Shown here: piece by piece, positions 1 through 64,000 of the stretch
How positions within the stretch are numbered: position 1 is the first letter of the stretch
How the letters are laid out: the number at the start of each line of letters is the position of its first letter
NCBI GenBank assembly: GCA_913058345.1
Contig: CAJXQR010000006.1
Span: 1 to 64,000 of the forward strand
Reading direction: 5' to 3'
DNA length: 64,000 nucleotides
Origin: an uncultured Gammaproteobacteria bacterium
GTDB taxonomy: Bacteria > Pseudomonadota > Gammaproteobacteria > Pseudomonadales > Porticoccaceae
Notes under the pieces: generated by a model
Told to the model about the DNA's origin: nothing
The model's input: the letters and a program-made list of their open reading frames with translations, nothing else
The model's database searches: none
Made by a program: the position numbers and the translations under genes

Positions 1-1189
1 AATAAATCACAGTTATTCGCTGCTCTATGGTGTCGTTTGTAGTAGGAATAATGCCGGTGTGGGCTTTTAGACCATTAATAATGAGAGTTTCGGACTTTTT
101 GATAAAGGGAATACCGAGGCTGTTTTTAATAAAGTCCGCTGGGCTGTCCAGAGTCCGCGCTTTTATATCCAGGGTTAAAGTGGCTGATTGTTGTTTGTTA
201 TGGCCGTTAATAGAAAGCCCTTTTTCGTTGAATATCCAGCCTGGAGGATAGTCAAATTGAAAGCGAAGTTTGTTGTGGTAAAAACGATTGGGTTGTTTCT
301 TTTTTGCGGCGGAGCTATTCCCCCAGGCTAATCCGTTTGTCGCGACGCGGAAATTACCCCGGTCGATATTTGGTGCGATTGTTTTTACCGGGTTTTCGTC
401 TGCGTTGGACGATAGTTTTAGCACTTCCCGCAGTCGCTTGTCATTGCGGGGGTGGGAGGCGAACAAACCGTGGTAGGTTGGGGTGTTTTTACCGGCATCG
501 GCGCTGCGTTTTTTGGTGTAACGTTCATGGGCTTTAAGTTGGCTAATAATAGCGAGCATAGCGTCAGGGTTATAACCGGCACGGTGTAAAAACTTGTTGC
601 CGAGGGCATCGGCCTCGAGTTCCATCTCGCGGCCATAACCTTTCACCGAGGCGGCCCCCCACTGGGCAGTTGCTTCGCCGACATCGGAACTGCGAGTGAG
701 TATGGCCAGTATACCAGCGATAATACTTGAGCTGGCTTGTGCGAGCTGCTGACTAGCGGCGTGTTCGGCGGTAATGTGGGCCACTTCATGGCCGAGGACA
801 GCGGCGAGCTGGCTCTCCGAATTCATGTAGGCTAGCAGGCCGCGATTGATATACACATAACCGCCAGGCGTGGCGAAGGCGTTGATGTCAGGACTGTCGA
901 GTACCGTGAAGGTGTATTCGTCATCAGGTGCATCACTGTGGCGAGCGATTTTTTGTCCAACTTTATCAACGTATTCAGTGATTGTTTTATCCATTACCAC
1001 GGGGATTTGTGCGGTTACTTCGTCGTACATTTGCCGACCAATACTGGCCGCTTTTTTATCAGACAGCATCAATACCTGTTGGGCTTTGCTGGGCAGTGCA
1101 ATAAAGAGTAAGACACTCAATAGTGATGCACTAAAGAGGGCGGCATTGGAAAATCTCAACAGCGATGATCGCAAATTAAGACGCTTCAT
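1..1189 (-). CDS. M48-family metalloprotease, exported, C-terminus outside window
   Basis: This reading frame starts at an ATG at 1189 and stays open to the window edge, so the C-terminal part is missing. The N-terminus is a signal peptide or membrane segment (FSNAALFSASLLSVLLFIAL) ending near PSKAQQ. The zinc-protease motif HEVAHITAEH (HExxH) follows the typical M48 lead-in AFATPGGYVYINRGLL. Known family members (BepA, LoiP) are periplasmic proteases in outer-membrane quality control. The start overlaps the end of the upstream lipoprotein gene by 14 bases, which indicates translational coupling as the last visible gene of the VWA/TolQ-like operon. The family call is firm. The substrate is unknown, although the context suggests processing of the envelope lipoproteins encoded beside it. 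Confidence 0.85.
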   Translation of the reverse strand, partial: MKRLNLRSSLLRFSNAALFSASLLSVLLFIALPSKAQQVLMLSDKKAASIGRQMYDEVTAQIPVVMDKTITEYVDKVGQKIARHSDAPDDEYTFTVLDSPDINAFATPGGYVYINRGLLAYMNSESQLAAVLGHEVAHITAEHAASQQLAQASSSIIAGILAILTRSSDVGEATAQWGAASVKGYGREMELEADALGNKFLHRAGYNPDAMLAIISQLKAHERYTKKRSADAGKNTPTYHGLFASHPRNDKRLREVLKLSSNADENPVKTIAPNIDRGNFRVATNGLAWGNSSAAKKKQPNRFYHNKLRFQFDYPPGWIFNEKGLSINGHNKQQSATLTLDIKARTLDSPADFIKNSLGIPFIKKSETLIINGLKAHTGIIPTTNDTIEQRITVIY

Positions 1190-1850
1190 TGGCCCTCTTC
1201 CTAAAGAAGGTGCGTAATTGCTGACCGATACCGTCACAGGCCTGATCCTGTACCTGGGCGACGATGGGAATCGGTAGGATGATGGCGACCATATAGGATG
1301 AGCCTCGGGCTTCTACTTTGACTCGACCGCTTTCTTTAAGGGCCAGCAAATCCCAGATAATGGCTTCGTAGGTGCCGGTTTTTTCCCAGCTTGCAAAGCC
1401 AAAACAGCCGCCGCCACCGGGGGCGACAGCACAACTTACCGAGCCGTCTCTATCGGTTGTTTCGGTACTGCCATCAACCCAGATCATATAGTGCAGCCCT
1501 TGTTCTTTGAAACGTTGAGCAATCAAAGGTTCATCGAGCATTTTGGCGAGACGTTTGAGACCTAGTGGTGCGGTGCGGGGTTCAAACCAGGGGTAGAGTA
1601 AATCAGCAAACTCTTTTTCAGGAAGGACTGAAATTGCCTTGTCGGCCTTTAATTTTTTACCTATACAGTCGATAAAATCAGGTTCAGTTTCGTAATCGGC
1701 ATAGTGGCGCCGACCCAGTACGACCACCCGCTCGCCATTCTCAAGTGTCAGTGCCGTACTGTTTTCCCGGTATTCGTCAACGGTGGTTGTCGTGCAGGCA
1801 CTCAGAGTCAAAAGCAGTATCAGTGTCGAGAGGGCAGTTAGAGGCTTCAT
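1176..1850 (-). CDS. Putative lipoprotein, 224 aa, VWA/TolQ-like operon
   Basis: I place the start at the internal ATG at 1850 because it opens a clean lipoprotein signal (MKPLTALSTLILLLTLSACT, lipobox LSAC). An upstream in-frame start at 1916 would add 22 residues without signal character. The mature protein has no family I recognise. It contains a basic/Trp-rich central part and a Gly run (CAVAPGGGGCFGF) flanked by cysteines that could form a disulfide. The start overlaps the previous gene by four bases (ATGA) and the end overlaps the M48 protease gene, so all three are probably coupled. Role unknown; an outer-membrane or periplasmic partner of the operon is the simplest inference. Confidence 0.75.
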   Translation of the reverse strand: MKPLTALSTLILLLTLSACTTTTVDEYRENSTALTLENGERVVVLGRRHYADYETEPDFIDCIGKKLKADKAISVLPEKEFADLLYPWFEPRTAPLGLKRLAKMLDEPLIAQRFKEQGLHYMIWVDGSTETTDRDGSVSCAVAPGGGGCFGFASWEKTGTYEAIIWDLLALKESGRVKVEARGSSYMVAIILPIPIVAQVQDQACDGIGQQLRTFFRKRANEAS

Positions 1851-2488
1851 GGCTGAGTGTTGACCTCTGGGGTGGGCGTTGTGGTGGACGTAGGTGTCGA
1901 GCGATGGCGTAGCCACTGTCGTATCTCGGGTACGCGAGCAAAGCCGGTAATAAAGTGTGCCCCAGCATCGCGCATTGCGACCATTGAAGCCTGTTGTAAA
2001 GCCTCGGTATCAGACTTTAAAAAGCGGGTGGGGGTTTTGCCATAGGCGGTCATAATCCAGTCAGCGACCGGTTCGCCCGTCCCTTCAAACACCTGCAGGT
2101 TATATTTTATCCATACCTCAAAGACCTTTAGCCGGGATTGGTTCGGCATCGAAATTTGTACATCTTCAACATTGGGCACGATAATTAAATCGGCCTCAGA
2201 ATTCGTTGGCATCTGTGTCGTGGTCGCGCTGTACTGAAACAAACTGTCAGTCAGACTCGTAAATAATTCGACCTGAATTTGCCCCACAGAAATACTGACT
2301 TCCGGCCCCTCGGTACTTTCAAAACGGTAGTTGGCAAAAGCCTCGTCAAAAACAACGATACTACGCAGTGGTAATTTGTGGATAAGCGCTGCGGGAAATT
2401 TGCCGTCCACTTCAACACGGGTGGCGCAGGCACTGAGGAGCAGGCTGACAAGCACAAGTGAGCAGAGAATTACATGCCGAATGTGCAT
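1847..2488 (-). CDS. Putative lipoprotein, 213 aa, VWA/TolQ-like operon
   Basis: The protein begins with a lipoprotein signal ending in the lipobox LSAC (VLVSLLLSACATRVEVDG). The mature part has an alternating hydrophobic pattern (IVVFDEAFANYRF; ISVGQIQVELFTSL; EADLIIVPNVEDVQI), which suggests a beta-rich domain like those of small outer-membrane assembly lipoproteins. I cannot name a family. It ends in a Pro/Thr-rich tail. It lies 32 bp after the VWA gene and overlaps the next lipoprotein start by four bases, so it is co-transcribed with them. Function is inferred only from context. Confidence 0.75.
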   Translation of the reverse strand: MHIRHVILCSLVLVSLLLSACATRVEVDGKFPAALIHKLPLRSIVVFDEAFANYRFESTEGPEVSISVGQIQVELFTSLTDSLFQYSATTTQMPTNSEADLIIVPNVEDVQISMPNQSRLKVFEVWIKYNLQVFEGTGEPVADWIMTAYGKTPTRFLKSDTEALQQASMVAMRDAGAHFITGFARVPEIRQWLRHRSTPTSTTTPTPEVNTQP

Positions 2489-2520
2489 GACTACCTTTTG
2501 ATCGTTGCTGTTAAAGGCAT

Positions 2521-3531
2521 TTAGGGTGTCTCACTCAGACTGTTTAGGCCAACAAAGGTGCCGCCATTGCGGTAGCTTAGCTCACGCATCAGTGTAGCGA
2601 AACGGCTCGCGGTTTCCATCCTGCCACCGGGCGCTAAAAAGTGCACGGGAAAGCCAATAGTATGAATGCGTACGCGTTGTTGTTGACGACCGGGTTGACG
2701 ACCGCGTTGGCGATTACTTTGAGCGACGGCCGCCAGCACCTGGTGAATGGAACGACCGGTGAAATCATCGCCAAAGACATAGAGGCTGATTTTTTTATCG
2801 GAGGCGTAAAAGGTCTGGATTGCCCGTTGAATACCCTCTACTGGACTGGAGTTGCTAAACGGCGTCCAGTGAGCGGTTTGATTGATAATAGCCCTGCGTC
2901 GCCCAGGCGTGTCTGGCAACCACTTGCCCCGGTAACTGGGGAACATATAGTCACCCATGTCGTTCATCACTTGAATACCCTTGACGGTGGGGTGAATGTC
3001 GAGAATATTAATGAGTTCTTTGCGGACTTTAGGCCAGGCGAAATCCACCATGCTGCCCGATGTATCGATAATAAAAACCAGGTATTCACTATCGACGGGA
3101 ATACCGCCAATTAAAGAGTTGGCCGTGGGGCTGCCCCGTTGTTGCAGGCGCTGCATTTCTTCACTGAGAATTTGTTGGGCGAGGATTAATTCATCGCGCT
3201 CGGTCGTGTCGGCCTGGGCAATAGACTGCAGCTGTCGGTTGACGCTCGCCAGTTGCTCACGCAGGCGCGCGATATGGCTTTCCAGCTCTGATAATTGCTC
3301 TTGCTTACCGGTCAGTCTTTGCGCCATTTTTTTTGTTTCGCCACGCAAGCTGAACAGCTCTTCCTGTAGCACTGTGACATTGTGATCTTGCGTCGGCTGG
3401 CTGTCATCCTGCGCGGTAAATTCAACGGTTTTGGCGATCAATAGCAAAAGGACGATAGCGCCAAAGCCACAGCTAATGACATCGAGAAAGGAAATACTAA
3501 TTTCAAGCGTTTGGCGTCGGGCTCTTTTCAT
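2521..3531 (-). CDS. Membrane-anchored VWA-domain protein, 336 aa
   Basis: A short cytoplasmic N-terminus leads into one membrane segment near residues 13-33 (SFLDVISCGFGAIVLLLLI). A coiled coil follows at about residues 48-115 (LFSLRGETKKMAQRL and heptads after it). The VWA domain starts near residue 150 with an intact MIDAS signature DTSGSM (Asp156). The topology puts the VWA domain in the periplasm. The segment carries LDV with an Asp at its start, as in TolR/ExbD stator proteins. The gene follows a sibling VWA gene after 19 bp and a TolQ-like channel is encoded upstream. The VWA and membrane features are visible. The stator-partner role is inferred. Confidence 0.85.
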   Translation of the reverse strand: MKRARRQTLEISISFLDVISCGFGAIVLLLLIAKTVEFTAQDDSQPTQDHNVTVLQEELFSLRGETKKMAQRLTGKQEQLSELESHIARLREQLASVNRQLQSIAQADTTERDELILAQQILSEEMQRLQQRGSPTANSLIGGIPVDSEYLVFIIDTSGSMVDFAWPKVRKELINILDIHPTVKGIQVMNDMGDYMFPSYRGKWLPDTPGRRRAIINQTAHWTPFSNSSPVEGIQRAIQTFYASDKKISLYVFGDDFTGRSIHQVLAAVAQSNRQRGRQPGRQQQRVRIHTIGFPVHFLAPGGRMETASRFATLMRELSYRNGGTFVGLNSLSETP

Positions 3532-3550
3532 CGTCTCTTTATTCTCCCGC

Positions 3551-4624
3551 TTATGGCCAGTCTCGTGAGGGGCTTAAAAAAGCGCCCCTGCTGGTGAGAC
3601 CCAGTTTCCAGAACAGGGCAGCCGCCGCGGGGTCTCCTTCCATCGGGAATAAAATAATATTCACTGGCACGCCTCTGGGGAGAGTCTTGACCGCGCTCTC
3701 AAAAAGTTGAGCGCGCGCCCTGCCGGACACAGTGGTGTGGCTGGGTTGACTTTCTCCCTGGGTGGGCAGCCCGTCGGTAATGAGAAAGATGTTATCCGGG
3801 CGCTGGGTAAACATACCGGTGACGGCAAAGGCATTGATTAAGCTGGTGCCGCCTGCGGGCAGGGTCTTCTTTAACTGCGCAATGATCGAGTCCATGGTGA
3901 TGTTGTCGGCGGCGTCCTGCCATTGCAAATGACTATTGCTCAGTACCGGTGTGGCTTTGGTGTTAAAGGTATAAAGCTGGTATTGGCTGCGCGCTGGCAG
4001 TTGGGCGACCAGCCATTCGACGGTGCGTAATGCACGTTGCCATTTTGGCGATTGTCGCTTGATGGCGTCGCTCATATTGCGTTGGCGTAGCACATCAATA
4101 ATGGTTTCAGCCAGCATGCTGTCAGAGGCATCGAGCAGTATCAACACACGGTTGCCGCCCAGTTTTAGTCCGGTTAAATACTGCCTGTCACCATCGCCGA
4201 TAAACTGGCGTACATCCTGACTGGCACCGGCGTCCTGTAATTCAGCGGTTTGCTGTTCCAGCATTTCAACCTGTTTACGCAGTTGGGCAATTTGTTGTTC
4301 GGGGTCACTTTGGGTGCTGAGTTCTCGCTGGCTTTGTTTGACATCGTCCAGTACGCGATCTGATAAGCCCTGGGTTGCAACCAGTTTTTCGTCTATTTCA
4401 TTGAGGCTGTTGCGCAACTGCGCTCGCTGTCGTTCGCCGTCTGTAATATCTGCCTGAAGTTGTGCAATTTCCCACTGTGTGCCCGCCTCGTTTTCAGCTG
4501 CAGATAAATCACTGGGGTCGTGTTTGAGGAGAAGAAATAGCAGCGTCACCGCACCAAAACCACAGGCCATAATATCTAGAAAAGACAGGCTGAAGGTATT
4601 GAGCTGGCGACGCTTGCGGGTCAT
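3551..4624 (-). CDS. Membrane-anchored VWA-domain protein, 357 aa (paralogue of the next gene)
   Basis: It has the same plan as its neighbour: a basic N-terminus, a membrane segment with the matching motif SFLDIMACGFGAVTLLFLLL, a long coiled coil (about residues 45-140, rich in Gln/Glu/Leu), then a VWA domain with MIDAS DASDSM (Asp165) and the late VWA motif FLITDGLPTQGE. Two paralogues side by side suggest a heterodimer or a mixed stator. The start codon overlaps the stop of the Hsp70-like gene (ATGA), so the two are coupled. VWA domains bind metal and protein ligands. The ligand here is unknown. Confidence 0.85.
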   Translation of the reverse strand: MTRKRRQLNTFSLSFLDIMACGFGAVTLLFLLLKHDPSDLSAAENEAGTQWEIAQLQADITDGERQRAQLRNSLNEIDEKLVATQGLSDRVLDDVKQSQRELSTQSDPEQQIAQLRKQVEMLEQQTAELQDAGASQDVRQFIGDGDRQYLTGLKLGGNRVLILLDASDSMLAETIIDVLRQRNMSDAIKRQSPKWQRALRTVEWLVAQLPARSQYQLYTFNTKATPVLSNSHLQWQDAADNITMDSIIAQLKKTLPAGGTSLINAFAVTGMFTQRPDNIFLITDGLPTQGESQPSHTTVSGRARAQLFESAVKTLPRGVPVNIILFPMEGDPAAAALFWKLGLTSRGAFLSPSRDWP

Positions 4625-5997
4625 GAGGCTATTTCAATCAGCGTCAGCGTTTGAGAACCGATAGTGATGTTCGTGCCGCTGGGTAAATCATTCCAGTCGT
4701 CATCACAGGTAATAGCCACTGATTGATTGTTTTGTTTTAAAACGATACGCCCATTATCAAGGCTAATTTCTGCAACAGGCTGCAGAGCAGGATTATTCGT
4801 GGTTTTCCCTGAAATTAATGGCGTGCCATCACTGAGCAGCACTAAGCCTCCAGCCAGTGGGTAGGCGCGATGACCCTGTAATAGATGGGTGGCACTGCGT
4901 AATAGATGGGTGGCACTGCTTTGTTGGGGTGAGCCTGTCGATAGCGCTGTAGTAGATCGTACTGACAGTTTACCGGGCCGTGATAAGGCGGGCAGGGCGG
5001 TAATAAAGCTTAACTGGGTATCACCCTGAGTCGTGTCCGCAGCGGCAGCGATGGCATCGCCTTGAGCCAGGCAGGCAGTGAGAGAAGCATCGGCGGCGAG
5101 AGTGACAATGTTGTCATGCCCCGCCGCTTTGAGAGTGTCGATCACTCCCGGCAAGCTGGCGAGTCGGTGACTGAGTAAAAGGTTGTCATAGCGCGTGCTA
5201 TTCAGCGCCTCGGCCAAGCGTTGCCAGCGCCGTTGATTGGCGGCAATGAATTCACTGCGCTGTATGCGCACGCGAAAATCCCCCTGTGGGGCACTGAGTT
5301 CGGTTTCGATATCCGTTTCGGTATTGAGCTGTGCTATCCAGGCGGGCAGCCGGTCGTGTAATTGTTGCTCACCGGCGGCCGTGTGCAGGGGGTCGTAGCG
5401 GTATTCGCGAATAAAGCGGTCGGCAATAAACTGTGCCCAGGTATCGTGAATAGCCTTTAAAGGAATGTCCGGGTATTGACTGGCGCTTTGTCGCCGCACT
5501 CGTTCACCACTGTTTAATTCACTCAAGACGGTGGTGTGCAACTGAATATCGGCGTGTAGTAAAGCGCCCTTGAGGCCCGACTGGCTAGCGGCGGCCACGG
5601 CGGCATCAACCAGCCCCGCCGCATGAAAAGGTGAGGCCTTAACCAATCCAAGTAATATGCCCAAGTGCTCGGCAGAGGTATTGCTGGGCATGGCAAAAAT
5701 CATCTGTTGAGGCTGCCCGGTATCGGCATACAGTTGCTGCAATTGCGCATAGGCCAGGTCCGCATGATGGCGGGCGTGCTGATTGCTACTACTTAGCGGT
5801 GACAGGCTGAGCTGATACCAATACTGATTGAAACTTTGCTGGGGCTGCAGCCAGGCCTGCTCGAGTGCTTGTTGCCCGGTGATAACGCCCTGGTTGTGTA
5901 ACAGGGCGTAACCGGGACTGATGATTGCGGGCTCTTCACGGTCGGCGGCATGACACAAAATACCACTGTCGTTTAATTCTATAATTGCTGTACGCAA
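4621..5997 (-). CDS. Hsp70/actin-like protein with extra C-terminal beta domain, 458 aa
   Basis: The start is a TTG at 5997 chosen for the strong ribosome site AGGGGG seven bases upstream. The order of short motifs follows the Hsp70/actin ATPase fold: an N-terminal beta hairpin with Asp and Gly (ELNDSGI), a connecting stretch FAMPSNTSAEHL then AGLVDAAVAAA, a second phosphate-like loop (LHADIQLHTTVLSEL), an IQRSEFIA helix, LLLSHRLASLPGVIDTL, and DASLTACLAQGDAIAAA. The Gly-rich nucleotide loops are poorly kept, so ATP hydrolysis is doubtful. The last 80 residues look like an FHA-like or other small beta domain. A 21-bp unit is exactly duplicated at 4878-4919. It lies between the channel gene and the VWA pair. 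Fold assignment is moderate and function unknown. Confidence 0.6.
   Translation of the reverse strand: MRTAIIELNDSGILCHAADREEPAIISPGYALLHNQGVITGQQALEQAWLQPQQSFNQYWYQLSLSPLSSSNQHARHHADLAYAQLQQLYADTGQPQQMIFAMPSNTSAEHLGILLGLVKASPFHAAGLVDAAVAAASQSGLKGALLHADIQLHTTVLSELNSGERVRRQSASQYPDIPLKAIHDTWAQFIADRFIREYRYDPLHTAAGEQQLHDRLPAWIAQLNTETDIETELSAPQGDFRVRIQRSEFIAANQRRWQRLAEALNSTRYDNLLLSHRLASLPGVIDTLKAAGHDNIVTLAADASLTACLAQGDAIAAAADTTQGDTQLSFITALPALSRPGKLSVRSTTALSTGSPQQSSATHLLRSATHLLQGHRAYPLAGGLVLLSDGTPLISGKTTNNPALQPVAEISLDNGRIVLKQNNQSVAITCDDDWNDLPSGTNITIGSQTLTLIEIAS
4878..4919. repeat. Exact tandem duplication of a 21-bp unit inside the Hsp70-like gene
   Basis: The 21-bp unit at 4878-4898 is repeated without change at 4899-4919. 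It adds seven residues in frame (ATHLLRS followed by ATHLLQG) in the linker before the C-terminal domain. This looks like recent replication slippage. Confidence 0.9.
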
Positions 5998-6007
5998 ATT
6001 TTGCCCC

Positions 6008-6826
6008 CTAATCAGTCTTTAAATGACGCAGTAAATGTTGGTCGCAGTAATTGTGAATATCCAGCACCTGTCTTTCCTGTAATAGCTGTAACTGATGCAT
6101 ACAAAACATCACCACGATGCTGATCACCAGGGCGATAAACGTAGAGTTAAAAGCGACACCGAGGCTGGAGGTAACGCCGACAATATCCCCCTGCACAGCG
6201 CGGTGTGCCTGGCTTAGAGCTTCGCCGATGCCGCGCACTGTGCCGATAAAACCAATGGAGGGTATCGCCCAGGCGATGTAACGCACCATGGAAAGCTCGG
6301 CGTCCAGTCGATCGGACTCGCTATCACACACATCGTTAATTGCACTCGAGACATCTTGAATATTGCGCGTTGCGCCAAAGCGTTGCAGACCGGCAAGCAA
6401 TGCACGGGTCAGTAACAGGCCGCGCTGCGGTTCAGGCAGCGCCTCCAAAGGTCGGGATAATTGCCGGGCGTCTTCGGGGAGTACGCGATTGCCCTCACCA
6501 ATTTGCAACAGGGTTTGTTGCAGTAATTGCCGTTCTCCCAGGGCACGCCGCGCTTTAAAACTCATAATAGCAATCGACCAAATCAGCAAAATAAAACAGG
6601 TTTCCTGTTCATAATCTTTAACCACCGTGTAAAAGGAACGCTCTGCGACGATAGCCTGCCCAGCCGCTTCTCGGGCCAGTTGCTCTTCCATAATGGCTGC
6701 GGCATTCGGGCGAATTATTGTTAGATAAAGCGTGTGCACGACGATGATCGCTGCGAGCAGGGCGAAAGCCTGGTAGAGAAATTCGCTCGAAAGTGGGTTG
6801 TGACTGTGTTTGCTGTTAGCGTTCAT
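6008..6826 (-). CDS. TolQ/ExbB/MotA-family proton channel subunit, 272 aa
   Basis: The protein has an N-terminal membrane segment (LYQAFALLAAIIVVHTLYLT), a second near residues 74-90 (CFILLIWSIAIMSF), and the family's paired C-terminal segments: YIAWAIPSIGFIGTVRGIGEAL and SSLGVAFNSTFIALVISIVVM. The PSIGFIGTVRGIGEAL block is the classical MotA/TolQ/ExbB signature. Known members form pentameric proton channels that drive a TolR/ExbD/MotB dimer. No TolR or ExbD gene is adjacent in this operon, but two VWA proteins with a TolR-like membrane motif are encoded just downstream. The true tolQ is elsewhere in the window (25830), so this is a separate, specialised channel. Confidence 0.85.
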   Translation of the reverse strand: MNANSKHSHNPLSSEFLYQAFALLAAIIVVHTLYLTIIRPNAAAIMEEQLAREAAGQAIVAERSFYTVVKDYEQETCFILLIWSIAIMSFKARRALGERQLLQQTLLQIGEGNRVLPEDARQLSRPLEALPEPQRGLLLTRALLAGLQRFGATRNIQDVSSAINDVCDSESDRLDAELSMVRYIAWAIPSIGFIGTVRGIGEALSQAHRAVQGDIVGVTSSLGVAFNSTFIALVISIVVMFCMHQLQLLQERQVLDIHNYCDQHLLRHLKTD

Positions 6827-6902
6827 GTTTTATCCGGTGGGTTTTTGTCGGGCTAAAATCACAGGTAATATAAAATCACCGATAATAAAAGGCATAGACT
6901 TT

Positions 6903-7205
6903 TTAAATATCGACGGGAAATGGCACAGAATAATCTTCCAGTATTTCTTCGCTGGGTTTAAAACGCGATGTGCTATTCGCAGCTTTAGCGGGTGGTTGAG
7001 GAGGGGCTTGTTGTTTTTTTTCGTGCGTCTTGTTTGAGGCGTTTTTTTCTGCTGGCGCACTCGCTGTTGCGTTAATATCTGACGATGCCTTGTCCTGTGC
7101 GCTCAATACCTGTACGGGCGCCAGGCATAGGATGACGAAAACCAGTTGCCAGAGCCTGGGTGATGAGCTGTTCATAAAAGAGTGCTTGTTTCTTTTTATA
7201 CGCAT
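6903..7205 (-). CDS. Small exported protein, 100 aa, unknown function
   Basis: A signal peptide (LWQLVFVILCLAPVQVLSAQ) is followed by a low-complexity Ala/Lys/Pro stretch and a short C-terminal segment FKPSEEILEDYSVPFPVDI. A second start at 7175 would give a shorter leader; neither start has a good ribosome site. The last part could be a short periplasmic binding peptide on a flexible linker. It sits 17 bp after the PEGA/SUMF1 gene in the same orientation. No family recognised. Confidence 0.6.
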   Translation of the reverse strand: MRIKRNKHSFMNSSSPRLWQLVFVILCLAPVQVLSAQDKASSDINATASAPAEKNASNKTHEKKQQAPPQPPAKAANSTSRFKPSEEILEDYSVPFPVDI

Positions 7206-7222
7206 ACGGTCATGGTATTACT

Positions 7223-9304
7223 TTATTCAGCGTAGCGGGCAATGCGAAAGCCCAAATCATCGCGGGCGCTGTCACTGTAGTCGCGGTAGGACAAGCGGAG
7301 TTCTGTCATGCCGCTGTGTCGCCAGCTCGCCCCCCGGACAATTTTGAATTGCCCTTTGCTGGGGCCGACGGGGTCTTTTTCTACACTGCCAGACGCATTC
7401 ACCGCAAGGCTGTAATAGTCGTTAACCCATTCGGCAACATTGCCGCCCATATCGTACAGGCCTTTATCGTTAGCCTGCAGGCTGGCCACGGGAGCAGAGA
7501 CTACAAAGCCGTCATTGTAGTCTCTGAGTACGCGGGGCAGAATATTGGCGGCACTGGCATCGGCGATATTACTGGTTTTTTTGGCTGGCACGAGTGATTT
7601 CCCCCAGGGGAATTTTGCCATCTCGCCTTTTTGCCAGCGCGCAGCCCAGGCCCATTCAGCTTCTGTGGGTAGACGATAACCCAGGGCTTGTGTGTCGTAA
7701 GCGCTGATTTCGCCATCTTTTTCAATATAAAAAGGCGCTAAACCTTGCTGTTCGCTCAGCCAGTTACAGTAGAGTGCTGCGCTGGTCCAGGTGACACTGA
7801 CAACGGGCTGGTGCCGTTGATTGAGGGTGTGGCCATTGGCGTGGTTGGAGGTGTGCTGTCGTCTGAATTGCTGAAATTGTTGGTTGCTGACCTCCGTGCT
7901 AGAGAGGTAGAAAGGGCGCTTCAGCTCTACCTTACGCAGTATTTCATTGGCGCGGCGGCCTTGTTCACGGCGCGATGCGCCGAGTGTCAAAACGGTATTG
8001 GGGCGAAATAATTTTAATGGCTGTCCGCCAGGAGCAGTAATCATGGCGGGAATACTGGCGGCACGGGTTTGAGCCTCAGTTTTCAATGTTACCTGTAGTG
8101 TGCGTTCAACGCCCGGTTGTGGTGTGAGTGTTGCGATGTGACTGGTATAACCTGCTTTGCGAATTTCAATACGGTGGGGTCGTGCCAGTAGTTGCAGGCT
8201 TTGTCTGGCGCTACCTTTAGCGACACCGTCGATATATAGCTGGGCATCGGCGGGTTGCGCGTTAATTTTCAGCGTGCCGAGTTTGGGTTTAAGGACAACA
8301 TTTAACGCGCGTTGCTCACCAGTTTTGAGGCTCAGCGAATGGCTGGCGGGGTAGTAGCCGTCCAGGTAAAGCTGCAGTTGCTGCGGGCGAGAGGGTGCTA
8401 GTTGTATTTGCTGCGGTGTCGTGCCCACATAGTGACCATTGTGGGTAATACCTGCACCCGGGGGTTGTGAACTCAGCGCTAAAGTCCCATCTGCAGGCTG
8501 CAGTTTAATCAAGGGCAATGTGCGTTGTTCACCGGCGGGTACGCTCAGTGTTTGTTGCCACGGCTTATAGCCGGCGAGTCGGAGCGTTACCGTTTCGCCA
8601 CTTTCAAGAATATCAATGGTGGAAGGTGTGCGACCCTGGCTTTTACCCTCGAGCAGAATGTCTGCTCCGGTGGGTTCAGAGATAATTTCCATCTGGCCCC
8701 AGGCAGGTTGTAAATCGATTGCGAGGTGCTGGGTAATGTCCAAGCCCTTAATATCGATAGCCTCGCTATGGGGCAGGTAGCGTTCGGCCTCTGCCTGCAG
8801 GGTATAGCGACCGCTGGGAATGTTTTGCAGGGTAGTGGGGGTCTCACCTTGCCAGCTTTCCTGAGTATCATTTTTCAGGCTGACTTGTACGGTTTTGGGG
8901 TGGGCTTTAATACTGAGATGACCGGGCATTTTTTCTAATGCCAGCGCGTAATGTTGTTGAGCCGCATCGCTGACCTGTAATTCCTGCTGTAAATCAAAGT
9001 GACCAGGGGCGCTGAGTTGCAGTTGAAAGGTGCCAGGGCGCATTAAATAGCGTCCGCCAATAGAGAAATACAGGCCGCCAGAGACGTCAATAGTGGCCGT
9101 TGCCGGCGAGGGTTTTAATGCCACCGAGCGTGCAGTCAGTAGAAACCAGAGCAGGCCAAGGGCAATACATAGCGCAACAACGATGAGTGTTGGCCCAGCG
9201 CGAAATGGAGAGCGTCGATTGTTTTCAGGACCACCGACAGGCGTAAAGTCGATGGGGCTAATAACGGGGTTGTTAGCTGAGTCGCTCGTCTTGTCTTCTA
9301 CCAT
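7223..9304 (-). CDS. PEGA-repeat protein with formylglycine-generating-enzyme-like (SUMF1) domain, 693 aa
   Basis: A cytoplasmic N-terminus of about 35 residues is followed by one membrane helix (TLIVVALCIALGLLWFLLTA). The large periplasmic part has several PEGA-like repeats (EPTGADILLEGKSQGRTP; QPPGAGITHNGHYVGTTP; QPADAQLYIDGVAKG). The last 250 residues form a SUMF1/FGE-type domain with STEVSNQQF, PVVSVTWTSAALYCNWL, YRLPTEAEWAWAAR, LYDMGGNVAEWVNDYY and IVRGASWRHS. The paired active-site cysteines of true sulfatase-modifying enzymes are not evident, so the domain is probably a binding or scaffolding module. PEGA domains are commonly surface- or wall-associated. Confidence 0.85.
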   Translation of the reverse strand: MVEDKTSDSANNPVISPIDFTPVGGPENNRRSPFRAGPTLIVVALCIALGLLWFLLTARSVALKPSPATATIDVSGGLYFSIGGRYLMRPGTFQLQLSAPGHFDLQQELQVSDAAQQHYALALEKMPGHLSIKAHPKTVQVSLKNDTQESWQGETPTTLQNIPSGRYTLQAEAERYLPHSEAIDIKGLDITQHLAIDLQPAWGQMEIISEPTGADILLEGKSQGRTPSTIDILESGETVTLRLAGYKPWQQTLSVPAGEQRTLPLIKLQPADGTLALSSQPPGAGITHNGHYVGTTPQQIQLAPSRPQQLQLYLDGYYPASHSLSLKTGEQRALNVVLKPKLGTLKINAQPADAQLYIDGVAKGSARQSLQLLARPHRIEIRKAGYTSHIATLTPQPGVERTLQVTLKTEAQTRAASIPAMITAPGGQPLKLFRPNTVLTLGASRREQGRRANEILRKVELKRPFYLSSTEVSNQQFQQFRRQHTSNHANGHTLNQRHQPVVSVTWTSAALYCNWLSEQQGLAPFYIEKDGEISAYDTQALGYRLPTEAEWAWAARWQKGEMAKFPWGKSLVPAKKTSNIADASAANILPRVLRDYNDGFVVSAPVASLQANDKGLYDMGGNVAEWVNDYYSLAVNASGSVEKDPVGPSKGQFKIVRGASWRHSGMTELRLSYRDYSDSARDDLGFRIARYAE

Positions 9305-9336
9305 TATTTTTTATTGCTCATACTACGAATTACCCA

Positions 9337-10959
9337 CTAAATGGCTTCCTGACATTGCACAACGATCGGAGCGGCACTCGCCCCCCGTTGCGTAGGCAGA
9401 ATCGTAAATTCTACCCGTACATCGCGGTAACCGGGGCGTATCCCCTCAGCGATATAATTGCCCGGCTTTAATTGCAAGGTTTTTTCGTTAAAGGGGGCAA
9501 ACTCTCCCACCTTAAAGAGTCTGACACGGGTGAGATTGTCAGAGTGTAATACTACGGTTTGTGGTTGCTGTGCATTGACCAGTACTTGACTTAAGATTTT
9601 GATTTGCTGTTTGAGCCGTGGCCCGGCCCGAGCAATTTGCTCGGCATCGCGAAGGCTTTTCTGAGCTTCACGAAAGACCGCAGGGCTCGCCAGGCGTAGT
9701 GGCTGGTCAATAAACTGTTCAAGAGTGCTGTCGAGTTGCTGCCGAGCAGCGCTGCGAATTTTACCAATAGTGGCGGCTGTAACAGCGGGATCACGGCTGA
9801 GAATGCTGTCATAGGCGTCCAGGGCCATTTGCCACTGCTCTTGACTTTCATGGTCCTGGGCGCTGTTGAGCAAACGGGTGATGCCGCGTTGAGCAATTTC
9901 ATTATCGACTTGTGCTCGCCCGCTCTGTGCAACTGCTGACTGGGGCTTGAGGGCCAGGGCCTGGGAAAATTGTTTGCGAGCTGTGTCGAGATGACCACTG
10001 TGCAACGATTGGAAACCCTGATTAAGGGCGCGCTGAAATTGCGCATCATCTTCTAAACGTTGTGCTTCTTTGCGGCCTGAAATGGCTGCTTCAAATAGCG
10101 GGTCGAGATGCAATGCCTGGGTGTATTCAGCTAGTGCACCCGCATAGTCACCTTTCAGTAGTAGGGCTTCGCCACGTTGGGTGGCCGCGAAAACCTCTGG
10201 CAGAGAGCCAATGCGTTCCAGACCCTGTCGCGCTTGAGTATGGTTTTCCTCAATCAATAATATTTTTTCGAAGGCTTGCTGAGCGGCTTCGCCCCGCCCT
10301 TGATTGAGTGCCGTCATACCCTGGTGGAGGAGTTGGCTAATGTGTGGCTCGCGTCCGGCTTCGAGTGTGTCGAGCAGGTTTTCGGCGGTTTCATAATGAG
10401 CAAGGGCCGCCTTGAAGTCGCGATTGCGGTAAAGCTGGTCACCCTCGTTTGCAGTGTCCAGTGCTTGCTGGTATTGCGTCGCGGCCCACTGCTGGACATT
10501 CAGGCTATCCAGTGTCTGTTGCTTCTGCAGAACGCGAGCGAGAATATCTTGCGCGCTGCGGCGGGCCGCAGCGAGCTGGGCTGTCTGGAAAGGTGTCTCT
10601 TCTACTGTCGGCGTATCCTCCGTCGGCCGGTGTTCTGTGGTACTCGGTGACTGATTTTCGATAAGCTCTTGTGTCGCTTCGTCTTGAAAAGCGATGGCGA
10701 GAAATAGCGCTAACACGCAAGCGAGGACAGTCAGTATTGTGCTGTAAATCCAGCGGCGCGAAGCGTCAGTGCGGGGCGAATGATTAGCGGTAGCAGAGCT
10801 GTCATCGGCCGACTGCTGGTCACCCGGGTTGAGGGTCTGGGTTAATGGTTTAGACAGCGGTATGTCAGCCGCTGTGATGGGCTGAAATTTTTCCGGGACA
10901 ATCGTCTCGTCGCCGTTTCTGCTGTTGTTGTTAACGTTGTCGTCAATGTTATCGGGCAT
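9337..10959 (-). CDS. Membrane-anchored TPR protein, 540 aa
   Basis: The N-terminal 70 residues are polar and Asn/Asp-rich. One membrane helix (WIYSTILTVLACVLALFLAIAF) follows. Tetratricopeptide repeats run from about residue 160 to 390 (YRNRDFKAALAHYETAENLL; LLKGDYAGALAEYTQALHLD; SGHLDTARKQFSQALALKP). The C-terminal 100 residues look beta-rich (VRLFKVGEFAPF; GNYIAEGIRPGYRDVRVEFTI), resembling a PEGA-type domain. The start overlaps the stop of the upstream lipoprotein gene (TAATG). It is likely a scaffold for the machine encoded by this operon. The TPR call is firm and the role is inferred. Confidence 0.8.
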   Translation of the reverse strand: MPDNIDDNVNNNSRNGDETIVPEKFQPITAADIPLSKPLTQTLNPGDQQSADDSSATANHSPRTDASRRWIYSTILTVLACVLALFLAIAFQDEATQELIENQSPSTTEHRPTEDTPTVEETPFQTAQLAAARRSAQDILARVLQKQQTLDSLNVQQWAATQYQQALDTANEGDQLYRNRDFKAALAHYETAENLLDTLEAGREPHISQLLHQGMTALNQGRGEAAQQAFEKILLIEENHTQARQGLERIGSLPEVFAATQRGEALLLKGDYAGALAEYTQALHLDPLFEAAISGRKEAQRLEDDAQFQRALNQGFQSLHSGHLDTARKQFSQALALKPQSAVAQSGRAQVDNEIAQRGITRLLNSAQDHESQEQWQMALDAYDSILSRDPAVTAATIGKIRSAARQQLDSTLEQFIDQPLRLASPAVFREAQKSLRDAEQIARAGPRLKQQIKILSQVLVNAQQPQTVVLHSDNLTRVRLFKVGEFAPFNEKTLQLKPGNYIAEGIRPGYRDVRVEFTILPTQRGASAAPIVVQCQEAI

Positions 10960-12251
10960 TACTGAGACGTTTGCTCATCGTTACTGATGTCGGCTGATGT
11001 ACCACGTTCAAGCGCGTAGATTTTTTGTAGTAATTGCTTCCACTGCTGATATTGCGCTTGCACATTGCCGCTTAGAGTGATGGTTTGATCTTCCAGGGTA
11101 ACGGTGCGTGGCTCGACTTCACTTTCCAGCGACTGGCCCAGCTCTGCCAGAGCTTCGATATGAATTTGCGCCTGCCCTTTTTTTGCCAGCCCACTTTTGA
11201 CCAGCAAAGCGCCACTACCAATAGCGACGGCCCCTGCAGCGCGCGTTGCACGACTATTACTACCGGCGGCAACGATGCCGGCAATAACTGTGACAATACC
11301 ACCGATGGTTCTCTCTCGTGACTGGCGCTTCAGTTGGCGAACAGCGAGTATTTCATCATAATTTTGTGTGCGCCAGCTTTGGTACGGGGCTTCCATTTGC
11401 AATGAAAAGGCATCGTAATATTCTTGAGTGGTATCGACAAACAGATAGTCTCGCTCACGAATTCGTTGTATGCGTTGCAGAATGGGGTCGTTAGTGGCGG
11501 GCAGACGTTTAATCTCGAGCACACCCTTGCGATTGGCCTCAAGGTGTTGTTCGAAAGCCTCAGGACTGAAATCTCGGGCAAAACGCAGGGTAGAGATATT
11601 GCGCAGGTTGGTCGCCTGCTTACCACCCAGGGTCTCACGGTGGTCAAGTAAATCGTTGGCAATGCGGTTAAACAAGCCCTGAAACGGATCGCGCTGCAAG
11701 CTTTGGCGTCGGTCGTAGGCGTATTTGCTGGCTGTTTGAGAGTAACTTCTTTGATACCACTGTCGCCCGCTGGTGTCAGTGACGGTAATGCCCAGCGTTA
11801 GTTTCTCTCCGTCGGAATGGAGAATGATGCCTTCAACATAAACATCGGTAACGACCTCCTTACTGGGTAGCACGCGCACCGCGCCCCAGGCCGCACTGTC
11901 CTGAAGGGTGCGAGTGAGCTGGTTGGCGAGATAGTGCCCCTCGGCAATGCGCACAGCGGGCAGCACAATGTCTGCTTGTTCGTCACTCAAATTATCTAAA
12001 CCGGGGTCGAAAGCCAGTACCCCAAGGTCGAGAAGTTCGGCCTCGGCAATTTCTTTGTTTTCTAACTGCAGAGGCGTGTAGGTGGTTGATTTAACCTGAA
12101 TGGGCGCATTACAGGCCGTCAACAGCAGGCTTATAAGCACGCAGACAGTGCTATTGATCCTGGCATAGTTGATCCTGATAGAGTTGAGCCTGGCACAGCT
12201 GTTTCTGACAAAATCGCGCTTAGCAGGGTCGGCCTTGGCAAGGTTGATCAT
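10959..12251 (-). CDS. Putative lipoprotein with glycine-zipper segment, 430 aa
   Basis: A lipoprotein signal ending in LLLTAC lies unusually far in (about residue 47), after a repetitive leader (LNSIRINYARINS), so the true start may be downstream of 12251. The N-terminal domain (LGVLAFDPGLDNLSDEQAD; DVYVEGIILHSDGEKLTLGI) resembles periplasmic domains of outer-membrane assembly lipoproteins. A small hydrophobic Gly/Ala stretch near residue 330 (TIGGIVTVIAGIVAAGSNS, then AAGAVAIGSGALLVKSGLA) looks like a membrane-inserting glycine zipper. It is coupled to the TPR gene by a TAATG overlap. No family name can be given. Confidence 0.7.
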   Translation of the reverse strand: MINLAKADPAKRDFVRNSCARLNSIRINYARINSTVCVLISLLLTACNAPIQVKSTTYTPLQLENKEIAEAELLDLGVLAFDPGLDNLSDEQADIVLPAVRIAEGHYLANQLTRTLQDSAAWGAVRVLPSKEVVTDVYVEGIILHSDGEKLTLGITVTDTSGRQWYQRSYSQTASKYAYDRRQSLQRDPFQGLFNRIANDLLDHRETLGGKQATNLRNISTLRFARDFSPEAFEQHLEANRKGVLEIKRLPATNDPILQRIQRIRERDYLFVDTTQEYYDAFSLQMEAPYQSWRTQNYDEILAVRQLKRQSRERTIGGIVTVIAGIVAAGSNSRATRAAGAVAIGSGALLVKSGLAKKGQAQIHIEALAELGQSLESEVEPRTVTLEDQTITLSGNVQAQYQQWKQLLQKIYALERGTSADISNDEQTSQ

Positions 12252-12295
12252 TTTTGTGGGTTTTTTAACGTCTCATCTCCTCTTTACAGTGCAAA

Positions 12296-13111
12296 TTATT
12301 GTTGGTTTTTGTACTTGCGGTATTCATCCCAGAGCTTTTCTCGCAATGCGGGGTCTTTCTCTTTTAGCGCCGCTTCGCGAATTTGACGAGCGACAATATC
12401 GTCGTCACTGCCGCCATCAATATCTTCGGGTATGCCTCCGCGTCGAGTTGTCTCCGGTCCGCCGGAGCCTGCAGTACTACTTTCAGCGGCCGATTCGCCG
12501 TGGCTGGCGTCACCGCCGGGGGTGGCACTTGCGTCTTCATTGCTGGCTTGTTGACCGTCGGTTTCGCTGTCACCCTGGTCGGCACTTTCAGGAAAATCGC
12601 CGTAACCGGGTAGGCCTTCGTAGATATCACCGTCTTCAAACAGAGAGCCATCACCACCAGAGTCGCCGCCGAGTTCGCCGCTATTTGCACCACCGTTATC
12701 ACCACCCAGGCTGGCTTCGATGGCTTCGGCTTTGGTGCGCTCATCGAGAATCATGCCATCAAAATCGGCGATGGAGGCATCGAGTTCGGTGTCGAAATCG
12801 GCAATAATTTCTTCATCACTGCGAGCGGAGCGAGTGCTACCGGGGGTGATACTGCTCTGCCCTGAATCAATAGCTTGTTGTGTCTGCGACGGTGACTGCG
12901 ATTGCGGTTCGCTCGCCTGGCTTTGGGGCTGAGCTGGCATTGGTGCCTGGGTGGGAGTGCTGGCGCTTTTACAGCCACTCAGGAAAAGCCCCAGTAAAAG
13001 CCCCGTCAATAATACGGCTTTCAACGAGTGTTTATCGCTTGTCTCCTTAGAGTCTGTCTCCTTAGAGTCTGTCTCCAGTAAAAGTGAGACAAAAGTGTTA
13101 TGGCGGAACAT
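12296..13111 (-). CDS. Low-complexity acidic lipoprotein, 271 aa
   Basis: The start at 13111 is supported by AAGGA six bases upstream. A signal with lipobox LSGC (AVLLTGLLLGLFLSGCKS) follows an N-terminal extension that contains the repeated peptide ETDSK. The mature protein is rich in Gln/Ser/Pro and then Asp/Gly/Glu (for example GGDNGGANSGELGGDSGGDG) and probably disordered. It ends with a charged helix (EAALKEKDPALREKLWDEYR). Likely a flexible envelope tether. No known family. Confidence 0.65.
   Translation of the reverse strand: MFRHNTFVSLLLETDSKETDSKETSDKHSLKAVLLTGLLLGLFLSGCKSASTPTQAPMPAQPQSQASEPQSQSPSQTQQAIDSGQSSITPGSTRSARSDEEIIADFDTELDASIADFDGMILDERTKAEAIEASLGGDNGGANSGELGGDSGGDGSLFEDGDIYEGLPGYGDFPESADQGDSETDGQQASNEDASATPGGDASHGESAAESSTAGSGGPETTRRGGIPEDIDGGSDDDIVARQIREAALKEKDPALREKLWDEYRKYKNQQ
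13041..13076. repeat. 15-bp tandem repeat (2.4 copies) in the lipoprotein leader
   Basis: The unit at 13041-13055 is repeated exactly at 13056-13070 and six further bases match at 13071-13076. It encodes repeated ETDSK residues in the N-terminal leader before the lipobox. Copy number may vary between strains without a frameshift because the unit is a multiple of three. Confidence 0.9.
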
Positions 13112-13151
13112 AGGTGTCCTTAAATGCTGGTGTCGAGAAAGCGGTAAAGCC

Positions 13152-14477
13152 TTAGTGTATCAACGGTATTTTGACCCTGAGATCACTGACATAGGTAGGC
13201 TTATTATCGACAAACTGGGGTCGAAAGCGAGAGTCTTTAATGGCGTCTACCAACAGATAACGTAAGCTGGTTTTACTCTTGGGAATTTGTTTGGCAAATA
13301 ATGTTTCCTGAATGTTTTTAATGCGGCTGCCCCAGCCCTTTTCTGAAATATCGACATCAGCTGTCACTAGCAGCGCAGCCTGTCTGTCGCCATGGTTTTC
13401 CATACGCATGGCTGGCAGCAGGTGCGGAGTGGCGAAAAGTCTGGCGTGTAGTGTCTCGGCTTGATCGGAAGCCGCCATGTGTGTCAGTACCTGCTGATAG
13501 TGATGCATGGCTTCTTGCCGGTGGTTGAAGAGGAGATACCAGTCAGCGAGTTCTGTTTGTGCCCGCAGTTTTTCTTCTAAAGACGCGTTGGGTAGGGCTG
13601 CGGTCAGGTCAATGATACGTTCGTGGCAAGCCCTGCCACGGCGGAAACTGGCACCGTTAAGAATCCCCGCACGCTGTGGGTTGGCGGAGGCAAAACCATC
13701 AGCACTCAGGCTGTAGTGCGAATCTGTGGAAGTTGACCACTCGTCACCCTCGTGGCGAGACAAGTGAAAATTGATCAGAGCGGCGCTACGCAGTAGTTGA
13801 ATCTGTTCACGGGGTTTTAGGTCTGTGTGAGCCTCATTCAATTTAAGTGCGCCGGTGATTAAGCTATTCGCCGATGTGAGGTGGTCAATGCGCTTGCTGC
13901 TGTCATCGAATTGATAGGCGTCGATGTGCCACAGTGCGAGTTCGTTTAAGAGTGGCGCTAAGCGAGGATCTTGTTTGCCATAACTTGCCATGTGCATACG
14001 CAATAGCTGGCGGTAGCTGTTGGTGACAGGCTCAAAGTTCATTAAGTATTTTTGACTATTGATAATACTGCGTAACATGGGAGCCTGCGCCAAACTGTTG
14101 AGGCCGCGGTTGACACGAGTGATGTGCATGGCCCGACGCAATGCTTTTAAAGCCTTGGCGTGTTGCCCACCTTTTTGTAATTCGAGTCCAAGGCTGTACA
14201 GCACTTCAGAGGAGTTTTGATAATAGGGCCCTTCAGCTTTGTGATTTTGTAAGGTGGAATAATAAGCGGAGAGTTTGGTCGAGGTGTTCTCCGTGTGCCG
14301 CGTCGTTAGTTGATTGCCCGCGCCCTTAGATTCAGTGGCGAGCAAAGAATCCGCTATAGCCAGGGGGGCGAGCCCAAAAGTCGAGATACTCACTGCTAAG
14401 AGCCCGGCAAGCCCGGCGGACTTTAGTGACACCCAGCGTAATGTTTGTGTTTGATGAGTCAGTTTGCTGTTTATCAT
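13152..14477 (-). CDS. Exported TPR-like protein with TonB-like C-terminus, 441 aa, probable first gene of the operon
   Basis: A long signal peptide (LKSAGLAGLLAVSISTFGLAPLAIAD) precedes helical repeats of TPR type (EVLYSLGLELQKGGQHAKAL; ADWYLLFNHRQEAMHHYQQV). The last 40 residues (RYLLVDAIKDSRFRPQF then VSDLRVKIPL) match the pattern of TonB C-terminal domains, where SRFRPxF is typical. It has no same-strand gene directly upstream; a divergent gene starts at 14818, so the operon promoter should lie in 14478-14817. It probably acts in the periplasm as a scaffold. Family assignment is by pattern only. Confidence 0.7.
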   Translation of the reverse strand: MINSKLTHQTQTLRWVSLKSAGLAGLLAVSISTFGLAPLAIADSLLATESKGAGNQLTTRHTENTSTKLSAYYSTLQNHKAEGPYYQNSSEVLYSLGLELQKGGQHAKALKALRRAMHITRVNRGLNSLAQAPMLRSIINSQKYLMNFEPVTNSYRQLLRMHMASYGKQDPRLAPLLNELALWHIDAYQFDDSSKRIDHLTSANSLITGALKLNEAHTDLKPREQIQLLRSAALINFHLSRHEGDEWSTSTDSHYSLSADGFASANPQRAGILNGASFRRGRACHERIIDLTAALPNASLEEKLRAQTELADWYLLFNHRQEAMHHYQQVLTHMAASDQAETLHARLFATPHLLPAMRMENHGDRQAALLVTADVDISEKGWGSRIKNIQETLFAKQIPKSKTSLRYLLVDAIKDSRFRPQFVDNKPTYVSDLRVKIPLIH

Positions 14478-14817
14478 GGCATCGGTAAACCTCTAGCGGG
14501 TTTTAGTGTGGACTGCGGGTGTCCCCTGGATTCATCTTCAACCTCGGCGTTATCTTACTCTAATATGTTCCCGTAGGAAGAGCTTCACGACACTGTCGGT
14601 AGCGCCAGGTTCTGCCAAGCAGTAAATGTCTGTAATTGAGATGACTACCCGTATACTAGGACATATTCAGCGGCGTTTTTCACGGTCTCTTTCTGTGACA
14701 AGGAGGCGGGCGCTAGAAGGTTGCGGGCTTTAAAAAGTATCGGGCTTCCCGCTGCGACAGGGATGGGAAGCCCAGCATAGTGCTAGTTGTGTTCATCGCG
14801 TTATAAAAGGAAAAACT
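14478..14817. other. Divergent intergenic region with a long hairpin
   Basis: This 340-bp spacer separates the leftward VWA/TolQ-like operon from the rightward YdjM-like gene and must hold both promoters. I find no convincing -35/-10 pair by eye. A perfect 9-bp inverted repeat at 14742-14750 and 14765-14773 (GGGCTTCCC / GGGAAGCCC, 14-nt loop) lies 44 bp before the GTG start at 14818 and would form in that leader RNA. Confidence 0.6.
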
Positions 14818-15876
14818 GTGGATCCTATTAGTCAGGCTTTACTCGGGGGTGTCGTGGCTCATGCGGCGGCAGGACGCAAACTAGGCCTGCGTGCAGCGGG
14901 GTGGGGAGCGTTGGCAGGCGCTTTTCCCGATATTGATGTCGCCTTTGGTTTATTTACGGATGATATAGCCCAACTACAGTTGCATCGCGGGATAACCCAT
15001 TCCCTCTTTTTTGGCCCCGTAGTAGGTAGTGCGGTGGGCTGGTTGTTTTGGCGAAGAGATCGTGCGCGGGGTGAATCCAGCACATTAATGAGCTGGCTTG
15101 CGGTTTTCGTGTTGGCACTGTTGTCGCATCCCTTGCTCGATGCCTGCACACCCTACGGTACGCAGTTATTAGCGCCCTTTTCCGATGCGCGTTTTGCCTG
15201 GCATACGGTACCGATTATTGAGCCCATTTACACTGCCATCTTATTGCTCGGCATATTATTACTACGCTATGCGAAACGCTTTGGCTGGTTGGTATCCGGG
15301 TTAACACTGGTCGTGTCGAGTGGCTACCTACTGTGGGGCTGGGTCTTAAACCAGCAGGCGATTGAATTGGCTGGACGGCAGTTGGTACGCGACGGTGTCG
15401 TCGATGCTCAGATTTATGCCTTCCCTACCTTTTTCCAGATGCCACTACGCCGTGTGGTGGCGATTGATGAGCAGCACATTTATGTCGGTTTTATCACCCT
15501 CGATCAACCCTGTGATATTGCCTGGGGGGAGCAAGAAAAAACTCAACACCCGGCCATTGATGCATTGCGCAATACCCGGGCGGGAAAGGTTTTTTACTGG
15601 TTTTCTAACGGTCTAGTCGCGGAGCAGGTCAGGCGTACCGAGCGTGGTTTTGTCGCCCAGATGGTCGATTTGCGCTATGGCAGAAGCACCGATGCGAGCC
15701 GCGGTATGTGGGGGGTGCGCGGGGAATTTGATTCCGAGGGAAAAGCCCTGGGTGAAGCGGGCCTGTATTATGGTGATATGAGCTTGAGCCTGGATGAAGT
15801 ACGCACGGTATGGCAGACGGCGTATCCGGGTGAGGTGGAGGCTTGCTCGAAAATTACTGCCATTGCGGGCATTTAA
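14818..15876 (+). CDS. YdjM/DUF457-family membrane-bound metal-dependent hydrolase, 352 aa
   Basis: The start is a GTG at 14818, preceded by AAAAGGAA. The N-terminus DPISQALLGGVVAHAAAGRK and the later RGITHSLFFGPVVGSAVGW and LLSHPLLDACTPYGTQL are characteristic of the YdjM/DUF457 family, with His/Asp residues (DIDVAF, RGITHS, SHPLLD) as likely metal ligands. Four or five membrane segments are visible (WLAVFVLALLSHPLLD; PIYTAILLLGILLL; LTLVVSSGYLLWGWVL). The C-terminal 150 residues are soluble. Family function is poorly defined (phospholipase-like or LexA-regulated inner-membrane protein). It converges with the transglycosylase gene 72 bp downstream. Confidence 0.85.
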   Translation: MDPISQALLGGVVAHAAAGRKLGLRAAGWGALAGAFPDIDVAFGLFTDDIAQLQLHRGITHSLFFGPVVGSAVGWLFWRRDRARGESSTLMSWLAVFVLALLSHPLLDACTPYGTQLLAPFSDARFAWHTVPIIEPIYTAILLLGILLLRYAKRFGWLVSGLTLVVSSGYLLWGWVLNQQAIELAGRQLVRDGVVDAQIYAFPTFFQMPLRRVVAIDEQHIYVGFITLDQPCDIAWGEQEKTQHPAIDALRNTRAGKVFYWFSNGLVAEQVRRTERGFVAQMVDLRYGRSTDASRGMWGVRGEFDSEGKALGEAGLYYGDMSLSLDEVRTVWQTAYPGEVEACSKITAIAGI

Positions 15877-15948
15877 GCTGTAGCTAAACGAAACTGCGAG
15901 TATCAGTAATGACGAACCCATAGGATGGCGAGCAATTGCCATAACCGG

Positions 15949-16539
15949 TTAACGCCAACGTTTCTCCCACGCCAAAAGTACCCGTTCAGAATACCAGTAT
16001 TGGCCGTAACTGCCGTTGTAGCGGGCTAAGGCGTCAGCTAGCCGACCCTTTTCTCGCTTTAAATAGTGTTTGAGAATGGTGCAGCCGTAGCGCAAATTGG
16101 TGTCGGTATCGATAAGGTTGTCCTCGGGTCTACCGATTTCGTTTTTCCAGAAAGGCATAATTTGCATAAGACCTTGAGCACCGACACGGGATACGGCGTA
16201 GGGGTCGAAATGGCTTTCAACTTCGATTAATGCGAGAACGATTTCGGGTTCGAGACCCGCACGGGAGGCGGCGCGGTGTACCTTGCGCAGGAATTCAAAG
16301 CGATGGTTCTTATCGGGTAGAAAACGTGCCAGGCTGTTGGACTTTGTCAGTAGCCAAACTTCGGCGTCGTAACGATCATCGAAGCTGTCAGCCTGATTCA
16401 CGGTGTCACGCAATATACGCAATAATTCGGGATCACTCGCTTGCGTGCTAAACGCCGACGGCGCTACCAGCAGCGTTGTTAACAGAAGTGGTAACAGGCT
16501 GAAGCGGTAGTGACGTGTCGTTCGTTTAGCGAAGTCCAT
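15949..16539 (-). CDS. SLT-type lytic transglycosylase, about 196 aa
   Basis: I chose the ATG at 16539; a GTG at 16548 would add three residues. A signal peptide (SLLPLLLTTLLVAPSAFSTQ) is followed by a soluble lysozyme-like domain with the catalytic Glu in LALIEVESHFDPYAVS, then GAQGLMQIMPFW, NLRYGCTILKHYL and LARYNGSYG. These are the standard SLT (GH23) motifs. It cleaves peptidoglycan in the periplasm with formation of 1,6-anhydro ends. It is a small, single-domain member. It stands alone between the YdjM-like gene and proS. Confidence 0.9.
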   Translation of the reverse strand: MDFAKRTTRHYRFSLLPLLLTTLLVAPSAFSTQASDPELLRILRDTVNQADSFDDRYDAEVWLLTKSNSLARFLPDKNHRFEFLRKVHRAASRAGLEPEIVLALIEVESHFDPYAVSRVGAQGLMQIMPFWKNEIGRPEDNLIDTDTNLRYGCTILKHYLKREKGRLADALARYNGSYGQYWYSERVLLAWEKRWR

Positions 16540-16574
16540 TGCGCCCACAGTACAGGGTTAAGCTGGCGTAATAA

Positions 16575-18293
16575 TTAATCAGCGGCAAGGGCTTTGGCCA
16601 AAAAAGTATCGAGTTCGGACAATTTGATATCCGAGCTCTCTGTATCGCGACGGTATTTGTATTCAATGGTTCCATTTTCCAGACCTCGATCGCCGATAAC
16701 CAGGCGATGGGGGATACCTATTAATTCAACATCGGCGAGCATAACACCGAGTCTGGCTTTCTTTTCATCCATCAGTAGCACGTCGTGACCGGCTTCTCGC
16801 AGTTTTGTGTAGAGGTTCTCGCTGGCCTCGTGCACCGCTTCGGACTTGTGGGGGTTAATAGGGATAATGGCAAGCTGGAAGGGTGCCAACGACTCGGGCC
16901 AGATGATGCCTTTGTCATCATGGTTTTGCTCAATGGCTGAGGCGACGATGCGGCTTACGCCGATGCCGTAACAACCCATTAACATGGCTTGTTCTTTGCC
17001 GTTTTCGTCGAGTATTTTTGCGTTCATTGCGTCGCTATACTTGGTGCCGAGCTGGAAAATATGGCCCACTTCGATACCGCGTTTGATCTCCAGTGTGCCC
17101 TGGCCATCGGGGCTGGGGTCGCCTGCGACGACGTTGCGAATGTCTTCTACCCGGTCGACGGCACAGTCGCGTTGCCAGTTGACGCCGGTTAAGTGCACGC
17201 CATCTTTATTGGCACCGCAGGCAAAATCGCTGAGATGCGCGGCGCTGCGGTCAATGATCACGGGAATGTTTAAGCCCACTGGGCCGAGGGAGCCAACATG
17301 GCAGCCGGTGGCGGCAAGTACGGCCTGTTCACTGGCGAAAGTAAGAGGGTTGGCAACACCGTCGAGTTTTTCGGCTTTAATATCGTTTAGTTCATGGTCA
17401 CCGCGCAGTACCAATGCGATGAGGCTGCCTTCTTCCTCACCATTGACGATCAGTGTTTTGACGATGTTGTTAGCGGTACAGTCGAGGAAGCTACAAACTT
17501 CGTCGATACTGTGTTGACCAGGAGTGGCGACTTCAGCCAACTCTTGAGTGGCAGTAGCACGGGAGCCACTGGGAACGATGGCCTCGGCCATTTCAACGTT
17601 AGCGGCGTAGTCGCTGGCGGAGGAAAAGGCGATGTCGTCTTCACCGGAGTCAGCCAGCACATGAAACTCGTGAGAAAAGCTGCCGCCAATACTACCGGTA
17701 TCGGCGAGTACGGGGCGGAAATCCAGACCCAGACGCTGGAATATTTTACAGTATGCCCCGTGCATTACATCGTAGGTTGCTTGCAGGCTCTCTGTGCTTG
17801 CATGGAAAGAATAGGCATCTTTCATAATGAATTCGCGGGCGCGCATCACCCCGAAACGAGGACGGGTCTCATCGCGAAATTTCGTTTGAATCTGATAGAA
17901 GCTAGCAGGCAGTTGTTTGTAGCTGCGAATTTCACCGCGTATCAAATCAGTGATAATTTCTTCGTGAGTCGGGCCGAGGCAGAAGTCTCTGCCGTGACGG
18001 TCGGCAATGCGCAGTAGCTCGCCACCGTATTCTTCCCAGCGCCCAGATTCCTGCCACAATTCGGAAGGTTGCACCATAGGCATTAATACTTCTTGTGCCT
18101 CGGCGCTATTCATTTCTTCGCGCACAATGGCTTCGACTTTGCGCAGTACACGTAAACCCAACGGCAGCCAGGTATAGAGGCCTGAGGCAAGTTTGCGGAT
18201 AAGCCCGGCGCGAAGCATTAACTGATGGCTGACAATTTCGGCATCGGCTGGGGTTTCTTTCTGGGTAGTAATAAGAAAACGGCTGGCGCGCAT
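16575..18293 (-). CDS. proS: Prolyl-tRNA synthetase
   Basis: The 572-residue length and domain order fit the bacterial-type enzyme: class II motif 1 near residue 60, [12 protein letters not shown] near 105, motif 2 [20 protein letters not shown], the editing (INS) domain in the middle (residues about 225-400) and motif 3 [18 protein letters not shown], then the anticodon-binding domain. It charges tRNA-Pro with proline in the cytoplasm. It is divergent from the HIT gene, with a 112-bp spacer. Length and motifs are complete. Confidence 0.98.
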
Positions 18294-18405
18294 AAGTATT
18301 TTCCGGCGTTTAGCAATAGTGGTTGATGTATTTTGAAGGCTATTTTACGGTGCTGTTGAGGCTGGGTACAGCGCGAGAATGGGTTTAGAAAAGGAGGACG
18401 TAGTG

Positions 18406-18846
18406 ATGTTTATACTCGATGAACGTTTGCACAAAGATACAGCCCTGGTAGGCCGCTTTGAACTGTGCCTGTTACTGTTACACCGCGATAGCAACTATCC
18501 CTGGTTTATTTTGGTACCCCAGCGCGAGGGGATAAGCGAAATCCATCACTTGTCGTCGTCCGAGCAACAATTATTGTTGGCAGAGTCGGGGCTGGTAGCA
18601 AGGGCTTTAACGTCACTGTTTGCACCGGACAAGTTGAATATCGCCACGCTTGGCAACATTGTCGCTCAATTGCATATACATCACGTGGCCCGTTTTAAAA
18701 ATGATCTTAGCTGGCCGGGGCCCATTTGGGGGGCGGCGCCTGCGGGTGAGTACGCGCTCGATAGGTTGGCGGACCGGGTAGAGGCTATGCGGCAAGCTTT
18801 AGCGGGGGAGATAACGATAGGCGACATTAAAAACGCCCCTGAATGA
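18406..18846 (+). CDS. HIT-domain protein, 146 aa
   Basis: I place the start at the ATG at 18406 because AAAGGAGG lies just upstream; an ATG at 18379 would put that ribosome site inside the gene. The protein has the HIT-type motif QLHIHHVARF, and downstream LSWPGPIWG, a pairing typical of a proteobacterial HIT subgroup. HIT proteins are nucleotide hydrolases or transferases using the first histidines; the substrate is unknown. The stop codon overlaps the terminator hairpin. Confidence 0.85.
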   Translation: MFILDERLHKDTALVGRFELCLLLLHRDSNYPWFILVPQREGISEIHHLSSSEQQLLLAESGLVARALTSLFAPDKLNIATLGNIVAQLHIHHVARFKNDLSWPGPIWGAAPAGEYALDRLADRVEAMRQALAGEITIGDIKNAPE

Positions 18847-18857
18847 GGGGCGTTTTT
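18829..18857. terminator. Bidirectional intrinsic terminator between HIT and HU-like genes
   Basis: A 12-bp perfect stem (AAAAACGCCCCT / AGGGGCGTTTTT) with a 5-nt loop has A-tract and T-tract flanks on both sides, so it can end transcripts from the HIT gene (plus) and the HU-like gene (minus). The HIT stop codon lies in the loop. Confidence 0.9.
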
Positions 18858-18922
18858 ATTACTGCTTTATTAATTAGCGATCCATAAGGGGGCGATGCGA
18901 CTCTGTTTAAACAGCAAGTTAT

Positions 18923-19303
18923 TCAGTTTGCCATATCCTTCAGGCCTTTTAGAGGCGTTACTTTAACCGCTGTGCTGGCGGGTTTAGCAGCGAAAGTGGT
19001 CTCTTCGCCCGTGAAAGGGTTAATACCCTTGCGAGCACGGCGCGCAGGTTTCTTAACCGTTTTGATTTTCAGCAAACCCGGCAGGGTGAACTCACCAACG
19101 GCTCGCTTTTTAATATGGCGCTCGATCACAATACCTAGCTCGTCGAGTACAGAGCTGACTTGCTTGCGCGATAAATCTGTTTTTTCAGCAAGTTCGTTGA
19201 GTAGCTGGGTTTTGGTGTAGCGATTAGAAATCGCAACAACCTTGCGGGTGGGTGCAGCTTTTTTAGCGGGGGCTTTTTTGACAGGAGCTTTTTTGGCGAC
19301 CAT
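18923..19303 (-). CDS. HU/IHF-family DNA-binding protein with basic N-terminal tail, 126 aa
   Basis: The first 20 residues are Lys/Ala/Pro-rich (KKAPVKKAPAKKAAPTRK), like eukaryotic H1 tails. A HU fold follows: YTKTQLLNELAEKTDLSRKQ, then VGEFTLPGLLKIKTVKKPA and RKGINPFTGEETTFAAKPA. The DNA-intercalating arm is represented by ARRARKGINPFTGEE. Known HU proteins bend and compact DNA, and the basic tail would strengthen nonspecific binding. It is a monocistronic unit with its own promoter at 19393-19421. Confidence 0.9.
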   Translation of the reverse strand: MVAKKAPVKKAPAKKAAPTRKVVAISNRYTKTQLLNELAEKTDLSRKQVSSVLDELGIVIERHIKKRAVGEFTLPGLLKIKTVKKPARRARKGINPFTGEETTFAAKPASTAVKVTPLKGLKDMAN

Positions 19304-19392
19304 GTTGTTTCCCTTGCGTTTATTGTTTGATGGATTTCAGCGTGGAGGGCCTGACTTCATCAAGCAAAAACCTTTGGCCCCTCGGCTAGCAG

Positions 19393-19421
19393 TATATATA
19401 GTATCTGGTGTGCTCAGGCAA
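19393..19421 (-). promoter_or_regulatory. Sigma70-type promoter of the HU-like gene
   Basis: On the minus strand, TTGCCT (19421-19416) and TATATA (19398-19393) are separated by 17 bp. The leader before the HU start at 19303 would be about 80 nt. Confidence 0.55.
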
Positions 19422-19539
19422 TAGAAAACCCTATAAAATAGAGTTTTTTGGCAAAAAATATGATCCTCGTTATTGAACGCCCATTATTGTTTGTCTGTCG
19501 CTCAGTGCGAGCAGCTTTAAGCGGCTTGCCTAGCTGGGG

Positions 19540-19545
19540 TATAAT
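19540..19545 (+). promoter_or_regulatory. Perfect -10 box (TATAAT) upstream of the FmdB-like/aspS genes
   Basis: A consensus TATAAT lies about 140 bp before the zinc-ribbon gene at 19682. The -35 position (about TTAAGC) is weak, so this is only a candidate promoter for the downstream genes. Confidence 0.4.
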
Positions 19546-19681
19546 GCGCGCCTTTTTTGCACTGGCGTCTCTTTGGATTCTTTCTTTCCAGATACAGATG
19601 CCGCTTATCCGCTGTAATTTTTTAACGTAGTCAGTAACTGTACTTGCCATGTTTGTCTTATTGAAGTGGAGTAAATAGATA

Positions 19682-19990
19682 ATGCCAATTTATGAATACC
19701 GATGTGAGTCCTGCCAACAGACCCACGAGGCCTTGCAAAAACTGAGTGATGCTTTGTTAACAGAATGTCCCTATTGCGGTGCGCAGGCGCTGAAGAAGCA
19801 GGTGACTGCGAGTGCCTTTCGGCTTAGCGGTAGTGGTTGGTATGAAACCGATTTTAAAACCGGCGATAAAAAGAAAAACCTGGCGGGAGGCGGTTCCCCG
19901 CAAAGTAACTCGAAATCTGGCGATAGCGGCAGCTCAAAAACAGCTGCTAGCTCGGACAGCGGTAAAAAAAAGGAATCAAGTAAGGGCTAA
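19682..19990 (+). CDS. FmdB-family zinc-ribbon protein, 102 aa
   Basis: The N-terminus MPIYEYRCESCQQTHEALQK and the second pair CPYCGAQALKK form a CxxC...CxxC zinc ribbon (Cys residues near 9, 12, 31, 34), the FmdB family hallmark. The tail after residue 55 is low-complexity Ser/Gly/Lys and probably disordered. It lies directly before aspS. Known family members are putative regulators; none is well defined. A second FmdB protein occurs at 53282. Confidence 0.9.
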   Translation: MPIYEYRCESCQQTHEALQKLSDALLTECPYCGAQALKKQVTASAFRLSGSGWYETDFKTGDKKKNLAGGGSPQSNSKSGDSGSSKTAASSDSGKKKESSKG

Positions 19991-20081
19991 GTGCTTTGGT
20001 GTCAGCCTTTGATTAAAGGTTCTAATATTTTGCCTTCACACTCATTTTATTTATAGATCGATTTTTAGGAAAAGAGACATT

Positions 20082-21854
20082 ATGCGTTCGAGCTATTGCG
20101 GTTTACTCGATACTACCTTTTTAGACCAGGAAGTGACTTTATGTGGCTGGGTCGATCGTCGTCGCGACCATGGTGGTGTGATTTTTATCGACCTGCGTGA
20201 CCGCGAGGGCATTGTACAGATTGTCTGCGATCCAGACAGCGGTGAGCACTTTAATACCGCCGACGGTGTCCGCGGTGAGTATGTGCTGAGAGTCAGTGGA
20301 CGAGTGCGCGCGCGAAGTATTGAAACCATTAACCCGCAAATGAAGACGGGTGAAATTGAGGTTTACGCCACTGACGTTGAAATACTCAATGCTTCCGAGA
20401 CGCCGCCCTTCCAGCTCGACGAGCACACCAAGGTGGGTGAAGAAGTGCGTTTGTTGCATCGCTTCCTCGATTTGCGCCGCCCAGAAATGCAGTCACATTT
20501 GTACTTTCGTTCTAAAGTGACCTCGGCGATTCGCAATTTTCTCGATGACTCGGGTTTTCTCGATATTGAAACGCCCATCCTGACTCGTGCAACCCCTGAG
20601 GGTGCGCGTGACTATTTGGTGCCGAGTCGTACTCATGAGGGCAAGTTCTTTGCACTGCCCCAGTCGCCCCAGCTGTTTAAACAGTTGTTGATGGTTTCGG
20701 GTTTTGATCGCTATTATCAGGTGGCTAAATGTTTCCGCGATGAAGATCTTCGTGCCGACCGCCAGCCTGAATTTACCCAAATCGATATTGAGGCCTCCTT
20801 TGTTAGCGATACTGAAATTATGGCCATCGCTGAAGGCATGATTAGCCAGATTTTTTCATCGCTGCATAAGGTTGAATTGGGCACCTTTCCGGTCATGACT
20901 CACGCCGAAGCCATGCAGCGTTTCGGTAGTGACAAGCCCGACTTGCGAATTCCTTTAGAGCTGGTGGAAGTGAAAGACCTGATGAAGGACGTTGACTTCA
21001 AAGTGTTCTCTGCGCCGGCTAACGACCCCGATGGCCGTGTTACTGCGTTAAAAGTACCGGGTGGGAATTCACTGAGCCGCAAAAAAATTGACGCCTATAC
21101 CAAATTTGTCAGTATCTACGGTGCACGCGGTTTGGCTTACATCAAAGTCAACGACAAGACGGATATTGAAGAGGGCCTGCAATCGCCCATCGTTAAATTT
21201 CTTCCCAATGACGTACGTCAGCAATTACTCGAGACACTGCAGGCGGAAGACGGTGATCTGATTTTCTTTGGGGCTGATAAGGGAAAAATCGTTTCCGAAG
21301 CTCTGGGAGCCCTGCGCTGCAAGCTCGGTGCCGACCTCGATCTTTACACCTGTGAGTGGGCGCCATTGTGGGTGGTCGACTTTCCGATGTTTGAAAAAAC
21401 TGACAGCGGCAGCTGGACGCCCCTGCACCACCCCTTTACTCAGCCTTCGTGCTCGGTCGATGAGCTGCGTGCCGATCCGGGTGCCGCCCTGTCTAAAGCT
21501 TATGACATGGTTCTCAACGGTACTGAACTGGGCGGTGGTTCTATGCGTATCCACGATGGCGCTATGCAACAAGCCGTTTTTGATGTGTTGGACATTAACG
21601 AAGAAGAACAGCAGGAGAAATTTGGTTTCTTGATTGAAGCTTTGAAATACGGTTGTCCACCCCACGCCGGTCTTGCCTTTGGCCTCGACCGTCTGATTAT
21701 GTTGATGGTGGGCGCAGCGTCGATACGCGACGTGATTGCCTTTCCGAAAACCCAGTCGGCACAGTGTTTGATGACAGATGCACCGGGTGTGGTTGATAAC
21801 AAACAATTGCGCGAGTTGAACATCCGCTTGCGAGAAAAAACCAAAAGCGAGTAG
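20082..21854 (+). CDS. aspS: Aspartyl-tRNA synthetase
   Basis: At 590 residues it has the bacterial layout: N-terminal OB fold ([20 protein letters not shown]), class II motif 1 ([20 protein letters not shown]), motif 2 ([20 protein letters not shown]), the GAD insertion domain in the middle, and motif 3 ([16 protein letters not shown]). It charges tRNA-Asp in the cytoplasm. The gene lies 9 bp before yebC and probably shares its transcript. Residues that discriminate a strict from a tRNA-Asp/Asn-specific enzyme cannot be settled by eye. Confidence 0.98.
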
Positions 21855-21863
21855 ACATCAGTT

Positions 21864-22613
21864 ATGGCAGGTCACAGTAAGTGGGCAAATATCAAACATC
21901 GCAAGGCGGCACAGGATGCCAAGCGAGGTAAGGTTTTTACCAAGTTAATTCGTGAATTGGTGGTGGCGGCGAAAGCCGGTGGCCCTAATCCCGATGATAA
22001 CCCTCGCTTGCGAGCCGCTGTTGATAAAGCTCTCGGCGCCAACATGAAAAAGGACACCGTTGACAAGGCGATTGCTCGCGGCGCGGGTACTGGTGAAGGT
22101 GAAAACTACGAAGAAGTGACTTACGAAGGCTATGGCCACGGCGGTGTCGCCGTGCTGGTTGAATGCCTGACAGACAATCGCAATCGTACCGTGGGCGATG
22201 TACGTCATGCCTTTACCAAGCGCAGTGGTAATTTGGGTACCGATGGTTCGGTCGCCTATTTATTCACCCGCACAGGGCAGATCAGTTATGCGCCAGACAC
22301 TGATGAAGAGCAAGTTATGGAAGCCGCTTTGGAGCTGGGTGCCGATGACGTTATTACCCACGACGATGGCTCTATCGAGGTTATGACGACCTGGGAAGAT
22401 TTTCCCACCGTTAAAAGGGGTCTTTTGGAAGCGGAGCTTGAACCCGAAGATGCCGAGGTGACCATGATAGCGTCACTCATGGTCGATCTGGATAAAGAGG
22501 CTGCCGAAAAAGTTATTGCTCTGGTCGATAGTTTAGAAGATCTCGACGACGTGCAGAATGTGTATACCAATGCGAATATTTCCACCGAAGTGCTTGAACA
22601 ACTGAGTGAATAA
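21864..22613 (+). CDS. yebC: YebC/PmpR-family regulatory protein
   Basis: The signature [20 protein letters not shown] at the N-terminus and the 249-residue length identify the family. Members are DNA-binding regulators, including PmpR of Pseudomonas quinolone signalling, and some have been linked to translation of polyproline stretches. It lies between aspS and a small gene before ruvC, as in related genomes. Expression is likely from the aspS transcript. Confidence 0.95.
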
Positions 22614-22673
22614 CGTTTAAGCCCTTTATTTTTTTAACGAGTAGTCATACTTATCACTGCAAGGAACATGAAG

Positions 22674-22895
22674 ATGAAAGTCATTAAGAAAACCGCGGAC
22701 TATACTGTTAGCCAAAAGCGCTCGGGCCGTTATGCCGTTACCGCCGCCGATGGTACTTCTATTAACGCTGAAGAAAAAACCAAAATATTACTGGCCGAAG
22801 AGCTCATTAAGCTGACTGCGCCAAAGGCCGCAGAGCCAGATGCTGAAGAATCGTCTACTGAAGAAGCACCTGCTGAAGAAGCTGCAGCTGAATAA
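22674..22895 (+). CDS. Small conserved-looking acidic-tailed protein, 73 aa, function unknown
   Basis: I prefer the ATG at 22674 over 22668 because AAGGA (22661-22665) is then eight bases upstream. The first 50 residues are basic and ordered (VIKKTADYTVSQKRSGRYAV), followed by a Glu/Ala/Pro-rich acidic tail (EESSTEEAPAEEAAAE). The split basic head/acidic tail suggests a nucleic-acid or protein partner. It sits between yebC and ruvC and is followed by a clear terminator. No family is recognised. Confidence 0.7.
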   Translation: MKVIKKTADYTVSQKRSGRYAVTAADGTSINAEEKTKILLAEELIKLTAPKAAEPDAEESSTEEAPAEEAAAE

Positions 22896-22919
22896 GCGGC
22901 TCTTTATAAAGGTGTGTTG

Positions 22920-22947
22920 AAAAGGGCGGCATGAGCTGCCCTTTTTT
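22920..22947 (+). terminator. Intrinsic terminator after the small acidic-tailed gene
   Basis: A stem AAAAGGGCGGC/GCTGCCCTTTT with one G-T pair and a 4-nt loop is followed by a run of T. It should separate the aspS-yebC unit from ruvC. Confidence 0.85.
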
Positions 22948-23080
22948 ATTGTGCCGACTATCGGGGCTCGTGGGTCGATCTTGAAAAGGTACGGTAAAAA
23001 TCTTATTTTTCTTGACGGGCATGGGCTTCGTTGCAACACTTGCCCGCTTGTTAATCCTTAGGGAAAGTGCGAGGGGATAG

Positions 23081-23599
23081 ATGACACGCATACTTGGCAT
23101 TGATCCCGGTTCGCGACGTACAGGCTTTGGCATTATTGATGTTATGGGTAGCCAAACTCAGTATGTGGCCAGTGGTGTTATCCGGCTGCCGACAGGTGAA
23201 CTGCCGGCGCGTCTGAAAGTTATTTTTGAAAACATCAGCGAGTTGATCGGTGAATACCAGCCGGAGGAAGTGGCCATTGAAGATGTATTTTTCGCTCGTG
23301 ACCCTCGAGCTGCTTTAAAGCTCGGACAAGCTCGAGGTGCAGCCATTGTGGCTGGCGTAACTGCAGAGCTGCCCGTGGCGGAATACAGCGCGAAAACGGT
23401 TAAACAGGCGGTGGTTGGCAATGGCGGGGCCAAGAAAGACCAGGTACAGCAAATGATCATGCGGCTTTTGAAATTGCCTGCGCCCCCTCAGGAAGACGCA
23501 GCCGATGCTCTGGCGGTTGCCATTTGTCACGCCCACAGCATGACCCATCAACTAGCGATAAAAGGGCTTAGTGGTTATGCCCGTGGCCGCTTAAAATAG
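23081..23599 (+). CDS. ruvC: Holliday junction endodeoxyribonuclease RuvC
   Basis: The 172-residue protein starts with the catalytic strand [16 protein letters not shown] (Asp7) and carries [21 protein letters not shown] with the next catalytic Glu, then [15 protein letters not shown] with the C-terminal Asp pair. It nicks four-way junctions symmetrically in recombination repair and acts with RuvA and RuvB encoded just downstream. The length is normal. Confidence 0.97.
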
Positions 23600-23692
23600 C
23601 GGATAGTCTCTTTCAAGAACTTGGGTGAATGCCGTACATTTGCTCATCAAGTGCCACTAATCACAGTTAAATCGTCACCAGCGGATGTAACA

Positions 23693-24298
23693 ATGATAGG
23701 ACGAATACGCGGTATCCTGCTCGAGAAACAGGCGCCGTACTTACTGCTCGATGTACAGGGCGTGGGCTATGAGATACAGGCTTCCTTAACGACCTTTTTT
23801 GAGCTACCTGATATTGATCAGCCTGCAACTCTACACACCCACTTTGTGGTGCGTGAAGATGCCCAGCTTCTCTATGGCTTTAGCAGCCTTGCGGAACGAC
23901 AGCTTTTTCGTGAGCTGATCAAGGTTAATGGTGTTGGCCCGAAGATGGCGTTGGCAATTTTGTCGGGCATGAATGCGACTGAATTTGTTAACTGTGTAAA
24001 GAGCAAAGACGTTGCTACCTTGGTGCGCCTTCCCGGTGTCGGCAAAAAAACCGCTGAACGCCTAGTGGTCGAAATGCATGATCGTGTCGAAAAATGGGCA
24101 GTCGGTAATGAGAGTGCCGAAGCGTTGGGTAGTCAGCACGGTAGTGGCGCCGCACAAGAGGCGGAAAGCGCATTGATTTCCCTCGGCTATAAAGAGTCCG
24201 AAGCTGCGAAGATGATCGCCGCTGTCAACTGCGACACTAAAGAGGCAAGCAGTGCGGAACTGATTCGCGCTGCACTGAAGAACAAAGCGGCAAAGTAA
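23693..24298 (+). CDS. ruvA: Holliday junction branch-migration protein RuvA
   Basis: The start is set at the ATG at 23693 ([20 protein letters not shown]), the invariant RuvA beginning; an upstream start at 23621 would add 24 residues with no homology. The 201-residue protein has the OB domain, helix-hairpin-helix motifs ([31 protein letters not shown]) and the C-terminal RuvB-binding domain after a linker. It binds the junction as a tetramer. It lies 93 bp after ruvC and 62 bp before ruvB. Confidence 0.97.
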
Positions 24299-24360
24299 GC
24301 GGCTGTGCGCCTAAGGATAACTAAGGTGCCAATATTGAACACAGGAAATACAGAGCTGAC

Positions 24361-25401
24361 ATGATAGAGACAGACCGCCTGGTTGCAGCAGAGCCCATCT
24401 TAGTCGAAGAACGTATGGACCGGGCTATTCGCCCCGAGAAGCTGAGTGACTATATTGGCCAGCAAGTAGTGAGTGAGCAAATGGATATTTTTATCCGTGC
24501 CGCACAGGGGCGGGGTGAAACCCTTGACCATACTCTGGTTTTTGGTCCGCCAGGTTTGGGTAAAACTACCCTGGCCAATATTATTGCCAATGAAATGTCG
24601 ACCAATCTGAAGTCAACCTCGGGCCCGGTGCTTGAAAAAGCCGGTGATCTGGCGGCGATTATGACCAGCCTCGAGCCTGGTGATGTCTTGTTTATCGACG
24701 AAATTCACCGCTTAAGTCCGGTGATTGAAGAAATTCTCTACCCGGCTATGGAAGATTTTCAGCTTGATATTATGATCGGTGAAGGACCGGCTGCACGTTC
24801 TATTAAACTCGACTTACCTCCTTTCACACTTGTCGGTGCAACCACACGGGCGGGCTTGTTGACCTCGCCACTGCGTGATCGCTTCGGTATTGTGCAGCGC
24901 TTGGAATTTTATTCTGTGGATGACCTGGCCACAATTGTCAGTCGTGCGGCTAATATACTGGCCGTTATTCTGGAGCCCGATGGTGCGCTGGAAGTGGCGC
25001 GTCGCTCACGTGGCACACCACGTATCGCCAATCGACTGTTACGCCGAGTCCGCGATTACGCCGAGGTAAAATCTGATGGCTGCATCAGTGCCTCTGTCGC
25101 CGATGCGGCGCTGTCCATGCTCAATATAGACCCGCTCGGCCTCGATCATATGGACAGGCGGCTGTTGCTCAGTATGATGGAAAAATTCGACGGTGGCCCG
25201 GTCGGCGTTGACAGCCTTGCGGCGACAATCAGCGAAGAGCGGGGTACCATCGAAGATGTGGTTGAACCCTATTTGATTCAGCAGGGTTATTTAATGCGTA
25301 CGACGCGAGGGCGGGTAGTGACTCGCCAGTGTTACGAGCACTTCGGTTTTAAAATGCCGAAGGCGCTTCTCGAACAACAGGACGAGGAGAGCAAGCAATG
25401 A
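24361..25401 (+). CDS. ruvB: Holliday junction helicase RuvB
   Basis: The 346-residue AAA+ ATPase has Walker [16 protein letters not shown], Walker [12 protein letters not shown], sensor 1 [20 protein letters not shown] and the C-terminal winged-helix domain ([19 protein letters not shown]). It is the motor that drives branch migration with RuvA. Its stop overlaps the ybgC start by four bases (ATGA). Confidence 0.98.
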
Positions 25402-25802
25402 CAGAGTTCCGCCTACCGATTCGCGTTTACATTGAAGATACAGATGCCCAGGGTATCGTTTACTACGTTAATTATCTTAAATTTATGGAGCGTGCCCGCT
25501 CAGAGTGGTTGCGTAGCTATGGCTTTGATCGACCGGCTTTTGGTGATGAAGGGCAAATTTACGTGGTTCACTCCTTGACAACCCAATACCGCAAGCCGGC
25601 CAAGCTCGATGACGAAATTGTTGCGACGGCGAAGGCGACAGCTTATGGCAAGGCTTATTTTGTGGTGGAGCAAAAAGTTTTGCGTGGCGATGAACTACTT
25701 TGCGAGGGAAGTATCAAAGTAGCCTGTGTCAATCAGGCTAGCGGGCGTCCAACGGCGATGCCGAAAGAAATGACAGAAAAAATATTTCGCCATTTGTCTT
25801 AA
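25398..25802 (+). CDS. ybgC: Acyl-CoA thioesterase of the Tol-Pal cluster
   Basis: This hotdog-fold 4HBT thioesterase has the signature [20 protein letters not shown] with the catalytic Asp near residue 15 and [12 protein letters not shown]. It hydrolyses acyl-CoA or interacts with phospholipid enzymes at the inner membrane. The location between ruvB and tolQ is the standard tol-pal arrangement. The 134-residue length is normal. Confidence 0.95.
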
Positions 25803-25829
25803 TAAGCTCAACTAACAGTGGAGTGCTGC

Positions 25830-26519
25830 GTGCCCGAACAACAACTTTCGATACTTTCTCTGGTGATAGGGGCCAGTGTCCCCGTTCAGCTGGTGATGCT
25901 AATCCTCTTAATCGCTTCCATCGTTTCCTGGCTAATGATTGGTCAGCGTTGGTGGTATTTGCGGCAAATGAATGGCGGCTTTAGAGCATTTGAAGCCAAC
26001 TTTTGGTCGGGTGTCGATCTCAACGACCTATTTCGTGATGGTAGCTTGCGAATCAGTGATAATGAAACGGTTGATGGGGTTGAAAACGTTTTTCGCTCAG
26101 GCTTTAGGGAATTTAATCGGCTGACAAAAAACGAAGACACCGATCCTGATGCGGTGATGGAGGGCACCGAGCGAGCGATGCGAGTCGCTCTGTCTCGCGA
26201 GGAAGAAAAACTCAACACCCATTTACCCTTTCTTGCCAGTGTTGCCTCTGTCAGCCCCTATATCGGTTTATTCGGTACGGTGTGGGGTATTATGCAATCG
26301 TTTCGCGGTTTGGCGACCATGCAGCAAGCGACACTCGCCGTCGTGGCGCCAGGTATTTCTGAGGCTCTCATTGCCACGGCTATGGGCCTGTTTGCCGCAA
26401 TACCGGCAGTTCTGGCCTACAATCGCTTCTCGGCAGATGCCGATGCTCTCTACAGTCGTTACGATACGTTCTCTGACGAATTTACCAGTATTCTTCATCA
26501 TCGCGTTCACAGCGGGTAG
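25830..26519 (+). CDS. tolQ: Tol-Pal proton channel protein TolQ
   Basis: I prefer the GTG at 25830 because TGGAG (25819-25823) lies six bases upstream; an in-frame GTG at 25818 is possible. The 229-residue protein has three membrane segments (VQLVMLILLIASIVSWLMIG; FLASVASVSPYIGLFGTVWG; ISEALIATAMGLFAAIPAVL). With TolR it forms the proton channel that energises TolA for outer-membrane constriction during division. Confidence 0.96.
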   Translation: MPEQQLSILSLVIGASVPVQLVMLILLIASIVSWLMIGQRWWYLRQMNGGFRAFEANFWSGVDLNDLFRDGSLRISDNETVDGVENVFRSGFREFNRLTKNEDTDPDAVMEGTERAMRVALSREEEKLNTHLPFLASVASVSPYIGLFGTVWGIMQSFRGLATMQQATLAVVAPGISEALIATAMGLFAAIPAVLAYNRFSADADALYSRYDTFSDEFTSILHHRVHSG

Positions 26520-26523
26520 TCCG

Positions 26524-26955
26524 ATGACACGGAAGATTACCAAACGGCGCTTTGTCGCAGAAATCAATGTCGTACCTTATATCGATGTCATGTTGGTGTT
26601 GTTGATTGTTTTTATGGTGACGGCACCACTGCTTATGCAGGGTGTAAAGGTGGATTTGCCACAGGCGCCTTCAAGCCCCCTTGATGATAAGGACAAAGAG
26701 CCGCTTATTGTTTCCGTCAAAGCTGATGGTAGCTATTACCTCGATCTGGGCAGCGGCAAGAATCGCCAGGAGCCTTTGTTAGATATTGTCGACAAAGTTA
26801 CCAAGGTGTTGCGTCAGAAACCCGATACACCGGTTCTCGTTTGGGGGGATGCCCGCGTCGATTACGGTGTGGTGGTGAGTTTAATGAGCCAGCTACAGGC
26901 TGCCGGAGCCCCCAGCGTTGGTTTGGTGACGGAACCACCTACCCCGGCTCGTTGA
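26524..26955 (+). CDS. tolR: Tol-Pal stator protein TolR
   Basis: The start at 26524 gives MTRKITKRRFVAEINVVPYI, four bases after the tolQ stop. The single membrane helix begins with the conserved proton-accepting Asp (PYIDVMLVLLIVFMVTAPLL), followed by a 100-residue periplasmic domain. It is 143 residues long, the usual size. It overlaps the tolA start (TGATG). This motif is a useful internal standard for the VWA proteins at 2521-4624. Confidence 0.96.
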   Translation: MTRKITKRRFVAEINVVPYIDVMLVLLIVFMVTAPLLMQGVKVDLPQAPSSPLDDKDKEPLIVSVKADGSYYLDLGSGKNRQEPLLDIVDKVTKVLRQKPDTPVLVWGDARVDYGVVVSLMSQLQAAGAPSVGLVTEPPTPAR

Positions 26956-27821
26956 TGCGTATCAGTCAAGACCTGAAAAAATTGGGTATTTATAGCCTGG
27001 CGGGCCTGTTCAGCTTGGCTTTGCATGGCTTTGTGATCTTTCTATTATTGGTTGGCTGGACAGGAAAAAACACAGAACCTAAACCCAAGCGCCCAAACTT
27101 TGTGCAAGCGACGTTGGTGCAAATGGCCCCGCAAGCTAAAGCAGAGAATAAGCAGGCCGCCGATAACAAAGCGAAAGCGGCAGCACAGAAAGCGGCGGCA
27201 CAAAAGAAGGCAGAGAAACAGCGCAATGAAAAAGCCCGCAAACAGAGGGTTGCGGAGCAAAAAAAAGCCGAACGTAAAAAAGCTGAACAGAAAAAAGCAC
27301 GTGAGGAAAAAATACGTCGCGATAAGGCATTAAAGAAAAAACAAGCCGAAGAAAAGGCTCGTAAAGCTGCTGCTCAGAGGGAAAAAGAAGAACAGGAAAA
27401 ACGGGCTAAAGAAGCCAAACGTGAGAAGGAATTAGAACGTCAGGCGAGAGCACAGGCTTTGGCAAGCGCCCTCGACAGTGAGGATGAGTTTCTCGCGGAC
27501 GAACAAAACGAACAGGTGTCTCAGGGTTATCAGAGTTATATCCAACAGCGAATTATTGCCAACTGGAATCGCCCGCTTAGTGCTCGACGTGGTATGGAAG
27601 CGATTTTGTCGATACAACTGGTGCCTACCGGTCAGGTCGTTGGCGTATCGGTCGTCAAATCGAGTGGCAATGATGCGTTTGATTTATCGGTACAGCAAGC
27701 GGTAAAGAAAGTTGGCCGCTTTGAAAAGTTACAGGAATTATCGAGGCAATCTCCGGTCATTTTTGAGCAGAACTTTCGCCAGTTCCGTTTGGTTTTTCGG
27801 CCCGAAGATTTAAGGCTTTAG
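26955..27821 (+). CDS. tolA: Tol-Pal linker protein TolA
   Basis: The start at 26955 overlaps the tolR stop. One N-terminal membrane helix (LGIYSLAGLFSLALHGFVIF) is followed by a long Lys/Ala/Glu coiled coil (about residues 55-175) with repeats of the KKAEQKKA type. The C-terminal globular domain (residues about 190-288) has the TonB/TolA-like ending with SQGYQSYIQQRIIANWNRPL. It spans the periplasm and links TolQR to Pal. The 288-residue length is within the family range. Confidence 0.93.
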   Translation: MRISQDLKKLGIYSLAGLFSLALHGFVIFLLLVGWTGKNTEPKPKRPNFVQATLVQMAPQAKAENKQAADNKAKAAAQKAAAQKKAEKQRNEKARKQRVAEQKKAERKKAEQKKAREEKIRRDKALKKKQAEEKARKAAAQREKEEQEKRAKEAKREKELERQARAQALASALDSEDEFLADEQNEQVSQGYQSYIQQRIIANWNRPLSARRGMEAILSIQLVPTGQVVGVSVVKSSGNDAFDLSVQQAVKKVGRFEKLQELSRQSPVIFEQNFRQFRLVFRPEDLRL

Positions 27822-27876
27822 TGTCTTGCTCGGCGATAGTTTAATGGATTAGTGATTAGCGTTTCAGAGGTAAATC

Positions 27877-29160
27877 GTGTTGAAAAGAGTGTGTCGAATT
27901 GTTTGTCTGATAATGCTTATGCCTGTTTCGGCTCTGGCTGAACTCAGTATAGAAATTACTAGCGGTGTCGATAATCCAACCAGTATCGCTATCTCTCCGA
28001 TTATGATGAAGGGTGCACCTCTGGCTGAAGATATTAGTGCCATTGTTGGTGCCGATCTGGAAAGGAGTGGCTTGTTCAGTGCTATGCCGCGGGCCAATAT
28101 GCTGTCTAACCCCCGTGCCTTGTCCGAGGTGTATTACCGCGACTGGCGTATCGTCGGCATGCAGTATTTGGTGGTGGGTAGTGTGGTGCGGCAGGCGGAC
28201 GGCCAGCTGAGTGCGACGTTCAGTCTGGTCGAAGTGGCCGGCGAGCGAGTTTTGTTTACCCATGTGGCGAAGGGCCGAGACAGTCAGTTGCGTGATATTG
28301 CCCACTACATCAGTGACAAAGTGTTTTACACCATCACCGGTATTAAAGGGGCTTTTTCGACGCGTCTGGCTTATGTGACAGCGACTAAGGAAGGTGGGCG
28401 ACAAGTGTTTCGCTTGATGGTGTCCGATGCCGATGGCGCTCGAGAACGACTAATGTTGAAATCGAAAGAACCCATTATGTCGCCAGCCTGGTCACCTGAC
28501 GGCAAAGAGTTGGCTTATGTGTCTTTCGAAACCGGCCGCCCGGCTATTTTTCGCCAGCGTCTCGACAATGCTAAACGGGAACAATTGACAAATTTTAAAG
28601 GCTTAAATGGTGCGCCCGCCTGGTCACCCGATGGTCAGAGCATGGCGCTGGTGTTGTCCAAAGATGGCAACCCGGAGCTTTATCTTTATCGCTTTGCAAC
28701 CAAGACCTTTACCCGACTGACGCGTCACTTTTCAATCGATACGGAGCCGAACTGGATGAGTGACGGCAAGTCACTCATTTTCACCTCAGACCGGGGTGGT
28801 TCACCACAAATTTATAAATTGGATATTACCAGCCGTAAAATAGAGCGCCTCACTTTTAATGGTTCATACAACGCGCGGCCACGTCTGTCAGCGGATGATC
28901 GCACTCTAGTGATGGTGCATCGCTCTCAGGGCATTTTTCATATCGCCTCGCAGGATTTAGTGACTGGCGATGTGCGTATTTTGACCCGGACGCGTCTCGA
29001 TGAATCGCCCACGGTAGCCCCCAATGGTGCCATGTTGATGTATGCCACCAAGCGTAATAACAAAGGTGTGCTAGCCGCCGTGTCGATTGATGCGGGTAGT
29101 CGGTTTTTGTTGCCCTCGCGACAGGGTGATGTTCGCGAGCCTGCATGGTCGCCCTTTTAA
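27877..29160 (+). CDS. tolB: Tol-Pal periplasmic beta-propeller protein TolB
   Basis: The start is a GTG at 27877 with AGAGG upstream. The signal peptide ([19 protein letters not shown]) precedes an N-terminal domain ([20 protein letters not shown]) and a six-bladed propeller visible as repeated [40 protein letters not shown] and [20 protein letters not shown] blades. It binds Pal and TolA in the periplasm. The 427-residue length is normal. Confidence 0.97.
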
Positions 29161-29216
29161 AGAGAATCGTTTAAAGTACTCTTCGTTCGTCTGTCCTCAT
29201 CTATTAGGAAAATATT

Positions 29217-29732
29217 ATGAAGCTTGAAACTCTGAAACCCCTTCTGGCCTGCGCCATATTATCGAGTTTTCTGGTTGGCTGTTCTAGTACGCCATCCTCG
29301 TCATCTAATGGCGCCGGTGTCGGCTCTTCCACAATACCTGCCGATAATGGCGTGTCGACGGGCAGCATCGACGGTGACGGTATTAGTGGTAGCGATCTCG
29401 ATGTCGACGGTGGCATTGAAACTGTGTTCTATTTCGACTTTGATAAATCCACCTTGAAGCCTGAGTCTCTCGCAGCTTTACGCATTCATGCGCAACGTTT
29501 AATCGCCAACCCCGCGAATGTTCGACTGGAAGGGCATGCCGATGAGCGAGGCACCCGAGAATACAATATGGCATTAGGAGAACGTCGCGGGAGTGCCGTG
29601 CAGGAGTTTTTGGTTTTGCAGGGAGTCGACCCCAGCTTACTTGAAGTTATCAGTTATGGCGAAGAACGCCCTGCTTCACTGGACAGCACGGAAAGCAGTT
29701 GGTCGTTAAATCGTCGTGTTGAAATCAAATAG
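29217..29732 (+). CDS. pal: Peptidoglycan-associated lipoprotein Pal
   Basis: Lipobox LVGC (ILSSFLVGCSSTPSSS) follows the signal peptide. A Ser/Gly/Asp-rich linker precedes the OmpA-like domain with FYFDFDKSTLKPESLAAL, LEGHADERGTREYNMALGER and ISYGEERPASL, which bind meso-diaminopimelate. It anchors the outer membrane to peptidoglycan. Its position after tolB is standard, and its length of 171 residues is normal. Confidence 0.97.
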   Translation: MKLETLKPLLACAILSSFLVGCSSTPSSSSNGAGVGSSTIPADNGVSTGSIDGDGISGSDLDVDGGIETVFYFDFDKSTLKPESLAALRIHAQRLIANPANVRLEGHADERGTREYNMALGERRGSAVQEFLVLQGVDPSLLEVISYGEERPASLDSTESSWSLNRRVEIK

Positions 29733-29812
29733 CCTCGAGCTATTCAATACCCTGCTATTGATGTTCTTACATTAAAGCAGGGTGAAGTCGTGTCGAATCA
29801 AGAGATAGACGC

Positions 29813-30610
29813 ATGGTGAAATTGAACACAGCTTATAGCGTCGTGCTCTACCTGGTGCTGGCCTGTTTCGCTCTTGCAGCCCGTGCTGCCGCACCCGTTG
29901 CGGATATCAGCAACACATCGGGAGCTAATCAGGCGGTGGTTAGGTCGCCAGCTCAAACAAGTGCTGCCGCTACCCCTCAGGTGGAGACGTATTATCTGCT
30001 GCAGAGTTTGCGCGAGGAATTGCGTGTTTTACGCGGTATCATGGAAGAGCAAGGTCATACCATACGACAACTGAAACAGCGTCAGGTGGATGACTATATC
30101 GATCTCGATCGTCGTCTTAGCGAACTGGTCGCAGGTGGAGTGGGCGCCCAAACTCAGTCATCGCCAGGGCCTGCGAGTAATAGTCCAAAAAAACCGTCAA
30201 CATCTCCCGCCGGCGTGCCTTCGACCACAGCGGACGCGAGTGATACAGAAAAAGTCGCTTATGAAAAGGCTTACGGCCTATTAAAAGCAGGAGAGGTTGA
30301 AGCCGCGAAACAAGCATTTAAAGCTTATCTCGCGAAATACCCCAATGGGCGCTATGTCCCGAATGGGCAGTATTGGCTAGGTGAAATATATATGCTTGAC
30401 CAGCAGTTCAAAGAAGCTAGTGAGGCTTTCGCCGTTGTTGTTGAGAAGTATCCTGCGCACCGGAAAATGCTGGACGCAAGTTATAAACTCGGTAAGGTTT
30501 ATCACTTGCAAGGTAAGGATGAAAAAGCGAAAGTTATCTTAACGCGTGTTGCCGCTACTAAGAGTAGTGCGGGAAAATTGGCAGCTGATTACCTCGCAGC
30601 CAACTTCTAG
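29813..30610 (+). CDS. cpoB: Tol-Pal associated protein CpoB (YbgF)
   Basis: A signal peptide (SVVLYLVLACFALAARAAAP) is followed by a coiled coil (LLQSLREELRVLRGIMEEQ) that trimerises the protein in E. coli, an Ala/Ser/Pro linker, and TPR repeats (YEKAYGLLKAGEVEAAKQAF; YWLGEIYMLDQQFKEASEAF). It coordinates PBP1B with Tol-Pal at the septum in enterobacteria. It lies 80 bp downstream of pal, in the standard order. An 8-bp inverted repeat (29749-29756/29776-29783) lies in that gap. Confidence 0.93.
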   Translation: MVKLNTAYSVVLYLVLACFALAARAAAPVADISNTSGANQAVVRSPAQTSAAATPQVETYYLLQSLREELRVLRGIMEEQGHTIRQLKQRQVDDYIDLDRRLSELVAGGVGAQTQSSPGPASNSPKKPSTSPAGVPSTTADASDTEKVAYEKAYGLLKAGEVEAAKQAFKAYLAKYPNGRYVPNGQYWLGEIYMLDQQFKEASEAFAVVVEKYPAHRKMLDASYKLGKVYHLQGKDEKAKVILTRVAATKSSAGKLAADYLAANF

Positions 30611-30758
30611 TAGCCCCCTAGTAGGCCCTTTTTTTATCATCGCGCTGCCCCTTCATCGGGCACTGCCGCTTCGATTCCGGTAAACTTCCCGCGTTAGTTA
30701 CCAGTATGCTGTGCGGCCTCAATCCCCGACCAGTGTCGGATCAGAGTCAGGATCAGCG

Positions 30759-31409
30759 ATGTCAGAAGCCACACTCCGCCTTACCGAAATATTTTATTCC
30801 TTGCAGGGGGAAACCACGACCAGTGGCTTGCCCACGGTCTTTGTGCGCCTGACGGGCTGCCCTTTGCGTTGTCACTACTGTGATACGGAATATGCTTTCT
30901 TTGGCGGTGAAAAATACGCCTTAAGCCAGATACTTGATCAGGTATCTGGCTATCAACCACGCTATGTGACAGTGACAGGTGGCGAGCCGCTTGCCCAACC
31001 CAATTGCCTGCCCTTGCTTGAGGCTTTGTGTGATGCGGGCTATCGGGTGTCGTTGGAAACCAGCGGTGCTTTGCCTATCGCTGATGTTGATGAGCGCGTT
31101 ATTGTTATTCTCGATTTAAAAACGCCCGCTTCCGGAGAGGCGGGGCGCAATTTATGGGAGAACTTACCGCACTTGAAACGTGGTGACGAAATTAAATTTG
31201 TGATTTGTGATCGAGCTGATTACGAATGGGCACGCCTCAAGCTCGACGAATATCAATTGAACGAGGGGCGTTTTGAACTCTTGTTTTCCCCTAGTCAGGG
31301 GCAGCTAGAGCCAGTACAGCTGGCAGAGTGGATTATTGAAGATAATTTACCTGTGCGCCTGCAAATACAGCTTCACAAACAGCTCTGGGGTGATAAACCG
31401 GGCACCTGA
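30759..31409 (+). CDS. queE: 7-carboxy-7-deazaguanine synthase QueE
   Basis: I chose the ATG at 30759, which gives MSEATLRLTEIFYSLQGETT; the GTG at 30711 would add 16 unmatched residues. The radical-SAM motif RLTGCPLRCHYCDTEYAF (Cx3Cx2C variant) and YVTVTGGEPLAQPNCLPLL identify QueE. It converts carboxy-tetrahydropterin to 7-carboxy-7-deazaguanine in queuosine synthesis. The next gene, queC, acts in the same pathway, so the two are likely one transcript. Confidence 0.94.
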   Translation: MSEATLRLTEIFYSLQGETTTSGLPTVFVRLTGCPLRCHYCDTEYAFFGGEKYALSQILDQVSGYQPRYVTVTGGEPLAQPNCLPLLEALCDAGYRVSLETSGALPIADVDERVIVILDLKTPASGEAGRNLWENLPHLKRGDEIKFVICDRADYEWARLKLDEYQLNEGRFELLFSPSQGQLEPVQLAEWIIEDNLPVRLQIQLHKQLWGDKPGT

Positions 31410-31469
31410 TTGCTATTCGAGTGTCAGGGTAGTCAGGGTGAATGCAGTGATTGAGAGAGTAGTGTTTCT

Positions 31470-32147
31470 ATGACGATAAAAAAGAAAGCGGTTGTACTGG
31501 TGTCTGGCGGCCTGGACTCCGCCACTGTGCTAGCGATGGCCATTGCCGAGGGATATGAATGCTACTCTCTGGCCTTCGATTACGGTCAACGCCACCGGGC
31601 TGAGCTGGATGCCGCGCAAAAAATAAGTGCCTCCTTCGGTTGTAAAACACATAAAGTTGTCGCTCTTGACCTGCGCGCCATCGGTGGCTCTGCCTTGACG
31701 GATGATGATATTGCCGTGCCTGAGGGAGGGGCACAGGGTATACCTGTTACTTATGTACCAGCGCGTAACACCGTCTTTCTGTCACTGGCTTTGGGATGGG
31801 CCGAAGTACTTGGTGCTGACTCGATTCACATCGGCGTTAATGCTGTTGACTACTCCGGCTATCCAGACTGTCGTCCGGAATTTATCGCGGCCTTTGAGGC
31901 TGTCGCTAACCTCGCCACTCAGGTGGCTGTGGAAGGTTGCAAGATGCACATACACACGCCGCTGATGCATCTTAGCAAAGGCGATATCATTCGCCGTGGT
32001 ATCGACCTGGGGGTCGATTACGGGCTGACAGTTTCTTGTTATCAGGCCAATGATAAGGGTCAGGCTTGCGGTGTCTGCGACAGTTGTCGGTTAAGGGCAG
32101 AAGGCTTTTTGGCTGCGGGTATCTCCGATCCAACAAAATACGCTTAA
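31470..32147 (+). CDS. queC: 7-cyano-7-deazaguanine synthase QueC
   Basis: The PP-loop motif [17 protein letters not shown] lies at the N-terminus, and the C-terminal zinc site is [14 protein letters not shown] with an upstream Cys. It forms preQ0 from carboxy-deazaguanine with ATP and ammonia. The 225-residue length is normal. It follows queE by 60 bp and precedes the tRNA-Lys gene. Confidence 0.97.
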
Positions 32148-32162
32148 AATGGCAATTTACCC

Positions 32163-32190
32163 TTGACCTTTTTTTTCTGGCAAGTAAGAT
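32163..32190 (+). promoter_or_regulatory. Promoter of tRNA-Lys
   Basis: TTGACC (32163-32168) and TAAGAT (32185-32190) are separated by 16 bp, with a G/C-containing discriminator before the tRNA at 32206. This is the best sigma70-type promoter visible in the window. Confidence 0.75.
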
Positions 32191-32205
32191 GTGCGCCTCC
32201 TCTGA

Positions 32206-32281
32206 GGGCCGTTAGCTCAGTTGGTAGAGCAGTTGGCTTTTAACCAATTGGTCCTGGGTTCGAATCCCGGACGGCCCACCA
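32206..32281 (+). tRNA. tRNA-Lys (anticodon UUU)
   Basis: The 76-nt gene forms the full cloverleaf: acceptor GGGCCGT with ACGGCCC, D-loop TTAGCTCAGTTGGTAGAGC, anticodon stem-loop GTTGG-CTTTTAA-CCAAT giving anticodon TTT, and T-arm CTGGGTTCGAATCCCGG. The CCA end is encoded. It closely resembles the E. coli Lys tRNA. The position after queC is as expected in Pseudomonas-type gene order. Confidence 0.98.
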
Positions 32282-32962
32282 TTTTTTCCTTTTGCCTTAG
32301 TGCAATGCGACTTCCCGCTAAATACGTCCGCGAGCAGTTTGTGCCATAGGCCATAGATAGTGTCCCAGCAACCCACCTTGTCTGGGTGTGGGTAAAGATA
32401 ATCGCTTTCCCAGTCTGCGTGACAAAATTGCACCTTCCATACAGCGCTCATCTATTTTTATTTTTCCATTTTTTTCTGCTTACTCAATCTGACAGGCTTC
32501 TCGCAAGTGCGTATATCCATTTAAAGCTAAGGCGTGAATTCTTATCTGGGCTTGGTTAGTTAATACCCTATAGGCGCCACCGCAGATTGCTACAAGCTGA
32601 GGTCGTGTTACTACCCACGGCAGAGACTTTTTGAGCGGGTGGAGGAGGGTGGCGACTCGATGCCCAGAGACGATTGTAGCAGCCTTACAGCGATACAGAT
32701 TTCTAATGAAGGTCTCTATACCAGCGAGTGCGTCTTATTTTATTGTACAGGTCTCATGGGGGAGACTGAAAACAGACGGTCACCAATAGAATCACTACTT
32801 GTTACGTTTAACCGGTGAGCACAAATGGTGCGACGGCGAGCTCTATCGTAAGCTCATATAAGCGTCATTTGACCGGTATGCTCTTCGGGTTAGATCTGAC
32901 ATAACACCAGGCCTGTTGGGCTGAGAAAAAGCGATGGGGGGCGTGGCCTAAACCAGCAATTT
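32282..32962. other. Intergenic region, no gene found
   Basis: This 680-bp stretch lies between tRNA-Lys and a terminator. I see no reading frame with a plausible start and ribosome site. A minus-strand frame over the tRNA is the well-known artefact of antisense tRNA translation. No repeat or insertion-sequence end was recognised. Confidence 0.6.
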
Positions 32963-33010
32963 GGCAAGATTAAAAAATCTTGCCGCAACCTTTGTCGAAG
33001 GTTGCGGCAA
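32963..33010 (-). terminator. Intrinsic terminator of the small lipoprotein gene, with overlapping second hairpin
   Basis: Read on the minus strand, a perfect 12-bp stem TTGCCGCAACCT/AGGTTGCGGCAA (32980-33010, 7-nt loop) is followed by GATTTTTT, a textbook terminator for the gene ending at 33067. The T-run is itself part of a second 9-bp stem (GGCAAGATT/AATCTTGCC, 32963-32984), so the two hairpins compete for bases 32980-32984. Confidence 0.8.
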
Positions 33011-33066
33011 CATAGTTAAGATGATTAGGTGTCCGAGCATGCAGCAGGCATGCGAACCCGAGATTC

Positions 33067-33387
33067 CTATCTGTTGGGTTCGTTGTCCTCTTCATCGGGA
33101 ATATCAACGTCTACAGTAGGCACTTCGACTTCTACTGTTTTCGTGCCGACGGACACTTCGGGGCCGCGTACCTCGAACTCAGGCATATTTCCTTCCTTTG
33201 CATCTACATCCACATCAGGTAATTTTCCTTCCTGAGTCTGCTTCACCTCATACTCCGGGAGCTGGCCAGCATCTACGTTGACGTCCACATCAGGTAGCCT
33301 GGTTTCCTCTGTCTGGTCAATGTCACATCCCGTGACAAGTGCTGTGGATAATACTGCTATGGTGATGCATGCTTTTGGGAATTTCAT
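33067..33387 (-). CDS. Small acidic repeat lipoprotein, 106 aa
   Basis: The start at 33387 has AAAGAGGT upstream and begins a lipoprotein signal (MKFPKACITIAVLSTALVTG with lipobox Cys at residue 21). An in-frame start at 33507 would bury this signal. The mature part is acidic and repetitive: RLPDVDVNVDAGQLPEYEV then KLPDVDVDAKEGNMPEFEV, then VEVEVPTVDVDIPDEEDNEP. The alternating pattern predicts a beta strand or extended chain. No family or partner is known. It is a single-gene unit with a strong terminator. Confidence 0.75.
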   Translation of the reverse strand: MKFPKACITIAVLSTALVTGCDIDQTEETRLPDVDVNVDAGQLPEYEVKQTQEGKLPDVDVDAKEGNMPEFEVRGPEVSVGTKTVEVEVPTVDVDIPDEEDNEPNR

Positions 33388-34510
33388 GTAAGAACCTCTT
33401 TTTTGATGGTAGTTCATTTCTGTGAAAGCCATGATTGGATTAATTTCATTAAGCAAGAAGAAGCTGGTTCCGTGACCCTGACCTAAAACCTCGGTTAGCT
33501 CGAACACGGGGATTATTGAGGGCGGGCCTATTGGATTCCTTATCCCCGTTGAGCGGTACTAACTGAGATGCTGGGTTGATTCGCTATGTACCATCAACGA
33601 CTAAGTCATTTCGACGAAGCATTTTCAAGTGGCGGATCATCGTACAGGGCATCGACCAGCAGCTCTCCCACAACAGCAATTAAGCGCAGATAGTATATTT
33701 TGAAAAAAAATAGTGGAGCAACCGTGCTGAGGGTTTTTGAATGTCTGCCCCTTCGGAAACGGCAAGACTGATCTGCGAGTTAGCAGAGTAAAAGATTTAC
33801 GCAAGGTTGTATAGCTGCGATTCACTGACACTAAGGCGCCGTTCGGTGAACGGTGTTCATTTAGATTAACCGTCAGGCAAATTAAACAGGGAGTTGCCTT
33901 AGAGGGCATTGATTTTGAATCCCCCGAGACAGAAATTAAGACAGCGATTGTTGGGTGCATGTTCAATATCGCATTGACTGTAGACTTGAATAATTAGGCG
34001 GAGCAGAGCGTAGACAAACAGCACAATGGCGCGAGTCCGGTTGATACAGACTTTGGACGTGCCGTCCTGACGGCTCCGCTCCGACCTGGCTCTGAACACC
34101 TTCGTCACTGGTCTTAAAGAGACCTCTAGGCGGCCACCATCGTATTTGCTTCCATGAAATGTACCGGTAAAAAAACGCGCATTGCAAGCGTCATTTGTGG
34201 CAACGACGCAGCTAACAATTAAGTTTGGTGAAGGGTTTACCGTGAGCGTATAAAACTAATGAGGGGTATTCGTTCAGACTAGATCTGATTGGGTGTCTTG
34301 GAAAAGTGGGCCCCCTCCGCTTTTTATCGCGCCGAAGTTTTAATCAAAACGAGGAGGTAAGTCTCATGATCCTCACTAACACCTCCCCCATTATTGTGTA
34401 GAATGAATCAAAAAGTCGTTTTTCAATGTTAAAAACTCGCAATATTAAAGTTGCTACAACGGGATCATCTTCAATAAATTTATCAATAATACTGATACGA
34501 CGGGGCGACA
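33388..34510. other. Long intergenic region with an unidentified open stretch
   Basis: No gene with a standard start can be supported across this 1.1-kb gap. The minus strand contains a stop-free stretch from about 34250 to 33899 with protein-like character (FHGSKYDGGRLEVSLRPVTK, followed by an Arg/Ser-rich region) but no ATG at its beginning. It could be a decayed gene or a repeated extragenic element. No insertion-sequence ends were found. Confidence 0.45.
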
Positions 34511-35572
34511 ATGGATATTAGTGTATGTGTGTGTCGAGGGTACGATGGCTGGCAAGATGCAGTAAGGGCAGAAGAACTGGGCTTTAAAACAGCCTGGTTT
34601 GAAGATAGCCAAATGGTTACAGCAGACCCTATTGCCTTAATGGCGATAGCAGCCACTAAAACGAGTAAAATTAATCTTGCTACTGGCGTACTCATACCGT
34701 CTAACCGAATTGCGCCGCAAACGGCTAACAGTATGGCGACACTTAATGCTCTGGCGCCGGGGCGAATTATTATGGGTATTGGTAGTGGTTTTTCAGGCCG
34801 ACGTGCGATGGGGCTCGGTCCCGTTAAAGTCAACGATATTCGCGACTACATAGAAACAGTACAAGGGCTACTTGAGGGTGAGATTGTTGAGTGGGACTTT
34901 GAAAATAAACGGCGAAAAATTGCTTTTCTTCATCCTGATGATGGCGTCATTAATTTAAAGCATAAAGTGGCCACTTATGTCGCTGCCCAGGGTCCAAGAA
35001 TGCGTCAACTTATCGCCGATTTTGATGCCGACTGGATTAATATCCTGTCGACACCCGACATCGCAGCCTCTGATATGAAAGCGATGACAACGACTTGGAA
35101 AGAGGCTGGTAAAGACCCAAAAAATTACGGTAAAGCCTTGCTTATGTCCGGCTGTCCTCTCCGGGCTGGGGAAACCACTAGCAGTGATATCGCTATGCGC
35201 CAGGGTGGTCCGATGGCCGCCGTCTTCTTCCATAATATGATCGAAGCAGCCCTTTATGGGTCATTTGTTTCTGATACGGTAGATGAACCTGAAGAAATTG
35301 CGCAATACCGGCGTATGTATGAAAACTATAAACCGGAAGATGCGCGTTATCTATCACTGCATCGCGGGCATGCTTTATTTGTGAGGGAGGACGAAACAAA
35401 GTTTATCACTCCCGATTTGATCAGTCAGGCGAGCATGACGGCACCGGTCGAAGAGTTGCGAGAGCGTGTTCAAGAGCTCAAGCGCATCGGCTACGATGAA
35501 CTGGCTGTTATTACCTGCCCGGGTGATGACGACATTCTTGAGCGCTGGGTCGAGGTAATGGAAAAGGCCTAG
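34511..35572 (+). CDS. Luciferase-like monooxygenase family flavin oxidoreductase, 353 aa
   Basis: The LLM-type (beta/alpha)8 fold is indicated by AEELGFKTAWFEDSQMVTAD near the N-terminus, INLATGVLIPSNRIAPQTAN and GRIIMGIGSGFSGRRAMGLG. The C-terminal part has VEELRERVQELKRIGYDELA. Members use FMN or F420 to oxidise or reduce small organic substrates. The cofactor cannot be told from sequence alone. It stands alone, divergent from the next genes after a long gap, and the ribosome site GGGGCGAC precedes the ATG. The substrate is unknown. Confidence 0.85.
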   Translation: MDISVCVCRGYDGWQDAVRAEELGFKTAWFEDSQMVTADPIALMAIAATKTSKINLATGVLIPSNRIAPQTANSMATLNALAPGRIIMGIGSGFSGRRAMGLGPVKVNDIRDYIETVQGLLEGEIVEWDFENKRRKIAFLHPDDGVINLKHKVATYVAAQGPRMRQLIADFDADWINILSTPDIAASDMKAMTTTWKEAGKDPKNYGKALLMSGCPLRAGETTSSDIAMRQGGPMAAVFFHNMIEAALYGSFVSDTVDEPEEIAQYRRMYENYKPEDARYLSLHRGHALFVREDETKFITPDLISQASMTAPVEELRERVQELKRIGYDELAVITCPGDDDILERWVEVMEKA

Positions 35573-35585
35573 AGCCGTCGGCTAT

Positions 35586-36824
35586 TTACTTTTCTAATAA
35601 GCCTGGCCTTGGCTTGGCTTCAGGTTTTCGCCAATTTCTGCCCTTCAATATCACATGCCAGTAAAGGAAAGGGAATAGGTGTTTCTTCATCCACCAGTAG
35701 CAGCGGCGAGGCACACGGGGGTCGAGGTTAAAACTGGACACCACTTCGCCATCATAGCGAAACTCGGCCATCATTATTTTGCCTTTTTCAGTTGTCAACG
35801 GGCAACCGCCGTAGCCATCGTAATGCGTGGTAACAGCGGTATTTTGGTCGAGTGTCGCGAGTAGGTTGCTAACCACCACTGGAAATTGTCGGCGTACAGC
35901 GGCAGCCGTTTTAGCATTGGATGTGTCAGTACAGTCACCGAGGGCAAAAACATTGCCAAAGCGCTGGTGCCGTAGTGAATCACGATTTACCTCAACCCAG
36001 CCAGTAGCACCGGAGAGAGCACTTTGTTTAATGACATCCGGTGCGCTCTGTGGCGGTGTGACGTGAAGAAAGTCAAATTTTTCAGTAAAGGTGTTGGCGT
36101 CTTTGTCGGTAAAGGTGGCGATTTGACGGGGACCGTCTACGGATGTGAGGTTCATGCCAAAATGTGGTGTTGCACCGTAACCGGCGATGACTTTGTCCAA
36201 GGCTTTGGCATAAAAGGGTATGCCAAACATAGCGCCACCCTGAGTGAAAAAGTGTGATTCGGCAGAGATACCATTGCGGCGCCAGTGATCGGCCGCCAGG
36301 TAGAGGATTTTTTGTGGTGCCCCGGCACATTTTATAGGCATTGGCGGCTGGGTGAACAGCGCTCTGCCACCTTTGAAGTTGTTCACGCACTCCCACGTGT
36401 AAGGTGCGAGCTCATAACTGTAGTTACTGGCAACACCGTTTTTACCCAGTGTTTGTTCGAGTCCTTCCACGGCACCCCAATCGAGCTGTAGGCCGAGAGC
36501 GACCACCAATATTTGATATTCGAGTATGGTCCCCGTTTCAAGGCTTAGTTGATTGTTGTCGGGATCAAAAGCAGTCACTCTATTTCGAATCCATTCAACT
36601 CCTTTGGGGACTAAGTGGGCTTGTTCGCGCACTGTTTGCTGCTGCTTCATGATACCGCCACCCACTAAAGTCCAGGCGGGTTGATAGTAATGGTGGGGAG
36701 AGGGTTCAATCAGGCTTATTTGTAATTCGGGTCGAGCAGACTTTAGCGCTGCCGCCACTGAAATTCCTGCTGATCCGCCACCGGCAATGACAATTTGGCA
36801 GTGCATTGGCTTTGCATTGTTCAT
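35586..36824 (-). CDS. Type II sulfide:quinone oxidoreductase-like flavoprotein, 412 aa
   Basis: The FAD motif CQIVIAGGGSAGISVAAAL is at the N-terminus. Two cysteines that relay sulfide electrons in type II SQR are present: Cys166 (IKCAGAPQKILYLA) and Cys341 (YDGYGGCPLTT). The second FAD motif VFALGDCTDTSNAKTAAAVR is intact. The family oxidises sulfide at the membrane and reduces quinone. The last 60 residues (RRCYWWMKKHLFPFLYWHVI) suggest membrane association. It lies beside GlcD/GlcF-like genes, which also feed electrons to quinones. Confidence 0.85.
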   Translation of the reverse strand: MNNAKPMHCQIVIAGGGSAGISVAAALKSARPELQISLIEPSPHHYYQPAWTLVGGGIMKQQQTVREQAHLVPKGVEWIRNRVTAFDPDNNQLSLETGTILEYQILVVALGLQLDWGAVEGLEQTLGKNGVASNYSYELAPYTWECVNNFKGGRALFTQPPMPIKCAGAPQKILYLAADHWRRNGISAESHFFTQGGAMFGIPFYAKALDKVIAGYGATPHFGMNLTSVDGPRQIATFTDKDANTFTEKFDFLHVTPPQSAPDVIKQSALSGATGWVEVNRDSLRHQRFGNVFALGDCTDTSNAKTAAAVRRQFPVVVSNLLATLDQNTAVTTHYDGYGGCPLTTEKGKIMMAEFRYDGEVVSSFNLDPRVPRRCYWWMKKHLFPFLYWHVILKGRNWRKPEAKPRPGLLEK

Positions 36825-36888
36825 GGGTCGTATCCGTAGGCTCGAGGGGGTTAGGGATTATCGATAGACGAAGTTTGTGTTGTATTGT

Positions 36889-38331
36889 TTAAGGAGTGGT
36901 TTCAGCCAAGTATGGGCTTTTTTGGACTAGCCCAAGATCCCCCGGTGAGAGAATACCGTTGGGGTCGAGCTCACTCTTTAAGCGTTGCAGCAAGCTGGCG
37001 TAAGCGCTAAACCCGGTTACTTGCTCGGCGCTCACTTTGCCGCTTTTATACGGCACAATACCGGCTTTGACGAGGGTGTCTGTACATTGCTTCATTGCGG
37101 CATTCGCACTCTGCCACTGCGTGGCCTCGTCATAAAATGACAGCACACCGCCGTGTAAGCCTCGCCGACACATAACAATGGCAGCCCCAAGGGGATATTC
37201 TGGATAATCCTCGCGTTGCTTGGCGATAACCGTCATAAAGGTACTAAGCTTGTTCGTCGGCAGTGACGACATGAGAATGGCACAACGTGACAGGGCAAAA
37301 AAGCCAGCATAGGAGTACCAATAAATTTCATCGGTCCGCAATTTATTAAAGTACGCTTCATTAAAGTCGGGAAAATGTTCGCCGTTGCAATTTTTAACGA
37401 TAGCCGCGATTTGAGTTTCGTCTTCTTCAATGTGGTGGGCTTCCCCTCTAAAGTCTATAGCCAGCGCAAAGCTCGGTAAGTCATCGAGAGGTTTGTCGGG
37501 AAATGCCTGGGATATACGTGTTTTGACGGCGGGCGCCTCGTAAGCGCCGCCGTACCAGATATTGTTGACTAATTCACGGGCTTGTATGTCGAGAAGACAT
37601 TTTTCTATGCTTTTGGCATCGGGGAAGCCGTAGCACGTCGTTTGTCGTGCTGCTGGAAGAGGGTGGAGCCACAGGGCCACGGCAACAATAACTCCAAGTG
37701 TTCCATCAGCGCCAATAAACAGTCCGGTGAGATCGGGGCCAATACAGTAGCGCTGAAAATGGCCTGTGCCAGGGGCGGCGGCACTGCCAGTTTGTACACG
37801 GTCGCCATTGGCCAGTACGACTTCAAGCCCTGCCACCTGGTCACCCATACTTTGGAATTGCGGTGATCCGGTACCCAGAGCGTGGGATGACACTGCGCCG
37901 CCCACCGTGGCAGAAGGCGCGGTTGAGGGGACAAGGCCGACGGTTTGGCCGTGGGGGCGCAATGCTTTTAGCAGGGCGCCAAAGCGCACGCCGGGTTGGC
38001 AAAGCACAATACCTCTCTCAAGGTCGATATCGAGAATCCGGTCAAGTCCTGCCATGTCGAGCACAATGCCACCGGCCTGAGGGTTAACACCACCGGCATA
38101 CATGCTGGCTCCGCCGCGGGCATAAACGGGCACCCGGTCTTTATTAGCGTGTTTGAGTATGTTGACAACGGCATCTGTGGTTTGTGGTCGTACTACGGCA
38201 TCGGGCTTGCCTGGTGAGGCTGAGGAGGCGTCGCGCCGATAACTGGTGAGATCTACCGGGTCAGTAAAAAGAGTGATGTCATCTAGCGAATTCAATGAGG
38301 CTGTGCCTGGCTTTTCTTTCGGCTTATTCAT
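36889..38331 (-). CDS. FAD-linked oxidase, GlcD/D-lactate-dehydrogenase type, 480 aa
   Basis: The vanillyl-alcohol-oxidase-type FAD domain is seen in VVRPQTTDAVVNILKHANKD, YARGGASMYAGGVNPQAGGI and ATVGGAVSSHALGTGS. The C-terminal lobe ends in the family pattern SELDPNGILSPGDLGL. It oxidises a 2-hydroxyacid or related alcohol with FAD. It overlaps the Fe-S partner gene by four bases (ATGA), so the two form a GlcDF-like complex. Substrate unknown. Confidence 0.88.
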   Translation of the reverse strand: MNKPKEKPGTASLNSLDDITLFTDPVDLTSYRRDASSASPGKPDAVVRPQTTDAVVNILKHANKDRVPVYARGGASMYAGGVNPQAGGIVLDMAGLDRILDIDLERGIVLCQPGVRFGALLKALRPHGQTVGLVPSTAPSATVGGAVSSHALGTGSPQFQSMGDQVAGLEVVLANGDRVQTGSAAAPGTGHFQRYCIGPDLTGLFIGADGTLGVIVAVALWLHPLPAARQTTCYGFPDAKSIEKCLLDIQARELVNNIWYGGAYEAPAVKTRISQAFPDKPLDDLPSFALAIDFRGEAHHIEEDETQIAAIVKNCNGEHFPDFNEAYFNKLRTDEIYWYSYAGFFALSRCAILMSSLPTNKLSTFMTVIAKQREDYPEYPLGAAIVMCRRGLHGGVLSFYDEATQWQSANAAMKQCTDTLVKAGIVPYKSGKVSAEQVTGFSAYASLLQRLKSELDPNGILSPGDLGLVQKSPYLAETTP

Positions 38332-39545
38332 ACGTCCTCCGTAACAACAGTGAAAAAGTTGTCGATAAACTCTGCGAGGCCGTAGACCGGTGGGTCAGAG
38401 TCAGCTCTGGCCGAAGCTAAATGAGCCACGCAGCGGGGATCGATTGACACAAGCGCATCAAGTGTCCCATGGTCAGCCGAATTCGCTTTGGCAACGGCAT
38501 CATTAATGCGGGCTTTAGCCATCTCTTCACTAGAAGCTGGCTGCATCGACGGCATGCCACCGCTTGCGCCGCAACATAAAGCATAACGAGAGGTGGGTTC
38601 GCCACCATTCACGGTGACACCAAGCCCCGAGAGAACCTGGTGTAAAGCGTGATTGTCATTGTCGCCTGCTGACTGGGCTTGTGAAGAGATCGTAGCCTGA
38701 CAGCTTTCAATACAAGCGACATGGGGGAGGGTGTTTTTACTAGAGAGGCTCAGCTGCTTGTCGTTCAGAGCTGCACTTAGCCAGGTAACAAAAGAGGTAG
38801 GATTCGCTGAATCGGCGAGGCTATTGGCACACTCACAACCAGAAGTCAGCAAGATGTCATAGTGTCGTTGAGCAAGAGACGCGCTTAATTGATTGGCGCT
38901 TGTTCCGGCATCAGTGATAAAGCCTAATTCTTTGAGTGGGGCGCCACAGCAGTGGTCATTGTCAGCGAGCAGTTGAACGGATTGTCCCGATGCTATCAGC
39001 AAGCGCAAGGTTGCTTGCGCTTCCTGAGGCCGCGAGTAGGCTGAAGCGCAGCCAGGTAAATAAATAATGTCCGTGGGGTCCGCTGCGCTGCTATTTAACG
39101 CCTCTTGCCCGGCCGCCCAGTTGTAGCGATCAACCGCCGGCTTGCCGGCTGGGTTTTGCTGGTTGATGACGTTTTCCTGTATTTGCACAATACTGTTCGG
39201 TGCCATATCCCGAGCGATGAGCTCACTGCGCAGGGCGCGGTTGATAGCCATCGGGCGCATGCCGATGGGGCAGATACGCTCGCAATTACCACAGCTCGCG
39301 CAAGTAAAGGCGTGTTCTGCCACAGATTCCAGGGGAAGATCTTCGCCTTCAATCCAGGCGCGGGCCGTACTGATATACCCTTGTCCGGAATAAGCCAAAC
39401 CGGGCGAGTGTGATTGTAGAGTGCTACAGACATGATCGATATTGCGTTCTTCCCAAATCGCCTCCACACAGTAGCCGCAATCAGAACAGTGATACAAATC
39501 TTTTAGAAAGTTGGCGAGAAAAGGGTGTTCCTGGGGTGTCGTCAT
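38328..39545 (-). CDS. Fe-S/CCG-domain protein, GlcF/HdrD-like partner, 405 aa
   Basis: Two N-terminal 4Fe-4S motifs are present (CSDCGYCVEAIWEERNIDHV with a fourth Cys just after; CASCGNCERICPIGMRP). The first cluster has an unusual spacing to its fourth Cys. Two CCG modules follow (DHCCGAPLKELGF and YALCCGASGGMPSM, each with upstream Cys). It transfers electrons from the FAD subunit encoded next, probably to the quinone pool or a disulfide substrate. It is the first gene of a two-gene unit. Confidence 0.87.
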   Translation of the reverse strand: MTTPQEHPFLANFLKDLYHCSDCGYCVEAIWEERNIDHVCSTLQSHSPGLAYSGQGYISTARAWIEGEDLPLESVAEHAFTCASCGNCERICPIGMRPMAINRALRSELIARDMAPNSIVQIQENVINQQNPAGKPAVDRYNWAAGQEALNSSAADPTDIIYLPGCASAYSRPQEAQATLRLLIASGQSVQLLADNDHCCGAPLKELGFITDAGTSANQLSASLAQRHYDILLTSGCECANSLADSANPTSFVTWLSAALNDKQLSLSSKNTLPHVACIESCQATISSQAQSAGDNDNHALHQVLSGLGVTVNGGEPTSRYALCCGASGGMPSMQPASSEEMAKARINDAVAKANSADHGTLDALVSIDPRCVAHLASARADSDPPVYGLAEFIDNFFTVVTEDV

Positions 39546-39693
39546 TTCGTAGGCCCTGTTTATGGTGGAATACCGAGCGAGGAAGACGCATTAGTCTGCT
39601 GAGTTGATTCTGGTAGCGAAAAGCGCCTGTTTTACACTACCAGAGATCGTCGATTGTTATTAGATGTCCTTAATCATTCAATGCATCCTTACA

Positions 39694-40677
39694 TTAATGC
39701 AAGGCAATAATCCTTAATGGCGTACCCGTTGCCCCACGGAACTTGGTGGGCAGCATCACTATTGTACTTTCATAAAGTTTCTTTTCTGCCAGCTCATCTG
39801 TTTTTACATTTTCAACAATATAAATACCCTGCTTGACCAGTAAATGCTGGTGAACAGGGAAAATAACATTCGGGTCTTCACCGGGGGTCACTTCCAAGGC
39901 CATGTTGTCTGCGCCAATGGCCACGACGTTTTTCGATGCTAACCACTTTGATGCAGCGAGACCGAGGCCAGGGCCTGTGTGGGCGTAATGTTGAGGTTTG
40001 GCGGTGAAATTTTTACCCCAACCCGTATGAACAAAAATTATTGATCCCTCAGGGATTTTGGTGTTCTGCTTTTTGAGAGCGCCCTGTAAATCTTCAGGTG
40101 TGATGGCATAGCCTTCTTTCAGTGTGTCCACGCCTTTGTACGCAGCGACATCAATGAGAACACCTTTGGCAATAAAGGGCGGTGATTTGTCGATCCCATT
40201 GTGGTTTAAGCCGGTATCTGAAGCGGCATCTTCACGATCTAACCCGTTGTACAACTCTGCGGCGATGGTGACATGCCCAAGGGCATCGATATGGGTGCTG
40301 ACGTGGGTCGTCATTTCGATACGTTCAAGATAAAAGCCAACTTCATTGGTCGCGCCCATGTGCTCTGTCAGCATTTTCTCCATATTTTTTGAGGTGCGAG
40401 CCAAGGTCATAACGTACGGTGTTTGAATACCATTAATGTAGGGCGCACCCATGGCAACATCATGAGATAGCTCGATAATTTCTCCTTTGTCGACGGTGGA
40501 TAACGCGGCCATAATACTCTGTGCCGTCATCAAATTTCCGGCACCCAGTACGTCATTCTCGCCCCATTGCCAGTTGTTTTTGCCAAGATCTGTACCGGCC
40601 AGTGAGAGGGTGCTGCTGATAGTCAGAGCGATAGCAAAAACGGCGCGTAAAAAGCGCGATGTCAATGTCAGCTTCAT
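39694..40677 (-). CDS. Cyclase-family metal-dependent hydrolase, exported, 327 aa
   Basis: A signal peptide (FLRAVFAIALTISSTLSLAG) precedes a cyclase (PF04199) domain. The metal-binding pattern THVSTHIDALGHV is the hallmark HxxTHxDxxxH, followed by GIDKSPPFIAKGVLIDVAA and SIIFVHTGWGKNF. The family includes kynurenine formamidase and isatin hydrolase. It acts in the periplasm. The neighbouring gene (GlcG/HbpS-like) is 77 bp upstream in the same direction; a shared catabolic role is possible. Substrate unknown. Confidence 0.85.
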   Translation of the reverse strand: MKLTLTSRFLRAVFAIALTISSTLSLAGTDLGKNNWQWGENDVLGAGNLMTAQSIMAALSTVDKGEIIELSHDVAMGAPYINGIQTPYVMTLARTSKNMEKMLTEHMGATNEVGFYLERIEMTTHVSTHIDALGHVTIAAELYNGLDREDAASDTGLNHNGIDKSPPFIAKGVLIDVAAYKGVDTLKEGYAITPEDLQGALKKQNTKIPEGSIIFVHTGWGKNFTAKPQHYAHTGPGLGLAASKWLASKNVVAIGADNMALEVTPGEDPNVIFPVHQHLLVKQGIYIVENVKTDELAEKKLYESTIVMLPTKFRGATGTPLRIIALH

Positions 40678-40754
40678 GGCTATGTTCCTTTTAAAATTGT
40701 ATTTGTATAAAAAATAGTATGTCTATAAGTAAGGTGATAAGCGGAGCTGGAAGC

Positions 40755-41195
40755 TTATTTGCTGGCTAGTGGGTCAGAAAATTCTGTTTGGAACCCCAGT
40801 TTGCGCATGCCGACCAGACAGCACTCGCAGTCTTCTTCGATAGATCCACCACTGGCACCTATGGCTCCAATCAGATCCCCGTCCTCATCGTAAATTGGGT
40901 AGCCCCCAGCGACGATACAAAAGCGCTCATCTGTATGTTGCAAACCATAACCGAAGGCGCCGGGCAGCATGAGCTCTCTCACCAGGCTGGTGGGTCTTTG
41001 CAAGGCTGCAGACGTCCAGGCTTTCTTTTCGGCGATAGGAGGGTTGGCGATACGCCCTTTTTCGGGTCGTAAAACGCCGCGCAAATGCCCACCAAAATCG
41101 ACAACAGCAACGGTGCTGGCTCTACCGACAGACTGTGCGTAAGCAACACCTTCTTTGAGGAGTGTTTCTACTTCGGACAATGTGAGTTCTCGCAT
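40755..41195 (-). CDS. GlcG/HbpS-family protein (DUF336), 146 aa
   Basis: The family pattern is clear: SVGRASTVAVVDFGGHLRGV, then RPTSLVRELMLPGAFGYGLQ, VAGGYPIYDEDGDLIGAIGA and GGSIEEDCECCLVGMRKLG. Known members are heme-binding or glycolate-locus proteins. A local Cys cluster (CECC) near residue 126 is worth noting. It lies just upstream of the cyclase gene and divergent from the gene at 41410, with a 9-bp inverted repeat (41336-41370) between them. Confidence 0.85.
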   Translation of the reverse strand: MRELTLSEVETLLKEGVAYAQSVGRASTVAVVDFGGHLRGVLRPEKGRIANPPIAEKKAWTSAALQRPTSLVRELMLPGAFGYGLQHTDERFCIVAGGYPIYDEDGDLIGAIGASGGSIEEDCECCLVGMRKLGFQTEFSDPLASK

Positions 41196-41335
41196 GTTGT
41201 GGTCTCCTGATGACTAAAAAAGCGTTATGAAATTGTGTTTGACGGTTTAGCTTGTGCGACTAAAATCATTGGAATTTACGCCGGTAGACAAGCGGTAGTA
41301 TTAATTATTAGTGTGAATTTATTGTATAGATATTT

Positions 41336-41370
41336 TTTGATATTGCTAGAGTATATAAGGTAATATCAAA
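41336..41370. promoter_or_regulatory. Inverted repeat in the divergent promoter region (putative operator)
   Basis: A perfect inverted repeat TTTGATATT (41336-41344) and AATATCAAA (41362-41370) with a 17-nt spacer lies 40 bp before the 41410 start, in an AT-rich divergent region. It could be an operator for the GlcG-like or the downstream gene. No regulator gene is adjacent. Confidence 0.4.
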
Positions 41371-41409
41371 TTTTTTATCACTTAATAATAGCGCTAGGAG
41401 TTGTTTACT

Positions 41410-41868
41410 ATGAGCGATGAAGCTGCACATCAGCCACTAACCCATACGGCGTTAGCCAATTTGTCGCGCTCCGTTTATGAAAAATTCGGCGAGGAAGCTC
41501 TACCGTTAATCACTGAAGCCTGGCACCAAATCGGTGAAAAGACGGGCTCAAGGATCATGAAAAAAAAGGGCATCAATACCTTTAAACAAGCCGCGGAAGA
41601 CCATGTGGAAATGGTTAAGGGTTTCGGGGATGTCTACGAATTTTGTCACGTAACGGATGACACCTATCACGCACAAACACGCGCTGGCGTGCCCTGCGAA
41701 GTGGGCCTGGAAGATGCGGGTGAGTCCATCTGCCATGCCTGTATGGCTGTCAATACAGCGCAACTTGAAAAAATAGCCGGAGCCCCTGTCGAAATGACAG
41801 TGAGCCAGTCTCGTGCAATGGGTGATAACTGTTGTGAAGTTAAATACATACTTAGAAGTGCTGGCTAA
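41410..41868 (+). CDS. Small Cys-rich protein resembling ATC hydrolase/V4R-type domains, 152 aa
   Basis: The ATG at 41410 is chosen within TTTACTATGAGC, with TAGGAG upstream. The sequence has ALANLSRSVYEKFGEEALPL at the start and a conserved Cys set (EFCHV; GVPCEVGLEDAGESICHACM; GDNCCEVKY). The GD..C.V.Y ending is seen in L-2-amino-thiazoline-4-carboxylate hydrolases and in V4R domains. The cysteines could bind a metal or a Fe-S cluster. It lies 72 bp before the GMC gene in the same direction. Identification is tentative. Confidence 0.55.
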   Translation: MSDEAAHQPLTHTALANLSRSVYEKFGEEALPLITEAWHQIGEKTGSRIMKKKGINTFKQAAEDHVEMVKGFGDVYEFCHVTDDTYHAQTRAGVPCEVGLEDAGESICHACMAVNTAQLEKIAGAPVEMTVSQSRAMGDNCCEVKYILRSAG

Positions 41869-41940
41869 ATTAGGGTTTATCACTGAAACAGGTTTAGTAA
41901 AGTACGATCAAACAAGCGATAAGCAGAGGGTGTCATCGCC

Positions 41941-43464
41941 ATGTCATTAGTAACTACGTCGGATTCAGAAAAAATCATCGTTATTGGCAGTGGCTTTGGC
42001 GGCGCCATTTGCGCCGCCCGTCTGGCTGAGGCGGGGCATTCTGTGACCGTCCTGGAGCGGGGGCCGTGGCGCGATACTGTGCCGGTGCGATCAATGGGTA
42101 TTAAACGTCGAGTGGCTTTCCCTCGAGGGCGCAAGCTGTTTACAGAGGCCCTGCGGAACCTCGGTGGTAACCGATTTCCCGGTGGTGGTGTGCGTTTGAA
42201 CAAGAAAGGTTTGTTCGAGGTTTTCTATGGTGACGGTAGTCACATCGCTTGTTCTTCGAGTGTGGGTGGCGGCAGCCATGTATACTCCGCGTCCCATGTT
42301 CGCCCGCTAGTTGATCATTACTGGGAGGGCCACAATCCAGCCATCTCCGATGCTGTTATGTCTCCGCATTACGATGCAGTGCTGGAACGCATGGCTTCAG
42401 TGACACCTACTGCTGACCTGGGTATACCAAACACCTCAGCAGCGCGATTCCGTGATTCTGAACACCTTGAAGCTGCGCCACCGCCACCTGACCCGCGCCT
42501 GGGTTACCTGCTACCTAAAGACCCTAACAAGCCAGGCAAGGTGACGGGTGCCGACGGTATTGAGCGGTGCGAAGTCGATTACAGCGCCAATGATGACGGC
42601 TTTCTTGGCTCGCCAGGGGGTGGTAAGACAACGCTCGATTTTGCCTATTTGGCACCTGCGATGAAAGCGGGACTCGAGGTAAAAGATATGTGTGAAGTGA
42701 CCGCCATTGTTCGCCAGTACTATGGTGATAGGCGTTATCGGGTTGAATATACCGATCACCACAACAACAGCAAGTGCCTGCTGGAAGCCGACCATGTTGT
42801 TCTGGCAGCAGGAACGCTCAATACATTGCGTCTGCTTTTTCATTGCCGCGACACATTGGGGACTTTGGCGGGCATGCCGCAATTGGGCAAGCGCTATGGC
42901 ACCAATGGTGATCACCTGGGGTTCTGGGATTATAACGAACAAGGCCTGAACCAAACGCTCGGCTTACCGACAACGGGTGGGGTAAAGTTGAAAGGTGATG
43001 AAAATGCGCCAATGCTGGGCGGCGGTGGTTTCCCTTCTGTCGACAGTTACCCCCTGCCAAAAAGACTAAGAGAGCGTATAAAGCGCGCGGCTTTTATTGC
43101 GGGCCTGGGTGAAGACAACATGAATGGGGTGGTAACAATGCGCAGGGGTAAGCTCCGTATTGAATACCCTCATGGCACCAGCTCTATTTTTGCCCGCACG
43201 CGTGCAGCCTTTCATGAAATTGAAAAACGCACCGGCAAGAAAATATACGCACCGAGAACGCCGATTACCGTGCACCCTACCGGGGGTGCTTGTTTGGGTT
43301 CTAGCGTAGACAATGGTGTTGTTGATGCTAATGGACAAATCTTCGATAACCCCGGTCTATACGTCAGTGATGCTTCGGCACTGCCTCGTTCGCCCGGTGG
43401 ACCACCAGCTATCACCATTGGCGCGTGGGCCGAACATATTGCCAGTCAGTTTGGAAAGCACTGA
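41941..43464 (+). CDS. GMC-family FAD oxidoreductase, 507 aa
   Basis: The FAD site IIVIGSGFGGAICAARLAEA lies at the N-terminus, followed by SSVGGGSHVYSASHVRPLVD and the C-terminal PTGGACLGSSVDNGVVDANG and DASALPRSPGGPPAITIGAW. This pattern is typical of GMC oxidoreductases of the cholesterol oxidase type, which oxidise alcohols or sterols. No signal peptide is seen. It follows a Cys-rich gene and precedes a GFA-family gene; the three may form a unit for an unknown substrate. Confidence 0.88.
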   Translation: MSLVTTSDSEKIIVIGSGFGGAICAARLAEAGHSVTVLERGPWRDTVPVRSMGIKRRVAFPRGRKLFTEALRNLGGNRFPGGGVRLNKKGLFEVFYGDGSHIACSSSVGGGSHVYSASHVRPLVDHYWEGHNPAISDAVMSPHYDAVLERMASVTPTADLGIPNTSAARFRDSEHLEAAPPPPDPRLGYLLPKDPNKPGKVTGADGIERCEVDYSANDDGFLGSPGGGKTTLDFAYLAPAMKAGLEVKDMCEVTAIVRQYYGDRRYRVEYTDHHNNSKCLLEADHVVLAAGTLNTLRLLFHCRDTLGTLAGMPQLGKRYGTNGDHLGFWDYNEQGLNQTLGLPTTGGVKLKGDENAPMLGGGGFPSVDSYPLPKRLRERIKRAAFIAGLGEDNMNGVVTMRRGKLRIEYPHGTSSIFARTRAAFHEIEKRTGKKIYAPRTPITVHPTGGACLGSSVDNGVVDANGQIFDNPGLYVSDASALPRSPGGPPAITIGAWAEHIASQFGKH

Positions 43465-43513
43465 CACATGAGAGATAAAGTCTAAAACGATCAATGAACA
43501 GAGGTGAGAAGCC

Positions 43514-43942
43514 ATGAGTGAAACTCAAGCGGGTAGTTGTTTTTGCGGTTCTGTCACGATTGAAGTCAGTGGTGACCCCAAAGTTATGGGCTATTGTCAT
43601 TGTACTGATTGTGCAATGTGGGCTGGTGCACCGGTCAATGCTTTTAGCCTATGGGAGCCTGATGCAGTAAAGATCACCTCAGGTGAAAACAGGCTTGGTT
43701 CTTTTGCAAAGACAGAAGCGAGCCATCGACGGTTTTGCACGCAATGTGGTGGGCACGTATTGAGTGAACACCCCGCGATGGGTATGACAGATGTTTATCT
43801 CAACATTGTCCCCGGCAAAACCCATGAAGGCACCATGCATATTTATTACGGTGAAAAAACCATGTCTGTGCCCGATGGTTTGCCAAAATTTAAAGATCTA
43901 CCCAAAGAGTTTGGTGGCTCAGGTGAAATGCTTGAAGAATAG
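43514..43942 (+). CDS. GFA-family (glutathione-dependent formaldehyde-activating-like) zinc protein, 142 aa
   Basis: The GFA zinc pattern is complete: AGSCFCGSVTIEVSG, YCHCTDCAMWAGAPVNAFSL, and RRFCTQCGGHVLSEHP. Members use two zinc ions and glutathione or act on S-hydroxymethyl thiols. It follows the GMC gene by 49 bp with AGAGGTGAG as ribosome site, so both may be co-transcribed. Actual substrate unknown. Confidence 0.88.
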   Translation: MSETQAGSCFCGSVTIEVSGDPKVMGYCHCTDCAMWAGAPVNAFSLWEPDAVKITSGENRLGSFAKTEASHRRFCTQCGGHVLSEHPAMGMTDVYLNIVPGKTHEGTMHIYYGEKTMSVPDGLPKFKDLPKEFGGSGEMLEE

Positions 43943-44433
43943 GTTTGAGGACTGCTGACGGCTTTACACCTAATCTGTTTGCGGATATTGATTACACCCG
44001 TTGAGGCGCCTGAAGATAAACCAGCTGTATTGATGGTTTTATAAGACGAGCTGATAATTATAATATTAGTGGATGAGTGTTGATTCTGAAGACTTATTGC
44101 TCACTATGAGATTGATAATACCGTCACTAAAGAAGCGCTAATGGTCGTTGTCGTTAGCCTGAGACGGGAGACTTTGTCGTCAGTCAATATTTTTTCGATA
44201 ACGAAGTGAGTCTTCTACTTTCGCACATACTGATTTTTACTAAGCTCGGTTTTCCTTGAATCATGGTTTTCTGGTCGATAAACGCAGTGTGCTGTGGGCT
44301 TTGTCACAAGCACGCACACTGTCGAGGCTGTCGATAGGGTGCAGCAAACGGGTACGTCCTTTTATCTCCGCTGCATTTGAACATCATAAAGCGTACTGTG
44401 GGGGCAGTAATGAGTTAATCAGATTCTCTTCGA
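43943..44433. other. Intergenic region, no gene found
   Basis: This 490-bp convergent region holds no frame with credible start and content. The longest plus frame (44256-44468) lacks a ribosome site and family features. No terminator hairpin of note was seen. Confidence 0.5.
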
Positions 44434-44874
44434 TTACTTTGATAACTCAGCGAGAAAGTGATTTTTGACGTCTGCTGGTGGTATTACCGATTGTCGAGTT
44501 TTTTTATCAAAAAAAACATTTACAGAGTCTGCTGTTGCTCGGCAAATTCCGTCTTTAAAAACCCCGTAACTCGATGTGATGGATTTTGAGCCAACCGCCG
44601 TTAGCCGGCACCCTACCTGGATAGTGCCTGGCCAATGGCACTCCTGAATAAAATTAATAGAGAGGTTGGCAAGTAAGTAATCAAGATTGGGGTGTTTATC
44701 ATTATCAATAAAAAGGCTTAGTAGATATTCGGCTCGACCTGCTTCTATATAAGCAGCATATGATACATTGTTGACGTGCCCCAGTTCATCTTGGTCACTA
44801 TAACGCATGCTGACGTCGACCCAATACTGATAAGTGCCAGGATTTTTTAAATCGAATTTTTTTTCATTACTCAT
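44434..44874 (-). CDS. Hotdog-fold acyl-CoA thioesterase (4HBT), 146 aa
   Basis: The sequence DVSMRYSDQDELGHVNNVSY (catalytic Asp in the D..GHVNN motif) with YIEAGRAEYLLSL and IQVGCRLTAVGSKSITSSYG gives a clear YbgC/FadM-type thioesterase. It probably cleaves acyl-CoA in the cytoplasm. It is a lone gene in a low-density region. The specific substrate is unknown. Confidence 0.87.
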   Translation of the reverse strand: MSNEKKFDLKNPGTYQYWVDVSMRYSDQDELGHVNNVSYAAYIEAGRAEYLLSLFIDNDKHPNLDYLLANLSINFIQECHWPGTIQVGCRLTAVGSKSITSSYGVFKDGICRATADSVNVFFDKKTRQSVIPPADVKNHFLAELSK

Positions 44875-45368
44875 CTATAACTCTCTTTAAAGGCTGCGAG
44901 TAGTAGTTAGAAGACCTAGTAGTGGATACTGAGAGTCTCCGTATTGATAACTGACAGTTTAAAGTGCCGTCGCTAATACTTCATCTGAAAATTGCTTTTT
45001 TTAAAGACGCCAGGGCCTTGAGTGTTGAGTCAAGTTTTACTCGTGCGAAACTGTTTTGCATTAGGTATTGTGGCTATCGGGGTGGGTGCACGGTGCATCC
45101 TGGCTTGGCAGTTTTACACATAATTATTGTGATCGATACACATCTATGGAAATCACTTTGAGGGGCAGACTCTCTCAAGAAATTAAGTTGGCGATCAGCC
45201 TGCTGTGGTTCTGTGTTTGGATAACGAGAAAATGACCATTAAGCACGGTGATTTTTCGAGAAACTCGCTTATAGAAATAAACAGTTTTTTAGACATAAGT
45301 GGTCGCTTTTGCGATAAAAAAATCATCGAGATAGCGTAAGCCACGCACTGGTGAAAAAGACTGGGTGC
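44875..45368. other. Intergenic region, no gene found
   Basis: I see no supported gene, terminator or mobile-element end in this 494-bp spacer. A plus frame at 44964-45161 lacks recognised content. Confidence 0.5.
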
Positions 45369-45743
45369 TCAAGTTGATTTTGCAGAGGTGGCGTGCGCGA
45401 TGATTAAGTCAAGCATTAAATCGGCAGCCCCTAAGTGGGATGCTAGATTGATAGTCGTGCTGGGGTGTTGAGTTTTACACGCACTTATAATTTGGGGGAT
45501 ATCTTCTACTACGTGTCGTCCAGAATTAAGGAAGTAGGGCAGCACAGTAATAGACGTCGCTCCATCTGAAACACATGCCGCAATACCATCGGGAATCATC
45601 GTATCGGCGAGCTCTAAAAATGCAGGCCTAACGATGAGATATTGCCCGTTACAGCTGTTTTTAAGCTCTTCAGCGAGATGAATAACTTCGTCATTGGATT
45701 GTTTTCGCCGGCTACCATGGGCAACAAGTAATAATGCTTTCAT
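45369..45743 (-). CDS. CbiX/SirB-family chelatase-like protein, 124 aa
   Basis: The N-terminus MKALLLVAHGSRRKQSNDEV carries the CbiX His in VAHGSR, and the later SITVLPYFLNSGRHVVEDIP contains the second His region typical of short CbiX/SirB chelatases. Members insert Co or Fe into sirohydrochlorin. The short length fits the one-domain class. It stands alone with no other porphyrin genes nearby, so the physiological metal is uncertain. Confidence 0.85.
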   Translation of the reverse strand: MKALLLVAHGSRRKQSNDEVIHLAEELKNSCNGQYLIVRPAFLELADTMIPDGIAACVSDGATSITVLPYFLNSGRHVVEDIPQIISACKTQHPSTTINLASHLGAADLMLDLIIAHATSAKST

Positions 45744-46034
45744 TATGTAACAGCCTCATCATAATTTTTTCCTGGCAAGGAGTAAGTGATGCCTAATGCT
45801 AAAATAGTGCTGCCAGGGACAACATGCGCATAGGTCCAACAACAAGAAAGAGGATGCCATCAGCCGCTTGTACATGACATAAAAGAACATCAACCACTTC
45901 TAAAAAGATGACCAAAACGAGTAACACAACCAATATTTATAATAGCCTTAGGAAGCGTGGCAATTAAAGTATCATGAGGTCCAATAGGTAGTTCATTGTT
46001 TTTTTTCATTACAGATCTTCGCATCAATACGGGA
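45744..46034. other. Intergenic region with short hydrophobic reading frames
   Basis: No intact gene. On the minus strand a 39-codon frame begins ATGAAAAAAAACAATGAAC near 46010. A second, offset frame has a strongly hydrophobic 37-residue stretch (VVLLVLVIFLEVVDVLLCH and more). These could be the broken pieces of a lost membrane-protein gene or a very short membrane peptide. Confidence 0.35.
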
Positions 46035-46565
46035 TTAGTTCTGCTTAACGATGATTAATCTCGATGTATCGAATCCTAGAGCTTTGGATCTTGAGATAAA
46101 CGCTTCAATCACTCCAGGACTAACGGTCGGTGCTCTTGATAACAACCATAAATAGTCTTTATCTGGGCCTGATATGAAGGCATATTGATAGCCTGCTGTA
46201 TCCAACTCAAAAACAATATACGAACCATAAAAGGGGCCAAAAAATGATACCTTTAAATGCCCTTCATCGGCGTCATTTACAAAATAAGCTTTACCTAAGG
46301 CTTCTTTCCAGGCATTTTTTTCAGCCGAAAACCCACGGTTAATAACGTTAATGCCGCCGTCATCTCTAAGGCTATAATGCGCAGTCACTTTGCTAAGCCC
46401 TCTTTCAAAAGAATGGTCTAGTCGCGCGATTTCATACCATTTTCCTAAATATCTATCAAGCTCGAAGTTGTCGACAGGTTTGACTCCCTCCGGTATGCCA
46501 ACACAGCCGGATAAGAAAAAAATAACACTACACATCATGTAAGGTATTCGATTTTTCCACAACAT
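46035..46565 (-). CDS. blc: Lipocalin lipoprotein (Blc type), 176 aa
   Basis: A signal with lipobox LSGC (MCSVIFFLSGCVGIPEGVKP) precedes the lipocalin motif LGKWYEIARLDHSFERGLSK and the second family motif (FISGPDKDYLWLLSRAPT). Known Blc binds lysophospholipids at the outer membrane. It lies 7 bp after the photolyase gene and is the last gene of a light/stress-type operon, as seen in some related bacteria. Confidence 0.9.
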   Translation of the reverse strand: MLWKNRIPYMMCSVIFFLSGCVGIPEGVKPVDNFELDRYLGKWYEIARLDHSFERGLSKVTAHYSLRDDGGINVINRGFSAEKNAWKEALGKAYFVNDADEGHLKVSFFGPFYGSYIVFELDTAGYQYAFISGPDKDYLWLLSRAPTVSPGVIEAFISRSKALGFDTSRLIIVKQN

Positions 46566-46572
46566 AAGATGC

Positions 46573-47985
46573 TTACACTCCTTTAAATGCCGAAAGCGCT
46601 CTTAATCGACCGAGCTTTAAATCGACAATGGGGCTTGGGTAATCACTCGGTTTATTCTTGGTGCTGGGTAAGTGAATCGCTGTCTCTGATAAATGTCTGA
46701 TCTCTGGTACGTATTGGCGAATAAAGGTACCCTTTGGGTCAAATCGCTTTGACTGAGTGACCGGATTAAAAATCCTAAAGTAAGGTACCGAGTCAGATCC
46801 TGTTGATGCAGACCATTGCCAGCCCCCATTGTTTGCCGACAAATCGCCGTCAATTAAATGTTGCATAAACCAACGTTCACCTAAGCGCCAGTCGATTAAT
46901 AAATGTTTCGTTAAAAACATCGCGGCTATCATTCGCAATCGATTGTGCATCCATCCCCTTGTTAAGAGTTGCCGCATGGCTGCATCAACAATGGGGATTC
47001 CGGTTTTACCGTCCTGCCATGCCGATAATTGCTCTGCATCATGCCGCCATTCAATCTGCTCTGTTTGCAGCTTCAACGGCTGATGTTTAGAAACCTGTGG
47101 AAAATCAACCAGGGTGTGTTTGTAAAACTCACGCCAGAGCAATTCGTTTTGCCAAACATGCAGGCTATCACTCATTTCACAATGCAAAGTTGCGTGCCAA
47201 CATTGAGCGACGGATAATATTCCGCTGGCTAGATAGGGGGATAGCCGACTGGTGCCGGCTAAAGAAGGAGTATCCCTGTCGGTTTTGTAATTTTGAATGG
47301 GCTGCTGACAAAATTCGCTTAGTCGAGTTAAGGCTTGTTGTTGACCGGCAGGCCAACAATTCTGTAGCTTTTTCGAAACCGTTGGCCAGGGTATGTCTGC
47401 AAGCTGACACTGCTCTTTCAATACCTCTGCTGTGTAATCGGTTGCTTTTTTTCTGGGAACGGGTGCGGGGTATAGGTCAGGCGGGGTAACAAGATGCTGC
47501 CTGGCTTGTGCTGAAAAAGGAGTGAATACTTTATAAGGTGTGCCGGTTTTTGTTCTTATGCTAGCTGCGGGTAGTAGCAACTGATCGTGATGGGATTGAT
47601 AAGTCACGCCAATGTCCTGGCATCGCTCAATCACGTTAGTATCTCTTTGGCATTCGTTAACAGCTAGCTCAGCGTTAAAGTGCACTTGATTTATAGCCCA
47701 CTGCTGGCAAATAGTGGCGATTAAATCAGGGATTTTTGGGTAGCTATCGACCTGAAAAAAATGCAACTGAATATTAAGTATAGCTAATTCTTTTTCTAGT
47801 TTGACGAGGTTGCGGCGCCAAAAGTCTAATTTCACCGCAGCATCATCATGTTGATTCCACTGCTGCGGTGTTGCTATGTATATCGCAATAACCGGCTGTG
47901 TCGATTGGCAGGCGTGGTACAGCGCTGGGTTGTCGATGGTGCGAAAATCGTTACGAAACCACACTAATGCGTTTTGTCTCGACAT
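46573..47985 (-). CDS. phrB: Deoxyribodipyrimidine photolyase (class I)
   Basis: The N-terminal photolyase domain starts ALVWFRNDFRTIDNPALYHA. The FAD domain has LLWREFYKHTLVDFPQVSKH, GIPIVDAAMRQLLTRGWMHN and GGWQWSASTGSDSVPYFRIF then FDPKGTFIRQYVPEIRHL, the class I CPD photolyase pattern. It repairs UV-induced dimers using visible light. The start overlaps the MerR gene stop (TAATG), so its synthesis is coupled to the regulator. Confidence 0.95.
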   Translation of the reverse strand: MSRQNALVWFRNDFRTIDNPALYHACQSTQPVIAIYIATPQQWNQHDDAAVKLDFWRRNLVKLEKELAILNIQLHFFQVDSYPKIPDLIATICQQWAINQVHFNAELAVNECQRDTNVIERCQDIGVTYQSHHDQLLLPAASIRTKTGTPYKVFTPFSAQARQHLVTPPDLYPAPVPRKKATDYTAEVLKEQCQLADIPWPTVSKKLQNCWPAGQQQALTRLSEFCQQPIQNYKTDRDTPSLAGTSRLSPYLASGILSVAQCWHATLHCEMSDSLHVWQNELLWREFYKHTLVDFPQVSKHQPLKLQTEQIEWRHDAEQLSAWQDGKTGIPIVDAAMRQLLTRGWMHNRLRMIAAMFLTKHLLIDWRLGERWFMQHLIDGDLSANNGGWQWSASTGSDSVPYFRIFNPVTQSKRFDPKGTFIRQYVPEIRHLSETAIHLPSTKNKPSDYPSPIVDLKLGRLRALSAFKGV

Positions 47986-48887
47986 TAGCGTTTTATTTTT
48001 TCTAGCCAGGCTTTCATCACAGCGGATTGCCAGCCGTCACTGACACTACCTCCCACACAATCGAGGTCTAAGCCGGCGAGTTCCTGCTGGTGAATATCTG
48101 ACATAGGCCCTGCACAGAGAATTTTATTTTGCCAGGTGGTGCTGAATTTAATGAGTTGATGGACTAGCTTCTGCTCTAGACGCCGATCAGCGAAGAATAT
48201 TAAGGGGCAGGCAGTCGCGCCGTTTAGTCGTGAGAGTTCCATTAAATCTTTAACAGCTTCGAGAGCCATCACTCGAATACCTGACTGTAATAACAAAGCA
48301 TGAAGCAAGGAATATTCAAGCGATGGTTTGCCGTCGCCGAGATTGATTAAGCAACAATGACTAAGCATTTGTTGTTTGCCAGCACGTAAGGCCATAATTA
48401 AGGTTTGACGTTGCCAGCTTTGTTGCCATAGCTGTTGTTCTAGTTGGTAGCCCAACGGATGCTGTTGCCAGCGCTGAATTAAGGTCATCTGTAAGGGCTG
48501 GTAGACAGACTCACAAAGTGTGATAAAGGGCGTTTCCTTGTTTAATCGGTCAAGGTGTTGATCCAGCCCCGGCTGTTTAAGCTGTTTTATCGAGGCGAGT
48601 AAACCTGCTTGTTTTGCTGCCCATTGCTCATTGGCGGGAACAATATTGTCGGGTGATTTGTCGTTGACAAGTAAAGAGGCCACTTTACTGATCGCTACGC
48701 CACGCTTAAGCCATGACAATATGTGCTGAATATCCTCAATATTCTTGCGGCTATATACGCGATGGCCTTTAGATGTTCTTTGCGGCTTGATTAATCCATA
48801 TCGCCGCTCCCATGCACGTAAAGTCACCGAGGCAACCCCCGTTTGCTGGCTGACATCACCAATAGTGTAAGTTTGTTTAGATTGCAT
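47985..48887 (-). CDS. MerR-family regulator with degenerate B12-binding-like C-terminal domain, 300 aa
   Basis: The HTH is standard: TYTIGDVSQQTGVASVTLRA, then WERRYGLIKPQRTSKGHRVY and IQHILSWLKRGVAISKVASL. The C-terminal half has the layout of CarH/LitR regulators. In those, a His in DxHxxG binds adenosylcobalamin as light sensor. Here the corresponding region (LINLGDGKPSLEYSLLHALL) has Lys at that place and no SxT motif, so B12 sensing is doubtful. It sits between a DUF523-DUF1722 gene and photolyase, and a matching operator lies upstream of the unit. Confidence 0.85.
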   Translation of the reverse strand: MQSKQTYTIGDVSQQTGVASVTLRAWERRYGLIKPQRTSKGHRVYSRKNIEDIQHILSWLKRGVAISKVASLLVNDKSPDNIVPANEQWAAKQAGLLASIKQLKQPGLDQHLDRLNKETPFITLCESVYQPLQMTLIQRWQQHPLGYQLEQQLWQQSWQRQTLIMALRAGKQQMLSHCCLINLGDGKPSLEYSLLHALLLQSGIRVMALEAVKDLMELSRLNGATACPLIFFADRRLEQKLVHQLIKFSTTWQNKILCAGPMSDIHQQELAGLDLDCVGGSVSDGWQSAVMKAWLEKIKR

Positions 48888-49821
48888 TTCGCAAACTCAA
48901 ATCGTCTGGGTAGGGTTGTAGATAGGCTTGCTTGGCAATGTAGGGATCAGGGTGATTGTTAAAGTGGTGTTTTAAAAGGGTAATAGGTACGATCAAAGGC
49001 ACTTGATGGGTACGGTATTGTTCAATAATACTGGCAAGTTCCTGTTTTTCTTTTGCAGATAACACTTTCTTTAAATATCCCTGCAAATGCATTAATACAT
49101 TTGTGTGGGTTTTACGAGTTGCCAGAATACTTAAATTCTCCATTAATAAACTAAAATAGCGCTCAGCTAAGTCATTGATAGTATGTTGGCCTGCATCGGA
49201 TAGTAGTCGTCCAAGCTCAACGTAATGCGTGGGTGCGCGTGCCATTAGGCAATATTTATAACTGGCATGAAATTCAAGAATAGCTTTATAGCTAAGCTCT
49301 TTCTTCTTCAATTGTTGCCAGTTGTGGTAAGCGAAAACTCGGGTCACAAAACTCTCTCGCAGTACGGCATCTTCTAATCGACCCGATTCTTCAACGGGTA
49401 ATAGTGGATTAGCCGCCATAACGGCTCTGGCATAAACACCGCGACCTGGATCGGCAGCAGGGTGACCACTTTCCTGAAAGACTTTGACCCGAAACACGCC
49501 GCAGCTTGGGGATTTTTGCATGAAAATGTAACCGCATAAGTCATCTAACAGTTGTGCTTTGTTCTGACTAAATGTTTTTAGCTGGTCGGTGTAATCTAAG
49601 CTGTTATCGTGAACAGCAACCACTTTTGGCTCATGTATGTCGCCGATAAGGCGGATTGGTCTTCTAGGAATCGACATGCCGCTGGAGACTTCTGGGCATT
49701 CAGGTACAAACTGAAAATAGCGCGATAAGGTGTCGGTACACAGATGAGAGTGTTTATGCCCGCCGTCAAAACGAACTTCATTACCGAGTAAACAACTACT
49801 GATCCCTACTTTTATTTTCAT
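48877..49821 (-). CDS. DUF523-DUF1722 protein (YbgA-type fusion), 314 aa
   Basis: The DUF523 part is KVGISSCLLGNEVRFDGGHK followed by FVPECPEVSSGMSIPRRPIR and MQKSPSCGVFRVKVF with conserved cysteines; the C-terminal DUF1722 part is KYCLMARAPTHYVELGRLLS through HHFNNHPDPYIAKQAYLQPY. The fusion is common next to photolyase genes in gammaproteobacteria. Function is not established; the cysteines may bind metal or sulfur. It is the first gene of the operon and overlaps the MerR gene by 11 bp. Confidence 0.9.
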   Translation of the reverse strand: MKIKVGISSCLLGNEVRFDGGHKHSHLCTDTLSRYFQFVPECPEVSSGMSIPRRPIRLIGDIHEPKVVAVHDNSLDYTDQLKTFSQNKAQLLDDLCGYIFMQKSPSCGVFRVKVFQESGHPAADPGRGVYARAVMAANPLLPVEESGRLEDAVLRESFVTRVFAYHNWQQLKKKELSYKAILEFHASYKYCLMARAPTHYVELGRLLSDAGQHTINDLAERYFSLLMENLSILATRKTHTNVLMHLQGYLKKVLSAKEKQELASIIEQYRTHQVPLIVPITLLKHHFNNHPDPYIAKQAYLQPYPDDLSLRNAI

Positions 49822-49846
49822 TATTAACGACCCTTTTTTAATCTGC

Positions 49847-49852
49847 AGTATA
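49847..49852 (-). promoter_or_regulatory. Candidate -10 box (TATACT) of the DUF523-merR-phrB operon
   Basis: On the minus strand TATACT lies 25 bp before the operon start at 49821. No consensus -35 is found at 17 bp, as expected if a MerR-type activator or antirepressor controls the promoter. Confidence 0.35.
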
Positions 49853-49871
49853 GGTTACCAATTTTGAAATA

Positions 49872-49899
49872 CCTATACAATATAATTATTTTGTATAGG
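49872..49899. promoter_or_regulatory. Palindromic operator (CCTATACAA-N10-TTGTATAGG), probable MerR/LitR-type site
   Basis: A perfect 9-bp inverted repeat spans 49872-49880 and 49891-49899. It contains TATACA-N12-TGTATA, which matches, from memory, the published LitR/PplR-type consensus T(G/A)TACA-N12-TGTA(C/T)A. It lies just upstream of the DUF523-merR-phrB operon, so the encoded MerR protein is the likely ligand. Confidence 0.7.
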
Positions 49900-50197
49900 C
49901 CTGTGGTGCTATTAACTTAACGATTAATGGGTATTGAGGTGACATGTAACTTATCGTGGAATGAGACAGTTTGCTTTGCCCGGCATCGCGGTATTCACTT
50001 GTCACGCACAAGACGCTTATGACAGCAGAAGTATGGATTGTGGTCGACAGTTGGAAGAGAAGGTGATCAAGTGGTTTGTCTGTCCCCACTCTTTTTATCC
50101 CTTAGCGGCGAGTTGATCACTGTTCAGTGACTTCTGGGTCTCTGGTACGTGCACCGCCGCGCGGAATATACATTGCCAACACCTTGTTTGGTATTGA
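49900..50197. other. Intergenic region between operons, no gene found
   Basis: About 300 bp between the operator and the end of the Do-type protease gene. A minus-strand frame (49886-50089) overlaps the operator and lacks a credible ribosome site or family. I see no terminator hairpin. Confidence 0.5.
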
Positions 50198-51559
50198 TTA
50201 ACGAATAACGATAAATAACGAAGCGCCACTGCGATTAATTTGCAACAACACCGATGATGAGTTGCTTCGTAAAGCGCGTTGAAGAGATTCGAGGTTGTAG
50301 ACCCGTTGCTTGTTAGCGCCGATGATAATATCGCCTGGGCGTAAACCGCTATAGGCTGCTTTGGAGTTGGGCGCCATATTTGCAACCTGTACTCCCTGTC
50401 CATCGGGTGTGTTGTGCAGTTGCACATCTTTAAGTAATGGGTGAAGTGTCTGCTCAGTGGCTGCAAATGCCTGGGGTTCACCAACTTTAACTTTTAGCTG
50501 GCGTGTTTTACCATTGCGCAAAATTTTAAGCTCAACCCGCTCACCCACAGCTTTCATGCCAATTTGGCTACGCAGCTGAGCTGTTGAAGTGGTTATTTTG
50601 CCATTCACTTCAAGGACGACGTCACCCGCATTCAGCCCTGCCTTCTCGGCAGGGGAGCCTTCCGCGACCTTGGTAATCAGTACGCCGCGTTGTCCGTTTT
50701 CCAGCTCAAAAGCTCGCCGTAAATCCGGCGTAATATCCTGGATCCCGACACCGATCTGCCCTCGCTTAACTTCGCCGTGACGAATAATCTGCGCCATACT
50801 GGCTTTCGCCATGTTGGCGGGGATGGCGAACCCGATACCCACATTGCCACCTGCAGGAGAAATGATAGCGGTATTGATACCGACCAGTTCGCCCCGGAGG
50901 TTGACCAGGGCTCCGCCTGAGTTCCCCGGATTAATCGATGCGTCAGTCTGGATAAAGTCTTCATAGCCTTCGATGCCGAGGCCGCTGCGGCTGAGGGCGC
51001 TAACCACGCCCGTTGTGACAGTTTGACCCAGGCCAAAGGGATTGCCGATGGCCACGACAAAATCTCCGACCTCTAACTGATTGGAATCGGCGATGGGTAT
51101 ATCCGTTAATGCGTCAGCATCGATTTCAACAATCGCAATATCTAGCTCGGGATCGGATCCCAGAAGTTTAGCCTGGTAACTCCTTCCATCAAGCAATGCC
51201 ACCTGTATTTCATCGGCGTCCTTTATGACATGGTAATTAGTCATAACCACACCTTTTTTGCTATCGACGATCACACCTGACCCGGCACTTTGCTGGCGTT
51301 TTTGTGGTTGCTCGAATTGCCGTTGATCAGGTAGATTAAAAAAATGCCGGAAAAAAGGGTCGTTTAACAGAGGGTTGTAACGATTACTTTGTGTGGAGTA
51401 AGTAGAGATATTCACGACGGCCGGATTGACACCCTTTAACATTGGCGCCAGCGACGGGAAGGCTTTGCCTTCCGCGTCGACATAGGGCAGCACAGCCAAA
51501 GAAGGCGTTGACAGGGTCAGGCATATCAGGGAGGCCAGGGTGAATAATCTCATTTTCAT
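50198..51559 (-). CDS. Do-type periplasmic serine protease (DegP/DegQ family), 453 aa
   Basis: A signal peptide (LFTLASLICLTLSTPSLAVL) precedes the trypsin-like domain with catalytic residues His110 (MTNYHVIKDADE), Asp140 (SDPELDIAIVEID) and Ser214 (INPGNSGGALVNLRGE). Two PDZ domains follow (GVLITKVAEGSPAEKAGLNA; GVQVANMAPNSKAAYSGLRP). It degrades or chaperones misfolded envelope proteins. It lies 30 bp after an Hsp20 gene and forms a proteostasis operon. The exact paralogue (DegP, DegQ or DegS-like) cannot be fixed. Confidence 0.93.
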   Translation of the reverse strand: MKMRLFTLASLICLTLSTPSLAVLPYVDAEGKAFPSLAPMLKGVNPAVVNISTYSTQSNRYNPLLNDPFFRHFFNLPDQRQFEQPQKRQQSAGSGVIVDSKKGVVMTNYHVIKDADEIQVALLDGRSYQAKLLGSDPELDIAIVEIDADALTDIPIADSNQLEVGDFVVAIGNPFGLGQTVTTGVVSALSRSGLGIEGYEDFIQTDASINPGNSGGALVNLRGELVGINTAIISPAGGNVGIGFAIPANMAKASMAQIIRHGEVKRGQIGVGIQDITPDLRRAFELENGQRGVLITKVAEGSPAEKAGLNAGDVVLEVNGKITTSTAQLRSQIGMKAVGERVELKILRNGKTRQLKVKVGEPQAFAATEQTLHPLLKDVQLHNTPDGQGVQVANMAPNSKAAYSGLRPGDIIIGANKQRVYNLESLQRALRSNSSSVLLQINRSGASLFIVIR

Positions 51560-51589
51560 CAGTGAGTCCTCGAGCTTATTTATACAGTT

Positions 51590-52186
51590 TTACAGGGATG
51601 AAATGTTAATGCGTTTGACCTCAGCCTGCGCGGTCTGGCTTCGTGGGATAACAAGTGTTAATACGCCATCTTTCAGCTTGGCCTGAATGTCATCAGCGTT
51701 GGCGTCAGTCGGCAACGATAAGGTTCGTTGAAAGGCGCCGTAGCTACGTTCAACGCTGTAAAACTGCTTACCTTGCTGCTCATTTTTTTCGTCTTTCTGA
51801 CCTCTGATAAGCAACCTATCGTCCTTGACTTCAATCGACAGGTCGTTTTCAGATAAACCGGGTACATCCAGTGTGATTTCATACTGTTGATCGTCACCCG
51901 AGACATCTAAGTGTGGACGATAAGCAGTAATGCCTCCGGTGCCGGGCCAGCTGAGTTGTGAAGGGGATAACCTTAATGACGGTATACTAAAGCCGTTAAA
52001 TGCCTCATTAAATAAACGGTCAATTTGCTCATGCAGTTGGACAATAGGATGTTGATCCCGTTGTGGCCAGTTTGATAGTGCGGTGCGCGACGCCTCGTCA
52101 CGTTGCAAGGGTATTTGTGCGGTATTATCTGCCGTGTTGTCCTCGTGTTTAAACCAGTTCCAGGGCTTAAGTTTTTCGAGATTCAT
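51590..52186 (-). CDS. Small heat-shock protein (Hsp20), 198 aa
   Basis: The alpha-crystallin domain (residues about 85-190) has DVSGDDQQYEITLDVPGLSE, DRLLIRGQKDEKNEQ and VERSYGAFQRTLSLP then LKDGVLTLVIPRS. The N-terminal 80 residues are Gln/Arg/Trp-rich and divergent. It holds unfolded proteins in a refoldable state. It lies 90 bp after a second Hsp20 gene and directly before the Do-type protease gene. Confidence 0.93.
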   Translation of the reverse strand: MNLEKLKPWNWFKHEDNTADNTAQIPLQRDEASRTALSNWPQRDQHPIVQLHEQIDRLFNEAFNGFSIPSLRLSPSQLSWPGTGGITAYRPHLDVSGDDQQYEITLDVPGLSENDLSIEVKDDRLLIRGQKDEKNEQQGKQFYSVERSYGAFQRTLSLPTDANADDIQAKLKDGVLTLVIPRSQTAQAEVKRINISSL

Positions 52187-52276
52187 CGTAAAACCTCCAA
52201 TTAATAGCTATTCTCAAGGGCGTTGAGTCGCCCGAAAACGATGATGGGCTGTGGCTTACCACAGCCCACCCAAAGA

Positions 52277-52774
52277 TTAAGCGGCCTGCGCGCTTTTATC
52301 TTTTTCTTTCTCAATATCCTTCACTTTTTCTCTATGCTCCAGCACCGTACCCGATTGGTTAATGGCGATACTTTTTGGCTTCATTGCCTCAGGAATTTCA
52401 CGAAGCAGATTAATCGTCAGTAAGCCATTGTTCAGGTCAGCATTGGTGACTTCAACATGTTCCGCTAGACTGAACTTGTGTTCAAATGTCCGATTGGCGA
52501 TCCCCAGGTGAAGGTAATTACGTGTTTCATCATCTTTGGGTTTTTCACCGCGAATGGTCAAGGTATTGTTTTCTACGTTAATACTCAGTTCGTCTTTCTC
52601 AAAACCAGCGACGGCCAGGGAAATAGCGTAGTGGTTTTCATCCAACACCTCGATATTGTAAGGCGGATAGCCGGTACTATGATCGGAGCCGCGCAGTGCC
52701 TTGTCGATCAAAGAACCCAGGCGATCATAGCCAATACTACTACGGTAGAGTGGTGTTAAATCAATTGAACTCAT
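52277..52774 (-). CDS. Small heat-shock protein, IbpA-like, 165 aa
   Basis: The beginning MSSIDLTPLYRSSIGYDRLG and NIEVLDENHYAISLAVAGFE match IbpA/IbpB-type Hsp20 proteins, with ITIRGEKPKDDE-like strands (NNTLTIRGEKPKDDETRNYL) and LAEHVEVTNADLNNGLLTIN. It probably co-operates with the neighbouring Hsp20 in aggregate binding. It is the first gene of the hsp20-hsp20-protease unit; a CTTGAAA hexamer-type -35 lies upstream. Confidence 0.93.
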   Translation of the reverse strand: MSSIDLTPLYRSSIGYDRLGSLIDKALRGSDHSTGYPPYNIEVLDENHYAISLAVAGFEKDELSINVENNTLTIRGEKPKDDETRNYLHLGIANRTFEHKFSLAEHVEVTNADLNNGLLTINLLREIPEAMKPKSIAINQSGTVLEHREKVKDIEKEKDKSAQAA

Positions 52775-53281
52775 AACAAATCCTCCGCTTGAAGCAATTT
52801 AAAATAAAGTCAATTAAAGTCGGTATACTCCACGTCGGACATATCCCGACAGATATTTAAGTAAGATTTATTTGTCTTTTTTCAAGTGATGTTTTGGAAA
52901 AAATTATTATAAAAATGAAATTTTAAATCCCGGATTTTACTTCCTCTTTACTTGACAATAGTGCGTGGTTTTAGTGTTTTGAGGAAATTTTTCGATACTC
53001 AATATTGTTTTAACGTCTCCTGGCTTTATACATTGAAACCCGAAAGAGTATAGAGTGCTGAAAGTTCTATCGGCCCATCCACCCTCTCATGCCGAAACCA
53101 GATGGAACTGGGTATGGTGGGTGCCTTGAGTGTCTGATCGCAAGCTGGACAATGGCCGCTCCGGTTTTCCCTTAGGCTCTTTTTTTGATAGAGACTGTTT
53201 CAAACTCCGGCTGGATTCAATAGAATCCTATTGGCTTCCTGGACCTGCGGCCATTGGCTGTATCGCTTGCTTGTCCCTTAT
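52775..53281. other. Intergenic region with heat-shock-type -35 element
   Basis: This 507-bp region lies upstream of the Hsp20 genes and downstream of fmdB. On the minus strand CTTGAAA (52886-52880) equals the sigma32 -35 consensus, but no CCCCAT-type -10 follows at the expected distance. A 5-bp stem (52834-52838/52846-52850) could form in the leader. No gene is supported in the rest. Confidence 0.4.
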
Positions 53282-53635
53282 TCAGTGACTGATCATCCAT
53301 GGACGCATCGACGGAAACATCTTGCTCCCGTCCGCGGTATAGATGAGCTTCGATCCACGTTTGGTATGTTGGCAGCCGCTGCCGTGCTTTAATCGATCAG
53401 AATTTTCGGCCCTGGTGTCACTTGTCGAATGCTGGGGTTCGTGTTGAGCGGCCTCGTTTCTGGCGATGGCTTGCTTTTTTTCTGGCGCCATTTTAAAGAC
53501 CTCCGGAGCCATCATGATGACACGTGGAGATAAGGTTTGGCATTGTGAGCAAGGCATTGGCCTGGCGTGGTTTTCAACGGTTTCAAGCTCGTGAAATACC
53601 CCATGTTCAGGGCATTTGTAGTCGTAAACAGGCAT
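53282..53635 (-). CDS. fmdB: FmdB-family zinc-ribbon protein of the formamidase locus, 117 aa
   Basis: The start MPVYDYKCPEHGVFHELETV and the second pair CSQCQTLSPRVIMMAPEVF give the FmdB zinc ribbon, with one Cys of the first pair replaced by His (CPEHG). The C-terminal part contains HGSGCQHTKRGSKL and a possible second metal site. In Methylophilus methylotrophus, FmdB is a putative regulator of formamide/amide genes. It follows the formamidase gene by 17 bp and closes the operon. Confidence 0.85.
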   Translation of the reverse strand: MPVYDYKCPEHGVFHELETVENHARPMPCSQCQTLSPRVIMMAPEVFKMAPEKKQAIARNEAAQHEPQHSTSDTRAENSDRLKHGSGCQHTKRGSKLIYTADGSKMFPSMRPWMISH

Positions 53636-53652
53636 GATAGCTTCCTTTGTGA

Positions 53653-54882
53653 TTAAAGATCAGGCGCGAGTGGCACAGCGATAGAGCCGTCCAGATATTC
53701 GGTGGGGCCTGCGGTGTTGGGTTTGACATCGAACTCAAAAATATCGGTCGGTAGCCACAGTGTTGCGCAGGCGTTAGGTATATCGACAACGCCGCTAATA
53801 TGCCCCTGTACTGGAGCGGTGCCGAGAATGGCATAGGCCTGGGCACCGGAGTAGCCAAATTTCTTGAGATACTCGATGGCGTTCAAGCAGGCTTGCCGGT
53901 AGGCAATATGCACGTCAAGGTAGTGCTGCTGGCCTTGTTCATCGACGGAAATACCTTCAAAAATCAGGTAGTCGTCATAACGGGGTGTTATGGGGCTGGG
54001 CTTAAATATGGGGTTTTTAATGGCATATTTTTCCATACCACCTTTAATTAAATTGACGCGCATGTGAACCCACCCGGCCATTTCAATGGCACCACAAAAG
54101 GTGATTTCACCATCCCCCTGACTGAAATGAAGATCACCGACCGATAAGCCTGCACCATCCACGTAAACCGGGAAATAGACCTTGGATCCACGGGATAAGT
54201 CTTTGATATCGCAATTGCCGCCGTGCTCTCGCGGGGGCACCGTGCGTGCGCCCTCGGGGCCAGCAATCGCGGCCTGCTCAGCGGTCATTCGCCCCATGTG
54301 CGCGGTATCTTCATAGGGTAATGTTGCGAGCGCGGGAATGCGTTCCGGGTCGGTATCAAACAACGCTTTTTCCCGTGTGTTCCACTCGTTTAGCATTTCT
54401 TTAGAAGGCAGGCAGCCAATCAGGCCGGGGTGAATCAAGCCTGCGAATTCGACACCGGGAACATGTCGTGATTTGGTGAACATGCCGTTGAAGTCCCAAA
54501 TGGATTTTTGAGCTTCCGGGAAGTGTTCGGTTAAAAAACCACCGCCGTTTTGTTTGGAAAAGAAACCGTTAAAGCCCCACTGGCTGTCTTCAAATGTGCC
54601 TATGTCGAGAATATCGACGACCAGGAGATCACCCGGCTCAGCACCTTCTACCGCGATCGGGCCTGACAAAAAATGAACTTGTGTGAGATCGACATCGCGG
54701 ACATCCGCGGCATCGTCATCATTTTTGATCTGGCCTCCGGTCCAGTCCAGGCACTCGACCTTGAAGTCATCGCCTGGTTTTACCGTGGCCACCATTGGAA
54801 TGTCAGGGTGCCAACGGTTATGGATGGTGTCGTGTTCGTACGCTGATTTGTTAAGGTCAACTTTGATGATGGTGTCAGACAT
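53653..54882 (-). CDS. fmdA: Formamidase/acetamidase
   Basis: The 409-residue protein fits the acetamidase/formamidase family (PF03069): PGDDFKVECLDWTGGQIKND at the N-terminus, GPIAVEGAEPGDLLVVDILD, and the C-terminal AYAILGTAPVQGHISGVVDI with the family Cys earlier in GLIGCLPSKEML. It hydrolyses formamide or acetamide to ammonia and an acid. It lies between transporter genes and fmdB; the transporter probably brings in the amide. Confidence 0.95.
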   Translation of the reverse strand: MSDTIIKVDLNKSAYEHDTIHNRWHPDIPMVATVKPGDDFKVECLDWTGGQIKNDDDAADVRDVDLTQVHFLSGPIAVEGAEPGDLLVVDILDIGTFEDSQWGFNGFFSKQNGGGFLTEHFPEAQKSIWDFNGMFTKSRHVPGVEFAGLIHPGLIGCLPSKEMLNEWNTREKALFDTDPERIPALATLPYEDTAHMGRMTAEQAAIAGPEGARTVPPREHGGNCDIKDLSRGSKVYFPVYVDGAGLSVGDLHFSQGDGEITFCGAIEMAGWVHMRVNLIKGGMEKYAIKNPIFKPSPITPRYDDYLIFEGISVDEQGQQHYLDVHIAYRQACLNAIEYLKKFGYSGAQAYAILGTAPVQGHISGVVDIPNACATLWLPTDIFEFDVKPNTAGPTEYLDGSIAVPLAPDL

Positions 54883-54969
54883 GATGTTTTCTCCTGGGGT
54901 TAAAAAGTCTTATTTAAATTAATGAGATAAATCACTTTTTTAAAGAAACGGTCTCTAAACAAACAGGCT

Positions 54970-55659
54970 TTAAACAGATAGGTACGCAGACACTTTTTCT
55001 TCGTCCACCGCTGCGCGAGGTTCGTCGTGTACGATTTCGCCTTTTTCGATCACGATAATTCGGTCGGCGATATCGAGGGCAAAGCTGAGTACTTGCTCGG
55101 ACACAATGATCGACAGGTCGCGCATGTCGCGAATTTGCTTGAGGGTGCGTGCCATCTCTTTGATGATAGATGGCTGAATACCCTCTGTCGGTTCATCCAA
55201 CAACAGCACGCGGGGTTCACTGGCTAAGGCTCGCGCAATGGCGAGTTGTTGCTGTTGTCCCCCTGACAGGTTGCCACCGCGTCGGTTCTTCATCTCTAGC
55301 AACACGGGGAAGAGGCTGTATAAATCGCTGGGGACTTTAGTTTCGTTGGTGCTGGTGAGCCCCGTTTCGATGTTTTCTCGTACCGTCATGGTTGAGAAAA
55401 TCATCCGACCCTGGGGGACAAAGCCGAGGCCTGCGGCCACGCGGTCGTGGCTTTTTAAGCGGTTGAGCTCTTTGCCGTCGAGTTGAATGCTCCCGCTGCG
55501 CGATGGGATCATGCCAATCATCGACTTCATCAACGTGGTTTTACCCATGCCGTTGCGGCCCAGAATGGCAATAATTTCTTTCGGGCGTAATGAGAGATTC
55601 ATGTTGCTAATGACTTCGCTCTGGCCGTAAGCAACGTGGTAGTTGTTGAGTTCAAACAT
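54970..55659 (-). CDS. urtE: Urea/short-chain-amide ABC transporter, ATP-binding protein UrtE type
   Basis: I use the ATG at 55659 (MFELNNYHVAYGQSEVISNM) because upstream residues overlap the urtD end. Walker A GRNGMGKTTLMKSM, signature LSGGQQQQLAIARAL and Walker B VLLLDEPTEGIQPS are complete. This LivF-type subunit pairs with the UrtD-type protein. The 229-residue length is normal. It precedes fmdA by 87 bp. Confidence 0.93.
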   Translation of the reverse strand: MFELNNYHVAYGQSEVISNMNLSLRPKEIIAILGRNGMGKTTLMKSMIGMIPSRSGSIQLDGKELNRLKSHDRVAAGLGFVPQGRMIFSTMTVRENIETGLTSTNETKVPSDLYSLFPVLLEMKNRRGGNLSGGQQQQLAIARALASEPRVLLLDEPTEGIQPSIIKEMARTLKQIRDMRDLSIIVSEQVLSFALDIADRIIVIEKGEIVHDEPRAAVDEEKVSAYLSV

Positions 55660-55669
55660 GCTTAGTTCC

Positions 55670-56434
55670 TCAATGGCCCAAATACACTTCAATGACTTTC
55701 GGGTCCGACTTCACGCGCTCCATAGAACCCTCCGAGAGTGTTTTTCCCTGGTGCAGTACGGTGACCCGGTCGGCGATGTCTTCGACAAATTGCATGTCGT
55801 GTTCAACCACCAACACCGAGCGGTCTTTGGTAATACGGTGCAGTAATTCGGCCGTTAGTTTGCGTTCGGATACGGACATTCCCGCCACGGGCTCATCGAG
55901 CATTAGCAGCTCTGGGTCTTGTATCAACAGCATGCCGATTTCCAGCCACTGCTTTTGCCCGTGACTCAGCAATTCAGCGGGCTTATCGAGTTTGTCCCCA
56001 AGAAAGATCATGCTGGCTATTTCGTTGACCTTGTTGATGACCTCTGCGTCGCGTCGAAAAAACAGCGCTCCCCATACATTGCGGCCGCGAGGAAAGGAAA
56101 TTTCCAGGTTTTCAAAAACGGTCAAATCTTCATAAATAGATGGGTTTTGGAATTTTCGACCCACGCCAACCTGCACAATTTGGTGTTCTTTCAGTTTGGT
56201 GAGGTTCTGACCTTTAAACGTGATTGCGCCCGACGTCGCTTTGGTGCGGCCGCAAATCAGATCCAATACGGTGGTTTTACCCGCGCCGTTGGGGCCGATA
56301 ATGACTCGTATTTCCTGCTCTTCGACGTACAAAGAGAGGTCATTTACCGCTTTGAAACCGTCGAATGAGACCGTTAAACCCTCGATGCTGAGGACGAAGT
56401 CCTTTGGTTTTTTTGCTGTATTTAGCGCCGACAT
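55670..56434 (-). CDS. urtD: Urea/short-chain-amide ABC transporter, ATP-binding protein UrtD type
   Basis: The start at 56434 has ATAGGAAC upstream and lies ten bases after the urtC stop. An alternative at 56479 would overlap urtC. Walker A GPNGAGKTTVLDLICG, signature LSHGQKQWLEIGMLL (QKQWLEIG is typical of UrtD) and LLMLDEPVAGMSVSERK are intact. It powers uptake with UrtE. Confidence 0.93.
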   Translation of the reverse strand: MSALNTAKKPKDFVLSIEGLTVSFDGFKAVNDLSLYVEEQEIRVIIGPNGAGKTTVLDLICGRTKATSGAITFKGQNLTKLKEHQIVQVGVGRKFQNPSIYEDLTVFENLEISFPRGRNVWGALFFRRDAEVINKVNEIASMIFLGDKLDKPAELLSHGQKQWLEIGMLLIQDPELLMLDEPVAGMSVSERKLTAELLHRITKDRSVLVVEHDMQFVEDIADRVTVLHQGKTLSEGSMERVKSDPKVIEVYLGH

Positions 56435-56444
56435 AATCGAGTTC

Positions 56445-57584
56445 CTATTTCGTCGTTTTTTGTGGTGTTTTGACACCACCCAGGCGTGCTGGCAGTCGTA
56501 AACGCTGTTTCTTCAGCCAGGGAAGGGCATAAGACTGGTAGAGGTCGGCGAGCCCGTTGGGAAACGCCATCACCACGCCAATAAACAGTGCACCCATGGC
56601 AAACAGCCAGAGTTCGGGGAATGATTCGGAAAAAATTGTTTTGGCCCAGTTGACGAGCAAGGTGCCGTAGATCGCGCCAAAGATAGATAAACGTCCGCCA
56701 ACCGCGCAGTAAATCACCATTTCGATCGACGGCACGATGCCGACGAAAGAGGGCGACATAAAGCCGACTTGTAGCGTGAACATCGCGCCGCCAATGGCTG
56801 AAAAGACGGCCGCGATGCAAAAAACAAAGATTTTGAAATTGGCGACATCGTAGCCGGAGAAACGTACGCGATCTTCCCGTTCACGCATCGCCACCAGTAG
56901 CCGCCCGAGTTTGCTCTTGCGAATCACTTGTGCCGCCAATAAGCACGCAAACAATAGGATGGCGTTGATGAAATACAGAATGTATTGCGCTGAATTGGTG
57001 CGAATGTCCCAACCGAGCAAGGTGCGCAAATCGGTAATGCCGTTGACACCTCCGGTGTACCCTTGCTGGCCGATGATCAGAATGGTCAATATCGCGGCAA
57101 TGGCTTGGGTAATGATGGCAAAGTACACGCCCCCAACCCGTCGTTTGAACATGGCAACGCCGATAATAAAAGCAAACAGTGCCGGCACCGCGATGACTGC
57201 CAATAAAGTGAAGCTAAGACTGTGGAAGGGCTCCCAGAACCAGGGCAGCTCCGTTAGCTGGTTCCAATCCATGAAGTCCGGGATGCCCGGTGTCGATTGA
57301 ATCGCGGTCTGCTCCGGACTGGATGCTTCCAGCTTGAGAAACATCGCCATGCAGTAGCCGCCCAGGCCGAAAAATACTCCTTGGCCGAGGCTTAGAATGC
57401 CACCGAGACCCCAGCACAGCACCAACCCAAGAGCGACAAAGGCATAGGTCAGGTATTTCCCAACGAGGTTGAGCCGGAATATATCCAAAAAGAGCGGCAT
57501 TACGATGATAATAATGGCGGCGAGGATCAGCAGGGCCCGCAGATCGTGTTTGGGTAGTAATGCGCGCAAACCAGTGAACGACAT
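56445..57584 (-). CDS. urtC: Urea/short-chain-amide ABC transporter, permease UrtC type
   Basis: This LivM-like permease of 379 residues has about nine membrane segments, with YLTYAFVALGLVLCWGLGGI, LSLGQGVFFGLGGYCMAMFL and FSAIGGAMFTLQVGFMSPSF as family markers. A charged loop MREREDRVRFSGYDVANFKI is the typical LivM/UrtC coupling region. It is encoded between urtB and urtD, as in other urt and fmd operons. Confidence 0.94.
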   Translation of the reverse strand: MSFTGLRALLPKHDLRALLILAAIIIIVMPLFLDIFRLNLVGKYLTYAFVALGLVLCWGLGGILSLGQGVFFGLGGYCMAMFLKLEASSPEQTAIQSTPGIPDFMDWNQLTELPWFWEPFHSLSFTLLAVIAVPALFAFIIGVAMFKRRVGGVYFAIITQAIAAILTILIIGQQGYTGGVNGITDLRTLLGWDIRTNSAQYILYFINAILLFACLLAAQVIRKSKLGRLLVAMREREDRVRFSGYDVANFKIFVFCIAAVFSAIGGAMFTLQVGFMSPSFVGIVPSIEMVIYCAVGGRLSIFGAIYGTLLVNWAKTIFSESFPELWLFAMGALFIGVVMAFPNGLADLYQSYALPWLKKQRLRLPARLGGVKTPQKTTK

Positions 57585-57593
57585 AGTGGCCTC

Positions 57594-58520
57594 CTAACGA
57601 CGAATTTTGAGTGTGAACAGTCCTTGCGGGCGGAGCATCAGAATGATGACGACCGTTAACAAGGTCAGCACTTTTGCAGAGGAACCACTGAGGAAAAACT
57701 CCATCGTGGATTGCGCCTGTGAAATAGTGAATGCCGCTGCGACCGTGCCGAGCAAGTTGGATGCGCCACCAAAGACCACGACTAAAAAGGTATCTACGAT
57801 GTAAAGCTGGCCAGAGGTGGGGCCGGTAGAACCAATCATGGTGAAAGCTGAGCCCGCAACACCGGCAATGCCACAGCCAATGCCAAAGGTGTAACGATCG
57901 ACTTTTTCTGTATTAATGCCGACGGCTCCCGCCATGGCGCGATTTTGAACGACAGCCCGTGTCTGTTTGCCGAGCTTGGATTTCTGCATCAACAGGTAGA
58001 CACAGAAGGTAATGAAGAGGGTGAGAACCATCACGAAGATGCCATTGATGGGAACCTCTATCAGGTCGGTAATGGCGTAGGAACCCATCAACCAGTCCGG
58101 CAGGGTAACGCCGACCTCGCGAGCACCGAATACCGTGCGATAGGTTTGTTGCAAAATAAGGCTTAGCCCCCAGGTTGCCAGCAAGGTATCCAGCGGGCGC
58201 TTATACAAATGGCGAATCATGGCCCATTCGACAAAGGCCCCAAGTGTAAAAGTGGCGATAAAGGCCAGAATCATCGCGACGAAGAAGTAGCCGCCGAACA
58301 GGCTGGGCAGATAGTTAGAAAAAAACAACGAGGTCAGATAGGTGACGTAAGCGCCCAGAATCATGAATTCACCATGGGCCATGTTGATGACGCCCATTTG
58401 ACCAAAAATGATTGCGAGTCCCAGGGCCATCAACACGAAAACAGAAAACAACAGGAGACCGGCAAAACCTTGCATCGCAAAAATTGACGTGAGTTCGGTC
58501 ATTGAATATTCAGAAAACAT
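57594..58520 (-). CDS. urtB: Urea/short-chain-amide ABC transporter, permease UrtB type
   Basis: The LivH-like permease is 308 residues, shorter than cyanobacterial UrtB (which has a long N-terminal domain), and closer to FmdE-type proteins. Markers are FGQMGVINMAHGEFMILGAY, LLATWGLSLILQQTYRTVFG and VQNRAMAGAVGINTEKVDRY. It has eight or nine membrane segments. It is followed by urtC after nine bases. Confidence 0.93.
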   Translation of the reverse strand: MFSEYSMTELTSIFAMQGFAGLLLFSVFVLMALGLAIIFGQMGVINMAHGEFMILGAYVTYLTSLFFSNYLPSLFGGYFFVAMILAFIATFTLGAFVEWAMIRHLYKRPLDTLLATWGLSLILQQTYRTVFGAREVGVTLPDWLMGSYAITDLIEVPINGIFVMVLTLFITFCVYLLMQKSKLGKQTRAVVQNRAMAGAVGINTEKVDRYTFGIGCGIAGVAGSAFTMIGSTGPTSGQLYIVDTFLVVVFGGASNLLGTVAAAFTISQAQSTMEFFLSGSSAKVLTLLTVVIILMLRPQGLFTLKIRR

Positions 58521-58606
58521 GACTATGTACTCCCCGGAAAACAGACAAACGACGGTTAATAATCGGATGCGGCCTGGCGAGTCATTGCCCAGGCCGCGTT
58601 AAGCGC

Positions 58607-59866
58607 TTACTGGTAACCTTTGGGGAAGGGATCGGGTTCGATCAATTCGTCAGTCTCAAAGACAATGTCGTACTGCCCGTCGGAACGCGCGTGACCGATG
58701 CGTGTCTTAGACCAGAGGTGGTGATTCGGGTGAATGCGCACATAGCCTTCGGGTGCGGTCGTTAATTCAAGACCCGGTGAAGCTTTGCGAATTTTGTCGA
58801 TGTCAAACGAACCGGCTTTTTCAACGGCCGCTTTCCACAGCCAGGGGCCAAGATAAGCGGCTTGTGTCACGTCGCCAATAACGATGTCATCCCCCCAGCG
58901 TTTCTTGAAGGCTTTGACGAACGCTTCGTTGTTGTCGTTAGTCAGGCTTTGAAAGTACTTCATTGCAGCGTAGGCCCCGACAATGTTTTCGCCACCGATG
59001 CCCAGGATTTCGTCTTCTGTCACCGAGATCGTTAACACCAGGGGTTTCTCTTTGGTCATGTCGATACCCGCTGCTTTAAGCTGTTTATAAAAAGCAACGT
59101 TGGAACCTCCAACGACGATGGCGTAAATAACATCCGGTTTCTTCAATTTGATTTTGTTGATCACCGAGTTGAACTGCGTATGGCCGAGCGGGTAGTACTC
59201 TTCACCCACCACTTTCAAGCCAAGCTTTTCAATGTGTTTGCGAGCGATTTTGTTGGAAGTGCGTGGCCATATGTAATCTGAACCCAGCAGGAAGAATTTC
59301 TTCGCGCCTTTGTTCTTTACGACCCAGTCGATGCCCGCAATGATTTGTTGGGTGGCTTCCTGGCCTGTGTAAATCACGTTTGGTGATTGCTCCAGCCCCT
59401 CATAAAACGTGGGGTAGTACAACATGCCGTTGTATTGCTCAAAGATCGGCAGAACGGCTTTGCGGGATGCGGAAGTCCAGCAACCAAACACAGCGGCGAC
59501 TTTGTCTTTAACCAACAGTTTCTTGGATTTTTCCGCGAAAGTGGGCCAGTCGCTGGCACCATCTTCCTGGGTGTATTCGATTTGTCGACCCAAAATGCCG
59601 CCCATGGCATTGATTTGCTCAATCGCAAGTTTTTCAGCCTGCACCGAGCCGGTTTCGCTGATTGCCATCGTGCCAGTTATGGAGTGAAGAATACCAACCT
59701 TAACGGTGTCGTCGGTCACCGCCAGTCCCGTGGTATTAACCTCGGCGGTGGGGGGGGCAGCGAAAACCATAGTGGATAGCAGCACGGTGGCGGGCAGCGT
59801 TATGAGCCCTTTTATAAAGCGCCGGCGGAGTTTGCTGGGTGGATGAGGTGTGTTCGATATTTTCAT
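58607..59866 (-). CDS. urtA: Urea/short-chain-amide ABC transporter, substrate-binding protein UrtA/FmdD type
   Basis: The ATG at 59866 starts a long signal peptide (RRRFIKGLITLPATVLLSTM) of Tat-like appearance (RRRF); a start at 59923 is possible. The mature protein follows the UrtA/LivK fold: VGILHSITGTMAISETGSVQ, GCWTSASRKAVLPIFEQYNG and FFLLGSDYIWPRTSNKIARK. The nearby formamidase suggests amide or urea as ligand. It is the first gene of the operon, divergent from the NCS1-kinase gene. Confidence 0.93.
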   Translation of the reverse strand: MKISNTPHPPSKLRRRFIKGLITLPATVLLSTMVFAAPPTAEVNTTGLAVTDDTVKVGILHSITGTMAISETGSVQAEKLAIEQINAMGGILGRQIEYTQEDGASDWPTFAEKSKKLLVKDKVAAVFGCWTSASRKAVLPIFEQYNGMLYYPTFYEGLEQSPNVIYTGQEATQQIIAGIDWVVKNKGAKKFFLLGSDYIWPRTSNKIARKHIEKLGLKVVGEEYYPLGHTQFNSVINKIKLKKPDVIYAIVVGGSNVAFYKQLKAAGIDMTKEKPLVLTISVTEDEILGIGGENIVGAYAAMKYFQSLTNDNNEAFVKAFKKRWGDDIVIGDVTQAAYLGPWLWKAAVEKAGSFDIDKIRKASPGLELTTAPEGYVRIHPNHHLWSKTRIGHARSDGQYDIVFETDELIEPDPFPKGYQ

Positions 59867-59967
59867 GCTTGATCTCTCTCTATACGTTTTGCGATGGGAT
59901 GGCGTGTCGTCGAGAGAAAGCATGAAGGTTGTGGGTTCTGAGCGATATGAGGCAATCGCACCATACG

Positions 59968-59987
59968 CCTACGTCATTTGACGTAGG
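59968..59987. promoter_or_regulatory. Perfect 20-bp palindrome between the amide operon and the kinase gene
   Basis: CCTACGTCA-TT-TGACGTAGG is a perfect inverted repeat with a 2-bp spacer, centred between the divergent urtA and kinase genes. It is a likely operator for the response regulator encoded at 63469, or for another regulator of the locus. Confidence 0.65.
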
Positions 59988-59992
59988 GTCAC

Positions 59993-60008
59993 TGGCAAGA
60001 ATTATGCT
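59993..60008 (+). promoter_or_regulatory. Sigma54-like -24/-12 element upstream of the kinase gene
   Basis: TGGCAAGAATTATGCT matches the sigma54 pattern TGGCACG-N4-TTGCT at 14 of the positions that matter except two, with GG and GC exactly ten bases apart. It points toward the kinase gene at 60104. Nitrogen-controlled sigma54 expression would suit amide use. A chance match cannot be excluded. Confidence 0.35.
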
Positions 60009-60103
60009 TATCTATATCGCAATTGCCCGCTAGACAGGTGTCTCAGCAGACTTTTTAAGGGCGTAAATCTGTCGTCATTACAGGGCTTTGGAGTCAACGC
60101 GGT

Positions 60104-63100
60104 ATGAGTGAACAGCATATTTTTAAAGCCCGGCGCAATTACAATCGCTGGGTTGCTAATCAAACACTTGAAGACTATGCCCTGCGTTTTACCGCAAAAA
60201 GCGCGCGGCGTTGGTCAACCACACGGGTGGCAAATACGGCCTTGGGTGCCATTTCGTTTCTGGCTCTGGAAGCGATTGGCGGTGCGATAACCTTGCATTA
60301 TGGTTTTGATAACACGGTTGCCGCTGTGTTGGTGGTGACATTGATTATCTTTTTTACAGGTTTACCCATCTGTTATTACGCGGCCCGCTATGGCGTCGAT
60401 ATCGATTTACTAAGCCGTGGCGCGGGTTTCGGCTACATGGGTTCAACAATCACGTCGTTAATCTACGCATCATTTACATTTATTTTTTTCGCGTTAGAGG
60501 CGGCTATTATGGCTTCAGCCTTGCAGCTACTGTTCGGGCTGCCGGTGAGTATCGGCTATTTAATCAGTGCACTGGTAGTGATACCTCTGGCCACGCACGG
60601 TATTACCTTTATCAGTCGTTTTCAGTTGTGGACTCAGCCGTTTTGGCTGATTTTGCAGTTATCCCCGTTTGTCTTCATTCTCTATCACGAGTGGTCAGCG
60701 GTAGATCGCTGGACGCAGTACCCAGGCGCTGCATCATTAGAGGCTGGTGGTTTTAATGTGATCTTTTTTGGTGCGGCTTCAGGGGTTTTGTTTGCACTCA
60801 TGGCGCAAATTGGCGAGCAAGTCGACTTTCTGCGATTTCTTCCCAAGCCGAATAAAAATAATCGAACACGTTGGTGGCTGGGCTTGATAGCGGCTGGGCC
60901 TGGTTGGATTTTGGTTGGTGCAATGAAAATATTAGCGGGGTCTTTTTTGGCTGTGCTGGCGCTGAGCCACGGTGTGCCGGAGCATCTGGCGGATGATCCA
61001 ACGCAAATGTACCAGGTGGCTTTCGGTTATTTGACTCAATCACCTGCCGTTGCATTGGCTTTGTCAGGTATTTTCGTGATTATTTGTCAATTAAAAATCA
61101 ATGTGACCAACGCTTACGCGGGGTCCATTGCCTGGTCGAATTTTTTTTCACGCTTGACTCATAGCCATCCCGGTCGAGTGGTTTGGTTAGTGTTTAATGT
61201 CATCATTGCGCTGCTGCTGATGGAGCTGGGCGTCTATGGCGCGTTGGAGAATATTCTCGGTACTTATTCGAATGTCGCTGTAGCCTGGGTGGGCGCATTG
61301 GTTGCCGACCTGGTGATTAATAAACCGCTTGGCTATAGCCCCAAACATATCGAATTCAAACGCGCCCATCTTTACGATATCAACCCTGTGGGTATTGGAG
61401 CTATGTTGAGTGGCTCGGCGCTGGGTATCTTGTCCTATGTCGGCTTATTTGGCGAGTTGGCGCAGGCTTTCTCGCCCTATATTGCGCTGCTCACTGCGTT
61501 TGTGGTGTCACCCCTTATTGCCAGCGCGACCAAGGGACGTTACTACATTGCGAGAACCGCCACGGTACTGGCGGGTGACAATGATGCTGTGCTGTGCAAA
61601 GTCTGTGAGAACGCGTTTGAACATGAGGATATGGCACTGTGCCCGGCTTACGGTGGTGCGATTTGCTCTTTGTGTTGTTCGCTAGATGCCCGTTGTCATG
61701 ATCAGTGTAAGCTGGGTGCACGGTTTAGCGAGCAGTTGACCCGGTTTGTCGCCGCTATTTTACCGCAGCCAATTGCACTGAGAGCAAATCCCCGATTGTT
61801 ACAATTCTTTGGCTATTTCGCTTTAATTACCGGGATCATTGCGATTTTATTTTGGTTTGTCTATTACCAGGTGCCACTCAGTGATGCGAATGCCAAAAAC
61901 ATAGTGGCGTCCATTTTGAGTCAAGTTTTTTTATTGTTGTTGATTGTTGTTGGTGTATTAACCTGGTTATTTGTATTGGCGAATGAAAGTCGACAATTCG
62001 CGTTGCATGAATCACAACGTCAAACTGATTTGCTCAGCCAGGAAATCAATGCACACGAAAAAACTGACCGGGCTCTGCAAGAAGCAAAAGATATGGCTGA
62101 TGCCGCCAATCAGGCAAAAAGTCGCTATTTGTCGGGTCTCAGTCATGAGCTTAGAACACCGCTCAATTCAATGCTAGGTTACGCACAGTTGCTGGAAAAA
62201 GATGTCAGCTTAACGACCGAGCAGACCAAAAAGGTTCGTTTGATACGTGGCAGTGGTGATCACCTGGCTGATCTTATCGAGGGCTTGCTGGATATTTCAC
62301 GGATAGAAGCGGGTCGGCTTGAGTTACACCGTGAGCAGGTGCCACTGCAAGAGCTACTGGAAGAATTAACCGAGATGTTTCACCAGCAGGCTCGGGCGAA
62401 GGGTATTCGTTTTGAATATATTGTCAGTAATAACCTGCCGGATGTTGTCATCGCTGACCGAAAGCAATTGCGCCAAATCTTGATTAACCTGTTATCGAAT
62501 GCCGTCAAGTATACCCAGCAAGGCACCGTTACCCTGGCTGTGCGCTACCGCAACCAGGTGGCGGAATTTACCATCAGAGATACCGGGGTTGGTATTGAAG
62601 CTCACGAATTTAACCGTATATTTCGGCCGTTTGAGCGCATTCGAAAACCTGGTTTTCCGCAAGCTCCCGGTACCGGCCTGGGTTTGACGATCAGCCAATT
62701 GCTGACCGATATCATGGGGGGTGATATTTCGTTCGATAGTGTGCCCGGAAAGGGTAGTACCTTTCGCTTATCGCTGATGTTATTTAGCGTTTCTGAACCC
62801 ACTGTGCGCGTGCAGTCAGATCGGCGGATAGAATCTTATAGCGGTGAACAAAAGACACTGTTGGTGGTCGATGATGACGCCTCGCACAGGGGATTGATCA
62901 GCGAAATTTTATCGCCGTTGGGCTTTGTGGTTTTGGAAGCACCGGATGCCTACGCCTGTCTCGATATTCTCGACAGTACAGACGTGGAACTGTTATTTCT
63001 GGATGTATCGATGCCGGGCATGGATGGTTGGGAACTCGCCAAACGTTTACGCAAAGAGGGCATTCGAGCGCCGATTATTATGATTTCTGCGAATGCACTA

Positions 63101-63469
63101 GAGAGCGAAGAACACGTTCGCCTTAATGATGATTACCTCATCAAACCGATTCGGGATAACGCCGTGTTGGACAAAGTAGCTTCGGCGCTGAATTTGCAGT
63201 GGTGTTACGAAACCGACTTGGATCAGAGTGTGGACATTACTGAGTCAATGCAGGTCACGCGTGTCGATTTGTTTCATGGCGTCAGCGAGAGTGACTGCCG
63301 TGAATTAATCGAGATGGCGGAGCTGGGTTTTATTGAGGGCTTGGAAAGAGTGCTCAAGCGATTGGAGAAAAACGACGAAACCGAACGTTTCGTCGCGTTG
63401 ATGCGTCGCCATCTGGGTCGATATCAATTTGCAGAGATCGTTTCTATTAATAAAAAGGCATTGTTGTAA
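60104..63469 (+). CDS. Hybrid histidine kinase with N-terminal NCS1 transporter domain, 1121 aa
   Basis: Residues about 1-480 form a complete NCS1 (cytosine/purine permease) transporter domain with about 12 membrane segments (ANTALGAISFLALEAIGGAI; GFGYMGSTITSLIYASFTFI). A Cys-rich, zinc-finger-like stretch follows near residues 497-537 (CKVCENAFEHEDMALCPAYG and CSLCCSLDARCHDQC). Two more membrane segments lead to HisKA (SHELRTPLNSMLGYAQLL, His681), a HATPase domain (NLLSNAVKYTQQGTV; GTGLGLTISQLL) and a receiver domain with Asp967 (LFLDVSMPGMDGWELAKRL). It probably senses a nucleobase, urea or amide and signals to the coupled response regulator. Confidence 0.93.
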   Translation: MSEQHIFKARRNYNRWVANQTLEDYALRFTAKSARRWSTTRVANTALGAISFLALEAIGGAITLHYGFDNTVAAVLVVTLIIFFTGLPICYYAARYGVDIDLLSRGAGFGYMGSTITSLIYASFTFIFFALEAAIMASALQLLFGLPVSIGYLISALVVIPLATHGITFISRFQLWTQPFWLILQLSPFVFILYHEWSAVDRWTQYPGAASLEAGGFNVIFFGAASGVLFALMAQIGEQVDFLRFLPKPNKNNRTRWWLGLIAAGPGWILVGAMKILAGSFLAVLALSHGVPEHLADDPTQMYQVAFGYLTQSPAVALALSGIFVIICQLKINVTNAYAGSIAWSNFFSRLTHSHPGRVVWLVFNVIIALLLMELGVYGALENILGTYSNVAVAWVGALVADLVINKPLGYSPKHIEFKRAHLYDINPVGIGAMLSGSALGILSYVGLFGELAQAFSPYIALLTAFVVSPLIASATKGRYYIARTATVLAGDNDAVLCKVCENAFEHEDMALCPAYGGAICSLCCSLDARCHDQCKLGARFSEQLTRFVAAILPQPIALRANPRLLQFFGYFALITGIIAILFWFVYYQVPLSDANAKNIVASILSQVFLLLLIVVGVLTWLFVLANESRQFALHESQRQTDLLSQEINAHEKTDRALQEAKDMADAANQAKSRYLSGLSHELRTPLNSMLGYAQLLEKDVSLTTEQTKKVRLIRGSGDHLADLIEGLLDISRIEAGRLELHREQVPLQELLEELTEMFHQQARAKGIRFEYIVSNNLPDVVIADRKQLRQILINLLSNAVKYTQQGTVTLAVRYRNQVAEFTIRDTGVGIEAHEFNRIFRPFERIRKPGFPQAPGTGLGLTISQLLTDIMGGDISFDSVPGKGSTFRLSLMLFSVSEPTVRVQSDRRIESYSGEQKTLLVVDDDASHRGLISEILSPLGFVVLEAPDAYACLDILDSTDVELLFLDVSMPGMDGWELAKRLRKEGIRAPIIMISANALESEEHVRLNDDYLIKPIRDNAVLDKVASALNLQWCYETDLDQSVDITESMQVTRVDLFHGVSESDCRELIEMAELGFIEGLERVLKRLEKNDETERFVALMRRHLGRYQFAEIVSINKKALL

Positions 63470-64000
63470 TGATCATTAACGAGTCAAAGGGGGTCGTGCT
63501 GGTTGTCGATGATTCCGCTGAATCCCTGGGTATGCTCAACACTGCCTTGGTCGATGAGGGCTATACCGTCTTTGTTGCGATGGATGGCGAACAAGCTCTT
63601 GCGATTGCCGGGCGTATGGTGCCAGACATTGTCTTGATGGACGCGATTATGCCGAACCTGGATGGCTTCGACGCATGTCGGGAGATGAAAAAGAGTAGTG
63701 AGTTGAGCGATGTTCCGGTCATTTTTATGACGGGACTTGACGATACCGAACACGTGCTAATGGGACTGCAGGCCGGCGGCGTTGACTACATTAATAAACC
63801 GATAAATTTGGACGAATTTTTAGCTCGGGTTAAGGTCCATTTGAATAATTCCAGGCTCACACGCAGTGCACGTAGCGCTCTGGATGAAATAGGTCAGTGT
63901 GCTTTGGCTTGCGATATTCATGGTCAAATTGTCTGGGCTACAGTCAGTGCTCGCAAGGTGTTGGCGGCTATCAGTCATGATAGCGATTGGGTAGACATAC
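63469..64000 (+). CDS. Response regulator with PAS-like segment, C-terminus outside window
   Basis: The ATG at 63469 overlaps the kinase stop codon (TAATG), so the two are translationally coupled. A receiver domain covers residues 10-125 with the phospho-acceptor Asp58 (DIVLMDAIMPNLDGFDACRE), Lys near 106 (NKPINLDEF) and PVIFMTGLDDTEHV. A segment LDEIGQCALACDIHGQIVWA has PAS-like character. The frame stays open to the window edge; a LuxR-type HTH is expected beyond it but not visible. It is the likely binder of the 59968-59987 palindrome. Confidence 0.9.
   Translation, partial: MIINESKGVVLVVDDSAESLGMLNTALVDEGYTVFVAMDGEQALAIAGRMVPDIVLMDAIMPNLDGFDACREMKKSSELSDVPVIFMTGLDDTEHVLMGLQAGGVDYINKPINLDEFLARVKVHLNNSRLTRSARSALDEIGQCALACDIHGQIVWATVSARKVLAAISHDSDWVDI

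Follow-up and report, generated by a model that had tools for sequence, protein, structure and literature searches.

A gammaproteobacterial operon with a TolQ-like channel, a conserved pair of vWA proteins and an Hsp70-fold protein as a candidate trans-envelope motor

Gene content and layout of the operon

The window, i.e. the whole stretch of 64,000 nucleotides analysed here (contig CAJXQR010000006.1 of an uncultured member of the Porticoccaceae), carries at positions 2-14477 thirteen minus-strand genes whose neighbours overlap or sit 10-76 bp apart. The initial annotation had described an operon of at least 12 genes in one direction, comprising a channel subunit, two vWA proteins, an Hsp70-like protein, TPR proteins, a PEGA/FGE protein, four lipoproteins and an M48 protease, and we recovered both this layout and all of the named parts on the minus strand. 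Inside the block, promoter-like matches (15 compared with 10.9, sd 3.2, in shuffled sequences) and terminator-like matches (19 compared with 19.1) are near background and speak neither for nor against internal promoters. Since the window starts at the first base of the contig, g13 is truncated, and the region past it lies outside view. The genes and the sequence motif discussed below are:

g1, 13152..14477, minus strand: secreted TPR protein (signal peptide by eye; TPR_12 E 5.2e-8)
g2, 12296..13111, minus strand: lipoprotein (lipobox by eye) with a long low-complexity linker and a conserved C-terminal helix; core
g3, 10959..12251, minus strand: lipoprotein (lipobox by eye) with an alpha/beta domain and a long helical hairpin; core
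g4, 9337..10959, minus strand: single transmembrane helix (TM) plus TPR; core
g5, 7223..9304, minus strand: short cytoplasmic tail, TM, PEGA (1.9e-39) and FGE/SUMF1 (2.2e-42); core
ISPIDFTP motif in the g5 tail, 9239..9262, minus strand: predicted docking site for g8
g6, 6903..7205, minus strand: small protein whose C-terminal tail is conserved (signal peptide by eye)
g7, 6008..6826, minus strand: TolQ/ExbB/MotA-like proton-channel subunit (MotA_ExbB E 1.2e-15); core
g8, 4621..5997, minus strand: TTG start; cytoplasmic, Hsp70-NBD fold plus C-terminal beta domain
g9, 3551..4624, minus strand: vWA protein 1, TM with Asp17, coiled coil, MIDAS (VWA_2 E 1.4e-6)
g10, 2521..3531, minus strand: vWA protein 2, TM with Asp17, coiled coil, MIDAS (weak match to VWA in Pfam, E 0.025)
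g11, 1847..2488, minus strand: lipoprotein (lipobox by eye)
g12, 1176..1862, minus strand: lipoprotein (lipobox by eye)
g13, 2..1195, minus strand: M48 metalloprotease, truncated (signal peptide by eye; Peptidase_M48 E 1.3e-36)

The channel and the vWA pair are conserved together

Loci of relatives were gathered via g10, one search keeping the 80 best among at least 548 relatives, and exclusion of duplicates, of loci without a good g10 and of loci with less than 9.8 kb upstream of g10 left 96 distinct loci out of 136 (L032-L147, L197-L216) for the gene census. Because all loci were gathered in this way, g10 is present in 96/96 by construction. Among these g10-gathered loci, g2, g4, g5 and g9 are each found in all 96 and g3 and g7 in 95 each, the exception for g7 (L209, genome G326) having its channel gene on another contig; g6 was detected in 85, and g1, a variable part of the system, in 72. 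The genes g11, g12 and g13 are present in 81, 80 and 74, respectively, of the 90 loci whose sequence continues for 3.5 kb or more downstream of g10. The same gene order is retained in relatives whose g10 is merely about 50% identical. The expectation that channel, vWA pair and Hsp70-like gene always co-occur was thus borne out for the channel and the pair but not for g8, which is found in just 84 of the 96 g10-gathered loci. g8 is dispensable, being absent from the other 12, and L052, L053, L099, L134 and others contain no remnant space between g7 and g9.

Within the family, 66 of 71 other genomes have a g10 match, making the operon, as gauged by g10, near-universal there. Defence genes are usually patchily distributed, and this spread argues against an anti-phage system akin to Zorya, to which a weak ZorA match in g7 (E 0.00068) and a weaker ZorG match in g6 (E 0.011) might otherwise point. 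In the PADLOC scan, which covered ten of the 13 proteins (all except g2, g12 and g13), no further Zorya component was matched and the other matches were weak and mostly to coiled coils, so that we regard a Zorya-like role as hardly credible. In one genome (G012) the sole match in the g10 family search was a short g9-type piece, and a weak g10 match in another (G076, L055) was discarded, the operon being absent there. A search with the vWA protein of L214 gave matches in 4 of 274 genomes.

g9 and g10 as proposed axle subunits of a 5:2 motor

The assignment of g7 as a channel subunit relies on its MotA_ExbB Pfam domain (57.9 bits with a cut-off of 22.9), and its residues T196 and T229 are invariant in 33 sequences; at E 0.01 its profile matched no solved structure by sequence. 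The profiles of g9 and g10 matched coiled coils only among solved structures, and VWA_2 is matched by 30 of the 32 members of the g9 alignment. Both proteins carry a MIDAS motif (g9, 106/107; g10, 108/108) and a TM motif with a conserved Asp, found in 107/108 g9 sequences, the one miss being a stretch of N, and in 108/108 g10 sequences. For comparison, an acidic residue occurs in the TM helix of g4 in 1/105 and in that of g5 in 0/107 sequences. The N-terminal regions of g9 and g10 are homologous (hhalign 99.4%), with 28% identity over g10 residues 1-142.

ExbD/TolR was not detected by Pfam among the 13 operon proteins. The genome as a whole holds eight ExbD-family matches, the sole one in the window being TolR at 26545-26937. 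Comparison of the g9 and g10 helices with 20 ExbD/TolR sequences, script-cut from 29 ExbD loci and including one (L236) that was mis-cut, gave non-significant hhalign values of 1.4% and 2.7% (control helices 0.3-3.5%), and the shared Asp helix may therefore be convergent. The lack of an hhalign link, together with the eight ExbD-family matches and the existence of a vWA family of such type in other bacteria (PMC12204202), would be in line with vWA proteins that act as TolA/TonB-like arms on the side of the motor, the axle being borrowed from a TolR/ExbD encoded elsewhere. We consider this decidedly unlikely: the conserved Asp of g9 and g10 follows a short, mostly basic N-terminus as in the TolR of the window, their helix is by eye without the SHLS motif of side-binding transducers, and the pair is accompanied by its own channel gene in 95/96 loci.

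Across the tree, the coiled-coil lengths of g9 and g10 co-vary (r 0.68 by independent contrasts, 0/5000 permutations, rank correlation 0.36); r drops to 0.34 after removal of the five largest contrasts, the sign is the same in 25 of the 37 contrasts in which both vary, and 19 vary in one protein only. Of 35 control trait pairs, a single one, g3 spacing against g5 spacing in 39 loci, reaches r 0.99 with few contrasts, and three g3/g5 spacing pairs have rank correlations of 0.49, -0.47 and 0.39, exceeding the 0.36 of the g9/g10 linkers. Co-variation of the two linkers is thus suggested, and measured against the controls it appears moderate.

The motor core very probably corresponds to a motor type described in 2025

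In 2025, Williams-Jones et al. (PMC12204202) modelled a motor in which heterologous pairs of 'TPH-vWA' proteins partner a TolQ-like pentamer, an Idiomarina locus being the reference. As in the motors described there, a tolQ-like gene lies beside vWA genes with no adjacent tolR/exbD, the vWA membrane helix bears a conserved Asp and the vWA proteins come as heterologous pairs, here with g9 in 96/96 loci. Judged from this description, the operon and the TPH-vWA motors very probably belong to the same family. The initial view of an undescribed machine that matches no named system is consequently untenable for the channel and the vWA pair, the motor core having been published as TPH-vWA (PMC12204202), and at most true of the rest. 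Section 8 of that paper lists none of Hsp70, PEGA, FGE, lipoproteins or proteases as neighbours; g8 docking, kinase/FHA links and linker co-variation go unmentioned there, and the terms 'hsp70', 'sumf1' and 'pega' are absent from its main text. For the machine beyond the motor core, we found no description in the open-access literature searched. What is new here is the Hsp70 NBD fold of g8, the FHA domain in one ortholog and the g5 motif that tracks g8; the operon thereby offers candidate partners for the 2025 motors.

vWA proteins also occur in MoxR-vWA ternary systems, in which a MoxR AAA+ ATPase is encoded beside the vWA protein (PMC7159879). None of the 13 operon proteins gave an AAA+ match at E<=1, which sets the operon apart from these systems.

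g8 is an Hsp70-fold protein whose presence coincides with a motif in the g5 tail

The predicted structure of g8 has an Hsp70 NBD fold, and the 50 matches listed for it by VIA-align are Hsp70-family chains, other actin-like folds being possible; the comparison covered the C-terminal domain barely. Pfam gave no match in the g8 of the window. An FHA domain was detected by Pfam in the more distant g8 ortholog of L203 only, with none in the 31 members of the g8 alignment A4. The phosphate-binding loop of Hsp70 is glycine-rich, whereas the g8 segment placed by eye at this loop is a conserved DxQLH(Q/T) in the 33-row alignment. Since this motif replaces the glycine-rich loop, ATP use by g8 appears doubtful.

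A conserved motif in the short cytoplasmic tail of g5 provides a candidate contact site for this protein. Among 127 loci with g5, 114 are distinct (window included), and three of them were set aside because no TM was detected (L064 and L084, both cut; L209, TM undetected). The motif is present in 92/98 g8-bearing loci and in 0/13 loci that lack g8. The misses are L063, with a truncated tail, L094, L106, L146, L203 and L205, and five of these six have near-matches by eye. On the tree, five gains or losses of g8 were inferred, and nine changes of the strict g5 tail pattern. Shuffled g5 tails contain the motif in 1.4/107 cases compared with 88 observed, for a pattern that was defined after the tails had been viewed. 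A related motif in the g4 tail occurs in only 36/92 g8-bearing loci. As the g5 motif tracks g8 across five g8 changes, g8 probably docks on the g5 tail, like PilM on PilN. In the PilM-PilN and FtsA-FtsN pairs, an actin-fold protein of the cytoplasm likewise recognises a bitopic membrane protein by its short cytoplasmic tail (PMC7613929, PMC5805733). g8, whose binding we infer, differs from PilM and FtsA in that the matches listed for it are Hsp70-family chains and that an ortholog carries FHA.

In L203, the g4 ortholog is fused to a Ser/Thr kinase domain (Pkinase E 3.9e-29). FHA-like N-termini suspected by eye in the g5 proteins of L202 and L203 were unconfirmed by Pfam.

Periplasmic and outer-membrane parts in comparison with known machines

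FGE/SUMF1 enzymes carry a catalytic cysteine pair in their C-terminal region. In 33 g5 sequences, no cysteine is found from window residue 640 to the C-terminus, and nearly all share a cysteine at window residue 513; the FGE/SUMF1 domain of g5 is probably non-catalytic. This domain matches GldK (E 6e-37), and an FGE-fold GldK adjoining a 5:2 motor is also found in the GldKLM complex of type IX secretion, raising the question of whether the operon encodes a surface-adhesion or gliding machine like Bacteroidetes GldKLM or myxobacterial Agl/Glt. Such a machine would agree with the peptide binding known for vWA MIDAS motifs (PMC7159879) and with the combination of one channel and two different axle proteins, as the AglRQS complex of Myxococcus gliding likewise combines one MotA-like subunit, AglR, with two MotB-like subunits, AglQ and AglS (PMC9389320). 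AglQ and AglS are, however, MotB homologues (PMC9389320). The GldK score of g5, 127.9 bits, lies far below the NCBIfam cut-off of 350 (10/13 proteins scanned), and g5 also differs from GldK/PorK in its predicted inner-membrane helix and its PEGA repeats. Further Gld, Agl or Glt components were not recognised in the operon. We judge a surface-adhesion or gliding machine of this kind unlikely.

The lipoproteins allow another functional reading, namely a second Tol-Pal-like machine for outer-membrane maintenance with g3 and the other lipoproteins as TolB/Pal equivalents. The AlphaFold2 model of g3 (mean pLDDT 85.0) resembles TolB and LptE weakly, these being its best Foldseek matches with nothing at E<=0.001. 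TonB_C is matched at E<=0.0072 in 7 of the 9 g1 orthologs scanned and lies above the cut-off in two; the g1 of the window gave no TonB_C match at E<=1. The M48 protease in 74/90 loci would also fit such a machine. With Tol-Pal and Ton, the proposed motor shares its general design, a proton-driven pentamer from which force passes through the periplasm to the outer membrane. However, the window contains a full, ordinary tol-pal cluster at 25398-30610 (names by eye), Pfam detects the OmpA/Pal domain in none of the 13 operon proteins, and the operon differs from Tol-Pal and Ton in being without TolR/ExbD, TolA or Pal and without a recognised TonB-type membrane arm. We see a second Tol-Pal-like machine as a possibility on the unlikely side, although it has better prospects than gliding, and as a functional reading it is compatible with a motor that has a vWA axle.

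A model for the operon-encoded machine

We favour, with somewhat better than even confidence, an operon that encodes a proton-driven trans-envelope motor with a g7 pentamer, a g9/g10 vWA axle and g8 docked on g5. The earlier proposal of an energised trans-envelope machine is compatible with the evidence, channel and vWA pair being conserved together; the roles suggested along with it, surface-structure assembly and cell-wall binding, are guesses. In the machine that we infer, g7 would assemble in the inner membrane into a pentamer of the TolQ/ExbB type, and one g9 and one g10 would make up a heterodimeric axle in place of TolR/ExbD, giving a 5:2 stoichiometry. The Asp-bearing helices would lie inside the pore, where they would serve proton flow, the coiled coils would pair both chains, and the two metal-binding vWA heads would be displayed in the periplasm. 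There, g4 (TPR) and g5 (PEGA plus FGE) would constitute the scaffold. The lipoproteins g2 and g3, joined in most relatives by g11, g12, g1 and g13, would make up the part at the outer membrane, and a ligand located there might be bound or pulled by the vWA heads. In the cytoplasm, g8, with its divergent Hsp70 fold and FHA-like domain, would dock on IxPxxFxP of the g5 tail and set or gate the machine, in some lineages possibly tied to the g4-fused Ser/Thr kinase. Our guess at the cellular job is outer-membrane upkeep or surface attachment.

More tentatively, and with rather less than even confidence, the operon might stand, in many marine gammaproteobacteria, for a general trans-envelope motor of a third kind after Ton and Tol, in which a TolQ-like pentamer would drive an obligate vWA heterodimer axle and the periplasmic scaffold would be engaged from the cytoplasm, via its tail motif, by a non-canonical Hsp70-fold/FHA protein that would be kinase-wired in some lineages. 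If true, a chaperone-fold protein would switch a rotary envelope motor, and the operon offers a testable candidate docking motif for this Hsp70-fold protein. For AglQ and AglS, heterodimer formation by the two axle subunits is described as not yet known (PMC9389320). Since g9 accompanies g10 in 96/96 loci, the question of whether 5:2 motors can use two different axle subunits becomes directly testable with this operon.

The operon encodes a conserved envelope machine, a probable variant of a known motor type

Gene calls and domain scans of the window bear out the list of parts that the initial annotation had given for the operon: thirteen minus-strand genes (g1–g13), which either overlap or are separated from their neighbours by 10–76 bp, fill the stretch from 14477 to the first base of the contig.

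g1, minus strand: TPR domain
g2, g3, g11, g12, minus strand: lipoproteins, on the basis of a lipobox seen by eye
g4, minus strand: TM and TPR
g5, minus strand: TM, PEGA and FGE
g6, 6903–7205, minus strand: small protein
g7, minus strand: MotA/TolQ/ExbB domain
g9, minus strand: vWA
g10, minus strand: vWA (Pfam score weak, MIDAS clear)
g13, minus strand: M48 protease, incomplete at the contig end

A Pfam scan of g8, the Hsp70-NBD-fold cytoplasmic protein, gave no match. The operon is a real and strongly conserved envelope machine, and it is a variant built on an already described motor type.

Distribution and core gene set

A search with g10 matched 74 of 116 genomes of the relatives set, own genome included: 6/6 within the genus, 60/65 other family members (G012 with a short g9-type piece only) and 7/44 in the remaining order (the G076 match being spurious). 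Of 273 other genomes drawn across the class, 20 matched, G204 solely by way of a remote relative of the system, G201 and G212 by way of short pieces; a phylum-wide draw of 349 gave 16 matches, 13 of them in a single family of another class. Among the best 80 named loci, out of at least 548 relatives, are members of Porticoccaceae, Microbulbifer, Halieaceae, Pseudoalteromonas and Thalassotalea.

Across 96 distinct loci, all gathered through g10, the core of g2, g3, g4, g5, g7 and g9 is constant, each being present in 95 or 96. Variable are g8 (84/96), g6 (85/96), g1 (72/96) and also g11–g13. The sole locus without g7, L209 of genome G326, carries it on another contig and lacks g3 as well; in L204, g7 is relocated to the opposite side of g10. 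A reduced operon, g2-g3-g4-g5-g7-g9-g10, was observed at L197–L201, L210, L211 and L216; it occurs in a family from another class as well as in two members of the same class. This version is perhaps ancestral.

Channel subunit and vWA pair

The channel subunit g7 exceeds the MotA_ExbB cut-off, and hhalign aligned it to the TolQ encoded in the window in the region of the GTV motif (E 1.3e-4, probability 53%). All 33 sequences compared keep T196 and T229, the latter being paired with a TolQ pore threonine by eye only.

Domain scans of the thirteen genes found no ExbD/TolR match anywhere in the operon. The vWA proteins g9 and g10 have in common an N-terminal helix, FLDxxxCGFGA, a pattern found in 107/108 g9 (the exception being a run of N) and 108/108 g10 sequences. 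Asp17 is invariant in both (two 32-row alignments); for comparison, TM helices bear acids in 1/105 g4 and 0/107 g5 sequences. The N-terminal region of g9 is homologous to that of g10 (hhalign 99.4%), and homology to ExbD was not demonstrable by hhalign (1.4% and 2.7%; controls 0.3–3.5%). The DxSxS of the vWA domain is kept in 106/107 g9 and 108/108 g10 sequences.

Linker length, measured between the Asp and MIDAS motifs so as to include the coiled coil, co-varies in the two vWA proteins g9 and g10 (raw Spearman 0.85). Independent contrasts gave r 0.68 (0/5000 permutations), falling to 0.34 without the five largest contrasts, and a rank correlation of 0.36; signs agree in 25 of the 37 contrasts where both change, and another 19 change in one protein alone. 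Among control trait pairs, |r| was ≤0.19 in 34/35, the remaining one reaching 0.99 on few contrasts, and three g3/g5 spacing pairs exceeded the rank correlation (0.49, -0.47 and 0.39; 27 to 60 loci). Set against these controls, the co-variation moderately favours a parallel g9/g10 heterodimer. The vWA proteins likely serve as the axle.

Comparison with described motors

The motor core of TolQ-like channel and vWA pair is already known and not new: PMC12204202 (section 8) describes TolQ-like genes with heterologous vWA pairs that bear a proton-binding Asp, occur without tolR/exbD and were modelled inside the pentamer. The conserved gene set around the motor and the Hsp70-like protein were not found in that text or in searches of open PMC papers; nor were the g5 tail motif, the kinase/FHA link or the linker co-variation. 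The window also holds an ordinary complete tol-pal cluster (25398–30610; ybgC, tolQ, tolR, tolA, tolB, pal and cpoB, named by eye), so that the operon machine is no stand-in for Tol in this genome.

Cytoplasmic tails of g5 and g4

That g8 docks on the cytoplasmic tail of g5, at its ISPIDFTP motif, is a good and testable prediction. The cytoplasmic tails of g4 (10861–10959) bear a similar motif, [IV]x[PA]x[DE][IVFL], at 36/92 loci with g8 and 1/13 without it (shuffles, mean 1.6).

The g4 ortholog of L203 (14219–16648) carries an N-terminal Ser/Thr kinase domain, and by eye that of L205 (812 aa) resembles this form. A distant mini-system (L214, 5322–10770), by eye adjoining chemotaxis-like genes, comprises a TolQ-like channel, an FHA protein, a trypsin-FHA protein, a pair of PP2C phosphatases (of which one is encoded on the opposite strand) and a single vWA protein whose TM bears Asp.

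Periplasmic and outer-membrane parts

The FGE domain of g5 is probably structural, because 33 sequences have no cysteine between window residue 640 and the C-terminus. The lipobox pattern was recognised in 16/33 g2, 20/32 g3, 28/35 g11 and 33/35 g12 sequences; none of these lipoboxes has Asp at +2, which fits outer-membrane sorting. The g3 model combines an alpha/beta domain and a long helical hairpin, and it weakly resembles TolB/LptE. Seven of the nine g1 orthologs scanned have a TonB_C-like C-terminal domain, two passing the cut-off. In g2 orthologs (12296–12430), a conserved C-terminal helix, approximately DDDIVARQIREAAxKExDPxLREKLWDEYRKYK, comes after a long low-complexity linker. In the small protein g6 and its listed orthologs, a variable linker leads to an almost constant C-terminal tail, approximately FxPSExISEDxxVPFPxDI.
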